Shown: positions 1 through 64,000 of the stretch, piece by piece
How the letters are laid out: every line of letters begins with the position of its first letter
Position numbering within the stretch: the stretch's first letter is position 1
Source of the DNA: Ceratodon purpureus
Taxonomy: Eukaryota; Streptophyta; Bryopsida; Pseudoditrichales; Ditrichaceae
DNA: 64,000 nt
Reading direction: 5' to 3'
NCBI GenBank assembly: GCA_014871385.1
Contig: CM026429.1
Span: forward strand, 14,495,979-14,559,978
Translations under genes and position numbers: made by a program
Notes under the pieces: generated by a model
The model's database searches: none
Told to the model about the DNA's origin: nothing
Seen by the model: only the letters and a program-made list of their open reading frames with translations

Positions 1-230
1 ATGCACATATACTCCAGGAGGTAGTCAAACATGTTAATAACTCTCGAGTGCTTCGTGAGCAGCCTAAATCGCCTGCAACATAATCCCAATTTTCCGAATG
101 CTACAACTTCATCCGGTCTTTCTGCCAAGCCAATTTCGCGTTCAATGGCCGAGTCAAGGAGCCACTCCATGTAAATAGCACAGACTATCTCTCCGTCACT
201 CTCGACACTTTCTTCAGAGTGTCCCTCCAT
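1..230 (-). CDS. 5' end of an unidentified protein, cut by the window edge
   Basis: An open frame on the minus strand starts at an ATG at 230 and runs without a stop to base 1, giving 76 codons. The N-terminus is acidic (MEGHSEESVESDGE) and is followed by a segment rich in Leu, Glu and Arg ending FDYLLEYMC. Its base composition is richer in GC than the AT-rich DNA to its right, and a poly-T/A tract lies just upstream of the ATG. I do not recognise the family. The rest of the gene lies left of the window, so a spurious frame cannot be excluded. Confidence 0.4.
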   Translation of the reverse strand, partial: MEGHSEESVESDGEIVCAIYMEWLLDSAIEREIGLAERPDEVVAFGKLGLCCRRFRLLTKHSRVINMFDYLLEYMC

Positions 231-1274
231 CTCACTAATTTTTTTTTAAAATTTCTCCTTCATCCTACCTGCACGTGAATGTCGTATGTTAGATTGATCC
301 GGTGACACCACAGACGTAAGAGGATATCAGTCCTCCCATTGAAATATATATATACCAATTTCCTTGTAATACGCAGATGGAGAGCTCCCTCGTATCATAT
401 TTCTATGACCGATGTGAAAACCAGATAGATATGATAGCTTGCTGGTCCACTGACCTCAGTCCATGTTGGCAATTGTGTCTTTGGTCCAGCCGAAGTCGGT
501 TCAGTACTGCAGAGTATGTGATTACCAGCGACGTTTCCACTTAAATGTCTGCCCGTGAAATAATCTGTCGCATTTCCTGGCAACCTCCCTCTTCAATTGA
601 ACAGATCCCTTGTATTCTGTGAGTAATGTACACTTCCTCCTTATTCCCCTTATGCTTTTTCTGTTGAAAGGAAGAAATGAATTAGGATTTCCAATCCAGC
701 AGCGTGGAAGCCCGACCATGTACTAAAGAACTAGACGCATATTGATTAGGGAACCTTGGATAGTTACCCTAGGAATAACCAGTTCTATACTAGTGAGGCA
801 CCCCATAAGAAACCCCTAAACCAAGTCTAGAACACGTCTCTTTTCAAGAGTACGATCTTCCTGGACCCAACAACTACGACACCCAAATCAAGGCTCTTAG
901 GACTTAGCACAGCATTCGTGCACAGACTCACATGTATCCGCTTAAAGGAAATCAGAAGTTTTGCAACTGACATCCCAACCCCTCCACCCCCCCCCCCCCC
1001 CTCCCATTACGAGTAGGTTCTCGAAAGCACATACGCAAGAACTGCAAAACCCTAGAATTTCCAGCCGAGACTCTAATAACAAACTCACTTTGAATGATTA
1101 GTTGATGAATAGAGACGGTGCACAGCGCCTCAGCTTGGGCCGGCTAGGACCGCAGAAGTAACGAAACGCTTAGTCGACCTGACGCCCCATCGCCCCGGTT
1201 GATCCTTGAAACCTCATGGAATGCCTACTCTTCCTCCGTCCTCATAAATCCCACAGCCTCTCCCGTGTTGCCTC
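231..1274. other. Intergenic DNA with a poly-C tract
   Basis: No convincing gene is seen. A cytosine-rich low-complexity run lies at about 976-1004. The moderately GC-rich stretch 1120-1260 shows no coding pattern I can support. Confidence 0.5.
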
Positions 1275-2713
1275 GTGCGAGATATGACAGATAGCCTAAA
1301 GTTCGTACCCTAGAATGTTAAATAACAACAGGTTCCATTTGTTGGTAACTAGTTTTGTTTTCTTTGGGAATTTTGGAGGCATGTGAGTTTGGGGATTGCA
1401 TATTGTAGCCGTTGTCCAGCTAGGCGAGCTATGTGATCGTGGTGTCTTTGATCATATTGCGGAATCTCCGTTTTGTTGGTTTCAAATATCAAGTTAGAAC
1501 ATAAGGATTGCAGCTAAATTTTCTGATACACTGGCGTTTAAGGAGTCTGACATGGTTCAATGCAGAAGTTTTCTATCACACACTGTCAGACTCTTTCACA
1601 TGACTCCATTGCTTATCAGAGATGATACCATCCATTGAACTGTACAGACTATCTCGGGAACTTTCAAAGATTTTTTCAACAAGCAAACCAGATGGTATCC
1701 CACGTAATACACTAAACTACTACCATATACTATACTATCTAACTACACTCACACATTTAACTCCATGAAACATTTTTCACATTCCAAAATACCATCAAGC
1801 CACTTTCATACTACCAGCTATTAAGGTGATAAACCACAAAACCCCAATCCTAAAACTGGTTAACAAAAGAAATATTAATTTCTTTTTAAAAATTCTCAAA
1901 CCACGGAGTTGAAAATTCTAAAACCACATAGTTGAAATAGTTCGTCAGTATTAGTATAGATGCTGCTACAAAAACGGAGATTGCAGATTGGTAATAATAA
2001 AGTATACATTAATTTAAAACTAAAGCCATTTACATTCCAAGATAATATACTAGGAAAAGACTTTTCACATAGTTCTATAGCTTCCTACCAGCCAACCCTT
2101 CACTCAGTCTTTGTATAAGTTTAATGAAATTACACATCAAGTTCTTTGAATGAAAAATGTGAACTACTTCTATAACCTGATTGAAAAATGTGAAATAATT
2201 CATGTAGTAGTTTAACAAGACTACTGCTCAGGTTCTTTAATAGTGAAATCGAAGCCAAACTTCTTTGCCATTTCATTCCTACAGCCAGTGACCACTCTTT
2301 TTTTATAGGTCAATGCAACTCCATATTGTTTATAGCCCTTATTTTCTAGTGATCCATGCTTGATTTTTGCACAGTCGAGGCCAACAACAGTACCTTTTCC
2401 TGGTTTTAGAAAATAACCACAATCTGGTAAAAGAAACTGAGTCCTGATACAATCTCCTCTTTCCCCTTCAAGTTCTGTATTCCAATTGCAACAAATTATT
2501 CATTAGCACATAATTCTTTTTCACTATAATCAAAACACTTTTTACATTTGTATAATCACTAAAATACACAGAGATACTTTAATTTGATGATATGTTTACT
2601 GACTTGGTGGTAAGCTGCACAAATTTGATGTAAAATCCAAACTTTTATTCTAAAACTTATTCTAAACAGCAGATTACTATATGATATAATAAACATACAT
2701 TTAAATTATAGTT
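1275..2713 (-). repeat. Repeat block A, copy 1 (inverted partner at 33.6-35.0 kb)
   Basis: This segment is the reverse complement of about 33599-35037 with very few differences. Example: the DNA around 1290-1345 matches 34975-35035 inverted. It carries the terminal exon of a 2-oxoglutarate-oxygenase-like gene (separate entry). The match starts at a CTCGCAC boundary near 1278 and ends near 2700. No terminal inverted repeats were found at the block ends, so its transposon class is unresolved. The high identity of the two copies, 32 kb apart, implies a recent duplication or a recently active element. Confidence 0.75.
2221..2474 (-). CDS. Terminal exon of a 2-oxoglutarate/Fe(II) oxygenase-like protein, copy 1
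   Basis: Reading the minus strand, an AG acceptor precedes base 2474 and an open frame ends at TAG (2221-2223), 254 nt. The peptide contains FLLPDCGYFLKPGKGT and then AKIKHGSLENKGYKQYGVAL. It aligns without gaps to the last exon of the zinc-finger oxygenase at 8500-8777 (FYFPALGYYFEPAIGD ... IVHCS ... GQLGIAL), sharing F, P, GY, P, G, I-x-H-x-S and Q-x-G-x-AL. The shared His is the likely distal iron ligand of the double-stranded beta-helix. The HxD-bearing exon is not seen nearby, so this is a gene fragment inside repeat block A. An exon of identical length exists at 33838-34091. Confidence 0.5.
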
Positions 2714-2965
2714 TGGAAACGAGGGGGTTTTGGGCCCTACATGGAACAATCTTGCGAATGTGTTCTCCCTCTCCGTCTGTCTTTCATAAGTGATGTCTTG
2801 CCACAAATATGGCTGGAGGTTCATACTTTTCCCTTGAAATTTGTGCCACCTTATTCTCACATCACAAAGTCACAAACAGCCACACAGGCCAGCTAGGATT
2901 AACAGCCGGGCTGAACCACCTTCATAATTTGAACCTGGTTGTCTAACTTGGCCAATCTAAAACTA
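2714..2965 (-). repeat. Repeat block B, copy 1
   Basis: The segment matches 35258-35508 inverted (GAGGGGGTTTTGGGCCC at one end, AACTTGG...AATCTAA at the other). Here it lies between block A and block D. In the other locus it lies outside D, which makes the two loci circularly permuted. A short minus-strand open frame is present in both copies, but I see no recognisable domain. Confidence 0.7.
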
Positions 2966-3340
2966 AGGTAATGCGCTCAGAAACCGTCCGAATTTCAGGT
3001 TTGCTCATTTGGAATAGTGGTGGAATTTTTTTATAATTTTTGGATGAAGTGCAAAGCTAGTGCAAAGCCATCCCAAAAAAAAAATCATTTTTTGAGTAAG
3101 TCTACAATTTCCTATGAATTTTTGAATGTTCAGCCCTAGGTGCTCCACTAACCGTCCCTAGAGTCATGGTTAATATGACCACTTGGATTCTGTGAATAGG
3201 ACGTTTCTGCACCAATCACAAGCACTCAATTTCTGCAGCCATAGACGGATTTAGAATGATTTTGCACAGTTTCAGGAACAACCTATGTCAAAGCCTATGG
3301 GACGGTTTTTTGGCCGGGACGGTTTTTGAGCGCATTACCT
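2966..3340. mobile_element. 375-bp MITE of Tc1/mariner type with TA target duplication
   Basis: The ends are AGGTAATGCGCTCA...  and its inverse TGAGCGCATTACCT, and the inverted match continues through AAACCGTCC (24 of about 25 positions). TA flanks both ends (2964-2965 and 3341-3342). The related locus at 35.25 kb has blocks D and B joined directly through a single TA, so it is a paralogous empty site that fixes both insertion borders. The element has no coding capacity. A TA duplication is typical of Tc1/mariner-derived MITEs. The terminus does not match the Stowaway consensus I know, so the family name is open. Confidence 0.85.
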
Positions 3341-3573
3341 TATGTGTTTTTATTCAGAATACCTTTGCACATAGGCCTAAGCTGTATGCAAAGCTGAATT
3401 TCAGTCGGAAGTTTGGCCCCTTTCCTTGGTGGATTGCGGCTGTGCTGCAGTACGTCCATGTTCAATATAGACAATCTGCTGATTTGACGGTTGCAGCCAA
3501 GTCATAATAGTATACACTAAGCTGCAATTTGTCTCCAGAGAACTCCCACCATTGATGACAATGTGCTCCTGTT
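3341..3573 (-). repeat. Repeat block D, copy 1
   Basis: The segment matches about 35038-35258 inverted with a few differences, for example CTTTGCACATAGGCC and CCACCATTGATGACAATG. It includes part of a minus-strand open frame (3401-3733) that I do not recognise. Similarity to the second locus stops near 3573. Confidence 0.7.
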
Positions 3574-6500
3574 TGTAGATCCCTTCAAAGCACAGTGCAC
3601 TAAAACAATGCTTACAGAATACAAATCTGGCCTGCAGCTCATGAAAGAAGCTGCCTGCCCTAATCTGATAAGGTGCACAATGGCAGTAAAATTCAGTATT
3701 GACTATGCCACATTTATGTAAAAAAAGAGTCACTCACGTTTTGCATGGGAAAGTTAAAACGATGAACTAATTTAAACTTCCACATAAAATTTGTAGAAGA
3801 AATTTGAAGGTGGATTCTGGAAGGAAGGCCAGGTTGATGAGGCTCCCACCTCCAGGCTCCAACCTCGATTCCAGCATAGTACGATTTCAAAAACATTAAT
3901 AATAAATATGATGAATCCAACCTTATAAATGTTAACTTCACATTGACATATACAAATTTGTTTTGTACGTTAACTCCATTTTCATTCTTCATCAACCATT
4001 TTTTAACAAATCTTTAAAAACACTAACATTAAATGGTTAAAAGTTATAAATCACATAACTTATAAATCATGTGAGTCATAAATCACATGAGTCAGAAATT
4101 AAAAATAAATGATTTCAACAACCAATGGTTGACTAATTTTTTAAAATCATGAATTCTTCTTTGTAATAAGGTACCACATGAACTAAAAATGAATTAGCTT
4201 CCTTTGTTTTCCAAGTCACATATTAAAAGTTCATAATTAAATTCCTAACGTTCACCTACTGTAAACACTCAAAATGTCAATCAGAAATCGCACCTAAGCA
4301 CCTAAGACCGTGGTTGGAAATTTTTCGAGATTTTTCTAGGGTTATGTTTTGCCAAGGTTCTGGTCCGTCACCTTGTCTGCTGGTTCTGGCGTCCGTCACC
4401 TTGTCTGCTGGTTTCACAGGCACACTCAGCCTCGCCATTCTGTCTCTGGACTTCGGAGAGCGTCCCTTGTAGATAGAGAGACACACACGCAGGTCACCTG
4501 CATCTCCCCCCGGCACCGGACTTCGGGTTTTTGGTTTGTTTTTTAGGTTTTTTCTTTTTTTCACTGAAAATATGGACATCAATCTTTACTTTGACCATTT
4601 GGATTGGGACTTTATAACATAATGGAATTTCTAGGAAAGAAATATGAATTAACACTCTTTTGTATTCAACTTAATAAAAATATTGTTTTCACCATGCTAC
4701 ATTTGTCTTTTGTGTGTAATTTTTTTTGTACAATTAGCTAACATAGTCGTCTTTGTCATGCACCAAAACCTCCAAAATCCATAATGCAAAAAACCTAAGG
4801 AAAAGATAGTTAGAGTTTGCCCACCTAGTCAAAAATTGTAACAAAAAAGTTTGTTTTTGAATTTCAATCGTTATAATCTTCTAATCTTCTAATCTCTACG
4901 GTCGATTATGATGAAATTTATTGAGTTATCTATAAAATAATATATATTTGAATATCTCATGGTTATAATTAGAAAATAATTATTTTTAATCATTCATGCT
5001 TTTCACTTTGGAAATGATAGTTTTGAAACGTTTTTTTGGTGAAACATAGTCAAGGAACTTTAGGGATTAAACAACCTTTGTTTAATAGCGTATGTTAAAA
5101 TAGGACTTCATTTTTATTGTCAAAATACCTAAATAATGTGCATCCTCCAAATGTAGAGAAAAAAGTCTAAAAAGTAGAAGTGTTTATTGTAGTAGGTCAT
5201 GTCAAGTGATTTTCTACAATTCAGCCTAAATTGATTGTAATAGGACCAAATTGTATCTTTGCTACAACCTTCAAACTTTTTATTAGGAATTGAATGCATG
5301 TGATTATTATGCCCACTTTCTATATTCCTACTTTCCACATTTTGCATGTTTTATATATTCCAGTAGAAAACTGTTCAAACTCACCACAAAACCATTATGG
5401 GTCTTTTGGAATTTTATTTTATTTATAAAATATTGTACTTGAGTTTGGTGATATATTATTTTTAATATAATTAATTGCTTAAAAGGCTTTACATATGAAA
5501 GGTTCTTTGGTCAATAATGAAATATTACATTGCATTATGTAAACTTGGTTGTAGGTGTGCCAACATCAATGTAACTTAAGGGGTATGTTGATGACAAAGC
5601 ACTGAATGCATACTACATGCACACTTAAGGACTAGGCTAGCGATATTTTCAACCTATACATTATTTGATGGTAGTTGGCAACGTGAAACCCTTGAATGCC
5701 CTGAATGCAGTTTCTCAAGGAGGTGCAAAGGATCACGTGGGCTCAAAAATCTTCTCCACGGAGGGAGTGGTTCTCAGCTTGTGGGAGCAGCTGCAGACGA
5801 GGCAGAACCTGGATCCTTCCCTTCCCGGATTACTCACCGGAGCCTTTCGGAACCTACAGTTCCTCTCAAATGTCCCATATCAAATGGGACTTTTGTGAGA
5901 GGCTTGGATATAACTGACCACTATAACATGTTGTAATGTAAATGGGGTACCAAGTATGATGAGATTGACGTGGCAACCAATGTGGTGCTTGTGCCGGATT
6001 TCATCCACCCTTGGACCCCCCCCCCCATTCGTCCCTCCCCACTCTACCCTCTCTGCAGTCGCACCTACCGGCCCTTAGTCTCCTTTATAGACTTTGACAC
6101 AACTTTTTAATTTAATTTTTGCTTTTATTTAAAAATTCTTGAATATGCGCAAATAAATTAAATATGAATAAACTAACATACAAGATTTTATTTTATTTTC
6201 AAAGGTGTACTTTTAGAATGTCAAGATTGTCATTCTCTACATTTTATTTCAGTAAAATGAAGAAAATGACATTTTAAATACATTCCAAAACTATATATAT
6301 ATATATACACATATTGAATTAAAAAAGTTGATGATTTGATGATTGTAGAGTTTTCCAAAGTATTCAAAATGCTTTTGTATCAAAAAGCCTTTTCTTTTCA
6401 AATCAATCTTCTTTGTTTTATCTAAATTCTCGAAAGTGGATTCTCAATTGAACTTTGTTCATAGGAATAGCAATTTATATGTCCTTAAAGATATGTAATG

Positions 6501-8499
6501 CAGGTTTAGTAAAATTCAATATAAATCCTATCCGTAGAAACTCAAAATTATTTAATATTGCAACTGCTCCTTAGAATATTGTATCTTTGTAGATGGAATA
6601 TATATATATATATATATATATTTTTTTTATTTGAAACTTACAATTCTTAGTAGTCTTTAAGAAACAAATCTTTTGGATATTTCCTTTACTTACTTTTACT
6701 TGTTTTCTTTCACCCTTTCTGATTTTTTTGGTTTTTCTTGAATCTACGATTTTAAATTACTCTGGAAATGTTGGAAATAGAATGCCATAGGTATTACATG
6801 TTATTTCTTTGTGTACTTTGTTCCCATTGCGAGCATATACTCATCATCGTGCTCAAGGTTGCCATGGCCGTTGTTGTACCGCCTCGGCGAAGCCTAGAGC
6901 CTAAACACGGCGAGTGCTTCCATATTTCTTTGGATCATAGAAGCAATCTAAATATTTTTATGTTCATGTTTTAAAATTTAATTATAAAGGGAGGGGCCAT
7001 GCCATGAAACAAAATTGGCATGTTTTCTCAAGGGCTACACCTTTTCTCAAGCGGTGTACCTTTAAGTTGGCACTTCTTCTTAAGGTTGAGACTCCTTATA
7101 AATTCGTACCCTTTAACAAGGAATACATCTCTTAATAAGGGATGCACCTCTTGATATGTTCACACCTAACATGTATTCTTATGTTTTATTCTTAAGCTAT
7201 TCACTATTCATAATGTGTACTAAGTTTCTTTAAGTCCTTTTCACATTCTAAGAATATCATTCTACTTTAAGCACTTAGTTTCTAATTTTTAAGGTTTTTA
7301 ATGCTATATTTTCTTATTCTTTAAGAAATAAGGCTTAAAACTAAAAAGTAGCTCTACATAGCCCCCTTATTTATCATGAAGATGCCCTTGTCGAATAATA
7401 TATTTCTTCAATGTTAATTGTATTTCTTACCCCTCTATGGAAGTAATTTGAGGAAGGATCTTTAAAGCTTTAACTTGTCACTTCCATTCTTTGAAGAAGA
7501 TTTTATCATTAGTCTTACAATAACAATTTTACTTTGATCTTGTTATTGTATAAGTGTTTTTCCTTTAAGGATTATTCTTGAATTAGGCCTTTAAGTACTC
7601 CATAATTCTTTTATAGAGTTGTATTACAAATCCTTCAACTTTGGTTTTACATTTATGTACACTTTTCTTTTGGTTTCTTGTTTCTTGATTATAGTCTTTT
7701 AGTTGTCTTCATTGTCTAGCACATTGAAATCTATGTATGACTTCTTGGTGATATTCTTAGTAAGTCTTGGATCATTTCCTTTTAAAATATGATTTTATCA
7801 ACTATACAATTTAAGAGACTCAATTTCTATTAACAACCTCTCATCATTGGCAATATGACCTGAATTTCCTTACTCATTCAACTTTTCTCTCAATGATGTT
7901 CTTTCAACAATCATTTCTCAAGATTTTATTGTGATGGATTTCCAAAATTAGTGAACGGAAAATCATACTCCAAAGAACTTCAGTCCTTCATAGTTTTCCT
8001 GGTTCACTGGGAAAATCAACTCAAGAAGCAAATATCCATTTAAAATTTAACAAATTCAATTCAAAAAATCCATCAACAGATGATAATAACTATTCGATAG
8101 TCCATGAAACAAAAGCAGAATCTTATGATTTTTCAATGGTCTAAACAAAAATCAAAAATAAAAAATAAATCATGCAATAGATCAAATTTCTAGAATGTAA
8201 ACGGAGCCGGTCATCAACAGTTGTTATGATTTCGGAGTATACTAGGGCACGGCCTTTCTTTATAAATCTACTATGTTAAACATATAATGAAGGTTCATAT
8301 AATATAAGAGTTTACATTCATTGAAGTAAAAAAATATTCAAAATGTTTAAAGAATAATCTAGGTAAAAGAAAAATACCATTATGCATATGAAATGGAATG
8401 TTTATAGTCCACATACAAATCCAAAATCATATAATGAAAACGATATATTCAACATTGTGCATTTCTCTATACACAAAGAAAAGTGATAAGATATAAAAT
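3574..8499. other. AT-rich intergenic DNA
   Basis: No gene can be supported. The stretch holds a short tandem duplication (4354-4412, unit around GTCCGTCACCTTGTCTGCTGG), a cytosine run near 6018-6027, and TA microsatellites at about 6293-6306 and 6599-6620. A small GC-richer island at 5660-5890 has an open frame of 77 codons, and another lies at 6840-6920; neither shows splice sites or a family I know. The rest is A/T-rich low-information sequence. Confidence 0.5.
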
Positions 8500-9990
8500 C
8501 TATGCAGCACCATAAAATCTCTCAGAATCTAGCCAACTCTTAGTCATACGGTCATTAATACCGTCATGGAGTTTCTGCTGCAATAGATGGTAACCCTGGA
8601 AAAATGTACAACTCTGAAACAACGCAATGCCCAATTGTCCTGTTGATCCAATAGTCTTCGAACAATGAACTATCTCATTGCTTTTGCAAAGAAGAATATC
8701 TCCGATAGCAGGCTCAAAATAGTAACCAAGAGCTGGAAAATAAAACCTCGTTTCATTTCCAGCATCATCTTGAGTACCTACATTCAAAAAATACAATTAC
8801 AATTAAATTAAAAAACATAAAAACAAAAAAAGATAATAAAGATATAATGTAAAGTTTGAAGAATTACAGAATACTTACCATTGGCTCCCAACCATATAAA
8901 GAAGCCATAATTCTGATCTCCTTCGTCTGTGTGGGGGTTACAGGAATAATCCTTGGTAACACTGATAGCTGTGAAAGGAGAGTCACCAACTCTACCAACA
9001 CCAGCTGGTAGATTCTCCTTGGCCCAAATCATCTCCAATTGCTCCAAGACTAGAGGAAATAGGGACCTCAAATGGTGGTAAAGCATAGAAGCTAACTTAT
9101 CACCATAAGAGGAGCAGAGAGGATCATCCTACTTAAACCTACAAAAATATGTACAAAAAAATAGATTTATGTAAAAGTAATTATAAAGACTTAAACTATA
9201 GATAGACAAAACAAAATGTTAAAAAATATACATAAAAGTAGTCTTTGTTTAATAAAACTTACCTTCCAATATAACCTTGGCCATGGCGGAAACCGGAGCA
9301 CATCATTTTAGTTCCACCTTTTATCCCTTCTTTCTTATCATCATTCCTCACACGATTACCTTTTTTCGCAAGGTATAATGCCAAGGTAGTCATCTCCTTA
9401 ACATCACTCTCATTGAATTCTCCATTCACAATTTGAAGAAGAAATTCATTTCCACCATTAGAAAGGATAGTGGTCGGCCCTGTAAGCTTCTTAAAATCTG
9501 GAATCGCTGAAGGTAAATCAAAGTTCTTTTAGAACTTCTTGGTCTGCTTTCCTCCTTGATTGCCATGAATAATCTTCGGTACCTGAGAACCCCTGTAACC
9601 TAATGGAGATGGAGGAGGATAGAAAGGTTGAACAGTAGACAAGTGTTTTTTGAACACATGCTGCTCAAGCTGTTCATAATTTGCTGGTAAATTCCCCCTT
9701 TGACAACACTCCTTGTCACATCTGAAACTCTTTCTCCCTTCCATCCAACTGAGACCCTGCTTCAATAGAAAAGGATAGAATAGCTCCAACTTCTCCATGT
9801 TCTTATGAATTCTCCCTTTGAAGTGTTCTTCAAGTCCTTGGCGAGCCACTGTTTTCGAACATGCGGAACAGAAGAAATCTTCATCTTCCTCCAATGTGAA
9901 ATCTTGACCACTTGGTAAGGTAACATTCTCCCGAGGCCGTTTTGATGGTCGTTTAGTTGGTCTTCTATTTCCTCTTTTTTGGTCTGCCAT
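8500..9990 (-). pseudogene. Decayed zinc-finger / 2-oxoglutarate-Fe(II) oxygenase gene
   Basis: Three exons are visible on the minus strand: 9990-9263, 9138-8879 and 8777-8500, with GT-AG introns and consistent phases, about 420 codons. The basic N-terminus is followed by a C2H2 finger (CSACSKTVARQGLEEHFKGR, then IH) near residues 41-63 and a second Cys/His cluster ending HVFKKH. Exon 2 has the HTD of a likely HxD iron-binding motif in NPHTDEGDQNYGFFIWLG; exon 3 has the distal His in EIVHCS. The fold resembles the TET/JBP-like branch of 2OG oxygenases, which in fungi and algae can accompany transposons; this assignment is tentative. Two in-frame stops interrupt it: TAA at about 9529-9531, where sense resumes as KNFDLPSAIPDF, and TAG at 9130-9132 in exon 2. 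Both are one C-to-T step from Gln codons. It could be a silenced transposon gene or a host pseudogene. Confidence 0.6.
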
Positions 9991-10094
9991 CTTGTATCAA
10001 ACAAATTTAAAATTTCATGAAAATAAAAAATCATATTAAAAAAAGGAAACATCTACTATATACATTTAGTTAAATTTTTATTAGATTTTTATAT

Positions 10095-10450
10095 TAAAGA
10101 GAACATCAGAAATCCGGAAAATCAACCCTTTCGAGAAGATAATCCACCAAACGAGTTCTCAAAAAAATTTAAATTAATATTTTTCATGATTTAAAGAAGA
10201 ACATCAGGAATCCAACTTATTAACCTTTGGGGAAAATAAGCCACCAACCGAGTTCTTCATATTATTTTAGATTTTATTAAATAGGGAATTAAATTGAACG
10301 TCCGCAATCCGAAGAGTTAACCCTTTCGGGAAAACAATCCACCATGCGAGTTCTATAAAATTAAAATAATTATTTAAATTATTTAGAGGACATCAGGAAT
10401 CCGGCTTATCAACTTTAGGAAGATAAACCACCAACCGAGTCCCCTCTGGA
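10095..10450. repeat. Four diverged ~95-bp tandem repeats
   Basis: Four copies begin near 10101, 10201, 10293 and 10386. Each contains AACATCAGGAATCCG-like, AACCCTTTCGGGAA-like and CCACCAACCGAGTTCT-like segments separated by A/T-rich spacers. They lie directly upstream of the minus-strand zinc-finger oxygenase gene, so they could be part of its promoter or the subterminal region of a mobile element. Divergence is substantial. Confidence 0.7.
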
Positions 10451-10504
10451 TTTTGATAAATTACAATGTTTATAATAAAACAAAAATTACATTTACATTG
10501 TACT

Positions 10505-10556
10505 AAAGAACTCACTACATTCACATTCACATTTACATTCACATTTACATTTACAT
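10505..10556. repeat. Hexamer microsatellite (ACATTC/ACATTT)n
   Basis: About eight tandem copies of the hexamers CATTCA and CATTTA. No function is suggested. Confidence 0.8.
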
Positions 10557-10780
10557 AAATGAAATAGTGGTTAACAACTCCAAAACAAAACTTACAAATG
10601 CAATGATATTCAACACATAGTCCGCTCATACAATTCATTCCACTATGCAACACAACTTTCACAAGCATAGGCAGCTATATAAATGCCGGCAACTGTCCAT
10701 GCCGTAACTAAATCATAGACACGCTGCACGGTTGATCGTGAATCTAATCTAGGTGCTGATCGAAGTCCCATGCTAGTTAC

Positions 10781-11441
10781 TTACGGGGCCGGAGCAGCAG
10801 GTGTTGCTGGAGCAGGGCTTGGAGCGGGTGCTGCAGGAGTCGCAGCTACAGGAGCCTGAACAACACAATTTAAAACAAATGCACCATAGATAATATGAAT
10901 ACGTCAACCTGCCTGAGGTCCTTGTAGTAGTATACATGGATTTGTAAACACTATGCAATACAAGGTTTAAGAAGCAAATTCATTTTTTCTGATTTATGTA
11001 TTATGTTTCTTACTCTCTGAAGGTGTTTACTTCAACAGTTTACTCGTTATAGAACAGGAGAACCAAAATATTTCAGAGTTGTCCTTGTGATCAGCATGAA
11101 CTAACCTCATGAGAAGAATTGTTGGCACGGCAAACAAAGAAACCTGAATCTTCAGTGGCCGCCAATGCTGCTTCGCCCTGTGCTCCGCCACCAATGACCT
11201 GATCAACAAGGAGAAAAGCTAGGTAAGTGTTTGGTAGAATAGACCTACCTACAAATAATACATAATTGACGTGGATGCAATGCCCTTACCAACTCAACGT
11301 TTTTGCATCTTAAAATTCACCATTAAAGACGTTCATGTATAACACAGTGGAGAGAAAAGCTAAGCTCATCGGTCACTCACCACCATAACCTGTTTCGGAG
11401 GAAGTGCCCAATTCGTGCATATCCGCTTCAACCGCTCATTA
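10781..11441 (-). CDS. Three 3' exons of an unidentified minus-strand gene
   Basis: Minus-strand exons 11441-11390, 11198-11106 and 10855-10781 are each bounded by AG/GT. Their phases fit: 1+51 nt, then 93 nt, then 75 nt ending in TAA. They read NERLKRICTNWALPPKQ, then a 31-residue exon starting VIGGGAQGEAALAATEDSGF and ending ANNSSHE, then an Ala/Pro-rich tail APVAATPAAPAPSPAP and onward. I do not recognise the protein. Upstream exons would lie at higher coordinates, so the 15.5-kb hAT-like element at 11507 would sit inside or beside this gene; the boundary is only 66 bp from the first exon seen here. The splice model is my inference. Confidence 0.42.
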
Positions 11442-11498
11442 CTGCATCAAATATTCAATTAAAGTCGTTAACATCACTGCTAAGAGAGCAGACAAAGC

Positions 11499-11506
11499 CT
11501 GCAGAA
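11499..11506. repeat. Left 8-bp target-site duplication CTGCAGAA
   Basis: CTGCAGAA immediately precedes the CAGGGTTGT terminus and is repeated exactly after the other terminus at 26972-26979. An 8-bp duplication is the hallmark of hAT-superfamily insertion. Confidence 0.9.
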
Positions 11507-11514
11507 CAGGGTTG

Positions 11515-11585
11515 TCACGGTCGTCCGGGACGCTCGGGACGTGGGGACGTCCGCGGACGTCCGCCAGCGCCAGGGGACGTCCTGT
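11515..11585. repeat. Left subterminal GACGTCC motif cluster
   Basis: Several overlapping copies of GGACGTCC, GGGACG and CGTCCGC occur in 70 bp next to the left terminus. The right end has the mirror arrangement (26883-26955). hAT transposases bind short repeated subterminal motifs; that these serve so is inferred. Confidence 0.6.
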
Positions 11586-11714
11586 GACTTAGAAAAACAA
11601 AATCACCCGCATAGGTTTCACCCCGGGGTGAAACCACATCTTCTACGCGGCGGAGGGGTTGCGGGGGAGGGTGCGGCCGTCGCCGCGGAGCGGGGGGGCC
11701 GTCGGACGCGTCGA

Positions 11715-12078
11715 GAAGGGGCCGTCCCCGGCGACGGCCCCTTGCCGTCGCCGCAGAGCGGGGGGCCCTCCCCGACGACGGCCCCTAGCCGTCGCCGCGG
11801 TCGTGGGGGGCCGTCCCCGGCGACGGCCCCTTGCCGTCGCCGCGGTGGAGGGGGGCCGTCCCCGGCGACGGCCCCTTGCCGTCGCCGCGGTGGGGGGGGC
11901 CGTCCCCGGCGACGGCCCCTTGCCGTCGCCGCGGTGGGGGGGGCCGTCCCCGGCGACGGCCCCTTGCCGTCGCCGCGGTGGGGGGGGCCGTCCCCGGCCA
12001 CGGCCCCTTGCCGTCGCCGCGGTGGCGGGGGGGCCGTCCCCGGCGACGGCACCTTGCCGTCGCCGCGGAGCCGGCCGC
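11715..12078. repeat. GC-rich mini-array of ~45-50-bp units
   Basis: About eight tandem units each contain CCGTCCCCGGCGACGG, CCCCTTG and CCGTCGCCGCGG. The CGGCGACGG and CCGTCGCCG parts form a perfect 9-bp stem around a 7-nt loop. Copies differ mainly in the length of the G run. The sequence is extremely GC-rich and occurs only at the left end of the element. Confidence 0.85.
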
Positions 12079-13184
12079 AAATTTTTTTATAAAAAATCCC
12101 GAATCTTAAAATCTTCATAACTTCTTCAAAACGTCTCCAAATCGGGCTTATGAGGTGTTTTTTGGCATCTACATTTCCTGTAGATGCCAAAAAACATCTC
12201 ATAAGTCCAATTTGGACAATGTTTGAAGAACTTACGGGAATTTGGAGATTTCGGGGAGTTGAGGGGTCGGCCGTCGGCGGGGACGGGGGGCCGTCCCCGG
12301 CGACGGCCGCGGGGACGGCCGCAAATTTAAAAAAAAAATCCCGAATCTTAAAATCTTCATAACTTCTTCAAAACGTCTCCAAATCGGGCTTATGAGGTGT
12401 TTTTTGCCATCTACATTTCCTGTAGATGCCAAAAAACATCTCATAAGTCCAATTTGGACAAGTTTTGAAGAAGTTACGGGAATTTGGAGATTTCGGGGAG
12501 TTGAGGGGTCGGCCGTCGGCGGGGACGGGGGGCCGACCCCCAGTGACGGCCGTGCGGACGGCCGGCCGTCCCCGGCGACGGCCGCGGGGACAGCCGCAAA
12601 TTTAAAAAAAAAATCCCGAATCTTAAAATCTTCATAACTTCTTCAAAACGTCTCCAAATCGGGCTTATGAGGTGTTTTTTGGCATCTACATTTCTTGTAG
12701 ATGCCAAAAAACATCTCATAAGTCCAATTTGGACAATGTTTGAAGAACTTACGGGAATTTGGAGATTTCGGGGAGTTGAGGGGTCGGCCGTCGGCGGGGA
12801 CGGGGGGCCGACCCCCGGCGACGGCCGCGGGGACGGCCGCAAATTTAAAAAAAAAATCCCGAATCTTAAAATCTTCATAACTTCTTCAAAACGTCTCCAA
12901 ATCGGGCTTATGAGGTGTTTATTGCCATCTACATTTCCTGTAGATGCCAGAAAACATCTCATAAGTTCAATTTGGACAAGTTTTGAAGAAGTTACGGGAA
13001 TTTGGAGATTTCGGGGAGTTGAGGGGTCGGCCGTCGGCGGGGACGGGGGGCCGACCCCCAGTGACGGCCGTGCGGACGGCCGGCCGTCCCCGGCGACGGC
13101 CGCGGGGACAGCCGCAAATTTAAAAAAAAAATCCCGAATCTTAAAATCTTCATAACTTCTTCAAAACGTCTCCAAATCGGGCTT

Positions 13185-15742
13185 ATGAGGTGTTTTTTGG
13201 CATCTACATTTCCTGTAGATGCCAAAAAACATCTCATAAGTCCAATTTGGACAATGTTTGAAGAAGTTACGGGAATTTGGAGATTTCGGGGAGTTGAGGG
13301 GTCGGCCGTCGGCGGGGACGGGGGGCCGACCCCCGGGGACGGCCGCGGGGACGGCCGCAAATTTAAAAAAAAAATCCCGAATCTTAAAATCTTCATAACT
13401 TCTTCAAAACGTCTCCAAATCGGGCTTATGAGGTGTTTTTTGCCATCTACATTTCCTGTAGATGCCAAAAAACATCTCATAAGTCCAATTTGGACAAGTT
13501 TTGAAGAAGTTACGGGAATTTGGAGATTTCGGGGAGTTGAGGGGTCGGCCGTCGGCGGGGACGGGGGCCGACCCCCAGTGACGGCCGTGCGGACGGCCGG
13601 CCGTCCCCGGCGACGGCCGCGGGGACAGCCGCAAATTTAAAAAAAAAATCCCGAATCTTAAAATCTTCATAACTTCTTCAAAAGGTCTCCAAATCGGGCT
13701 TATGAGGTGTTTTTTGGCATCTACATTTCCTGTAGATGCCAAAAAACATCTCATAAGTCCAATTTGGACAATGTTTGAAGAAGTTACGGGAATTTGGAGA
13801 TTTCGGGGAGTTGAGGGGTCGGCCGTCGGCGGGGACGGGGGGCCGACCCCCGGGGACGGCCATGGGGACGGCAAGCGAATTTAAAAAAAAAATCCCGAAT
13901 CTTAAAATCTTCATAACTTCTTCAAAACGTCTCCAAATCGGGCTTATGAGGTGTTTTTTGGCATCTACATTTCCTGTAGATGCCAAAAAACATCTCATAA
14001 GTCCAATTAGGACAATGTTTGAAGAACTTACGGGAATTTGGATATTTCGGGGAGTTGAGGGGTCGGCCGTCGGCGGGGACGGGGGGCCGACCCCCGGGGA
14101 CGGCCGCGGGGACGGCCGCAAATTTAAAAAAAAAATCCCGAATCTTAAAATCTTCATAACTTCTTCAAAACGTCTCCAAATCGGGCTTATGAGGTGTTTT
14201 TTGCCATCTACATTTCCTGTAGATGCCAAAAAACATCTCATAAGTCCAATTTGGACAAGTTTTGAAGAAGTTACGGGAATTTGGAGATTTCGGGGAGTTG
14301 AGGGGTCGGCCGTCGGCGGGGACGGGGGGCCGACCCCCAGTGACGGCCGTGCGGACGGCCGGCCGTCCCCGGCGACGGCCGCGGGGACAGCCGCAAATTT
14401 AAAAAAAAAATCCCGAATCTTAAAATCTTCATAACTTCTTCAAAACGTCTCCAAATCGGGCTTATGAGGTGTTTTTTGGCATCTACATTTCCTGTAGATG
14501 CCAAAAAACATCTCATAAGTCCAATTTGGACAATGTTTGAAGAAGTTACGGGAATTTGGAGATTTCGGGGAGTTGAGGGGTCGGCCGTCGGCGGGGACGG
14601 GGGGCCGACCCCCGGGGACGGCCGCGGGGACGGCCGCAAATTTAAAAAAAAAATCCCGAATCTTAAAATCTTCATAACTTCTTCAAAACGTCTCCAAATC
14701 GGGCTTATGAGGTGTTTTTTGCCATCTACATTTCCTGTAGATGCCAAAAAACATCTCATAAGTCCAATTTGGACAAGTTTTGAAGAAGTTACGGGAATTT
14801 GGAGATTTCGGGGAGTTGAGGGGTCGGCCGTCGGCGGGGACGGGGGCCGACCCCCAGTGACGGCCGTGCGGACGGCCGGCCGTCCCCGGCGACGGCCGCG
14901 GGGACAGCCGCAAATTTAAAAAAAAAATCCCGAATCTTAAAATCTTCATAACTTCTTCAAAAGGTCTCCAAATCGGGCTTATGAGGTGTTTTTTGGCATC
15001 TACATTTCCTGTAGATGCCAAAAAACATCTCATAAGTCCAATTTGGACAATGTTTGAAGAAGTTACGGGAATTTGGAGATTTCGGGGAGTTGAGGGGTCG
15101 GCCGTCGGCGGGGACGGGGGGCCGACCCCCGGGGACGGCCATGGGGACGGCAAGCGAATTTAAAAAAAAAATCCCGAATCTTAAAATCTTCATAACTTCT
15201 TCAAAACGTCTCCAAATCGGGCTTATGAGGTGTTTTTTGGCATCTACATCTCCTGTAGATGCCAAAAAACATCTCATAAGTCCAATTTGGACAAGTTTTA
15301 AAGAAGTTACGGGAATTTGGAGATTTCGGGGAGTTGAGGGGTCGGCCGTCGGCGGGGACGGGGGGCCGACCCCCAGTGACGGCCGTGCGGACGGCCGGCC
15401 GTCCCCGGCGACGGCCGCGGGGACGGCCGCAAATTTAAAAAAAAAATCCCGAATCTTAAAATCTTCATAACTTCTTCAAAACGTCTCCAAATCAGGCTTA
15501 TGAGGTGTTTTTTGGCATCTACATTTCCTGTAGATGCCAAAAAACATCTCATAAGTCCAATTTGGACAATGTTTGAAGAAGTTACGGGAATTTGGAGATT
15601 TCGGGGAGTTGAGGGGTCGGCCGTCGGCGGGGACGGGGGGCCGACCCCCGGGGACGGCCATGGGGACGGCAAGCGAATTTAAAAAAAAAATCCCGAATCT
15701 TAAAATCTTCATAACTTCTTCAAAACGTCTCCAAATCGGGCT
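13185..15742 (+). repeat. 1,279-bp higher-order repeat inside the array
   Basis: Variants at 13185-14463 recur at 14464-15742, offset 1279 (13702 to 14981, 13404 to 14683). Both carry the same rare changes, such as a one-G-shorter GACGGGGGCCGACC run and AAAAGGTCTCC in place of AAAACGTCTCC, though later monomers diverge. This marks an older segmental duplication than the 3,143-bp one. Confidence 0.7.
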
Positions 15743-18700
15743 TATGAGGTGTTTTTTGGCATCTACATTTCCTGTAGATGCCAAAAAACATCTCATAAGT
15801 CCAATTAGGACAATGTTTGAAGAACTTACGGGAATTTGGATATTTCGGGGAGTTGAGGGGTCGGCCGTCGGCGGGGACGGGGGGCCGACCCCCGGGGACG
15901 GCCGCGGGGACGGCCGCAAATTTAAAAAAAAAATCCCGAATCTTAAAATCTTCATAACTTCTTCAAAACGTCTCCAAATCGGGCTTATGAGGTGTTTTTT
16001 GCCATCTACATTTCCTGTAGATGCCAAAAAACATCTCATAAGTCCAATTTGGACAAGTTTTGAAGAAGTTACGGGAATTTGGAGATTTCGGGGAGTTGAG
16101 GGGTCGGCCGTCGGCGGGGACGGGGGGCCGACCCCCAGTGACGGCCGTGCGGACGGCCGGCCGTCCCCGGCGACGGCCGCAGGGACAGCCGCAAATTTTA
16201 AAAAAAAATCCCGAATCTTAAAATCTTCATAATTTCTTCAAAACGTCTCCAAATCGGGCTTATGAGGTGTTTTTTGGCATCTACATTTCCTGTAGATGCC
16301 AAAAAACATCTCATAAGTCCAATTTGGACAAGTTTTGAAGAAGTTACGGGAATTTGGAGATTTCGGGGAGTTGAGGGGTCGGCCGTCGGCGGGGACGGGG
16401 GGCCGACCCCCAGTGACGGCCGTGCGGACGGCCGGCCGTCCCCGGCGACGGCCGCGGGGACAGCCGCAAATTTAAAAAAAAAATCCCGAATCTTAAAATC
16501 TTCATAACTTCTTCAAAAGGTCTCCAAATCGGGCTTATGAGGTGTTTTTTGGCATCTACATTTCCTGTAGATGCCAAAAAACATCTCATAAGTCCAATTT
16601 GGACAATGTTTGAAGAAGTTACGGGAATTTGGAGATTTCGGGGAGTTGAGGGGTCGGCCGTCGGCGGGGACGGGGGGCCGACCCCCAGTGACGGCCGTGC
16701 GGACGGCCGGCCGTCCCCGGCGACGGCCGCGGGGACGGCCGCAAATTTAAAAAAAAAATCCCGAATCTTAAAATCTTCATAACTTCTTCAAAACGTCTCC
16801 AAATCAGGCTTATGAGGTGTTTTTTGGCATCTACATTTCCTGTAGATGCCAAAAAACATCTCATAAGTCCAATTTGGACAATGTTTGAAGAAGTTACGGG
16901 AATTTGGAGATTTCGGGGAGTTGAGGGGTCGGCCGTCGGCGGGGACGGGGGGCCGACCCCCGGGGACGGCCATGGGGACGGCAAGCGAATTTAAAAAAAA
17001 AAATCCCGAATCTTAAAATCTTCATAACTTCTTCAAAACGTCTCCAAATCGGGCTTATGAGGTGTTTTTTGGCATCTACATTTCCTGTAGATGCCAAAAA
17101 ACATCTCATAAGTCCAATTTGGACAATGTTTGAAGAACTTACGGGAATTTGGATATTTCGGGGAGTTGAGGGGTCGGCCGTCGGCGGGGACGGGGGGCCG
17201 ACCCCCGGGGACGGCCGTGGGGACGGCCGGCCGTCCCCGGCGACGGCCGCGGGGACGGCCGCAAATTTAAAAAAAAAATCCCGAATCTTAAAATCTTCAT
17301 AACTTCTTCAAAACGTCTCCAAATCGGGCTTATGAGGTGTTTTTTGCCATCTACATTTCCTGTAGATGCCAAAAAACATCTCATAAGTCCAATTTGGACA
17401 AGTTTTGAAGAAGTTACGGGAATTTGGAGATTTCGGGGAGTTGAGGGGTCGGCCGTCGGCGGGGACGGGGGGCCGACCCCCAGTGACGGCCGTGCGGACG
17501 GCCGGCCGTCCCCGGCGACGGCCGCGGGGACAGCCGCAAATTTAAAAAAAAAATCCCGAATCTTAAAATCTTCATAACTTCTTCAAAACGTCTCCAAATC
17601 GGGCTTATGAGGTGTTTTTTGGCATCTACATTTCCTGTAGATGCCAAAAAACATCTCATAAGTCCAATTTGGACAATGTTTGAAGAAGTTACGGGAATTT
17701 GGAGATTTCGGGGAGTTGAGGGGTCGGCCGTCGGCGGGGACGGGGGGCCGACCCCCGGGGACGGCTGCGGGGACGGCCGCAAATTTAAAAAAAAAATCCC
17801 GAATCTTAAAATCTTCATAACTTCTTCAAAACGTCTCCAAATCGGGCTTATGAGGTGTTTTTTGCCATCTACATTTCCTGTAGATGCCAAAAAACATCTC
17901 ATAAGTCCAATTTGGACAAGTTTTGAAGAAGTTACGGGAATTTGGAGATTTCGGGGAGTTGAGGGGTCGGCCGTCGGCGGGGACGGGGGCCGACCCCCAG
18001 TGACGGCCGTGCGGACGGCCGGCCGTCCCCGGCGACGGCCGCGGGGACAGCCGCAAATTTAAAAAAAAAATCCCGAATCTTAAAATCTTCATAACTTCTT
18101 CAAAAGGTCTCCAAATCGGGCTTATGAGGTGTTTTTTGGCATCTACATTTCCTGTAGATGCCAAAAAACATCTCATAAGTCCAATTTGGACAATGTTTGA
18201 AGAAGTTACGGGAATTTGGAGATTTCGGGGAGTTGAGGGGTCGGCCGTCGGCGGGGACGGGGGGCCGACCCCCGGGGACGGCCATGGGGACGGCAAGCGA
18301 ATTTAAAAAAAAAATCCCGAATCTTAAAATCTTCATAACTTCTTCAAAACGTCTCCAAATCGGGCTTATGAGGTGTTTTTTGGCATCTACATCTCCTGTA
18401 GATGCCAAAAAACATCTCATAAGTCCAATTTGGACAAGTTTTGAAGAAGTTACGGGAATTTGGAGATTTCGGGGAGTTGAGGGGTCGGCCGTCGGCGGGG
18501 ACGGGGGGCCGACCCCCAGTGACGGCCGTGCGGACGGCCGGCCGTCCCCGGCGACGGCCGCGGGGACGGCCGCAAATTTAAAAAAAAAATCCCGAATCTT
18601 AAAATCTTCATAACTTCTTCAAAACGTCTCCAAATCAGGCTTATGAGGTGTTTTTTGGCATCTACATTTCCTGTAGATGCCAAAAAACATCTCATAAGTC

Positions 18701-20749
18701 CAATTTGGACAATGTTTGAAGAAGTTACGGGAATTTGGAGATTTCGGGGAGTTGAGGGGTCGGCCGTCGGCGGGGACGGGGGGCCGACCCCCGGGGACGG
18801 CCATGGGGACGGCAAGCGAATTTAAAAAAAAAATCCCGAATCTTAAAATCTTCATAACTTCTTCAAAACGTCTCCAAATCGGGCTTATGAGGTGTTTTTT
18901 GGCATCTACATTTCCTGTAGATGCCAAAAAACATCTCATAAGTCCAATTAGGACAATGTTTGAAGAACTTACGGGAATTTGGATATTTCGGGGAGTTGAG
19001 GGGTCGGCCGTCGGCGGGGACGGGGGGCCGACCCCCGGGGACGGCCGCGGGGACGGCCGCAAATTTAAAAAAAAAATCCCGAATCTTAAAATCTTCATAA
19101 CTTCTTCAAAACGTCTCCAAATCGGGCTTATGAGGTGTTTTTTGCCATCTACATTTCCTGTAGATGCCAAAAAACATCTCATAAGTCCAATTTGGACAAG
19201 TTTTGAAGAAGTTACGGGAATTTGGAGATTTCGGGGAGTTGAGGGGTCGGCCGTCGGCGGGGACGGGGGGCCGACCCCCAGTGACGGCCGTGCGGACGGC
19301 CGGCCGTCCCCGGCGACGGCCGCAGGGACAGCCGCAAATTTTAAAAAAAAATCCCGAATCTTAAAATCTTCATAATTTCTTCAAAACGTCTCCAAATCGG
19401 GCTTATGAGGTGTTTTTTGGCATCTACATTTCCTGTAGATGCCAAAAAACATCTCATAAGTCCAATTTGGACAAGTTTTGAAGAAGTTACGGGAATTTGG
19501 AGATTTCGGGGAGTTGAGGGGTCGGCCGTCGGCGGGGACGGGGGGCCGACCCCCAGTGACGGCCGTGCGGACGGCCGGCCGTCCCCGGCGACGGCCGCGG
19601 GGACAGCCGCAAATTTAAAAAAAAAATCCCGAATCTTAAAATCTTCATAACTTCTTCAAAAGGTCTCCAAATCGGGCTTATGAGGTGTTTTTTGGCATCT
19701 ACATTTCCTGTAGATGCCAAAAAACATCTCATAAGTCCAATTTGGACAATGTTTGAAGAAGTTACGGGAATTTGGAGATTTCGGGGAGTTGAGGGGTCGG
19801 CCGTCGGCGGGGACGGGGGGCCGACCCCCAGTGACGGCCGTGCGGACGGCCGGCCGTCCCCGGCGACGGCCGCGGGGACGGCCGCAAATTTAAAAAAAAA
19901 ATCCCGAATCTTAAAATCTTCATAACTTCTTCAAAACGTCTCCAAATCAGGCTTATGAGGTGTTTTTTGGCATCTACATTTCCTGTAGATGCCAAAAAAC
20001 ATCTCATAAGTCCAATTTGGACAATGTTTGAAGAAGTTACGGGAATTTGGAGATTTCGGGGAGTTGAGGGGTCGGCCGTCGGCGGGGACGGGGGGCCGAC
20101 CCCCGGGGACGGCCATGGGGACGGCAAGCGAATTTAAAAAAAAAATCCCGAATCTTAAAATCTTCATAACTTCTTCAAAACGTCTCCAAATCGGGCTTAT
20201 GAGGTGTTTTTTGGCATCTACATTTCCTGTAGATGCCAAAAAACATCTCATAAGTCCAATTTGGACAATGTTTGAAGAACTTACGGGAATTTGGATATTT
20301 CGGGGAGTTGAGGGGTCGGCCGTCGGCGGGGACGGGGGGCCGACCCCCGGGGACGGCCGTGGGGACGGCCGGCCGTCCCCGGCGACGGCCGCGGGGACGG
20401 CCGCAAATTTAAAAAAAAAATCCCGAATCTTAAAATCTTCATAACTTCTTCAAAACGTCTCCAAATCGGGCTTATGAGGTGTTTTTTGCCATCTACATTT
20501 CCTGTCGATGCCAAAAAACATCTCATAAGTCCAATTTGGACAAGTTTTGAAGAAGTTACGGGAATTTGGAGATTTCAGGGAGTTGAGGGGTCGGCCGTCG
20601 GCGGGGACGGGGGGCCGACCCCCAGTGACGGCCGTGCGGACGGCCGGCCGTCCCCGGCGACGGCCGCGGGGACAGCCGCAAATTTAAAAAAAAAATCCCG
20701 AATCTTAAAATCTTCATAACTTCTTCAAAACGTCTCCAAATCGGGCTTA
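14464..20749 (+). repeat. 3,143-bp tandem higher-order duplication
   Basis: 14464-17606 and 17607-20749 are near-identical 12-monomer blocks. Private variants recur at the same offset: ATCTCCTGTAG at about 15248 and 18391, GCCGCAGGGACAGCC at about 16177 and 19320, CATAATTTCTTC at about 16229 and 19372. Only a few differences separate the blocks (for example one extra A near 16991, and GGCTGCGG at 17763). It is the most recent amplification in the array, unless produced in assembly. Confidence 0.85.
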
Positions 20750-22789
20750 TGAGGTGTTTTTTGGCATCTACATTTCCTGTAGATGCCAAAAAACATCTCA
20801 TAAGTCCAATTTGGACAATGTTTGAAGAACTTACGGGAATTTGGAGATTTCCGGGAGTTGAGGGGTCGGCCGTCGGCGGGGACGGGGGGCCGACCCCCGG
20901 GGACGGCCATGGGGACGGCAAGCGAATTTAAAAAAAAAATCCCGAATCTTAAAGTCTTCATAACTTCTTCAAAACGTCTCCAAATCGGGCTGATCAGGTG
21001 TTTTTTGGCATCTACATTTCCTGTAGATGCAAAAAACATCTCATAAGTCCAATTTGGACAAGTTTTGAAGAAGTTACGGGAATTTGGAGATTTCGGGGAG
21101 TTGAGGGGTCGGCCGTCGGCGGGGACGGGGGGCCGACCCCCAGTGACGGCCGTGCGGACGGCCGGCCGTCCCCGGCGACGGCCGCGGGGACAGCCGCAAA
21201 TTTAAAAAAAAAATCCCGAATCTTAAAATCTTCATAACTTCTTCAAAACGTCTCCAAATCGGGCTTATGAGGTGTTTTTTGGCATCTACATTTCCTGTAG
21301 ATGCCAAAAAACATCTCATAAGTCCAATTTGGACAATGTTTGAAGAAGTTACGGGAATTTGGAGATTTCGGGGAGTTGAGGGGTCGGCCGTCGGCGGGGA
21401 CGGGGGGCCGACCCCCGGCGACGGCCGCGGGGACGGCCGCAAATTTAAAAAAAAAATCCCGAATCTTAAAATCTTCATAACTTCTTCAAAACGTCTCCAA
21501 ATCGGGCTTATGAGGTGTTTATTGCCATCTACATTTCCTGTAGATGCCAGAAAACATCTCATAAGTTCAATTTGGACAAGTTTTGAAGAAGTTACGGGAA
21601 TTTGGAGATTTCGGGGAGTTGAGGGGTCGGCCGTCGGCGGGGACAGGGGGCCGACCCCCAGTGACGGCCGTGCGGACGGCCGGCCGTCCCCGGCGACGGC
21701 CGCGGGGACAGCCGCAAATTTAAAAAAAAAATCCCGAATCTTAAAATCTTCATAACTTCTTCAAAACGTCTCCAAATCGGGCTTATGAGGTGTTTTTTGG
21801 CATCTACATTTCCTGTAGATGCCAAAAAACATCTCATAAGTCCAATTTGGACAATGTTTGAAGAAGTTACGGGAATTTGGAGATTTCGGGGAGTTGAGGG
21901 GTCGGCCGTCGGCGGGGACGGGGGGCCGACCCCCGGCGACGGCCATGGGGACGGCCGCAAATTTTAAAAAAAAATCCCGAATCTTAAAATCTTCATAACT
22001 TCTTCAAAACGTCTCCAAATCGGGCTTATGAGGTGTTTTTTGGCATCTACATTTCCTGTAGATGCCAAAAAACATCTCATAAGTCCAATTTGGACAATGT
22101 TTGAAGAACTTACGGGAATTTGGAGATTTCGGGGAGTTGAGGGGTCGGCCGTCGGCGGGGACGGGGGGCCGACCCCCGAAGACGGCCGTGGGGTCGGCCG
22201 GCCGTCCCCGGCGACGGCCGCGGGGACGGCCGCAAATTTAAAAAAAAAATCCCGAATCTTAAAATCTTCATAACTTCTTCAAAACGTCTCCAAATCGGGC
22301 TTATGAGGTGTTTTTTGCCATCTACATTTCCTGTAGATGCCAAAAAACATCTCATAAGTCCAATTTGGACAAGTTTTGAAGAAGTTACGGGAATTTGGAG
22401 ATTTCGGGGAGTTGAGGGGTCGGCCGTTGGCGGGGACGGGGGGCCGACCCCCAGTGACGGCCGTGCGGACGGCCGGCCGTCCCCGGCGACGGCCGCGGGG
22501 ACAGCCGCAAATTTAAAAAAAAAATCCCGAATCTTAAAATCTTCATAACTTCTTCAAAACGTCTCCAAATCGGGCTTATGAGGTGTTTTTTGGCATCTAC
22601 ATTTCCTGTAGATGCCAAAAAACATCTCATAAGTCCAATTTGGACAATGTTTGAAGAAGTTACGGGAATTTGGAGATTTCGGGGAGTTGAGGGGTCGGCC
22701 GTCGGCAGGGACGGGGGGCCGACCCCCGGGGACGGCCGTGGGGACGGCCGGCCGTCCCCGGCGACGGCCGCGGGGACGGCCCCCCGTCC

Positions 22790-23347
22790 GCTTGGAGGCG
22801 GGGTCTCGCATGGCCTTCCTTCTTCTCTTGCGTTTTCTTTAGAGACGGCCATCCCTCCCCTCCTCCTCTCGTCGAACCTTGACAAAAAAAATTCTATTTC
22901 TAGATACTCTAAAAACAAAATTAATACCGAATTAGAAATTTCAGAGATATCCCTGAAATGATGGATAATGTCCAAAAGATTTTGTAATCGGGATTGTGGG
23001 ATCCGCCTTGATGTTGGGGTATACTTTAGAAGGAGATATTTATGCCGTTCAATTGTTGGTGCTCTACTATGGTTTGCAAACATAATCTCAATGTTTAGAA
23101 GGAAGAATCCATTTGTTTTGGAAATGAAATTATGGCCCATGGGCCTATAGACGAGGGAGGTATACGATGGGGGGTACAACTTAAAAGGTAATGAGAAGCT
23201 TATAAAAAATAATATTCTTTTATTTGAAGACATTAGGTAATAAAATTAAAAGAGAACTCGACATGGATTTCTCTTACATTAATATGACAAGTTTGTATGT
23301 TTTTGGCTTTAATTTTATATGGCAAGACAAATCCCTTTTTCCATAAA
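22790..23347 (+). repeat. Left arm of a ~570-bp internal inverted repeat
   Basis: This arm pairs with 24936-25510 in inverse orientation, with few differences. It begins at the edge of the satellite and ends near TTTTTCCATA. On the minus strand it stays open as part of a long frame continuing into the satellite, and so does its partner. Residues such as PSYTSLVYRPMGHNF are shared between the two arms. I see no known domain, so coding is doubtful. Confidence 0.9.
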
Positions 23348-24935
23348 TGGAACATTGGAATTAAATAAAGGATAAACTTGAAATTTAGAAATGAATTTGA
23401 ATGAGAGGATTTGGAAGGTATGTTGTAGAGGACGTAACTCTTATAAATTAGATTTCAAATCAAATTAGATAGAAGTTGAAATTGTGTGAAGGAGGTTGGA
23501 GGACACATTAAATAGAATTGAGGATTGTAAAGTTGAATTAGAAGTCGAAGATGGTGGACAAAAAATTCATTATAAGTGATAGAGGATAGAAATTTAAATA
23601 CAACAAATTTTAGTTCTAATAATAAATAAATTGATTAATTAATTAAAAAACCAAGCAATCTGACAAGGGTGGATGTTTAATTTTAAAAGGTGAGTGAATT
23701 TTGAAGGTTTCGGAGTTGACATTAAGAGAACTGTTTCTTGCTTTTGAAATGAAAGATATGCTAGTATTACATTTGAGTACTTGGGCAAGTGAATGCCACA
23801 TTGTTTGCCTTCCATTCCTTTTAGACAAACACCAAGTCTATATGGCTTAAAGTTTAACAAATCTCGTCAATTTTTTATTCTGAGACTTATGATTTCTTTC
23901 CATCTTAAAGGTGATTCATAATCATTATTTTTATGAATGAAAGACATAACATGTGGATTCATCTAAATGTGGAAATACAAACACATACTTCATAGCCAAA
24001 AATTTATATTTGTTTATTTATTTATTTAAGTATTCAATTATTTTGTATTCTTTTCTTAGTCTCCGATTCTACCTTTTATTTTTATACTTTTTCCATTTGC
24101 CTTCTATGCTATCTTCTTGTTATTTTATTATTACACTATTATTCCATTCTATACTCTGAACTTTTTATTATTACACTATTTTTCCATTCTATCGTCTCTT
24201 TAGTTTTTCATCTTAACATTATTCTTCCATTTTATCTTCTCATTTTCCTATCCTTCCATTCCTCTCCCATCATCTATTTATTTATTTAATATTCCTCTAA
24301 TCTGTCTCCCATTCTATCTTTTTACTTTTGCCTATCGGAAGAAAGGAAAAATAAGTAAAAGATTAGGGGATTATATTATGTACAAGACAATAATAAAAAA
24401 CAGACAATTGAAATAAAATACAATATGACAGTAAATGAAACATAACAAATAACCGCGAGACAGACAAACTACAATGGGAAAAGGTTTGAAGGAAATAGAT
24501 GTGTATAGAGAAGATAGATATCAAGGGAAAAAACAAAAAATAAAAAAAGTACATGAGAGGTAATAATAAATCAAAAAGATAATTAGAATAAAAGATCAAA
24601 TAAAAAATAATAATAATAATTGCAAGAGTGGAAATGACATACAAGAAGAGATGAGGAGTATGAAGTGAATAGAAAAAACCATGTCATCGTGATAACATTA
24701 TGGCAAAAGAAGAAACTAAATAAAAATATCCAACTTAGAAAGGACTTTTTTCTTAAAGATTAAAGAATTAGATAAAGCACGAGACAATAATTGGAAAATA
24801 GTTAATTAAAATTCCATAGAATAAAATGGTATTTGAAAACATAAGAAATAAGTTCAATAACACTAAGATATACAAACTAGAGTGGGCATAATTTTAAATA
24901 CCCAAGAAAGCAATTAATTAGGAAAAGAGCATTTT
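23348..24935. other. AT-rich core of the element
   Basis: About 1.6 kb of very AT-rich DNA lies between the inverted arms. 23990-24330 is T/C-rich and 24340-24900 is A/G-rich. Two diverged direct copies (about 24356-24485 and 24757-24900, sharing ACAATAAT, GACAGACAAACTA-like and CTAGAGTGGG-like stretches) are visible. No transposase or other credible coding region is present. Confidence 0.6.
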
Positions 24936-25510
24936 CATGGAAAAAAGGATTTGTCTTGCCTTATAAAATTAAAGCCAAAAACATACAAACTTGTCATATT
25001 AATGTAAGAGAAATCCATGTCGAGTTCTCTTTTAATTTTATTACCTAATGTCTTCAAATAAAAGAATATTACTTTTTATAAGCTTCTTATTACCTTTTAA
25101 GTTGTACCCCCCATCGTATACCTCCCTCGTCTACAGGCCCATGGGCCATAATTTCATTTTCAAAACAAATGGATTCTTCCTTCTAAACATTGAGATTATG
25201 TTTGCAAACCATAGTAGAGCACCAACAATTGAACGGCATAAATATCTCCTTCTAAAGTATACCCCAACATCAAGGCGGATCCCACAATCCCGATTACAAA
25301 ATCTTTTGGACATTTTCCATGATTTCAGGGATATGTCTGAAATTTCTAATTCGGTATTGATTTTGTTTTTAGAGTATCTAGAAATAGAATTTTTTTTGTC
25401 AAGGTTGGACGAGAGGAGGAGGGGACGGATGGCCGTCTCTAGAGAAAACGCAAGAGAAGAAGGAAGGCCATGCGAGACCCCGCCTCCAAGCGGACGGGGG
25501 GCCGTCCCCG
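24936..25510 (-). repeat. Right arm of the internal inverted repeat
   Basis: Inverse copy of 22790-23347; see that entry. Differences are single bases and short indels. Confidence 0.9.
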
Positions 25511-26290
25511 CGGCCGTCGCCGGGGACGGCCGGCCGTCCGCACGGCCGTCACTGGGGGTCGGCCCCCCGTCCCCGCCGACGGCCGACCCCTCAACTCCCC
25601 GAAATCTCCAAATTCCCGTAACTTCTTCAAAACTTGTCCAAATTGGACTTATGAGATGTTTTTTGGCATCTACAGGAAATGTAGATGCCAAAAAACACCT
25701 CATAAGCCCGATTTGGAGACGTTTTGAAGAAGTTATGAAGATTTTAAGATTCGGGATTTTTTTTTTAAATTTGCGGCCGTCCGCACGGCCGTCACTGGGG
25801 GTCGGCCCCCCGTCCCCGCCGACGGCCGACCCCTCAACTCCCCGAAATCTCTAAATTCCCGTAACTTCTTCAAAACTTGTCCAAATTGGACTTATGAGAT
25901 GTTTTTTGGCATCTACAGGAAATGTAGATGCCAAAAAACACCTCATAAGCCCGATTTGGAGACGTTTTGAAGAAGTTATGAAGATTTTAAGATTCGGGAT
26001 TTTTTTTTTAAATTTGCGGCCGTCCCCGCGGCCGTCGCCGGGGACGGCCGGCCGTCCGCACGGCCGTCACCAGGGCTCGGCCCCCCGTCCCCGCCGACGG
26101 CCGACCCCTCAACTCCCCGAAATCTCCAAAGTCCCGTAACTTCTTCAAAACTTGTCCAAATTGGACTTACGAGATGTTTTTTGGCATCTACAGGAAATGT
26201 AGATGCCAAAAAACACCTCATAAGCCCGATTTGGAGACGTTTTGAAGAAGTTATGAAGATTTTAAGATTCGGGATTTTTTTTTTTTAATT
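25511..26290 (-). repeat. Three satellite monomers in inverted orientation
   Basis: Three monomers of the same family as 12085-22790 lie on the opposite strand, with hairpin cores near 25660-25700, 25905-25945 and 26180-26222. The first two are separated by a short GC spacer. They make the right arm a shortened mirror of the left arm. Confidence 0.93.
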
Positions 26291-26971
26291 TGCGGCCATC
26301 CCCGCGGCCGTCGCCGGGGACGGCCGGCCGTCCCCACGCGGTCGGCCACGTGGACGGCCGCGTCTCCACGCGGTCGCCCACGCGGTCGGCCGCGGGATCG
26401 GACGGCCCTCCGCGGCCAACCATGCCGGCCGGGGGCCGTCTGATCCCGCGGCCGTCGCCGTTGCCGACCGCGGGGTCGGCCAAGGGGACGGCCGCGGGAT
26501 CGGATGGCCCGCGGTCGGCCGCGCCGCTCGAGCGGTCCGCGATGGCTTGCGCCGAGGTCGATCCGGGCCGTCGGATCCCGCGGCCGTCCCCGAGGCCGTC
26601 CCCGCGGTCGGCCACGGCGACGGCCGTGGGATCCGACGGCCCTGGAGGGCCGCCCACATCCGACGGCCCGCGATGTGCCAGCACGGCCGCATCTTGGCCG
26701 TCGGATCGACGTGCGGCCGTCCCCAACAACCCCGCGGCCGTCTCCGCGGCCGTCCCCGCGGCCGTCCCCGCGAACGGACGGCCGAGATGGGGCGTGGTGG
26801 CGGGATCGGCCGATCGGACGGCTGGGGAATGTTTTTACCCCTCCGGGGTCGCAAAATTATTACCGGGACGTAATTCTGGAGCGTCGAGGACGCCACGTCC
26901 GGGACGGGGGACGTCCGGGTCGGACGTCTTGACGTCCGGAGCCGGGTCGGACGTCTATTTGAACAACCCTG
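26291..26971. repeat. GC-rich right end with CGGCCG/CCGTCCCC motifs and GACGTCC cluster
   Basis: An extremely GC-rich stretch made of variants of GCGGCCGTCCCCGCGG and GGGATCGGACGGCC, ending in a GACGTCC-rich subterminal region (26883-26955) and the TIR. Long overlapping open frames on both strands are low-complexity artefacts. Confidence 0.7.
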
Positions 26972-26979
26972 CTGCAGAA
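26972..26979. repeat. Right 8-bp target-site duplication CTGCAGAA
   Basis: Exact copy of 11499-11506 directly after ACAACCCTG. Confidence 0.9.
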
Positions 26980-27231
26980 GTATGAAGTGCCCAAGAAATG
27001 ACTACATCTACATGTGTAATTTATTGTTAAAAAATAAATGAAAATACAGCTGTTATAGCGAATACATCACTTTTCTTCCTTAAGAGCAAATCATTTTGCT
27101 TGGAAACAGATCAAAAAGCTAAGACAAACTGTGACACTCTCAACACTTTTCCATTGTTTGAGATGGATGAAGCATTGATCACCTTAGAGGTTCTCCAGGT
27201 GCTAATTCATCACTCCCGTTGCTTACATGAG

Positions 27232-27333
27232 TAATGTGTTGAAATTTGTAGTTGCCTAGTTGGTCCAATAAACAAGTGAGATCTTCCTCAGGCCCACGAG
27301 CTAAGAGAGCTTGTTTCAACCCTCTTCTCTGAA
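27232..27333 (-). CDS. Candidate isolated exon
   Basis: On the minus strand an AG follows a pyrimidine-rich run and precedes RRGLKQALLARGPEEDLTCL and LDQLGNYKFQHITH, then GTAAGC. Composition and splice signals look exon-like. It lies across the hAT-like element from the exons at 10.8-11.4 kb and downstream of the J-domain fragment. Its end phase (0) does not fit directly onto the exon at 11441, so linkage is unproven. Confidence 0.27.
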
Positions 27334-28384
27334 TTGAAAGACACCATGCAGTCAGATACTTTGCAACACATACAAGAAGCTTGGGAACGTGTTGATTCAG
27401 AGGGCAGTGAAACATGGACAGTTCAAATGCGAAACAAACGCCGAATGCACTGACAAGCGGTGTTGAAATAAAACCAATTCGAGTAACTCTTGATCTGCAT
27501 AATCGATCGTTGCACACCTGACCTTGGTTCTTCACATCCGCCTCGTGTACTCTGTTTCTTCCTCTGTTCCAAGTGCTAGCGCTGTGTAGATTAAGTACCA
27601 GGGTCAGTTCGGTGGTTGCGTCACTCTGCCTGCTAAATCAGTTGCGAAGGACTCGAGCTGCTTCTCACATTCCTTTTGGATCTCGATCGTATTCCGGTTT
27701 CAGAGCTGATCGGTTCTAAGGCATAAGGACATCATGATCCCCGAGTCTGTCACGATGATCCTCTGCGGCCGCTTGATTATGCGCGTCCAGCCGTATTAGG
27801 CTTTGCGTTACTGGAAGTGCTTCGCTTATTCAAATCAGACTCCAAGTCCTTGAAGAATTCGTCTGCAATAAAGGAGAGAGAGAAATATGAAAATCAGAGG
27901 TCAGAATAATGCAACCGTGCCAAAGCTTTCCATCATCAAACACCAGAGGGAAACAGAGAAGTTCGACGCTCTACCAACTGAACCCTGCAAGTCATTCCAC
28001 AACTCGCCTGCAACCCACCGGCCCACTCCGTATAAGTCCCCTTTCCTATCTCTACACTTGGTGCATTACCCCTCGGGCCTCTAAATGCTTATAAAGCTCA
28101 TCATTGTATCGGTTCTATACACTAATCCTAAACATTTATTCGCAACTGAGAGCCACAAATACCAACCAACTTCTCACGCAGCCGTCATACTTGAACTGCA
28201 GATTCACTTTGCTATACATCATTGCTCTCCGGTAGGGAGAGCTATGATATTATATGAAGAACACGCAAAGATTGTTTTAAAAGTATCAGCTGGTGATTAG
28301 GAGCATGAAGGAATGGAGGACAGAAGAACTTCAAGAGCAAACACGGAAAATTCAGAGAGATTGGGCGTTTGAAATGTACTGAAT

Positions 28385-28563
28385 CCGTAAAACTCCTCTT
28401 TCACTTGTGTAGACTTGCGCCCTGATGAAGAAGCACCCCACTGAAATGGATCCCAATCATCCGCTCGTGTACGACTCCCTGCATCGTACTTGGACCGGCT
28501 CTTGCTGTCAACTAAAGTCTGGTATGCATTCTTAATTTCCAAGAACTTCTCTTGCGCTCCTGG
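28385..28563 (-). pseudogene. J-domain (DnaJ-like) protein fragment
   Basis: After an AG acceptor the minus strand reads PGAQEKFLEIKNAYQTLVDS and then KSRSKYDAGSRTR. This is the end of loop, helix III and helix IV of a J-domain (compare EKFxEIxxAYxxLxDxxxRxxYD). WDPFQWGASSSGRKSTQVKE and EFYGF follow; this resembles the region after the J-domain in chloroplast-type plant J-proteins. The HPD tripeptide and helices I-II are not found upstream: only about 150 bp separate this exon from a telo-box promoter-like motif at 28713-28732. The piece is therefore probably a truncated gene copy, or its first exon lies further away. Confidence 0.5.
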
Positions 28564-28712
28564 CTGGCCACATGATACAATCGAAAGAAAACTGTCAAGC
28601 CTTGGTGCATTAACGATGTAAGGAGTGTCCTCACCAGATGAGCCTTTCGAGCGAGTCTCAAATTATACTATGCGCGTCAGTATTAGCAAAATGTCTTTCC
28701 AGCATTACCATC

Positions 28713-28732
28713 CCTTAAACCCTAAACCCTAG
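28713..28732 (-). promoter_or_regulatory. Telo-box-like motif
   Basis: TTAAACCCTAAACCCTAGCC, i.e. AAACCCTA repeats. Telo-boxes are common near transcription starts of plant housekeeping genes. It would be upstream of the minus-strand J-domain fragment. It is too short to indicate a telomere. Confidence 0.35.
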
Positions 28733-31399
28733 CCATCAAAACCTGAGTTGTATAAACTTCATACTTCATGAAAGTGTAAACTTCATACTTCATACTCGTT
28801 GAAAAAGCTCACTTGAAAAAGCTCACTGTCCCGATTGCTGAAGCTCACACCCAAGAACGCTTGTGACCCAAGAACGAAGGTTGTCTCTCCTCAATCAGAG
28901 TGGTCCCGAGCCAGAGTGTGTTGCTCTGTGTCATCAATAACTTGAGCGTGGAGATGTTGGTTCGACCGGAAGACAGCCAAACGGGGCCTCTCAGTGGTAC
29001 AAGTCAGCTACACAAAATGCCCCGGTACAGAAAAAGTGTTAACAACGAGAAAGTCCTAAGATATCCAGAGACGACACCGCCAAGAACATGATCTCCAGGA
29101 AAACGAGAAACACATAAAGCCTCGCACGCTCCAGATACGAACTCATCTCTCCACAACATCACAGCACAGCAACACCGAGAACAAGGTCTTCCAAACCATA
29201 ATGGCCGACTGCAGTAAACAGAAACCGGAAACAAGACATCGCGATCATGTAACTGCGAGCGAACCTGATGCGCACGGCAGTGGACGTTTGCAAGAGAGTC
29301 CCTCTGAAACCTTAAAGACAACAAAGCTTACGCACCACAGCCCAACGAGGCATACCAAGAAAGAAGTCCCCAGATTCAAACCCACGCTCCCCGCCCTCTT
29401 CCCTCGCTCCCCCCCAACTTCCATCCAACGCATTGAACCCCCCACTCCATCCCTCAGTAGTACTCCGCCGTCAACACTTACCCCTAACCCCCCACTCCCT
29501 CCCTTATCACTACTCCGCAGTCATCACTGTACCACTAACCTCCCAACTAATCACCCACTAAACACCAAGTTATTGATAAGCACCTACTACTCACTTACTA
29601 AACAAACATACAACTAGGATAAATAAAATTAAGGAATTCATCTACCATGATAAAAAACCAAAAGAGTACTGACATATAAAGAGAATTTGCTTCCCTACAA
29701 TTTTAACTTCAAAAATAAGTAAATGAAAAAAAAACATAGTACTAATTCAAAAAATTAGAAACACATAAATAAAAAATAAATAAGTATAAGTATTGATAAT
29801 AATAAACAATGAAAATCAGGGTACAAAAAGTAAGGAAGTGGGAATAAAATTATAACCGGTTTTCTTTCATGACTTGAGTATAATGATAAAAAAATTTAAC
29901 CCCTAACTATCCTTAAAACCCAAAATGGGTTTTTGCACTTTCGGGCAGCCCAGATGGAGGGGTTAAAAGTAATATTTTTTTAGTAATTTTTGAATTTTTC
30001 CTTTAAAAATTTGTCAAAATTCGAGATTTTTGAATTTTTGAATTTTGTTTTCTTCTGAAAATCACAAATTCATGAAGGTACCTACTCACCGTTCAATTTT
30101 TCTTTAGCTCACAAATTGTTTTTGTAATGCATGTTTTACTATTTTGTCAATTTTATACCTTCTTACAGAAAATAATTTTTATGAAGGTCTAAAAAGCGTT
30201 TTTTTGGCCTAAATTTTTGCATGAGCATACCTAACCTAGTTAGCTACATGGAAAAAAATGTGACCAAAATGTTTGAATTAATAATCATCAAGTCTCCCTT
30301 TGGCCCATTTGCACCATGCCTCTCGGCTAAGGCCCCAAAAAATATCTGCTGAAACTTTGAACACTACGATCTCACTAATGAAAAACATCCAACGGTTGAA
30401 ATTTGAATCAGTTCTTCCTAGTAGGGTTAGGTACAAGATCTTACGGTTGAATTTCCAAAAAAAGATAAACAATTTGTTTCATATCCTCGGGAGGGCATAG
30501 TGGTAAAAAATCGCAGTTTTGAGGATTCAAGCTCTCAAAAACACAAGGAAATTTAGGGGTTAAAACAATTAAATTAAAATAAGCAATTTCCTAATTTTCT
30601 GAATTCAATTAAGTTTTTCCGTTTTCTTAGAAAGTACGTAACATGACCATGAATTTGTCCAAGCTTTAATATCCAAGACATACTTTATACGTAATAGAAT
30701 AATAAAAATTCAAATATATAGTCAAAATTATAAGAATGGAAAGTTTGTGTCTTTTATAAGAATATACCTTTATATTCTAATTTTTACAATAAAAAGTAGT
30801 TTATAAATATTTATAATAATCTTTTCATGTGTGAACTCCACAAGCAGGATATCGATGTATCTATGATATACCAAGTTTTGCAATATTGAAATGAACAATT
30901 CAATCAGTGAATTGCACATCTTAAAGTCTAGTGTAATTAAGGACATGGCATACATCATACTGTAAATTTATTAATATCAATAATATGCTTAGTAGTCGAA
31001 ATATTCATTGTTATGCTTTATGTAAAACATATATCTGGGGCATGCATACTCTGAACATTTGCGAACTATGTTAAAAACAAAGGGATACTGACAATCAAAT
31101 TTTTAACTATCGATGAGTATTATTTTATAAATCTCCTTGAAGCAAATACATAGAAATGAGAAGACAATAACATCTCCTCAAATAAGAAAAATTAGAGAAT
31201 AAATATCATCAGAAATTGATCAATATGTTTTGTCCGTGTTCAAGCAGTACATACCTTTATGGGGGGAAAAAAATTAACAAATAAGAGTTATATGTAAATA
31301 ATATTTGCAAGGACACAAAAACCACGAAATACTATAATGCTGAAATGTACTAACCACATGTTCAATTTAGACATGTATAAATCCATAAGAAGGAACAAG

Positions 31400-31432
<33 letters not shown>

Positions 31433-31750
31433 ATATGTGTATATACATATATACATATTTTAAAACAATCATATGAAGATTAAACATTGAATTGTATGGT
31501 AATATTACAAAGTTTAGAATTAAACAAGAAAAGCAATGGAAGATTTTATAATTTATAATTCATGATTTTTAAAAATCTACATATCCGAATGGAAAATATC
31601 TATATATAGAATAATAGTATGAGAACTTAAGAAACAAAATTTACTGAGAAGGAGAGAAACAGAAAACAGACAAATGAACACAATTTTTTTTTGAAAAACA
31701 CACAAAACAATACAATGCTAGAATGTGTTATACACCTATTCAGACTGGAC
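28733..31750. other. Intergenic, partly low-complexity DNA
   Basis: No gene is supported. 29390-29530 is C/T-rich low-complexity sequence with repeats of CCCCCCACTCC type. 29897-30563 may be a small transposon remnant (see findings). A TA/TG microsatellite lies at 31398-31452. The remainder is AT-rich. Confidence 0.5.
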
Positions 31751-32071
31751 ATCTTCATGTCAAAAAAAGCAAAAGATAAATAATACAGATATTCTTCGGT
31801 TCCCCTGCTGCCTTGCTCCCACCTGCCTGCCCTTCTTCGGTTCCCCGCTGCTGCCTTGCTCCCGCCCGCGTTCCCCTTCGTTCCCATGAGTTCCCACCCC
31901 AATACCCGCCCCCGACACCCGGGGGCCGATATTGGGGTGATATACTGTATTTCTTTGAGCCTCCCCTCACTTACCTGCGAGCTTGTTTTTGGCTCCACCT
32001 CTCTTTCTCTCTTCTCCCACACTTTGTACTCCAAGAACTCAAGGTATGTACCACTCTTAATTGTATTTTTA

Positions 32072-32390
32072 TTGTTCATTCAATTGTGTAATGCATCTCC
32101 TTTGTTGTAACTTAATATAAGTTAGTGTTTATTGCTTTGTAATTCAAGATTTTTAAGGTTGTGATAATTTAGTGTTTAGCATATTCTCATTTGAGTATTG
32201 TGTGACAGAATCTGGGTTGGAGATGGTTTTAGGGTAGATTATTCTCCATTCAATTGAGTAATGCAACTCCTATGTTGTAACTTTACATAAATAAGTGTTT
32301 ATTGCTTTGTAATTCAAGATTTTTAAGGTTGTGATAATTTAGGGTTTAACATATTCTCATCTGAGTGTTGTGTGACTGAATCTAGGTCTC
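32072..32390 (+). repeat. ~170-bp tandem duplication
   Basis: 32072-32215 is repeated at about 32241-32387, sharing ATTGCTTTGTAATTCAAG and TTTTTAAGGTTGTGATAA with scattered substitutions. It lies just upstream of the small candidate exon at 32434. Confidence 0.8.
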
Positions 32391-32433
32391 CTAATTGACT
32401 GATATATCTGGCATGTAGAAGCAGGGTATAACC

Positions 32434-32511
32434 ATGAAGTCCAGACAAAATCCTACTTCTACAGAGTCTCCTACTTCTACAGAGTCTCCAGTAACTCCCT
32501 CTGCAAAAAAG
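32434..32511 (+). CDS. Candidate first exon of the second oxygenase-like copy
   Basis: An ATG at 32434 opens MKSRQNPTSTESPTSTESPV, then TPSAKK, ending before GTTAGT. The 15-bp unit coding PTSTES is duplicated. The next plausible exon is the oxygenase-like one at 33838, but its phase needs a base from an intervening exon that I cannot find. Membership in that gene is thus a guess from position and orientation. Confidence 0.3.
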
Positions 32512-32649
32512 GTTAGTATTTAACAAACCCTGAGATGGTGTGCAAATCTTCTAACACCTCAATTCTAAATTAGATAATTTCTCTAATGTTTCTATTGAAT
32601 GGACTGTAGATTAATTTACATCACCTTATACATTGACACTGTAGATTCA

Positions 32650-33478
32650 TTTACGTCACCTTACTCTTATTCATTGACACAGTTAGGAACCTGATTATAT
32701 TTGTGCAAGGCTGATTGGTTTGCATAAAGGGTCATATGTTGCAACAGGAATTGTGACCAGTGTAAGAATTGTACTCTTGTGCACTGATGTGTGCACTTGT
32801 TACTTACAAGACCCATCACTGTTTTTCACAAGACCTTTCAACCTGTATATGCACCATTGAAGCAACCAACTGTGAGTTAGTGAGTGATTGTTTATATATG
32901 AGTGATATCAGTGTAGACATGTTAGTAGATTCCCTCCCCTCACTGATCTCCCTTTCACTTCAGCTTAGACTTATATTAGCAAATTAGAGTTACATCAGCA
33001 CATTAGACTAACATCAGTACATTAGACTAACATCAGCACATTAGACTAACATCAGCACATTAGACTAACATCAGCACATTAAACTAACATCAGCACATTA
33101 GACTAACATCAGCACATTAGACTAACATCAGCTCATTCTTTGACAAAGTGATTGTTCAGACATGGACTGTAGATTCTTTTTACATCACCTTATTCTTATT
33201 CATTGACACATGTAGGAACCTGATTATATTTGTGCAAGGCTGATTGGTTTGCATAAAGGGTCATATGTTGAAATAGGAATTGTGACCAGTGTGAGAATTG
33301 TACTCTTGTGCACTGATGTGTGCACTAGTTACATACAAGACCCATCACTGTTTTTCACAAGACCTTTCAACATGTATATGCACCATTGAAGCAACCAACT
33401 GTGAGTTAGTGAGTGATTGTTTATATATGAGTGATATCAGTGTAGACATGTTAGTAGATTCCCTCCCGTCACTGATTT
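32650..33478 (+). repeat. ~300-bp direct duplication around a 19-bp minisatellite
   Basis: 32650-32952 recurs at about 33178-33478 (both contain TATATGAGTGATATCAGTG and GTAGACATGTTAGTAGATTC). Between them, 32992-33138 is a minisatellite of about seven copies of ACATCAGCACATTAGACTA with a partial last copy. The short open frames starting with MYSCALMCALVTYKTHH in both halves are repeat-borne and not convincing genes. Confidence 0.88.
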
Positions 33479-33598
33479 TACTTCAGATTAGAGTTACATC
33501 AGGTGATATGGCCAGTTAGTGATATGTAGAGCACTTGTGTAACAATTCTGGAATGGTTGATTCTTTAAACAAATCTGAATTCTTATTTGTTAGTAATT

Positions 33599-35037
33599 AA
33601 CTATAATTTAAATGTATGTTTATTATATCATATAGTAATCTGCTGTTTAGAATAAGTTTTAGAATAAAAGTTTGGATTTTACATCAAATTTGTGCAGCTT
33701 ACCACCAAGTCAGTAAACATATCATCAAATTAAAGTATCTCTGTGTATTTTAGTGATTATGCAAATGTAAAAAGTGTTTTGATTATAGTGAAAAAGAATT
33801 ATGTGCTAATGAATAATTTGTTGCAATTGGAATACAGAACTTGAAGGGGAAAGAGGAGATTGTATCAGGACTCAGTTTCTTTTACCAGATTGTGGTTATT
33901 TTCTAAAACCAGGAAAAGGTACTGTTGTTGGCCTCGACTGTGCAAAAATCAAGCATGGATCACTAGAAAATAAGGGCTATAAACAATATGGAGTTGCATT
34001 GACCTATAAAAAAAGAGTGGTCACTGGCTGTAGGAATGAAATGGCAAAGAAGTTTGGCTTCGATTTCACTATTAAAGAACCTGAGCAGTAGTCTTGTTAA
34101 ACTACTACATGAATTATTTCACATTTTTCAATCAGGTTATAGAAGTAGTTCACATTTTTCATTCAAAGAACTTGATGTGTAATTTCATTAAACTTATACA
34201 AAGACTGAGTGAAGGGTTGGCTGGTAGGAAGCTATAGAACTATGTGAAAAGTCTTTTCCTAGTATATTATCTTGGAATGTAAATGGCTTTAGTTTTAAAT
34301 TAATGTATACTTTATTATTACCAATCTGCAATCTCCGTTTTTGTAGCAGCATCTATACTAATACTGACGAACTATTTCAACTATGTGGTTTTAGAATTTT
34401 CAACTCCGTGGTTTGAGAATTTTTAAAAAGAAATTAATATTTCTTTTGTTAACCAGTTTTAGGATTGGGGTTTTGTGGTTTATCACCTTAATAGCTGGTA
34501 GTATGAAAGTGGCTTGATGGTATTTTGGAATGTGAAAAATGTTTCATGGAGTTAAATGTGTGAGTGTAGTTAGATAGTATAGTATATGGTAGTAGTTTAG
34601 TGTATTACGTGGGATACCATCTGGTTTGCTTGTTGAAAAAATCTTTGAAAGTTCCCGAGATAGTCTGTACAGTTCAATGGATGGTATCATCTCTGATAAG
34701 CAATGGAGTCATGTGAAAGAGTCTGACAGTGTGTGATAGAAAACTTCTGCATTGAACCATGTCAGACTCCTTAAACGCCAGTGTATCAGAAAATTTAGCT
34801 GCAATCCTTATGTTCTAACTTGATATTTGAAACCAACAAAACGGAGATTCCGCAATATGATCAAAGACACCACGATCACATAGCTCACCTAGCTGGACAA
34901 CGGCTACAATATGCAATCCCCAAACTCACATGCCTCCAAAATTCCCAAAGAAAACAAAACTAGTTACCAACAAATGGAACCTGTTGTTATTTAACATTCT
35001 AGGGTACGAACTTTAGGCTATCTGTCATATCTCGCAC
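33599..35037 (+). repeat. Repeat block A, copy 2
   Basis: Inverse copy of 1275-2713. In this locus it is followed directly by block D (35038-35258) and then block B (35258-35508). In copy 1 the order on the same strand is D-B-A. Confidence 0.78.
33838..34091 (+). CDS. Terminal exon of a 2-oxoglutarate/Fe(II) oxygenase-like protein, copy 2
   Basis: The exon begins after TACAG and ends at TAG (34089-34091). It has the same length and almost the same sequence as 2221-2474. Residues include GDCIRTQFLLPDCGYFLKPG and the distal His of IKHGSLEN. Without the HxD-bearing exon it cannot encode an active enzyme from what is visible here. Confidence 0.5.
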
Positions 35038-35508
35038 AAGGAGCACATTGTCATAAATGGTGGGAGTTCTCTGGAGACAAATTGCAGCTTAGTGTATACT
35101 ATTATGACTTGGCTGCAACCGTCAAATCAGCAGATTGTCTATATTGAACATAGACGTACTGCAGCACAGGGGCCAAACTTCCGACTGAAATTCAGCTTTG
35201 CATACAGCTTAGGCCTATGTGCAAAGGTATTCTGAATAAAAACACATAGTCTTAGATTGGGCCAAGTTAGACAACCAGGTTCAAATTATGAAGGTGGTTC
35301 AGCCCGGCTGTTAATCCTAGCTGGCCTGTGTGGCTGTTTGTGACTTTGTGATGTGAGAATAAGGTGGCACAAATTTCAAGGGAAAAGTATGAACCTCCAG
35401 CCATATTTGTGGCAAGACATCACTTATGAAAGACAGACGGAGAGGGAGAACACATTCGCAAGATTGTTCCATGTAGGGCCCAAAACCCCCTCGTTGACAA
35501 GAATTTAA
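35038..35508 (+). repeat. Repeat blocks D and B, copy 2 (MITE empty site)
   Basis: 35038-35258 matches 3341-3573 inverted, and 35258-35508 matches 2714-2965 inverted. The two join at CACATAGTCTTAGATTGG, where the 375-bp MITE is absent. Confidence 0.8.
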
Positions 35509-37860
35509 ATAATGAAACATATTAGGTTGACGTGAGAGCACAGAGCTCAAAATAATATTCCAATGTAGATCACACTCTTCAAATGGAGCTTTGTCTTGGG
35601 AAAGCCCCAAATTCCCCCTCCTCCACCTTGAATATTTCACTGTGGGATGGGTCAGATGATACCTTATGTGCAAACTTATGGACATATCATCTGTGGGTCG
35701 ACATATGGACATCTTTGTTGTTCACATCAGTTGATGTGTGCTCATTTTCAATTTATTGGTTCCTTTGTTGCTACCATGGTTTTTTAATTATTGATATTCT
35801 TGAGCACAATGCTTAACCCTTTAGTGCCAGGGTGGTTTTGGAGAAACCATTGTTTTTTGGTTGATGTATTTTTAAAACTCTCTTTGTTGAAATTAGTGAT
35901 ATTATTAATAATATCCAATCGTATGAATGTAAATATAGCTTAATGAAACAAGTGTCAATTAAATATCTGTAAGATCAGATCGTTGGATTGGAAAATTACA
36001 ATATGTCTTTGATCTGTACAATGTACATTCAAAAATGAGATTTTGGAGGTGTCTGACTTCAAGGTTAAATAGAATTTGGGTTAAATTTTCAAAATTAAAA
36101 GTGAAGATGTTCAGCAATGGTTTATATCAACACCTCTTCATTGCAATTTTTCATGTCAAGAACATACTTATACATAATTACTGTAGATTTTACAAGTGAA
36201 AGTGACTTATCCATGTACATTTTAAGACAATATTATACGTTAAAATAAGAAAAGAGATTGTACATCGATCAACATTAAAATATATACAATACTAGAACAC
36301 GAACAAGAGAACACAATTCCCCAAAAAAAAATCAGATAACAAACTTGCAAACATAAGAAATACCACATAGTACATGTGTCGTATTTGTGAGTATTTGCTA
36401 AGTTGAATTGAGATGGTTGACAACTTCAAAAGTTGAAGTGAGATGGTTCACAGATTTTTTAGCATTTTATTTTTTAGTTATCTAGTGACCACTTAGTGGT
36501 TACCTGGACACTATATGATTAAGCAGCTTGGGAGACAACATATTATAATTGGGATTTTGGAAGAATTTGATGAAAACAAATGAAATATCTATTGAAATAA
36601 CTATTAAAGTTTTATTTTTGTTTATTTAATTTTCTCCAAGTTTTGTACTATTTCCTTAGGCTTTCAATACTTAGGGCCAATTTACACTTGAGGCTGGATT
36701 GAAGGCTAGTCCAAACTCTTCAAATTTCAACCAATAGGATCACTCAATTTTTTCAAATTGGACTCAAGGATTTTATACTAGGGCCTGATCAAAACTTTAA
36801 TTTATACTATGTGGCATCCTATGTGGCACTATTTTGGGACCAAATGTTTGTGCCTTATAGATGCAATTGAGTCAAGGTTTTTTTTGGCCCAAAGTCCCAA
36901 CTTTGGCCGGAATTGAAGCCCCAATTAAAGATTGAATCAATGAGCAATCCAACCCACCTTCCGTCCAGCCCTAGACGGCATGTGAATTTGACCTTGCTCC
37001 AAACATTTATCTATATTTTGTATTAATACTTTATTGTTGTTGTAAGATGTTCTTGCAAGATAAAATAAATGGCAAGTTGAATGACTCTAACATGTATTTG
37101 AATTATTTTTGTCACATGTATACAATTTTAGGCATCATTTTGATTTACTTTTTACTTTTATACTGCAATAAAGCCAAAGAATTCCAAAAATATTAGGCAT
37201 TGTTTGATTTTGTCCAAATTCCTAGGAAGTTATGGTACTTTTTCTACCTAATTTGCATTTTAATTATGCTCTCATGCTTTGATTGGTTGGTAATGTATTT
37301 TTCTTAATCCTTAAGATTCCTTAGCTACATTTACAAAAAAACAATCCAAAATTATAAAGAAATAAAACAAAGTAAATAATGTCATTAATCATTAAAACTC
37401 AATTACAAATCCAAAATTAATAAAACAAAATTAAAATTATTGTAATTCAATTGGAATATTACGCACTATGAGATGGTATGGTCTTCATTATTTGATTCTA
37501 CTTATCATGGAAAATCATAATCAATGTCTCTATTTTTGAACTAAGATTGAGAGTTGAAAGTTACGGTATCAAAATGAATGCGTCTCACGATTAGTCTATG
37601 ATGGCTAAGCCTCCCTACCGAGAATTACCTACTTTTACGCTACAATTCAACTCCTGTCGTAGGTTCTTAATGAATGCTTCGAATAGTGGCTGTAATGACA
37701 ATAGCCTCCGGTTTCTTCCAGGTTTTTATGGAGGAAGATCAGCCTCCTGAGACACCTCACAGGCGCTCCTCCTTGCACTGTTTTCTACTGCGTTGTGAGA
37801 CCTGGACTTAGCAACCCGGTGGCTGGAAGGTTAGAACTGCTATTTGTTGTTTACACACAA
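35509..37860. other. AT-rich intergenic DNA
   Basis: No gene is seen. A perfect short hairpin lies near 36484-36502 (GTGACCACTTAGTGGTTAC). From about 37560 base composition rises towards that of the genes to the right, so promoter or 5' leader sequence for the next gene probably starts here. Confidence 0.45.
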
Positions 37861-38303
37861 TTTCCCTAATTCCAGCGACAAGTTCATTCTTGCATGCGCT
37901 TCGTCACCGTTCGCATGGTCCCAATCATGTGATTGGTTTCCTTCTTTGTAGCTGTGTTTGTGGTGATCGCGGCGCAGTTTTGGGGAGTCGGGACGCTATC
38001 GGGCGCCTCCGCCGCCACCACCCCGCGTCTTCAAGTAAGTTCGTTACGCTTCTGGCGCCCCTATGCGCTCTTGTATGAACACGCCAACGGCATGACGCTG
38101 TTGTTTATCATTGGGAGTTATCCATGTATTTAGATTTATAGTCTTGCACTATCGGGAAAGCATTACAGATGTTAGTATTCCCTAAATCTATGACGCTGGA
38201 GCTTGATTGGTGCAATGTGATCCTCCTCCGATATCTGGATGCGGTGTCAACTCACTTACAGCACAGTCGTTCCTCTTCTCGTGTTCAGATCGTTTCCTAT
38301 TTC

Positions 38304-41218
38304 ATGGCGCCGGCTACGAAACCTCGGCGTAATTGCGAAAGTTGGGCGTCGACGCAGAGAAAGACCACCCCCAAGGTGCCTTTGCCTGTCTCCGTGCAGC
38401 CGGTGCGTCCTGTAAATCGCGCAGATCCTGTGGATACTGGTCGGCCAGAGAGTTCGGGAGCGCTCAAGGAGGTTCGCAAGACAATTGCACTGAGTGCGAA
38501 AAAACTCCCCCCTCCCCCCGACGCGTGCGAAGAGATTCTTGAAGAGTACGCGCTCAGAACTAAGAAGAATTCTGCCCCTGCTGTTGTCGAGGACGTACCT
38601 GCTGGTTGCACCTCTCCCGATTTCAGAGGTACAGTCGAGTCCCTAGGTATGTTACCGTATTATCTGCTTTCTACATGCCGCGTCCCACATTGATACGATG
38701 TTCAAGAATATATTGTGTCTTTTAGTGTATCAGGCCCGAATGATTCTCTTAAAGCATTACGGCACCATCAATTGCTTGCATGACCATGATTTCTCCATAC
38801 AGTGTTCCAGAACCATAATTAGCCTACTTTCCATGTTTATTTTATGTTCCGTTGGCTGTATTAACATTTGCTGGAGACCGAAAATCACCCATGCAATTAT
38901 ATATGCAGGTCTCCGCAAGGACACTGCAGTCCGCCCAGACTCTCCCGGGAGTCCCGTCACATGTATTCGCAGGACGGTCGACCATGCTGTGGAAGGTGCA
39001 TCGACGAGGAAGTCTGATCGCTACGTCTCCCCTACTAAGCGGACACGTGACTACGAAGGGCGTGATCACAGACGAAGCACCACGGATCAGGACATAATTT
39101 TTGATGACTCCGAAGAGCACAGAGTACATCGCAGGCGGAGTTCTCTGGGCAGGACGACTTGGCATCGCTCTCGTTCTAAGTCTCCTTACTCCCCGGACGC
39201 AATTTACGAGGTCTGAAGCTTTTAAGTGTTATTCTTCTTGTATTTGCGGTACAGAAAGTAGTCATTGTCTACTAACTCTAGGATCGTCAATTTTTCCGCA
39301 GAGGCATCGTCGCTACACACCCGGTGACAGGAGTCGTTCCCGAACACCTTCCCCTCCTGAAGACAGTCGACGATCCAGTCGCCAAGGTGCACGTCTACAT
39401 GATTTTTCACCTAGGAGAGGAGGCGATCATGGGCGTCGTCATCTGGCTTCCACTCAACGTCGATCCATTTTTGAGGATCATGGTAGACACATCCGCTTTG
39501 TCGAAGAGTCAGGGGACACGCGTTTTGGAGACAGAGACCATGAGAGATCTCCCAGCCCTCATACGAGGTCGGGACATCCTTCGTGGGCCTCCCCTGTACA
39601 TCCCCGACAGAGGTATGAGGATAGGCATGATGAAGGACGTCGCATTTCAGTTCATGGCAGCCTGAGTCACTCGGATTCTGTGTCCACCGGGAGAAGGACA
39701 GCTCGGCTCTTAACTGGTCTGCCTCTCAATTTTGAGAGCGAACAGCGCCGAAAGAGGAGGGATCGCGAATCTCACAAGGAGGATAGCGCTGAAAACCGCT
39801 CACGCACTGGAAAGAAACCTCACCACGTGAACGTCAACTCTGAAGGGAAACCATATGGGCTGGGTGTTCAGGTGTGGAATGATGCTCTCGCGAAGATGGT
39901 CCGTGGGCTGGACCCCAGTTACACAGACATCAGGCAGCAGCCATTTCATAACATTGAAATTCTAATGAAGAGATTAGATGACGATTTCGATTATTCCGAA
40001 CCTCTCAATCCCTCTTACCTCCGCACCCGTATTGGGAATGCGCTTTCGTCTTACCGCCACGAGATCATTAGGATGATCCAAGCGGAGCAAGACCGTCCAC
40101 CGTGGGTCTCTGATGAAGTTTGGGAGAAGCTTACGAGACTTGCTAACTCAGAGAAGTTCAAGGCGAAAAGCGAGCAGATGAAGTATGCAAACACTTGCCG
40201 ACGCACCAAGGGGCGAACCGGGCCTCTTGGAGCCTCCGGCATCACTGAGCACCTTCGATTGCAGCTGCAGCGGTCCCCTACTTCAGATGAGATATTTGCA
40301 GAAATGAGCCGAGACAAGGGATACGGTGGGCGTAGCCGCAGGAATTCCAAATCCAATTCTTCCAAATCCATTACCGACGAGGATGGTCAGAGTTTGAGCG
40401 GAGTGCCCCAAGATCCTTCGACTGGAACCATGGATTGCTCTGACGGAAACGACGAAGATGACCTTGCTGGTGCGGACCTTCCCCATCTATCCAGTGCACC
40501 GGATCCCTGTACTCTCCAATCTACATATGAGATGCTTTCTCCTGCTCGGGTCACGTCCAAGGTGCCCCGGAATCCACTGAGTCTCATCTTAGAGCGTCAA
40601 ATTGAAGAGCTTCTCGAGTGCGGCATGGAGCAGACTTCGGATGGACTGTCGCTGATCACTACTCTACACAACCAGCTGAACGCCATGAGAGATCGTTTGA
40701 GTGCATCCGTAAGTGAACAAATTGCCCCTGTGGCGCCAGAAGCAGTTAATTTCCAATGTCCTCAGTCCAATTCCATATCAACTCCATCGATGGAAGCTGC
40801 TAGGGAGGAGGTATGTCCAATGCACCTGCTAATTTCATTTCTCCACGAGATTTGACTGCACCTGCCATGTAATTATCCTCCATATCTCAATGTTATAGCT
40901 TGAGTATCTATATGCATTGACAGTTCTCAATATATCATCAGGAGCTCATGATTCCAATTATTTACAATATGTCATACGTGTAGAGTACACCCAAGGAATG
41001 CATAGATATCTGTTTAAATGCATTGCATCAATGAGTCCGTAATCACAATTCTGACTCTGTCACGTTCGCTTTATTCTCTGATCCGTTAGCCTACATTTTG
41101 TCATCAGACGCCACTGGTACAGGACGCTCCCAACGATGCAAATCCAGAGTCGACTAAGACAATTCCGCAGAATAGAAGAAGTGGTCGGGCAATCAAGAAG
41201 AAGGTTCGAGATTTCTAA
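38304..41218 (+). CDS. RS-rich protein with plant-transposase-like domain
   Basis: Exons 38304-38646, 38909-39210, 39302-40810 and 41108-41218 join in phase to 754 residues. The start is the ATG of MAPATKPRRNCESW. A 5'-UTR intron (about 38035-38289) is likely. Residues roughly 150-350 are rich in Arg/Ser with RS and SPP motifs (SRSRTPSPPEDSRRSSRQ). Residues about 400-560 contain WNDALAKMVRG, then WEKLTRLANSEKFKAKSEQM and RSPTSDEIFAEM. The last part resembles the plant transposase domain of En/Spm-type elements (Transposase_24: K-x-NR, then a G-rich stretch, then xxPTxxE). A basic tail RRSGRAIKKKVRDF ends the protein. No catalytic transposase domain or terminal repeats are seen, so it may be a domesticated DNA-binding protein. 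The molecular function is unknown. Confidence is high for the exon model, moderate for the domain. Confidence 0.72.
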
Positions 41219-42738
41219 GGTATGAACCTCAACACATACAAAAATTGTGTATTAATGGTTCTCTCTCACAGTTATACAGGTGCATGAACTCTACTGTATT
41301 CTACATGTCTAATTTATCACCCAGTGAAATTCCACGGTGTCTTGAACAGTAGGCAATTGGCTATTGTGAGTGCTCTGCTCTGCCGGCCCAGAGGCAACCG
41401 CCAGGTGACTTATTTACTGAATTTACATTTGCTTATTAGGAGTACTTTTCCGCCTGTCCTTCTATTTGAGCAGTCGAATTGGTTCACGCGTCTTTTCATG
41501 CACCATTTGTCCTCCACTTCGTACTAAACCATAACTTTTTCACTTCCCAAACACTCCATGTTTTTGCTTGTACAGGACACATGAATCTGCTGGCGATTTG
41601 GGGAGCAGCTTCATGACATCAATCCGCCTTTGTGGTCAAGACAAATCGCCTTCATGCCCTGCCCTCGTTACCACTGCATCGGCACATTCGCACGCAGTAT
41701 TTCAGTTGATCTTCGGAGTCTGTATTTCCATGTTTGAGGTCGATTGCTCGACCGCAAATTCCTTTCTAGTACACTAAACCGTGTATATCAACGTCCACCG
41801 TGCACTTGACTGCAGTAGTGTTATTTAATCACGCCATGAACCTGATATTCGTCCCCATGCCACGCATCCAATGTCGAATTGCGAATTGCTGGTCTGGGAA
41901 TCTCTCAGGCCCCTCTGTTTTTACTCAGTCCAGGTGTACGCATTTTTGTTGACTACGTATTGGTCATACTGTTCTCCTTTTCTCACATGAAATAAAGATT
42001 CCGGTAATGTATTTCCCATTTCAACATCGTCCACCCATATTCTCACTCCGACATTGTGTTCTTCGTTTATTGCGGCCAATCCCTGTTTTCTAGTATTTTG
42101 AAAATTCCGAATTACAACGCGTATAGTCTATCATGCCGTACACATACGTTCATACGTATCTCTATACAGTGCACAATGCGCAGTAGAAACCCTAAAACTG
42201 GATCAGTCAATAACTGGACACGTGTCACCATCTGAGAACGACAATCTCTTCAGATCTACCGGCAGCTGTCAACTGCCTGCGCACTCCCAACGCTCCACAA
42301 TTGTTCACGCGTTAGTTCCTTCACCGTCGATGTGAAAACTCCCGGTGGCCAGAGAGGGTGCCACCTGCCAAACCCATGGCACTCAGCGGTTATATCCCAA
42401 TAATTGTGACTTTACTGTGTCATTAATTATCGAAGAATCCGTTGACCATTCAAGGCAGATTCTCACAGTTAATACAACCGCAGACTGTACAGTGAACGCA
42501 GACTCAATAGCGTCCCGGGTAGCGACGTAGTATTCCGGGTATCGATGTGGCCACCCAGTCACCGGGTGGTACACGCTGGAATTCTGACCTGGCATTGCGC
42601 TCTCGAGACACAACAAATCAAGACAGCTCTCATCCTGACGTGTGAATCAACTCGTCCGATTCAAGAGGAATCAACTAATTTGATCAACAGAATTCTCTTC
42701 CACAACAGTTGATTCACCTGCGGGATTTCTAGTAGTGT
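41219..42738. other. Intergenic region before the phytochrome kinase
   Basis: No gene is supported; the left part is probably the 3' UTR of the preceding gene. The expected phytochrome N-terminal exon (with a QTFGC-type motif) was looked for in all three forward frames here and not found. Confidence 0.5.
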
Positions 42739-45700
42739 GAAGAGCCGAATTTCTGTGTTATAGCGTACAGTGAGAATGCCTCCGAGTTTCTAGATCTGAT
42801 ACCCCAGGCCGTCCCAAGTATGGGGGAGATGGACGTGCTAGGAATCGGGACGGATATAAGAACTTTATTCACACCGTCGAGTAGTGCCGCTCTTGAGAAG
42901 GCAGCTGCAACTCAGGATATAAGCCTTCTTAACCCAATCACTGTTCATTGCAGACGCTCAGGGAAACCGTTATATGCCATTGCCCATCGCATAGACATTG
43001 GTATAGTCATTGACTTTGAGGCGGTGAAAATGATTGATGTTTCAGTTTCAGCTGCTGCCGGTGCTCTGCAATCTCACAAACTTGCGGCCCGGGCTATTAC
43101 ACGACTTCAAGCATTACCTGGAGGCGACATAGAGTTGCTTTGTGATACTATTGTTGAGGAGGTGCGGGAACTTACTGGGTATGACAGGGTGATGGCTTTT
43201 AAATTTCATGAAGATGAGCATGGCGAAGTTGTGGCAGAAATACGTCGCATGGATCTTGAGCCCTATATGGGTCTCCATTATCCGGCCACTGACATTCCCC
43301 AGGCGTCCCGTTTTCTGTTAATGAAGAACAGGGTGCGGTTGATAGCTGATTGCTATGCGTCTCCAGTGAAACTCATACAAGATCCAGACATTAGGCAGCC
43401 AGTCAGCTTGGCAGGTTCGACTTTACGTGCCCCGCATGGATGTCATGCCCAGTACATGGGTAACATGGGCTCCATTGCGTCGCTTGTCATGGCCGTAATC
43501 ATCAATGATAACGAGGAATATTCACGTGGGGCAATTCAAAGAGGTAGAAAGCTGTGGGGACTCGTAGTGTGTCAGCATACATCTCCACGAACTGTACCGT
43601 TTCCACTTCGGTCTGTGTGCGAGTTTTTGATGCAGGTATTTGGTATGCAGCTCAACCTCCATGTTGAGCTGGCCGCTCAACTAAGGGAAAAACATATTCT
43701 CAGAACTCAAACTCTTCTTTGTGACATGCTTCTTCGAGATGCTCCTATTGGAATTGTATCTCAAACTCCAAATATTATGGATCTTGTGAAATGTGATGGA
43801 GCAGCTCTTTACTATGGGAAGCGATTGTGGCTTCTTGGCACGACACCGACTGAGAATCAGATCAAAGAGATTGCAGACTGGTTGCTAGAGCATCACAACG
43901 ACTCAACAGGTCTTAGTACGGATAGTTTAGCGGATGCGAATTATCCAGGTGCACACCTGCTTGGCGACGCTGTTTGTGGTATGGCAGCTGCAAAAATCAC
44001 TGCGAAGGATTTCCTTTTCTGGTTCAGGTCTCACACTGCTACAGAGGTCAAATGGGGTGGTGCTAAACACGATCCAGATGAAAAAGATGATGGCCGAAAA
44101 ATGCATCCCAGAAGCTCTTTCAAAGCCTTTTTAGAGGTTGTGAACAAAAGAAGTCCACCCTGGGAAGACGTAGAAATGGATGCTATACATTCCCTTCAGC
44201 TCATTCTACGTGGCTCCTTTCGAGATATTGCTGACAGCGACACAAAGACCATGATCCACGCACGTCTGAATGACTTGAAGCTTCAGGGCGTGGAAGAACG
44301 AAACGCACTCGCTAATGAGATGTCGCGCGTATTAGAAACCGCGGCTGCCCCAATCCTGGCGGTTGATTCAAGGGGAATGATTAATGCTTGGAATGCAAAA
44401 ATAGCACAGGTCACAGGGCTTCCAGTCGAAGAGGCTATGCATCGTTCGTTGACGAAAGATCTCGTGTTGGATGAGTCAGTGGTGGTTGTTGAGAGATTAC
44501 TTTCTCTGGCGTTGCAAGGTAAAGTTTTCTTTTTAGACACCGTATTCTTGTAACATTCGTAGAGCTCTTTGTAGACCTTGTTAATGGCCCAACTAGAGGG
44601 TAATTTAAAGGAAAATGCGTTGCCAACTTTTGAGTAATGATTAAGCATATTAATGGATGCAAGCACTGAATGTGAAATGTAAGTCAACATGTGCTAATTC
44701 CTGTTGGTGCAGCCACAAAGCTAACCGGATGGTTTACATTGTGGTCGTGTCTTGTGGAGTGAAGATTGTATGTCCATTGTACTGAAATTTTCTTATTTTT
44801 GCTGTTCATTCAGGTGAGGAGGAGCAGAATGTGGAAATCAAGTTGAAGACCTTTGGCACTCAGACCACTGAAAGAGCAGTTATTCTGATTGTTAACGCCT
44901 GCTGCTCTAGAGATGCGTCGGACACTGTTGTTGGCGTTTTCTTTGTGGGCCAAGATGTAACTGAGCAGAGAATGTTCATGGACAGGTTTACTCGTATACA
45001 AGGTGGTGAAAAGACCACTGTCCAGGACCCCCACCCTCTCATGCGTCCAAGTTTTGATGGTGACGAATTTGGACGCACTTTCAAGAGGAACTCAGCATTG
45101 GGGGGTTTGAAAGGTGGAGCTTTTACCAATTATAATTTGAACCTTTCCTGCTTTTGTATTAAAGTTGTAGTAGGATGTGCCTAGTTAGTGTGGATTTATA
45201 AGTGTAGTATGTCAAGCTTTCTACCTAGTTTCTAAGTGAATAATTGATGATCCACTACACACAGTTAGCTTGTTTCTCTTTACTTAGAATTAATTTTTGC
45301 GCAATGCCGTTGCTTCCAAGCAGATCATGCTACCGGATCAGTGGAAAGACTTGATTTGTACCTGAGGCGCGCAGAAGAATGTGTGGAGGTAATGGAAACG
45401 ATTCCTTCACCAAAATTTAACAACAAGCAGTGCCAATATCTTGCTGGTAAACTCAAAGCAGTTCTTCAGAGTGCAAGCTTGTTCTTAAGGATATCGCATC
45501 ATGAACACCATGAACTTGGTGCGTCTATAGACATGGGAAGACATGTTGAAATCGTCAAGCTACTGCTTGCATTGGCAAAGGAGATTGAAAGCTTCATTCA
45601 AGGATGCTGCAAAGATGAGTGGATCAAAGCTGCAATGACATTGACAAACGTGTCGGAGTACGTCTCATCAATGGGATTTAACTTGGAGCTGTGTAAAATT

Positions 45701-47440
45701 GCCTTCTGCAAGTCATGTGCAGCAAGTGGAAGCCTCACATTAGATCAAATTGAAGTCATCTGCAAAGATGAAGCCGAAGTCGTGAAAAGAAATGCTTCTA
45801 TTGATGTAGACACCCTATTTGCGAAGGTAATATATGATCTGACTGAGAAGACCTTGAGTAGTGATCAGAATGATCTGGCCATCTACTTACTCCAAAGACT
45901 TAAAAGAGCCAAGCCTATTCTGCCCTCTTTCTCATCACGACCATCTTGGTGGAATTTTTATAATGATTGGAGTTTTTCTGAAAAATTCTTTCAGTGGATC
46001 CAAATAACAGGGAGCTTGGGAAGTGGTTCTTCAGCAACTGTAGAAAAGGCAGTGTGGTTGGGAACTCCAGTTGCCAAGAAGACATTCTATGGACGCGATA
46101 ACGAAGATTTCAAGAGGGAAGTTGAAATCTTAGCAGAATTATGTCATCCGAACATCACCTCCATGTTTTGTAGTCCTCTCTACAGGCGCAAGTGTTCCAT
46201 TATTATGGAGTTGATGGATGGAGATCTCCTTGCTTTGATGCAAAGAAGATTGGACGGAAATGAAGATCATGATTCTCCTCCATTTTCCATTTTGGAAGTT
46301 GTTGATATTATCCTTCAAACAGGTGAAGGCATGAATTACCTTCATGAAAAAGGAATCATTCACAGGGATCTGAAGTCAATGAACATTCTTGTGAAAAGTG
46401 TGAAGGTAACAAAATCGGAGATTGGATATGTGCATGTCAAGGTAGCTGACTTTGGTCTTTCAAAGACAAAAGATTCTAGCACAAGATATTCAAACCAGAC
46501 TTGGAACAGGGGTACCAATAGATGGATGGCTCCCGAAGTTATAAACCTTGGTTACGAAAGTACTGAAGGAGAAATCTCATTTGATGGGAAGGTGCCAAAA
46601 TACCCACTTTAATCCGATGTTTACAGTTTCGGGATGGTTTGCTATGAGGTATTGACTGGAGATGTTCCTTTCCCAGAAGAAAAGAATCCCAATAATGTAA
46701 AGAGAATGGTCCTGGAGGGTGTCCGCCCAGACTTACCTGCTCATTGTCCAATTGAGCCGAAGGCTTTGATTACAGATTGTTGGAACCAAGACCCTCTCAA
46801 GAGACCGTCCTTTGCTGTCATCTGTCAAAAATTGAAATATTTGAAATATTTATTGATGACAGGTAAGCTTTCTAGTCATAGTTATCTTACTTCCAAATGA
46901 CGCAATTTCAGGATGAGGTGCATAACATTTAGTCACAATATTCACTCATTTGACATGAAATGGATTTGTTCATTCATCGAAAATGAGCCTTTAAAACAAA
47001 TTCTGTAATTTCCTGTAAAAGTATAGGGTTAATATAAAACAGTGAAGGATAATGAGTAAAATGTAATGATCGATTCATTTGAAGATGCAAATCGTTTTAA
47101 ATCTCACTTGTTGAAGTAGAACAGTACCACTATGGAAATAAACTCCAACTGTGGATGCTGGAAATGTGTTCCTTCCATCCACCACTGATTGTAGTTCCGT
47201 TTATGTTACTGACATCGAACTGCTTTTGGAATGAACTTTGTTGATGTTTCCAGTGAGAGGCAAGTTGACAGTATTGAAACGTCAACAAAGTTGGCATTCA
47301 GTATTGATCTAATCGTGATTGAGATGGTTTTTGAGTATAACTTGAATTGAGCCCATGATTCTAACTCTAGAATGTTGCAATTCACGCCAGGTTTCAGTTC
47401 CTATCAAGACTCTTATCCCTCAACTGAAGAACCATCGTAA
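42739..47440 (+). pseudogene. PHY1: Phytochrome-protein kinase chimera (Ceratodon PHY1 type), N-terminus lost
   Basis: Exons 42739-44518, 44814-45113, 45324-46862 and 47391-47440 join in phase to about 1,222 codons. The order is partial PAS ([20 protein letters not shown]), GAF with the bilin-binding Cys (TGT at 43441, context [16 protein letters not shown]), PHY, one PAS, a linker unlike histidine-kinase phytochromes, and a kinase domain. The kinase has GSLGSGSSATVEKAVW, VAKK, HRDLKSMN, DFGLS and MAPEV, and the protein ends GFSSYQDSYPSTEEPS. Recalled Ceratodon PHY1 (about 1,300 residues) matches nearly throughout. Two defects are seen: homology begins abruptly at 42739, dropping roughly 85 residues including the start, and an in-frame TAA at 46610-46612 replaces the Lys of YPLKSDVYSFG, cutting the kinase before the alpha-F region. 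Downstream sequence stays in frame. It is probably a pseudogene or a null allele; a new upstream exon or a base error cannot be ruled out. Confidence 0.85.
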
Positions 47441-49418
47441 GTGGCACCAGCACGTCATCTCTTCCAGGTCGCCAAAACAAAGTCTAGCTCTTGTAGCGCT
47501 TCCACAGCAGAGGCGATGCGGAGGCATAACTTGGGTAAACCAAGCTTCATGATATGGAAGCCATAGGGAACATCCTCCAGTCCACTTTACTTCAGGCACC
47601 GCAGCAGATCCAGTAGCAGGCTGAACTCCAGAGCAAGGGTTGCAAGGTTTAGGCCAACATATACTTTGCCCACTTCATGAAACTTCCACGGACCTTAGCG
47701 TCCAACAAAGCTGTGTGCATGCCATAACAAACAGATCATCCCGAGGAATCGAATTGGTTTAGCTCTGTTGTAACATTACCTAACAAGTGACTACACCTTC
47801 GGTACAGGTATAGAAAACAGTGTTTTGGAGAATGAATATATTTTTAATATGTTAGCCTTGATGGTAACAGATTGGTGTTCGTATACAATCTTGCTCGAGT
47901 TCTGGTATTGCTTCTGCTAACTCTAATATAGCAATGCGATCATTCCAGTATTCATCTTGTTTCCAGGAGCTCTGATTAGGATGCTGGATAAGTTGAACAT
48001 ATTTCTACGATGGCCGTTATATGAACAACCGTTGATTACAACATGCGTTGAAATTCAAGCGCTATGCTGTGGACTGGGAGGATTAGTGAATGTATGGAAT
48101 TATATCAATATACTTTTATGCTTGCTGGACACAACAAATTATATGATGAAAGGACTCTTAAAAGTTTGTGATTCTAGCGGTATCGATGCTGGACGGTGGC
48201 ATCTTCACCCTGCAGTGTTTGATTCAGGTGAAATTCTAAGAGTTTTTTTTCTCAGATGTGGTTTTATCGATACTGTCCACATTCGAAAACATCTAACCAC
48301 AATGCAAAGAAGAACAGGTCGAAATTCTGTCAACCTAACGTATGTGTCTGAATCAAAAGCCAGCAGCAATTGCTTGATTTGGGTATCTCTTGGAGTGGTG
48401 GATCTTGCAATGGAGCCTTGAAGACTGTCACTGACCTAAACCTAACATGAGGCAAGAGTGATGAGGGCATTTGGGAAGAGCATAATCCAAAAGCATGTGT
48501 ATGTCTTGGAGAGCGTCTTCATCATCCTTGCACCACATGGTTCAAGAGAGCTGCGGTTTGAGCTCATCGATCAAGAGGTCAAGGTGCGAGATATCCTATC
48601 TGCTAATGGTGAGCCGCTTCGAACAGTGTCACAAACCGGTGGGCACAGTACTGTTACAGGGGGCGGTAAACTACAGAGGCTGCATCAAACAAGCTCTGAG
48701 TTAGGCTTGCGGAGAACACGGTCGACGCGCAAGTTGCGCAGACCAGGTGTTCACTCCACCATCAATCCATCCCATCCCTCAGAGAGAAGAGAACACAGCG
48801 GAGAAAACATGCAAAAGATCACTCTACACGAGCACGTGAAGCCGAGGATGGAGATTCCAACGATGTAGCTGAAATTGCGAGGAGACTGGAGATGAGGAGG
48901 AGCTATCCTGCGTTGTTGGAATTTTTTTACTTTAGTAGTGATGATACGGTTACGTCGTGAATTTGGAGTCGGTTACTGTGGATTGTTTATGTAGTTTACG
49001 ATCTTAAGTTTAGTGGGAGTTGGGGAGAAGTGGTGATCTAAGTTTGGTGGATGGTTGGAACTTGGATGGTTGTTTTGGATTTGTTTTGGTCATCTTAATT
49101 GGGGTTGCTTGTTTCACTGGAAGTTTAGTGAAGGGTGGGTTCTCGGGTGTTTGTAGAGATTGCAGCATTAGATGGTGGTGCTAAGAATTTGGGTTTTAGA
49201 ATTTGGGTTCAGGATTTGGTGTGAGAATTCGTCACTCTCAGGGAGGTCCGCTTCTCGTGAGCGCATTGTTGTTGGTTGTTGAGTTGAGATCAGACGTGAG
49301 GAGGGAGAGAATCTAGCATTGGGGGTGAGGAGCTTGTTTGCTTTTGGAGGAAGGGTTTTAGGTTTCGATTTGGGTGAGCTAGGGTTTGAGCTTTGAGGGG
49401 AGGAGAGTGCGTGTGGCG
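47441..49418. other. Intergenic region with promoter/leader of the syntaxin gene
   Basis: Two adjacent open frames of 154 and 136 codons (47957-48421, 48458-48868) show no family and no clear splice signals, and I do not call them genes. 49180-49418 is G-rich and contains AGGGTTT telo-box-like motifs (about 49343 and 49380), probably the 5' leader of the next gene. Confidence 0.4.
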
Positions 49419-51617
49419 ATGGCGGTGGCTATGGGGATGTTTGTGACCGTGTCGGGGCGGGACCGGACGTCGGAGTTTGTTGCTTTTGCGGATCGACTGC
49501 GAAAATCGTCCTCGTCGTCGTTGAGTTCGTTGCCTGGGGATGGCGAGACGGTGCGGCTGTTGTCGTCGTCGCAGACGCAGGCGTCGTCGTCGGAGTTTAA
49601 CAAGCGGGCGAGCCAGATCGGGCTGACTTTTAATCAGATGTCGCAGAAGATGGCTAAACTTTCAAAGTGTGAGTGATTCTTTTGCTCAGCCCTAAACCCT
49701 AAATCCTTATTTTTGTTGCAGTTTGAGGTTCATTGACAGAACTTCCTTTTAGATTTATGATATCCTGGATACAAGTACTTGCATGGTTTGCTTTCCTAAC
49801 GACTAAGCTCTCTGATTTGATGCATTTTAGTGGCGAAGCGGACTTCCATGTTTGATGATCCAGCGGTCGAGATCCAGGAGCTCACATCTGTCATTAGACA
49901 AGACATTACGGCATTAAACTCTGCCGTCTCTGATTTACAAGTCCTTTGCGACTCGATGACCGATGGAGCAAACAGGTCCCAGCAAAGCAGTGAACACTCG
50001 TCAACAGTCGTGAAAACTTTGAAGAATCGTCTCATGGACTCTACGCAGGAGTTCAAAGACATCCTCACGTTGCGGACCGAGGTTGGCCATCGTTGAGTGA
50101 CTTTCTGTGTGATGCTGATTTTGATCATCTCGCTGTATTTGCTGGACATGTCACTAGTTTAGATTGGGCGCGTGAAATGGAGTTATAAATCGAGGTACTC
50201 TAATTATGAATTAATTTATTATCCCGGTTGGTTGAATAAGGCAGAGACATGGATATGATATTGAACGAATATGATATTTGATCTGTTTCAGATACTCTTC
50301 ATTGAGATATTTGTTTTTGAATTCGTGCAGAATTTGAAGGGATATGAGAATAGACGCCAACTGTTCACAGTTTCTCCTGCGAATGGGAAGAGCAATGCTT
50401 TCACTCGAAAGGGACCGTTAGCATCTGCAGCCCCGAGTGCTGCCATCGCTTCGACCATTGCTCCTGCGCCGTGGGGGAACGGGTCCACGACTAGTACTGA
50501 GCTCTTCAGTTCAAGGTATTTTACATCCTCAGTATTACTTAACACGTTGCTTGCGTCGTTTTTCTTACAGGTACACTAAAAACATCCTGTGAGTTCTGTA
50601 GACTCGAAATCACTGAAGTTTTTAGGTGTTCTGCATCGATCGATGAATGTTGTTACTGTTGTCATGGACCTCGTGAGTGATTTGTCCATGGTATTCGGTG
50701 ATCAGCCTTATTATTACACTGTGACTGTTGGGTTCAGAGAAAGAGATTTTCCTTGCTGCACATTGTCTTTCTCATTTTTCTGGTTATTGCATTAATTTTC
50801 GAAAACATTCCAGATTTTCCTGGTGTTCTATCCTTTCATTATATCTGCAATCATTTTTGGGCAACTCCTACACAGATCTATTTAATTCGCACTTATATCT
50901 TTGTATTGGGCCAGCAGTTGTATTAGGCGTCGTCATACGGCTGATGGATCCGATTACCAGCAGACACAAGGCCAACAGCAGACACAAGGGCAACAGCAGA
51001 CGCAAGGGCAACAGCAACAGCAACATCAGCAAAGACTTCCTGTTCACGATAGCTACATGCGAAATCGTGCTGATGCTCTTCACACTGTGGAGTCTACTAT
51101 CACAGAGCTGAGCAGCATATTTACGCAATTATCCACCATGGTTGCTCAGCAAGGCGAAGTGGCCCTCAGGTATCACGTACATCTGCACTTACATATGGAA
51201 TTTGGACCCATCTGCTGGATCTTGCTGAGGGAAAATTACTTCAATTTAATCTGTATTGAAACGAATTGCACTGTCGTTTAATCAATGAATAATCCTGCCT
51301 GTTTTTTGGGAGTAACATTTCCTTGGAAGACATCTGTTTTTCATCTAGATTTCGACAGTGGCTTGTTTTACGTGTGTACCTTCACTGACAACATATGTTC
51401 GGCACATGAGTGTTGAGTCTTTGCTCGATACTTATTTTATCACGTATGTAACTGCAGAATTGATGCGAACATAGATGATTCACTGGCCAATGTCGAAGGA
51501 GCTCAAGGACAGTTGCTGAAGTATTTCAACAGCATCTCATCAAATCGGTGGCTCATCGTGAAAATATTCTTTGTCCTAATCCTATTCTTAGTCATATTCG
51601 TGTTATTCATAGCATAG
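49419..51617 (+). CDS. SYP31: Golgi Qa-SNARE, syntaxin SYP31/Sed5 type
   Basis: Exons 49419-49668, 49831-50081, 50331-50515, 50927-51169 and 51458-51617 join in phase to 362 residues. Qa-SNAREs of this type act in ER-Golgi and intra-Golgi membrane fusion. Visible parts: RDRTSEF, the Sly1-binding N-peptide; the Habc region (MFDDPAVEIQELTSVIRQDI ... NLKGYENRRQLF); a Gln-rich linker with three QQTQGQ units; the SNARE helix (ALHTVESTITELSSIFTQLS, with the zero-layer Gln in MVAQQGEVALR); and a C-terminal anchor of about 19 hydrophobic residues ending FVLFIA. The first ATG adds about 14 residues before RDRT; nearer ATGs at 49431 and 49437 would give the shorter N-terminus usual for Sed5. AAACCCTAAA sits in intron 1. 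Confidence 0.93.
50951..51024 (+). repeat. Coding 18-bp minisatellite (Gln/Thr/Gly)
   Basis: Three near-identical 18-bp units, ACACAAGGCCAACAGCAG and variants, plus a CAG/CAA-rich tail code for the QTQGQQ repeats in the linker of the syntaxin. This linker is variable between species, so copy-number variation would be tolerated. Confidence 0.85.
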
Positions 51618-53150
51618 ATCAAATGCAACAGCTTGTATTTTGATAGTCAAAATTCACTAGATTTGCCTTCGTAGAGGCCCCATTCATTTGATAATCATTC
51701 GAGAAACAAAAGACGGCTCCCAAACCTTGTACATAAGAGTACTTCAGCACACGACTTTCTACCCATTAGTCGAGATTGCAGATAGCTATTTGCGAAGTAG
51801 TCGCAGTTGTATGACGAAGGCCATACTCTGTAATTTCCAACATCCTGTTATTCGAGTTTCACAGACTTCTTGTCATAAGTTACTGCCCCATTTGTATCCA
51901 CTCTTTTGCAATTGGTGCCTCTCAAGTGGGTCGTGGTTGACATCATTGAATACTTAGAGATATGCGCATTTGAATTACACATATTGAGGTACATATCAAG
52001 GCAGACTCATGGAAAACAACTCCTCTTCCATTACCCAGTTTCAAACACCAATTGGCAAAACCCAATGGAAAGTCACCTTGTACAAAATCATTGTCAAAAC
52101 TTTTATGAGCCAAAAGTTAGAAGCATCACGATTCACGGAATCTTCACCCACTCCCCTACGCACCAAAATATCTCATCCCTGACGCACTTACCAAAGCTAC
52201 ACTAGGCCATTGGTGAAGATGGTGCCTGCGAAAAACACTAAAAAAGCATGCTACGGTCTTTCTATGATTGCATTCTACAACACATTGGAAAGACGTGCTT
52301 AGATCACTCAGAAGAAAGAAGTGGGTTCACAATTGAATGGTAGAAAAGAGCATTGGGTCCAGACACCGTGTTTGAAGTCACACATGAATGCAAGGCTTGC
52401 ATTGGCTGATACTGCAAAACAAAGTGAAACAAAGTTGTCCAAGTATGAGTGGGTTACCGGTGCTCCCAGTTGGTGCTGCCCAAATGGTGACACCTGGTCT
52501 GTCTCATCAAGTGGTCTCCCTGCACTTTGAATCTTCAGAGCATCTCTGCCCACAGAATTTAGAATACATTGAAGGGGGGATGAGTGAAGGGTATGTTCTT
52601 CCTCATAGCATCGATTCCTCTTCTTTAGAGACTACAATTCCGTTTTGTAACTCATATCATCTAAAAAAAGTTACCATGGTTTGAAGTTTGGTACAAAACA
52701 AGAGTTCATTTCATTTACGAGCTAGTTAAAATTGGTTGTTTCTAGTAAATCATATATTGTTCATCATTTGTTTGGTTAAATTTACAAACGTGATTTTCTC
52801 CAAAAAAAAATGTTGACAATGAAATACCCCCAGTGGCTTATATATAACGATGAATATATAACAAAAACGACTATTTTCTTCGCTTCTCGCTCCTATCAAA
52901 ATGATTTTTTACCTACTACAAGGAGTCACTCCACATACTCCATCGCCATTGCGTTTAAAACTGCTAGTTTTACTCAAGATACCAAGACATCCCATTTCAC
53001 ACTCAGGCACTATTATATGTCATCCCACAATTGAGCTGCTCCAGGGTCCTATGTAGCTATCGACATATCTGGTTGATGAGCATTTCGTTTCACAGAAAGT
53101 ACACTCCTAAACCCAAAGCATCCCAAGGACGACAAAAGCGACGGCTTATC
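51618..53150. other. Intergenic DNA
   Basis: No gene is recognised. Short open frames (for example 52388-52684) have no family or splice support. The first few hundred bases probably include the syntaxin 3' UTR. Confidence 0.45.
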
Positions 53151-54832
53151 CGGTGCCACCTGCCACACCCGGTCACCCGGTCACCCGGTCACCCATTCCC
53201 CCTGAGGAGGCTCCCCTCCCTCCGTGCCCCTCCGTGTGCACTTCACACCACACCTGGCACAGCAGAGCAGCCCCCTTCCCCCTCAGTCCCCTCCCCCTCC
53301 CTCAATTCACTCCCCTCACAATCACCCACCTCACCCCGCCTCCCTTCCTCCCTCAGAAAACTCACACCTTTGCCCCCCTAAAATACCATCACCTTTGGTC
53401 CCCAAAACTCTCACCTTTCTGGGCCTGCCGCCAAAGCTATCACCTTTGGCCCCCCAAGGTTGCAGTTTGGAGCTGGGTTTGGAGGCACCTGGAGACAGAC
53501 ACCATCTGGATTGGATCAGCAGGTATGGAATGGAATGGAATGTAAGGTTTGCTCTAGATTTCTGTTTCATTTGGAGTTTCTGGTAGGTTGTTTTTTTTCA
53601 TGTGCATTTTGGGGGGTGGTGTGTAGTTTGGGTGCAGTTGCTAGTCATGTCGTTTTTGCATTTGTTGTTGTTGTTGTTGTTGTCTTTGGAAGTGATCTGT
53701 GTTGACTGAGTCTGGTGGGAGTTTTTCGACGATCTGTTGATTGGGAGAGTTCAGTGGGAGCACAATTGGGGGAGCTCATTTTAGGTGAATTCCTTTGGGG
53801 TAGAGTTTGTTCCGAGTTTGTTCAAATTTTCTGTAGCGGTGGTGCATTCTGTATCTGTAGTTTGAATGTGGGAGGGTGGCTCCGTGTGGATGGTGGTGGA
53901 GGATTTTAGGGGAGGGGGTTAAGGGAAGGGTGGATGAATGCGTTGGTTTCTGCGTTGATTACTTGATGGAGTGGAAGGTTATGTTTTGAAGTTATGATAG
54001 GAATTCCACTGAAGGCTGCTTTTAATAAGTGGGATTGAGGTGTTCTTAAGCCCATGGGATTAGGGTTTAGAGGTTTTTGAAGGCTGCTTAATTAGAGGAT
54101 CCGGTTGAAGGAATACGAAGTTAAGCCAATGCCTCTGTTTGCGGAATTGTATTTAGCTTCGATCTGACCTTTGAATCTTCTCCTCGCTTCTCCGCTGCCA
54201 GTGCGTGATGTGGTGTGTATGCACCTTAATGTCTACTGATCGTAGTGTTTTTGGTAGTGTTACGTTGAATCCGTGGAATTAGACCTAAATGGCAGTGCAA
54301 TTGTGTTTTCAAAAGTGGCCTTCATCTTGTGATTATGCAATCCATTCTTTCAACAATTTAATTCATGCGATACAGCTTGAATAGGCAGTCCTGCTTTTTT
54401 GTTTTCTGGTAGTATTCTTTCTCTACAATGGTATTAGCACTGATAATGCTGTTGTTTTGTACGAATTAGTACCTCTTGTTCCTCATCTCTTCTCGCCTTA
54501 GATTCAATTACGGTGCTTTGTTTCCCGAGAGTGACTTAATTTCTCGTCTGGCTCGGGTCGAGGTGCTTATGTAAAATTTCTTTTTGAGCTACAGTCATTT
54601 ATTTGTCCTTTAATAAAATTTCTTTTAATTGCTTTGTGACAGGTGCCGGATTGGCTTCCCAGAGATAAGCTTCTTCAGTCTACCTCGACCTGGATACTTG
54701 CAGTCTACGAGCTGAAGATATGAGAAAATAATATTCAGTCTTGGAGATTGGTTGGTTTACCTGCTGTCCATGGGTGGGCTCGCGACACTATATTTTATAT
54801 CCAAGCCATAGCACAAAGCAAGACAGGCTTCT
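53151..54832 (+). promoter_or_regulatory. Promoter and probable 5'-UTR intron of the ABC transporter
   Basis: A C/T-rich leader-like stretch (53150-53460, including three GGTCACCC units near 53164-53190) is followed by a donor CAGCAG/GTATGG at 53523. The matching acceptor is TGTGACAG at 54642, giving a 1.1-kb intron in the untranslated leader. Between them lies G/T-rich DNA without a gene. The transcript structure is inferred from splice motifs only. Confidence 0.4.
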
Positions 54833-57800
54833 ATGGGCACGGCACCTCCTGGGTTGCTGTCATGGCAACCTCGCACACTCGGCCCATCTCATTTAAGTCA
54901 CGAGAATTTGCGTCAGCCCACCCTAAGGAAAAACCACCACTCAAGGCTCCTGAGAGAAAACAATGTGGGGGTAGCAGTAAGAAGGGCTTATCTTGCGAAA
55001 TGGCGTTGTCAGAGTCAGAAGAAGCTGCGGGACAGAGGATTTGGGAAAGGGAAGGAGGAGACTGATAATCTCTTGGCGTCAGGTGGTCTTCAATCGCTGA
55101 ATAGATGGAAAGGGATCGGGTTGCCAGAGCTTGTGCATAAGAAAGTGCACTATCACCGTTACGTGTGTTGTGCAGCTGATAGCGGTGCTTTCTTCTCTTC
55201 CACAAACCTCGGTACCAATGGAGCCTATGATTCTACAGGTGTGTCATCATAACCTCTCAGCTGCCAAGCAGTGTTACATTCCGTATTTCTAAACAAATAC
55301 TATGCCCTTTCTATTAACCGGCATAATCGATTACTGCGATAATGCCGAGGGTAAGAGGGATTACTACATGTTTCGGTACTTCGTGCAATTTTCTTATAAT
55401 CAACAATGGAATTAGATAGGAGCAAATTAACGTGTTAGACAATTGATTTTATCTTGATATACTGCTTTTGAGGTGCTGCATTTGTCTCCGACACTGCCAA
55501 ATTACTGATGCAGCCAACTCTTGATATGATATGCAGGAATAGAAGGGAATGGATCCGCTCTGCATGCAGAGAGACAGACCTTTCTGTCGCGCTTGGTCTT
55601 GTTCTGGAAAACCCTTCAGACATTTCTACCAAATGGCAGCTGGTGGAATGTCATCGAAAGAAAGCACCAGAGGGCGTTTAATATCACTTTTACGGGTGCC
55701 ATGAGCCGGCTGTGGGTTCTTGTCTCTCCGGACAAGCTTATCATCGGCTTTGCCTTCACTGCTCTTGTTATTGCAGCTGTAAGTGGCCAACCTCACGTTT
55801 CTGGAAAGGAGCCCTTTATTCATAGATTCATGTGACCATTTTAAATTAGGTAGTTGTTGTATTAATTTTTCATGCAATATCAAGTCATCTGAGACAGTTC
55901 TGATGTTGTCATCCACGTGTGTCTGTGGAACACAGTTATCAGAGATTACAATACCTCATTTCGTGGCAGCCATGATCTTCGCGGCACAAAAAGGAATGAC
56001 AAGTGACTTTTATAACAATGCAAAATTGCTGGTTCTTATGAGTTGCACATATGGTCTTTTCAGGTCAGTTTCTCTATGGGTATATTAATTACGGTGCCAA
56101 GAGTGATGTTGGTCTATTTTACGGTTTTGAAATGTGCCGATCCTTTTTCCAACATCGTTCACGATCATTATTGGTTCGTCCTAAAATTTAATGTTGCACA
56201 TATCAGATAGTGAAGTCGTTATCTTTCAGACCATTTTTTTGACGTTACCTTGGTCAGTGGATGTGGTCTCTGGATAGTGCAAGCAGGCTGACATTATTAT
56301 TGATGTGTGATATTTTATGATGCAGCGGAATAAGAGGTGGTTGCTTCGGTATTGCGAATCAAATCCTGGTGAGGAGCTCATTCTTCGTGGGAGGCCTCGT
56401 GCCTTTCTGCCTCGCACTGTATAACATTGTTTTGGCTTTTATTGTGATGATCTGACCAAATTCTTCCTATTGCAGGTGAAGCGGATGCGGGAAAATCTAT
56501 TTTTTACTCTTGTTTCTCAGGTCTTGTTTCTTTTCCTTTAAAATCTTTGAAATGTCGGTTGTTATGGAAGATGCGATGTAGTCAACAAGGCCTTACCTGG
56601 ACGTTTATTTATTTTTATTTTCTCTAAACTTTTAGGGACATCTGAAGGGTATGACGGTATGCTAGGAGCTGGGGTAGTTACGTGCTTTGACTGTATAATG
56701 TGCATCATGTGTAATTTACCCAGATGATTAAGCATTGCGTTGATTTCCTGAAAAGCCGGTTCGTTCTCTTGCAGGATATCGCTTTTTTTGACGCGGAGTC
56801 TGTAGGGTCACTTACTAGCCGATTAGGATCAGATTGTCAGCAAGTCTCTCGGATTATTGGCAACGATTTAAATATTATGTTTCGCAATGGTCTTCAGGTG
56901 AGCCATTGTCAACCATCTGGTCGGTTTCGATTTTCCTTATTCACTATTCTATTGAGTGAATTTGATAGAAGACTCTCACAGAATCTTAGCTCATACACTT
57001 GCCTTCGTCCTTTTAGTAGGGGATCAGAGGTTAATCCAAATAGCAGAAATGTCACTTCGTTTATATTCATGCCCAAATTTCGTGGAATTCTTTTTGCAGG
57101 GTTTGGGGGCGTTCGTGTATCTTGTCACACTCTCATGGCAGCTTGCATTGACTACTCTTGGTGTTTGCAGCCTCATGTGGTTTCTAACCAGGATCTATGG
57201 CCGGTCGGTGTTTCTTTCTTGGAACGTTATTTTTTCGTGTGCTTTATATCTGTCGTACATGCCTCGGCTAATTTAGTGATCAATCGGTCAAATTTCCTGT
57301 TAATCAAAGATCTGTAGGTCAATTTTTTTTCTGGTTTCAGATCTGGACGTATGGCTTATTGTGGTCTCGTTGGGTTTCTGAGCATAAGTGCGTTAATGCC
57401 GTCAGATTGTAACAGTTTCTGCGGGCAGCTTGTACTTCTATGCTGTGATAGTGCTTCATTCTCATTGTCGACATTTTATTGTGATTTAGGTACCAGAAAC
57501 GAACTGCAAGGTTTGCTCAGGACTCTATTGCGTCAGCGAATGAAGTGGCAGAAGAAACTTTGTCACTATTGAGAGTGGTTCGCACTTTTGGAACCGAAAA
57601 ACAAGAACTTGCCAGGTTCGCTCTTTATGTTTTCCGAACCCTCATAGTGTCTGTTCAGGGAGTTTCTAGGATTTCCTCCAACAGTGGAGTTAAACCATTG
57701 GCATTTGGTGTAGAGCAGGTACAGCAAGTGGTTGAAGAAGCTCATGGAGATCAACTTTCGCCAGAACATCGCTTATGGTTTCAGCACTCTAAGCTCATGC

Positions 57801-60291
57801 ACCCTTTATCACACTACTCAGGTTAGATTGATTTGATCCGTCAGCAGAGTCGGTCTGTTTCGTGTTTCTGAACTCCTTCCTTTTCATGTTAGTTTATTTC
57901 TTTCGACAATTGTTGGTTTCAAGTAGAAGTATGAAGTGATAGTTATTATCTTGCTTGTATCTTATTATCGTACGCTGACACCTTCTTTCATCTGCAGAAA
58001 CAAGTCGAGACTGAGCTATTTTAAATCGTAATCTTTGTTGTGTAGGTGGTGGCACTGATAATTGGAGGGGGATTCGTGATGTCTGGTAAAATCAGTGCTG
58101 AGAAGCTTACAAAGTTTATTCTTTACTCTGAGTGGGTTGTGCACTCTACCTGGTGGGTTGGCGACCATTGGGCTTCTTTGATGCAAGCCGTAGGTGCGAG
58201 TGAGAAGGTTTTCCAGCTCCTTGATCTTCCACCTAGCCAGCAGCTGTCTTCCGAAGGTACTGAAAAGCATGCTACATCTCCATAGCTGATGTGGATGTTT
58301 GGTTTGTTCTTACTGATGAAGGCTTTCTCTTTGTTGCAACATTCAATGTTATTTTCATCAGTTTGGACGAATGTTGAGTGAGGGATCTAGCGGTGGTAAT
58401 TGAAAATCTGGGTTGTTTCATGCATCAGGTATCGTTCTTCCCCACGTGAAAGGATGCATTCAATTTGTCGACATCTCATTCAGTTACCCTACTCGACCCA
58501 AGGCTAGCGTTTTGAAAAATGTGAATTTGGACATCAATCCTGGTGAACTCGTGGCTGTGGTACGTTTCAAATTAAGCAAATGCTGCATTTTTTGAGCTTG
58601 CTGGGGATTTGTACTTTTTAACTCGTTTAAAGTGGACTTGGCGAGACTAAACCCGATGTGTCCTCTAGAGCTAATATCGATATCAAAATTCTAATGAAGG
58701 ATTTGGATACATTTCCTATAGGTCGGCTTGAGTGGCAGTGGCAAAAGTACTCTTGTTAGTTTACTTCTACGCCTCTACGAACCTACAAACGGACAGGTCA
58801 CTCTTCAAAACCTTCAACATCTTACTCTGCAATTCCCTTAACTGTTGTGTGCCTACGTGGTGAACCTTGATTGGTAAAATGGTTAAGTGCGTTGTAAGTT
58901 AGCACGTGATTGTTGTGACCTGAAGTGTAGAATCTAAAAGTACTTTCATTCACACTTATATGCAGTAAGACTTAGACGGCTGCATGAGATGATAGTTGGC
59001 ATCGTTGTATTTTTCTTCTTGTAGTGATTTCGAGGTAATGGTTGTGCAGGTTTTGGTAGACGGGGTTCCCCTAACTGATCTCGATATAAAATGGCTCAGG
59101 AAGCAGCTTGGGGTTGTGAGTCAGGTATGTCTCTCTTCGAACCGTATGTATCTTAACAGAGAAGTGAATACGAGTTGATTTACCTTTGGGTACTTCTGTT
59201 CATCAATTTGAAGTGAATTTTTCTCACCAGCATAATGAGTTTTGATATCTGATATATTTTTGTTCTGCATCAGGAACCTCGACTTTTTAGTATGGATATA
59301 GCCTCCAACATTGCGTACGGATACGACGGTGATATTAGTCAAGCGGAGATTGAGCGGGCTGCCAAGCTGGCGAATGCTCACGATTTTATTATTTCCCTCC
59401 CAGATGGGTATAAGACTATGGTCGACAACTCACGGTTGAGTGGGGGTCAGAAGCAACGAATTGCCATTGCAAGAGCACTTCTACGAGATCCTGCTATTTT
59501 GATCCTTGATGAAGCGACAAGTGCTCTTGATGCTGAGAGTGAACATCTTGTGCAGGTAATGAGCTCTCACATTGTGTGGTAATGGTTAAGTTTTTATTGT
59601 GAGTTCAAGATTTCTCTACCTTACTAGAGACAAAGTTAAGACTTAAATTGCATGCTTTGAGAGTTTTCTTTTTCTTTATAAAATGCTGTTCTTTTCCTGA
59701 TTGCTAAATTGTTTCCACTATTGATGTATATTGCAGAAAGCACTAGATCGTGCCATGAGGGGAGACGAAGGCCACAACAAGCGCACTGTTTTAGTCATTG
59801 CTCACAGGTAAAGTGGCTGTAAATCAAGACTTCAAATACCATCTGAGTTATCCTGAACACAGTACAGTACAGGTTGCACAATTCTTAATTCTTAACATAA
59901 GCTTTGAGTGTTTTTTTGGAGCATGTCTGATATAAATTTGATTGTTGTGGAAAATTTAACTAAGCGAGTTGGTTTTGATGCAATAACAGGCTGTCAACAA
60001 TACGTGCTGCAGACCGTATTGTGGTGATGAAAAATGGCCAGGTTGCTGAGGTATGTTTCTGGCTGGTTGCAAAAATGCTGAAGTTTCTTAGGATTATACT
60101 TGAATACTGGACCAGATTTGCATTTGTTAAGCTGAAACGGAAGCGACAGTGATATGATTTTCATCATTAAGTACTCATCAGGTTTTCCTTTTGGTGGTTT
60201 TTTGCAGATGGGTAGTCACGATGAGTTGGTTAAATTAGATGGCGAGTACGCTCGACTAACGAAACGACAACTTAGTACATTAGCACAGTAA
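54833..60291 (+). CDS. ABCB26: Half-size ABC transporter, chloroplast ABCB26/TAP-like
   Basis: Seventeen exons with in-phase GT-AG junctions give 769 residues: 54833-55238, 55537-55778, 55936-56063, 56326-56368, 56476-56520, 56775-56897, 57100-57203, 57490-57615, 57719-57821, 58046-58256, 58429-58559, 58722-58796, 59050-59124, 59274-59555, 59737-59807, 59990-60050, 60208-60291. About 150 basic, Ser-poor N-terminal residues may include a plastid transit peptide. A TAP-like transmembrane domain follows ([54 protein letters not shown]). The ATPase domain has Walker [11 protein letters not shown]-loop VSQEPRLFS, signature LSGGQKQR, Walker [13 protein letters not shown] and switch His VIAHRLSTI. 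All motifs look intact, so it should be a functional homodimeric or heterodimeric transporter. Substrate is not known for this plant group. The Arabidopsis relative (about 700 residues) is plastid-localised. Confidence 0.92.
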
Positions 60292-61130
60292 AGAAAATGT
60301 TACTGTGAGAGATTTTAGAGTTCATAGTGGTATTAATCATATTGTTTGACTGTACCCGTGCTTTTGCATGCACGTAAATGGGTGAGGCTGAATGTTTGGC
60401 CAACAGACAATTCATTAATGCACTTGCGGAAGTTAGATTGATCCTTTCGAGTTTATACCTGTTGTTTCTTGCCGTGTTTGTGAGAGAAAGGCAGACGTTG
60501 GGCACCACATAGTTGTGCCTCAAACTCAAAAATTTACTGATACGTGAAGCCGTTGATGCCACCTCTATTTGCCAACCTAAGCATGAGAATGTACATTTTG
60601 GAAGAAAAATCAGAGATACAGTATGAGGGAGTCTGTCTGCGATATTTAAATTCACGTAAACTCAAATGCCGCGTTTGTTGAACATCATATAGATTGCAAC
60701 AAAAACAATTGGTTGCATCTCATTGACTTTGCATATGCCAAACGCTTGTCATATTCGTTACTTTAATTAAACGAGTTGCCTCAACGATCATATGATGTCA
60801 CCATTTTTTAACTCTTGTGGTGATAACGTTGGACCATCAATTTCACACATTTGATTATGCTTCGGAAATTCATTTGACAGCCGTCTGGAGATCTGTAAAC
60901 TCATCTGATGAAGGTCCCCTGGGTTTGGGTCCCCTACCGAAAATTTCCACTTCCAGAATTTGAGAACACTGTGGGATGGACACGAGGCAGGCAACTGACA
61001 TGGCAGCACAGATTGGCCTCCATCATGCTCTGCCTCCTTCAAAGCCACGCATGCCATCGCCACAGTCGCCATCCTTATCATATAGCACCCACACTCACAA
61101 TCTCACCCCATATCAACACTTCCGCCTCCA
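60292..61130. other. Intergenic DNA between ABCB26 and the small gene
   Basis: No gene is seen. The left part is presumably the ABCB26 3' UTR; the right part (61060-61130) is C/A-rich and probably promoter of the next gene. Confidence 0.45.
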
Positions 61131-61206
61131 ACTCTCTCTGGATATCTCTCTCTTACTCACTTACTCATTTCTGTAGTGACATACATCGATCGTCGCTAAG
61201 GACACG

Positions 61207-61600
61207 GTATGTCTTCCTCAATCTGAAACTCTAGCAGCTTGAAGTTGTACTATTGAGCTGACCTTGTCAATTGATCAACACTTGCTGTGGTTTTGACGTA
61301 AGGGTTGCATGGGGTGATGTTATGAACTGTTTCGATGTGAGGTGATGATCTCATCGACATCGTTAGATTGCATTTTTGTTGATGCATACCCAAGTGCATC
61401 GTGCATAATATGATGACGTGAATTGGGAATGAAATGGTGTGCGGTATGACTGGCTACATACTTCATTGAAATGTGTTCCAGGTCACAACGATTCTCTTTC
61501 AAAGGTTAGAATTGTGAGCCGTGATTTCGAGTTAGCGGATTGTGTATGTGGTTAAGATATGGGATGCTTATAGAGATGAAATGGTCTGTCTTCGGTGCAG
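61207..61600 (+). other. Probable 5'-UTR intron of the small gene
   Basis: A donor GGACACG/GTATGT follows a C/T-rich leader, and TTCGGTGCAG/ATTAGAG ends the intron 63 bp before the ATG at 61664. Such leader introns are common in moss highly expressed genes. Inferred from motifs only. Confidence 0.5.
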
Positions 61601-61663
61601 ATTAGAGTGGGAATTTTGATTTGAGGAGAAACGTTCGTGTGAGAAGCGATTGTTGTGATCAAG

Positions 61664-61912
61664 ATGTCGGGAGCGCAAGGTGCGAATCCACCGGGTGCCT
61701 TCACCGACACAACGTACTCCAGTGCGCCGGGCGTGGACACAGAGGTTACGCAGAGCAAGGTGGACTCCACGAAGGATGAGAAGGGTTTGCCGGTGCAGCT
61801 AGCGGCGGACAGTGCGCCTAACCCCAATGAGTCCGCTGGGCTGGGCGGGCCTGTCTTCGGCGCCAACGAGGGCCCTGACAAGGGCGTTCTCGGCAGCTCC
61901 TTCACTGCGTAG
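61664..61912 (+). CDS. Small unknown hydrophilic protein, 82 residues
   Basis: A single coding exon reads MSGAQGANPPGAFTDTTYSS and ends GPDKGVLGSSFTA. It is rich in Gly, Ala, Pro, Asp and Ser, has no Cys, no Trp and no predicted membrane segment, and looks intrinsically disordered. Its GC content (about 60 %) and strong third-position G/C preference stand out from its AT-rich surroundings, as expected for a highly expressed gene. The start is the ATG in AAGATGTCGG. It superficially resembles small stress- or seed-maturation-type hydrophilins, but I do not recognise a family. Confidence 0.7.
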   Translation: MSGAQGANPPGAFTDTTYSSAPGVDTEVTQSKVDSTKDEKGLPVQLAADSAPNPNESAGLGGPVFGANEGPDKGVLGSSFTA

Positions 61913-63372
61913 AGAGTCCCAAGTGTGGATACTCGGGGTGTGTACATAGTGTGGATGTGAACGATGCGGAGAGAATGGATTTCGATGTGGAGAAGTTAAT
62001 CATGTTCGGATTCTGGTGCTTCGGGGCTGTGCTGTGGATTTGCCCTTGTTAGCGCTGCCGTTTTTGAGCAGGAAGTAACACTTGTATTTACGAGTTTTGA
62101 ATGAATGTGTGCACTCTGGGTGTTCAAGTCACCATGCAAGCTCAGAAATGTGACTGGCTTTACACCGACGTTGTGGAGCTTCTGTTGTGTTGATTGGCTT
62201 CTTCCCAACCTTCATCGTTTGCTAGCTCAGCAACGTGTGGAATGAATTTGATCAAACGCACCTTTGATTTGATGTTGTTCTCACTAAGTGTGAATTCTGA
62301 ATGTTAAAGAGGTGATTAGAGATATGCCAAATACGGTACCAGCTTAACTTTTTATTTTAATCTCTTGTGATTTTAAACAAGTTCAGCCCATCTCAATGCA
62401 GAACTATTTTTCGGAATCGTCTGCTTTCGTATTTTGAGATTTGATACAACCATTCCATGGATGTAAACAAGAGGAACAATTTTCTTCCTTCACAATCAAA
62501 ACCCTCATTCCATTTCTGCACAATGTGAATATTTCTTTGAGTATTCACCATGTATGGATGTCGTGTAGAGACTGCGAATGCTCAAATGTAATAAATATAC
62601 CGTCTTCTCCACTTTCTAACCCTAGCACGGCAGTCTGTTCACTGTGTGTTCTTACAATTTGCCTGCACATGTGCTACGTGTGTACAAGTGATCTACAAAA
62701 GCACCTTCTGATCTACACACGCAACAGCCTCCTCGTGAGAACGAGTTTAATCTTGTATACTCTTTTTGATATTGAGTTTTAAGATACTTTTCAGCGTTTC
62801 AGATTAGCATTCTGAGAACCGTCATGGAATGTTGGGACTTGTCGAAATTGAAGTACCTCAATGGTTGTCAACCCCCCACAGATGTGACTTTTCAAATGTA
62901 TTGAGCGCTTTCGGAATGAATTCCAACACAGAAGCTACGTAGTTTCAACATCCACCCCAACGAATGTCAATGAATGCCAAACACATGACTGTGTCAGGAG
63001 TGACAAGATGGGGCATGTTCACAATATTTATGATACCGGCCCACAATTACGCACCCCTCCGACTGTTCCAAGCTCTGTCACACATGTAGGCACTGCCTGC
63101 ACCTGCATTGGGAAGCCAAGAGTCAAGTTAGTAGAAATCGCCCCTGGAAAATATGTGATAAGCAATATATACAAGGCAATGAGAGTGCACTTAGAGCGAA
63201 AAGAATGCTTTCACCGTATTCTAGTTTCAGAGAACTTACAGCATGGAGTGTTTGCACAATGGTTCAGGTGTTAACAATTCACATTCAAATTCCTGACACA
63301 TCATTCCAGCGGTTCAGTGCTGCGCGCTACATCCCGAACCTCGTCGTTCTTAGATAAAATCGAGCTTCAAAA
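61913..63372. other. Intergenic DNA between convergent genes
   Basis: No gene is supported. A plus-strand open frame at 63008-63274 has no family, no splice support and no composition shift. The left end is probably 3' UTR of the small gene, and the right end 3' UTR of the MurJ gene. Confidence 0.5.
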
Positions 63373-63860
63373 TCACGTTCTCGATTTCGTTTGTAGAAGT
63401 TGCACTACCCAGGAGATTTCAGGAGATCTTAGAAGCACAAGTGGCGCAAAGAATGACGCAAACCCGAGACTGGTTGCTAATCCAAGCGCCACGAAATTCG
63501 AGATCCCAGAGTTAGTCCATGAAGACACAAGCAGAAAGACCTGGCCGTATGCCGCCTTGGTCACAACACTTGTGTATATAGAGCAACATATTAACGTAAA
63601 AAGTGGCCGGTGCCACGGCACACGAAACTCTCCAAGCCTCTTCGTGAGTACGAAGAGGAGACATCCAGCAGACGCAAAGTTTACGGTCATCGTAGCTGCC
63701 ACCAATCCAACGGCTCCCAACCCTGACCAGCGAACTAGAATCCAGTCTAGAACACCGTTGGCAACAATACCACCAATAGTGATGTATAGAGGAGTGCGCC
63801 CGTCACCCAGGGCGTAAAATACCTGGACTAGCACATCTCTCGCCAGGTAAAAAGTTGACC
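63373..63860 (-). CDS. MURJ: MurJ (MviN) lipid II flippase homologue, last exon
   Basis: The final exon runs from an acceptor (TGTTTCAG before 63860) to TGA at 63373, 162 codons. It reads GSTFYLARDVLVQVFYALGD, then GRTPLYITIGGIVANGVLDW, then GLGAVGLVAATMTVNFASAG, and further hydrophobic segments, ending LLQTKSRT. The RDVxxxxFYALGDxxTP signature and the alternating helices are typical of MurJ from cyanobacteria and plants rather than MATE transporters of another branch. MurJ flips the peptidoglycan precursor lipid II across the membrane. In mosses the peptidoglycan pathway acts at the plastid envelope, so this protein is presumably plastidic. Four to five membrane spans are visible here; the rest of the protein and any transit peptide lie right of the window. 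An upstream intron occupies 63861-64000. Confidence 0.82.
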
Positions 63861-64000
63861 CTGAAACAGAGCAGCCCAATGTACCATGTCATTACAATTC
63901 GTTGCACATGTGTACCAAGTCTGTCACACGACCAATCAATAATACTGCAGGACTACAGGATTCAACATTACCAACAAACTCTTTAAGCCTCAAAACCCAC

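Follow-up and report, generated by a model that had tools for sequence, protein, structure and literature searches.

The window, that is, the whole stretch of 64,000 nucleotides that was analysed (C9:14495979-14559978 of the 362-Mb assembly of the moss Ceratodon purpureus, whose own genome, 362.5 Mb, was also searched), holds a single insertion of 15.5 kb at positions 11507-26971, bounded by inverted tips of 9 bp and, outside them, by an 8-bp duplication without mismatch. Its features, in window coordinates, are the following:

11499-11506, no strand: left target-site duplication CTGCAGAA, 8 bp, same letters as 26972-26979
11507-11515, plus: left (L) end tip CAGGGTTGT, inverted, 9 bp, also seen in genome matches of a 26-base L-end string
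11507-12068, plus: left subterminal region, rich in G+C, containing three GGACGTCC sites and, at 11718-12068, tandem repeats of 44 bp; its identity to the left end of a transposase-encoding element at C1:3992289 is 96.6% over 562 bp
12102-22775, plus: left arm array of 41 hairpin monomers, from monomer spacing (steps of 242-245 and 274-275 bp) and the folding of two monomers
13864-20944, plus: span of seven copies of a private monomer-junction variant, from the genome search (C9:14509842-14516922)
14075-22200, plus: block of about 12 monomers present twice in tandem within the array (14075-19059 aligns with 17219-22200 at 99.0% identity across 4987 bp, with an offset of 3144)
22776-23347, plus: left inner arm (24933-25815 on the right matches 23347-22467 on the left, inverted, 96.7% over 883 bp)
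23348-24932, plus: A+T-rich loop of 1585 bp, longest listed frame 93 codons
24933-25490, minus: right inner arm, an inverted copy matching the left inner arm
25509-26269, minus: right arm array of three inverted hairpin monomers, from monomer alignment
26336-26971, minus: right subterminal region, rich in G+C, containing a GACGTCC cluster; its identity to the right end of that same partner is 93% across 611 bp
26963-26971, minus: right (R) end tip CAGGGTTGT, inverted, 9 bp
26972-26979, no strand: right target-site duplication CTGCAGAA, 8 bp

The tip CAGGGTTGT has two matches in the whole window, one at each end of the element (plus strand on the left, minus strand on the right), and the same CTGCAGAA flanks both, as a preliminary description of this DNA had reported. 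To evaluate these borders, the whole window was scanned for 8-bp direct repeats adjoining 9-bp inverted tips 200-20,000 bp apart. This yielded 237 pairs, 236 of which lie wholly within the element among its own repeats, the remaining one being the element border; resamples of the whole window gave a mean of 0.2 pairs. When the resampling was restricted to the borders (10500-11700 with 26700-28200, bracketing the array), tips of 5 bp were found in 103 of 3000 resamples and tips of 9 bp in none; a chance pairing of the borders was rejected. Tips, duplication and resamples together support the earlier proposal that the whole array plus core is one insertion with precise borders. A terminal inverted repeat of the CAGGG type is the hAT consensus, and the element has both a short repeat of this type, CAGGGTTGT at both ends, and the 8-bp duplication expected of a hAT. 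GACGTCC occurs five times on the plus strand of the window, every time at one of the element's two ends. The joined flanks, translated in view of a possible intron position, showed no clear reading frame over the junction, and Rfam, applied to the full window with gathering scores as threshold, gave no matches. Of the best phytochrome matches, the highest at 88%, two are moss proteins with an organism name, from Sphagnum magellanicum (81%) and Physcomitrium (77%).

The 41 monomers of the left array have a mean identity of 96.9%, and their number, as well as the three inverted ones on the right, agrees with the count given before (about 41 and 3). Each monomer has a G+C-rich linker, with some 32 bp of extra linker in the longer class, and both monomers that were folded gave a long hairpin (z = -11.5 as RNA and -10.6 as DNA). 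From the arrays the inverted arms run about 560 bp further inward, around the loop. Towards the outside they start some 560 bp from the left tip and 640 bp from the right tip of the element, inside G+C-rich ends where, beyond the tips, the inverted similarity between left and right is just 84 bp at 67%. Since they start inside these non-inverted ends, the arms do not qualify as terminal inverted repeats as strictly understood for foldback elements. The term foldback-like, used in the preliminary description, thus holds for the long inverted arms made of tandem repeats, but not for the outer ends, which are not inverted copies of each other and which the arms do not reach.

Ten frames from the loop, the inner arms and the monomers next to them were scanned without any Pfam match. 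A frame crossing a monomer and the inner arm was used for a protein search, in which none of 177 candidates reached E <= 0.01 and no copies elsewhere were found, and the hairpin pattern had no matches in either the viral_contigs or the genome_contigs collection.

Related copies and a transposase-encoding partner

The ends of the element are common to many sites of the genome. The pattern CAGGGTTGTN{0,20}GACGTCC was found 151 + 161 times (20 + 18 for the reversed control), and the 26-base L end of the window type 78 + 63 times (0 for the reversed control). All 13 close pairs of L-type and R-type ends among the first 100 listed places, spanning 3.98-5.11 kb, were fetched, and they carry different 8-bp duplications, exact in 11 of the 13 and identical in 7 of 8 bases in the other two; those of locus L030, of a 16.8-kb element described below and of the window element are exact as well. 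The copies predicted by the preliminary description were therefore found, and the finding that it had named as fatal, ends shared by no other copy, did not materialise. Of 13 distinct exact duplications, compared without normalising their orientation, 5 have T at position 2 and 6 have A at position 7, which gives no clear sign of the target preference nTnnnnAn. L012 and L013 have a common duplication and common flanking bases, by which they look like one duplicated locus. The R-R pair L022/L023, with ends 15 kb apart, is a large palindrome with no direct duplication and with mutually inverted flanks.

The 13 fetched copies follow one plan: end, hairpin or hairpins, inner arm, loop, inner arm, hairpin or hairpins, other end, with one hairpin in each arm in 11 copies and 1 + 2 in two. 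Their loops range in identity to that of the window from 98% down to 81-84% (L010, L016 and L021), indicating that the family has older and younger branches. A search with the loop gave, out of 399 candidates, 40 scored copies at 98-100% identity, the window included.

On C1-C5, L ends of the window type were matched to an R end within 70 kb, and 36 of 41 could be paired. Two main size classes resulted: 19 elements of 4.0-7.1 kb, 14 of them with a hairpin-core or monomer match, and 12 of 16.3-16.8 kb, 11 of them with a transposase match. The other five pairs, of 30-54 kb, are probably nested or mispaired. Of 874 candidates from a genome search with the hAT dimerisation profile, 150 were scored as matches. 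On C1-C5, where R-end positions are known, 22 such matches were found, 13 of them with an R-type end 13.5-13.9 kb downstream; where the open frame had at least 1000 codons, this was the case for 10 of 13.

A representative of the large class, C1:3992289-4009092, is 16,804 bp long and is flanked on both sides by GTAATGAC, an exact 8-bp duplication. Its first 562 bp and last 611 bp are those that match the left and right ends of the window element at 96.6% and 93%, respectively. Between these ends lies a transposase frame of 1032 codons from stop to stop, in which DUF659 (6e-36) and the hAT dimerisation domain (1.3e-10) were detected over 927 residues scanned. A putative autonomous relative with a hAT transposase and matching ends, which the preliminary description had suggested looking for, is thus present in this genome. 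Scoring 7992 candidates with the transposase protein gave 43 relatives, the best at 99%; the sole relative with an organism name is from Cryptomeria (30%).

The same element has three further long frames. One of 1056 codons contains a RING finger over the Pfam cut-off, one of 520 codons had no Pfam match, and one of 406 codons (309 residues scanned) is kinase-like, with matches to four kinase-type families that all stay under the Pfam cut-offs (best 1.7e-5); a related kinase-like frame in L022 is over one kinase cut-off. The RING protein and the third protein are about 31% identical over 142 residues (7e-10). Compared with this partner, the inner arms of the window element are weakly alike (62-65% over 207-357 bp), the monomer is similar just in its G+C-rich linker, and no similarity was found for the loop.

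Size of the left array and orientation of the loop

The other copies seen are of about 4-7 kb with one to five hairpins per arm, which makes the array of 41 exceptional. In a DNA search with the monomer, 39 of 395 candidate places were scored, very common words being skipped. Its 96 strongest matches, among which the left array of the window is not listed, form 39 arm clusters, of two hairpins in 24 cases, three in 13, four in one and five in one. Close relatives of the window element have left + right counts of 1 + 1 and 2 + 1, and four further ones have exactly three hairpins in the left arm. Since the other arms seen hold one to five monomers, the word satellite, applied to the arms in the preliminary description, fits the tandem hairpin array of the window but would describe a private expansion in this copy.

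At all 20 fetched monomer loci, belonging to 13 elements with the window included, an element end was found on the outer side, in 18 cases exact and in two with one mismatch; satellite of this family outside such ends, which had been put forward as a refutation, was not encountered there. The exact 35-base hairpin core was found 160 + 109 times in the genome (269, control 0), 34 + 3 of them in the window (37). Among the first 100 listed core places, same-strand runs are at most three long, each of the 27 pairs of neighbouring runs has the inverted arrangement of the element, and 21 of 75 runs have no exact partner run within 5 kb. No free satellite arrays were found at the places examined, namely the 20 fetched monomer loci and the first 100 of the 269 core matches. 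With only 126 forward and 106 reverse cores remaining outside the window, a second array of similar size elsewhere in the genome is unlikely.

Traces of growth are present inside the array. Over 4987 aligned positions, the two copies of the duplicated block show 43 mismatches together with 7 gap openings, and 20 pairs of monomers are identical to the letter. The private junction variant occurs seven times in the genome, all inside the window array (control 0). As it was found solely there, the comparison of copies indicates that the amplification of the array took place in the lineage of the window copy.

Judged against the L and R ends, the loop of the 16 complete copies is inverted in 9 and oriented as in the window in 7 (the window itself, L010, L014, L015, L021, L030 and L036); with L012 and L013 counted once, it is inverted in 8 of 15. 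A second comparison, by listed positions, gave 4 inverted of 14, with three loci common to both comparisons. Loops inverted in 9 of 16 copies are what recombination between the inverted arms is expected to produce, and this recombination would be the simplest account of the flipping. Left and right arms have a mean identity of 98.0% within 28 elements. They are reciprocal best matches in 6 of the 28, the window not being among them, and concerted evolution of the two arms, thus weakly supported, was set aside.

Origin of the element and likeness to known systems

The shared ends, the 8-bp duplications and the transposase-encoding partner with the same ends support that the window element is a non-autonomous hAT with foldback-type arms, a proposal that is largely upheld at the level of sequence. 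Our preferred account, to which we give a probability of about 0.9, is that of a non-autonomous hAT having the ends of its partner, whose left arm grew to 41 hairpins in its own lineage and whose loop is flipped by recombination between the arms. The element would keep both ends of the 16.8-kb hAT element, with inverted arms and loop replacing the genes. The transposase of the large element could act on the CAGGGTTGT tips and the subterminal GGACGTCC sites, moving the small element by cut and paste. Starting with a few hairpins, the left arm may have reached 41 as blocks of several monomers were duplicated in tandem again and again, via unequal exchange or replication slippage aided by the hairpins and the inverted arms, and exchanges between these arms would flip the loop.

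The timing of the growth could be different if the arm was already large before insertion and the entire 15.5-kb element moved in as a unit. Size is no bar to such a move, since many elements with these ends measure 16.3-16.8 kb (12 of the 36 paired on C1-C5). However, no second locus of the genome has the private variant, although cut and paste need leave none, and on C1-C5 no member of the 4-7 kb class exceeds 7.1 kb, so that we regard this possibility as the less probable order of events, if a credible one. The array length as given rests on the assembly, and either this length or the large block duplication could be partly an artefact, the true copy having fewer monomers. The 20 letter-identical monomer pairs, the 99.0% block repeat and the limit of five monomers in every other arm seen would agree with it, but the 43 mismatches and 7 gap openings between the block copies and the interspersion of variants along the array, including the private junction, make an artefact improbable.

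Two further proposals concern the nature of the element. A satellite array that pre-existed and came by chance to hold two hAT ends, or a hAT invaded by a satellite, would explain the long and regular tandem array, and also the 21 of 75 exact-core runs without exact partner run among the first 100 core matches. Nevertheless, element ends at 20 of 20 monomer loci (13 elements), 27 of 27 paired runs inverted as in the element in those same 100 matches, and 11 of 13 basic copies with a single hairpin per arm leave such an origin very unlikely. A foldback element of Mutator type, the affiliation suggested for Tetris, would fit the statement, in the available text of PMC4079207, that most foldback elements are Mutator-like. 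The 8-bp duplications and, above all, the partner with the same ends and a hAT dimerisation domain contradict this identity, to which we give practically no credence.

The non-autonomous hAT proposed here has analogues in other groups. Drosophila FB elements, which are not known to be hAT, have inverted tandem-repeat arms around a loop; the moss element shares this arrangement, but its arms stop short of the tips, whereas those of FB reach them. In contrast to the moss element, non-autonomous members of hAT usually lack, to our knowledge, long inverted arms. The 8-bp duplication, usual in Ac-like hAT elements according to the accessible part of PMC12730594, the short CAGGG tips, the subterminal repeats and the DUF659 and dimerisation-domain transposase of the partner are Ac-like; the long inverted arms and a partner of 16.8 kb with three further long frames are not.

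The closest plan is that of Tetris of Drosophila virilis, also a non-autonomous foldback with outer domain, tandem-repeat arms, inner domain and non-coding middle, at least as far as the consulted sections of PMC4079207 go. There, its arm repeats are of about 220 bp and variable in number, arrays of up to 66 repeats are described as grown from Tetris, and it is assigned to Mutator on indirect grounds, with no transposase source found and duplications of 8-10 bp. Unlike Tetris as so described, the moss element has an identified hAT-transposase partner, hairpin repeats and no free arrays at the places examined. Galileo, of the P superfamily in Drosophila, has foldback-like long inverted repeats and variable internal direct repeats as well, with up to nine tandem repeats in a region of one long copy (PMC4168063, in the portion available); its transposase is P-type, and no 41-unit array was found described for it in that portion. 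Arms of this kind are already known from Tetris, Galileo and FB, and the change in repeat number from Tetris and Galileo; the moss element places foldback architecture into the hAT superfamily. In the literature searched, with subscription papers mostly outside its scope, neither a foldback example within hAT nor a paper joining Ceratodon purpureus, hAT and transposon was found, and, judged by titles and the opening of abstracts, none of the papers listed was clearly about plant hATs of giant size or with several frames.

How satellites originate is a long-standing question, and the moss copy would represent a satellite repeat forming inside a transposon. One family in one genome offers a graded series of 1, 2, 3, 4, 5 and 41 hairpins per arm, with many of its copies 98-99% alike in the loop; together with the identified transposase source, this makes the origin and growth of the array traceable copy by copy. 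It is an even bet, in our opinion, that mosses have multi-gene hATs of 16-17 kb (transposase plus RING-finger, kinase-like and third protein) parasitised by a foldback derivative that its hairpin arms make structurally unstable, so that its loop flips and new satellite arrays are born from individual copies. With its three long frames in addition to the transposase, the partner is itself unusual. Accessory genes in a hAT are not unprecedented, as fungal hAT elements with an extra gene are known (PMC12730594, accessible part).

The transposase-encoding element and its relatives

The 16.8-kb hAT element that shares its ends with the window element and encodes a transposase (C1:3992289-4009092; loci L063-L065 and L004) contains four long reading frames, for the transposase, a RING finger protein, a kinase-like protein and an unknown protein, and the RING and unknown proteins have an N-terminal region in common. 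In a protein search, relatives of this transposase were found in other protein records (P0121-P0129, 46-99% matches), so the lineage probably extends beyond this genome.

A probable duplication and a palindromic locus

Two foldback copies on C1 separated by 63 kb, L012 and L013, have the identical 8-bp target-site duplication and identical flanking bases, and in this pair the element was probably carried along by a local segmental duplication. In another foldback copy, of 5.1 kb (L018), the loop is interrupted by around 860 bp of other sequence.

Loci L022 and L023 together form a 15.3-kb palindrome (C1:27131104-27146374) bordered on both sides by R-type (right terminal) ends, its arms being 3.8 kb each and 99.9% identical when the fetched flanks are counted in. 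It contains fragments of the transposase, RING and kinase-like regions of an element that is related to the 16.8-kb one but has diverged from it. The palindrome may be either a genuine inversion-duplication or an assembly fold.

The window outside the element

Features of the window outside the hAT element
32965-33137, 19-bp tandem repeat (9 copies, 92% matches)
42736-44550, phytochrome gene piece
45269-46609, protein kinase gene piece
56715-57314, ABC transporter gene piece
63376-63888, MurJ-like gene piece

For the phytochrome, the nearest matches with an organism name were moss proteins.
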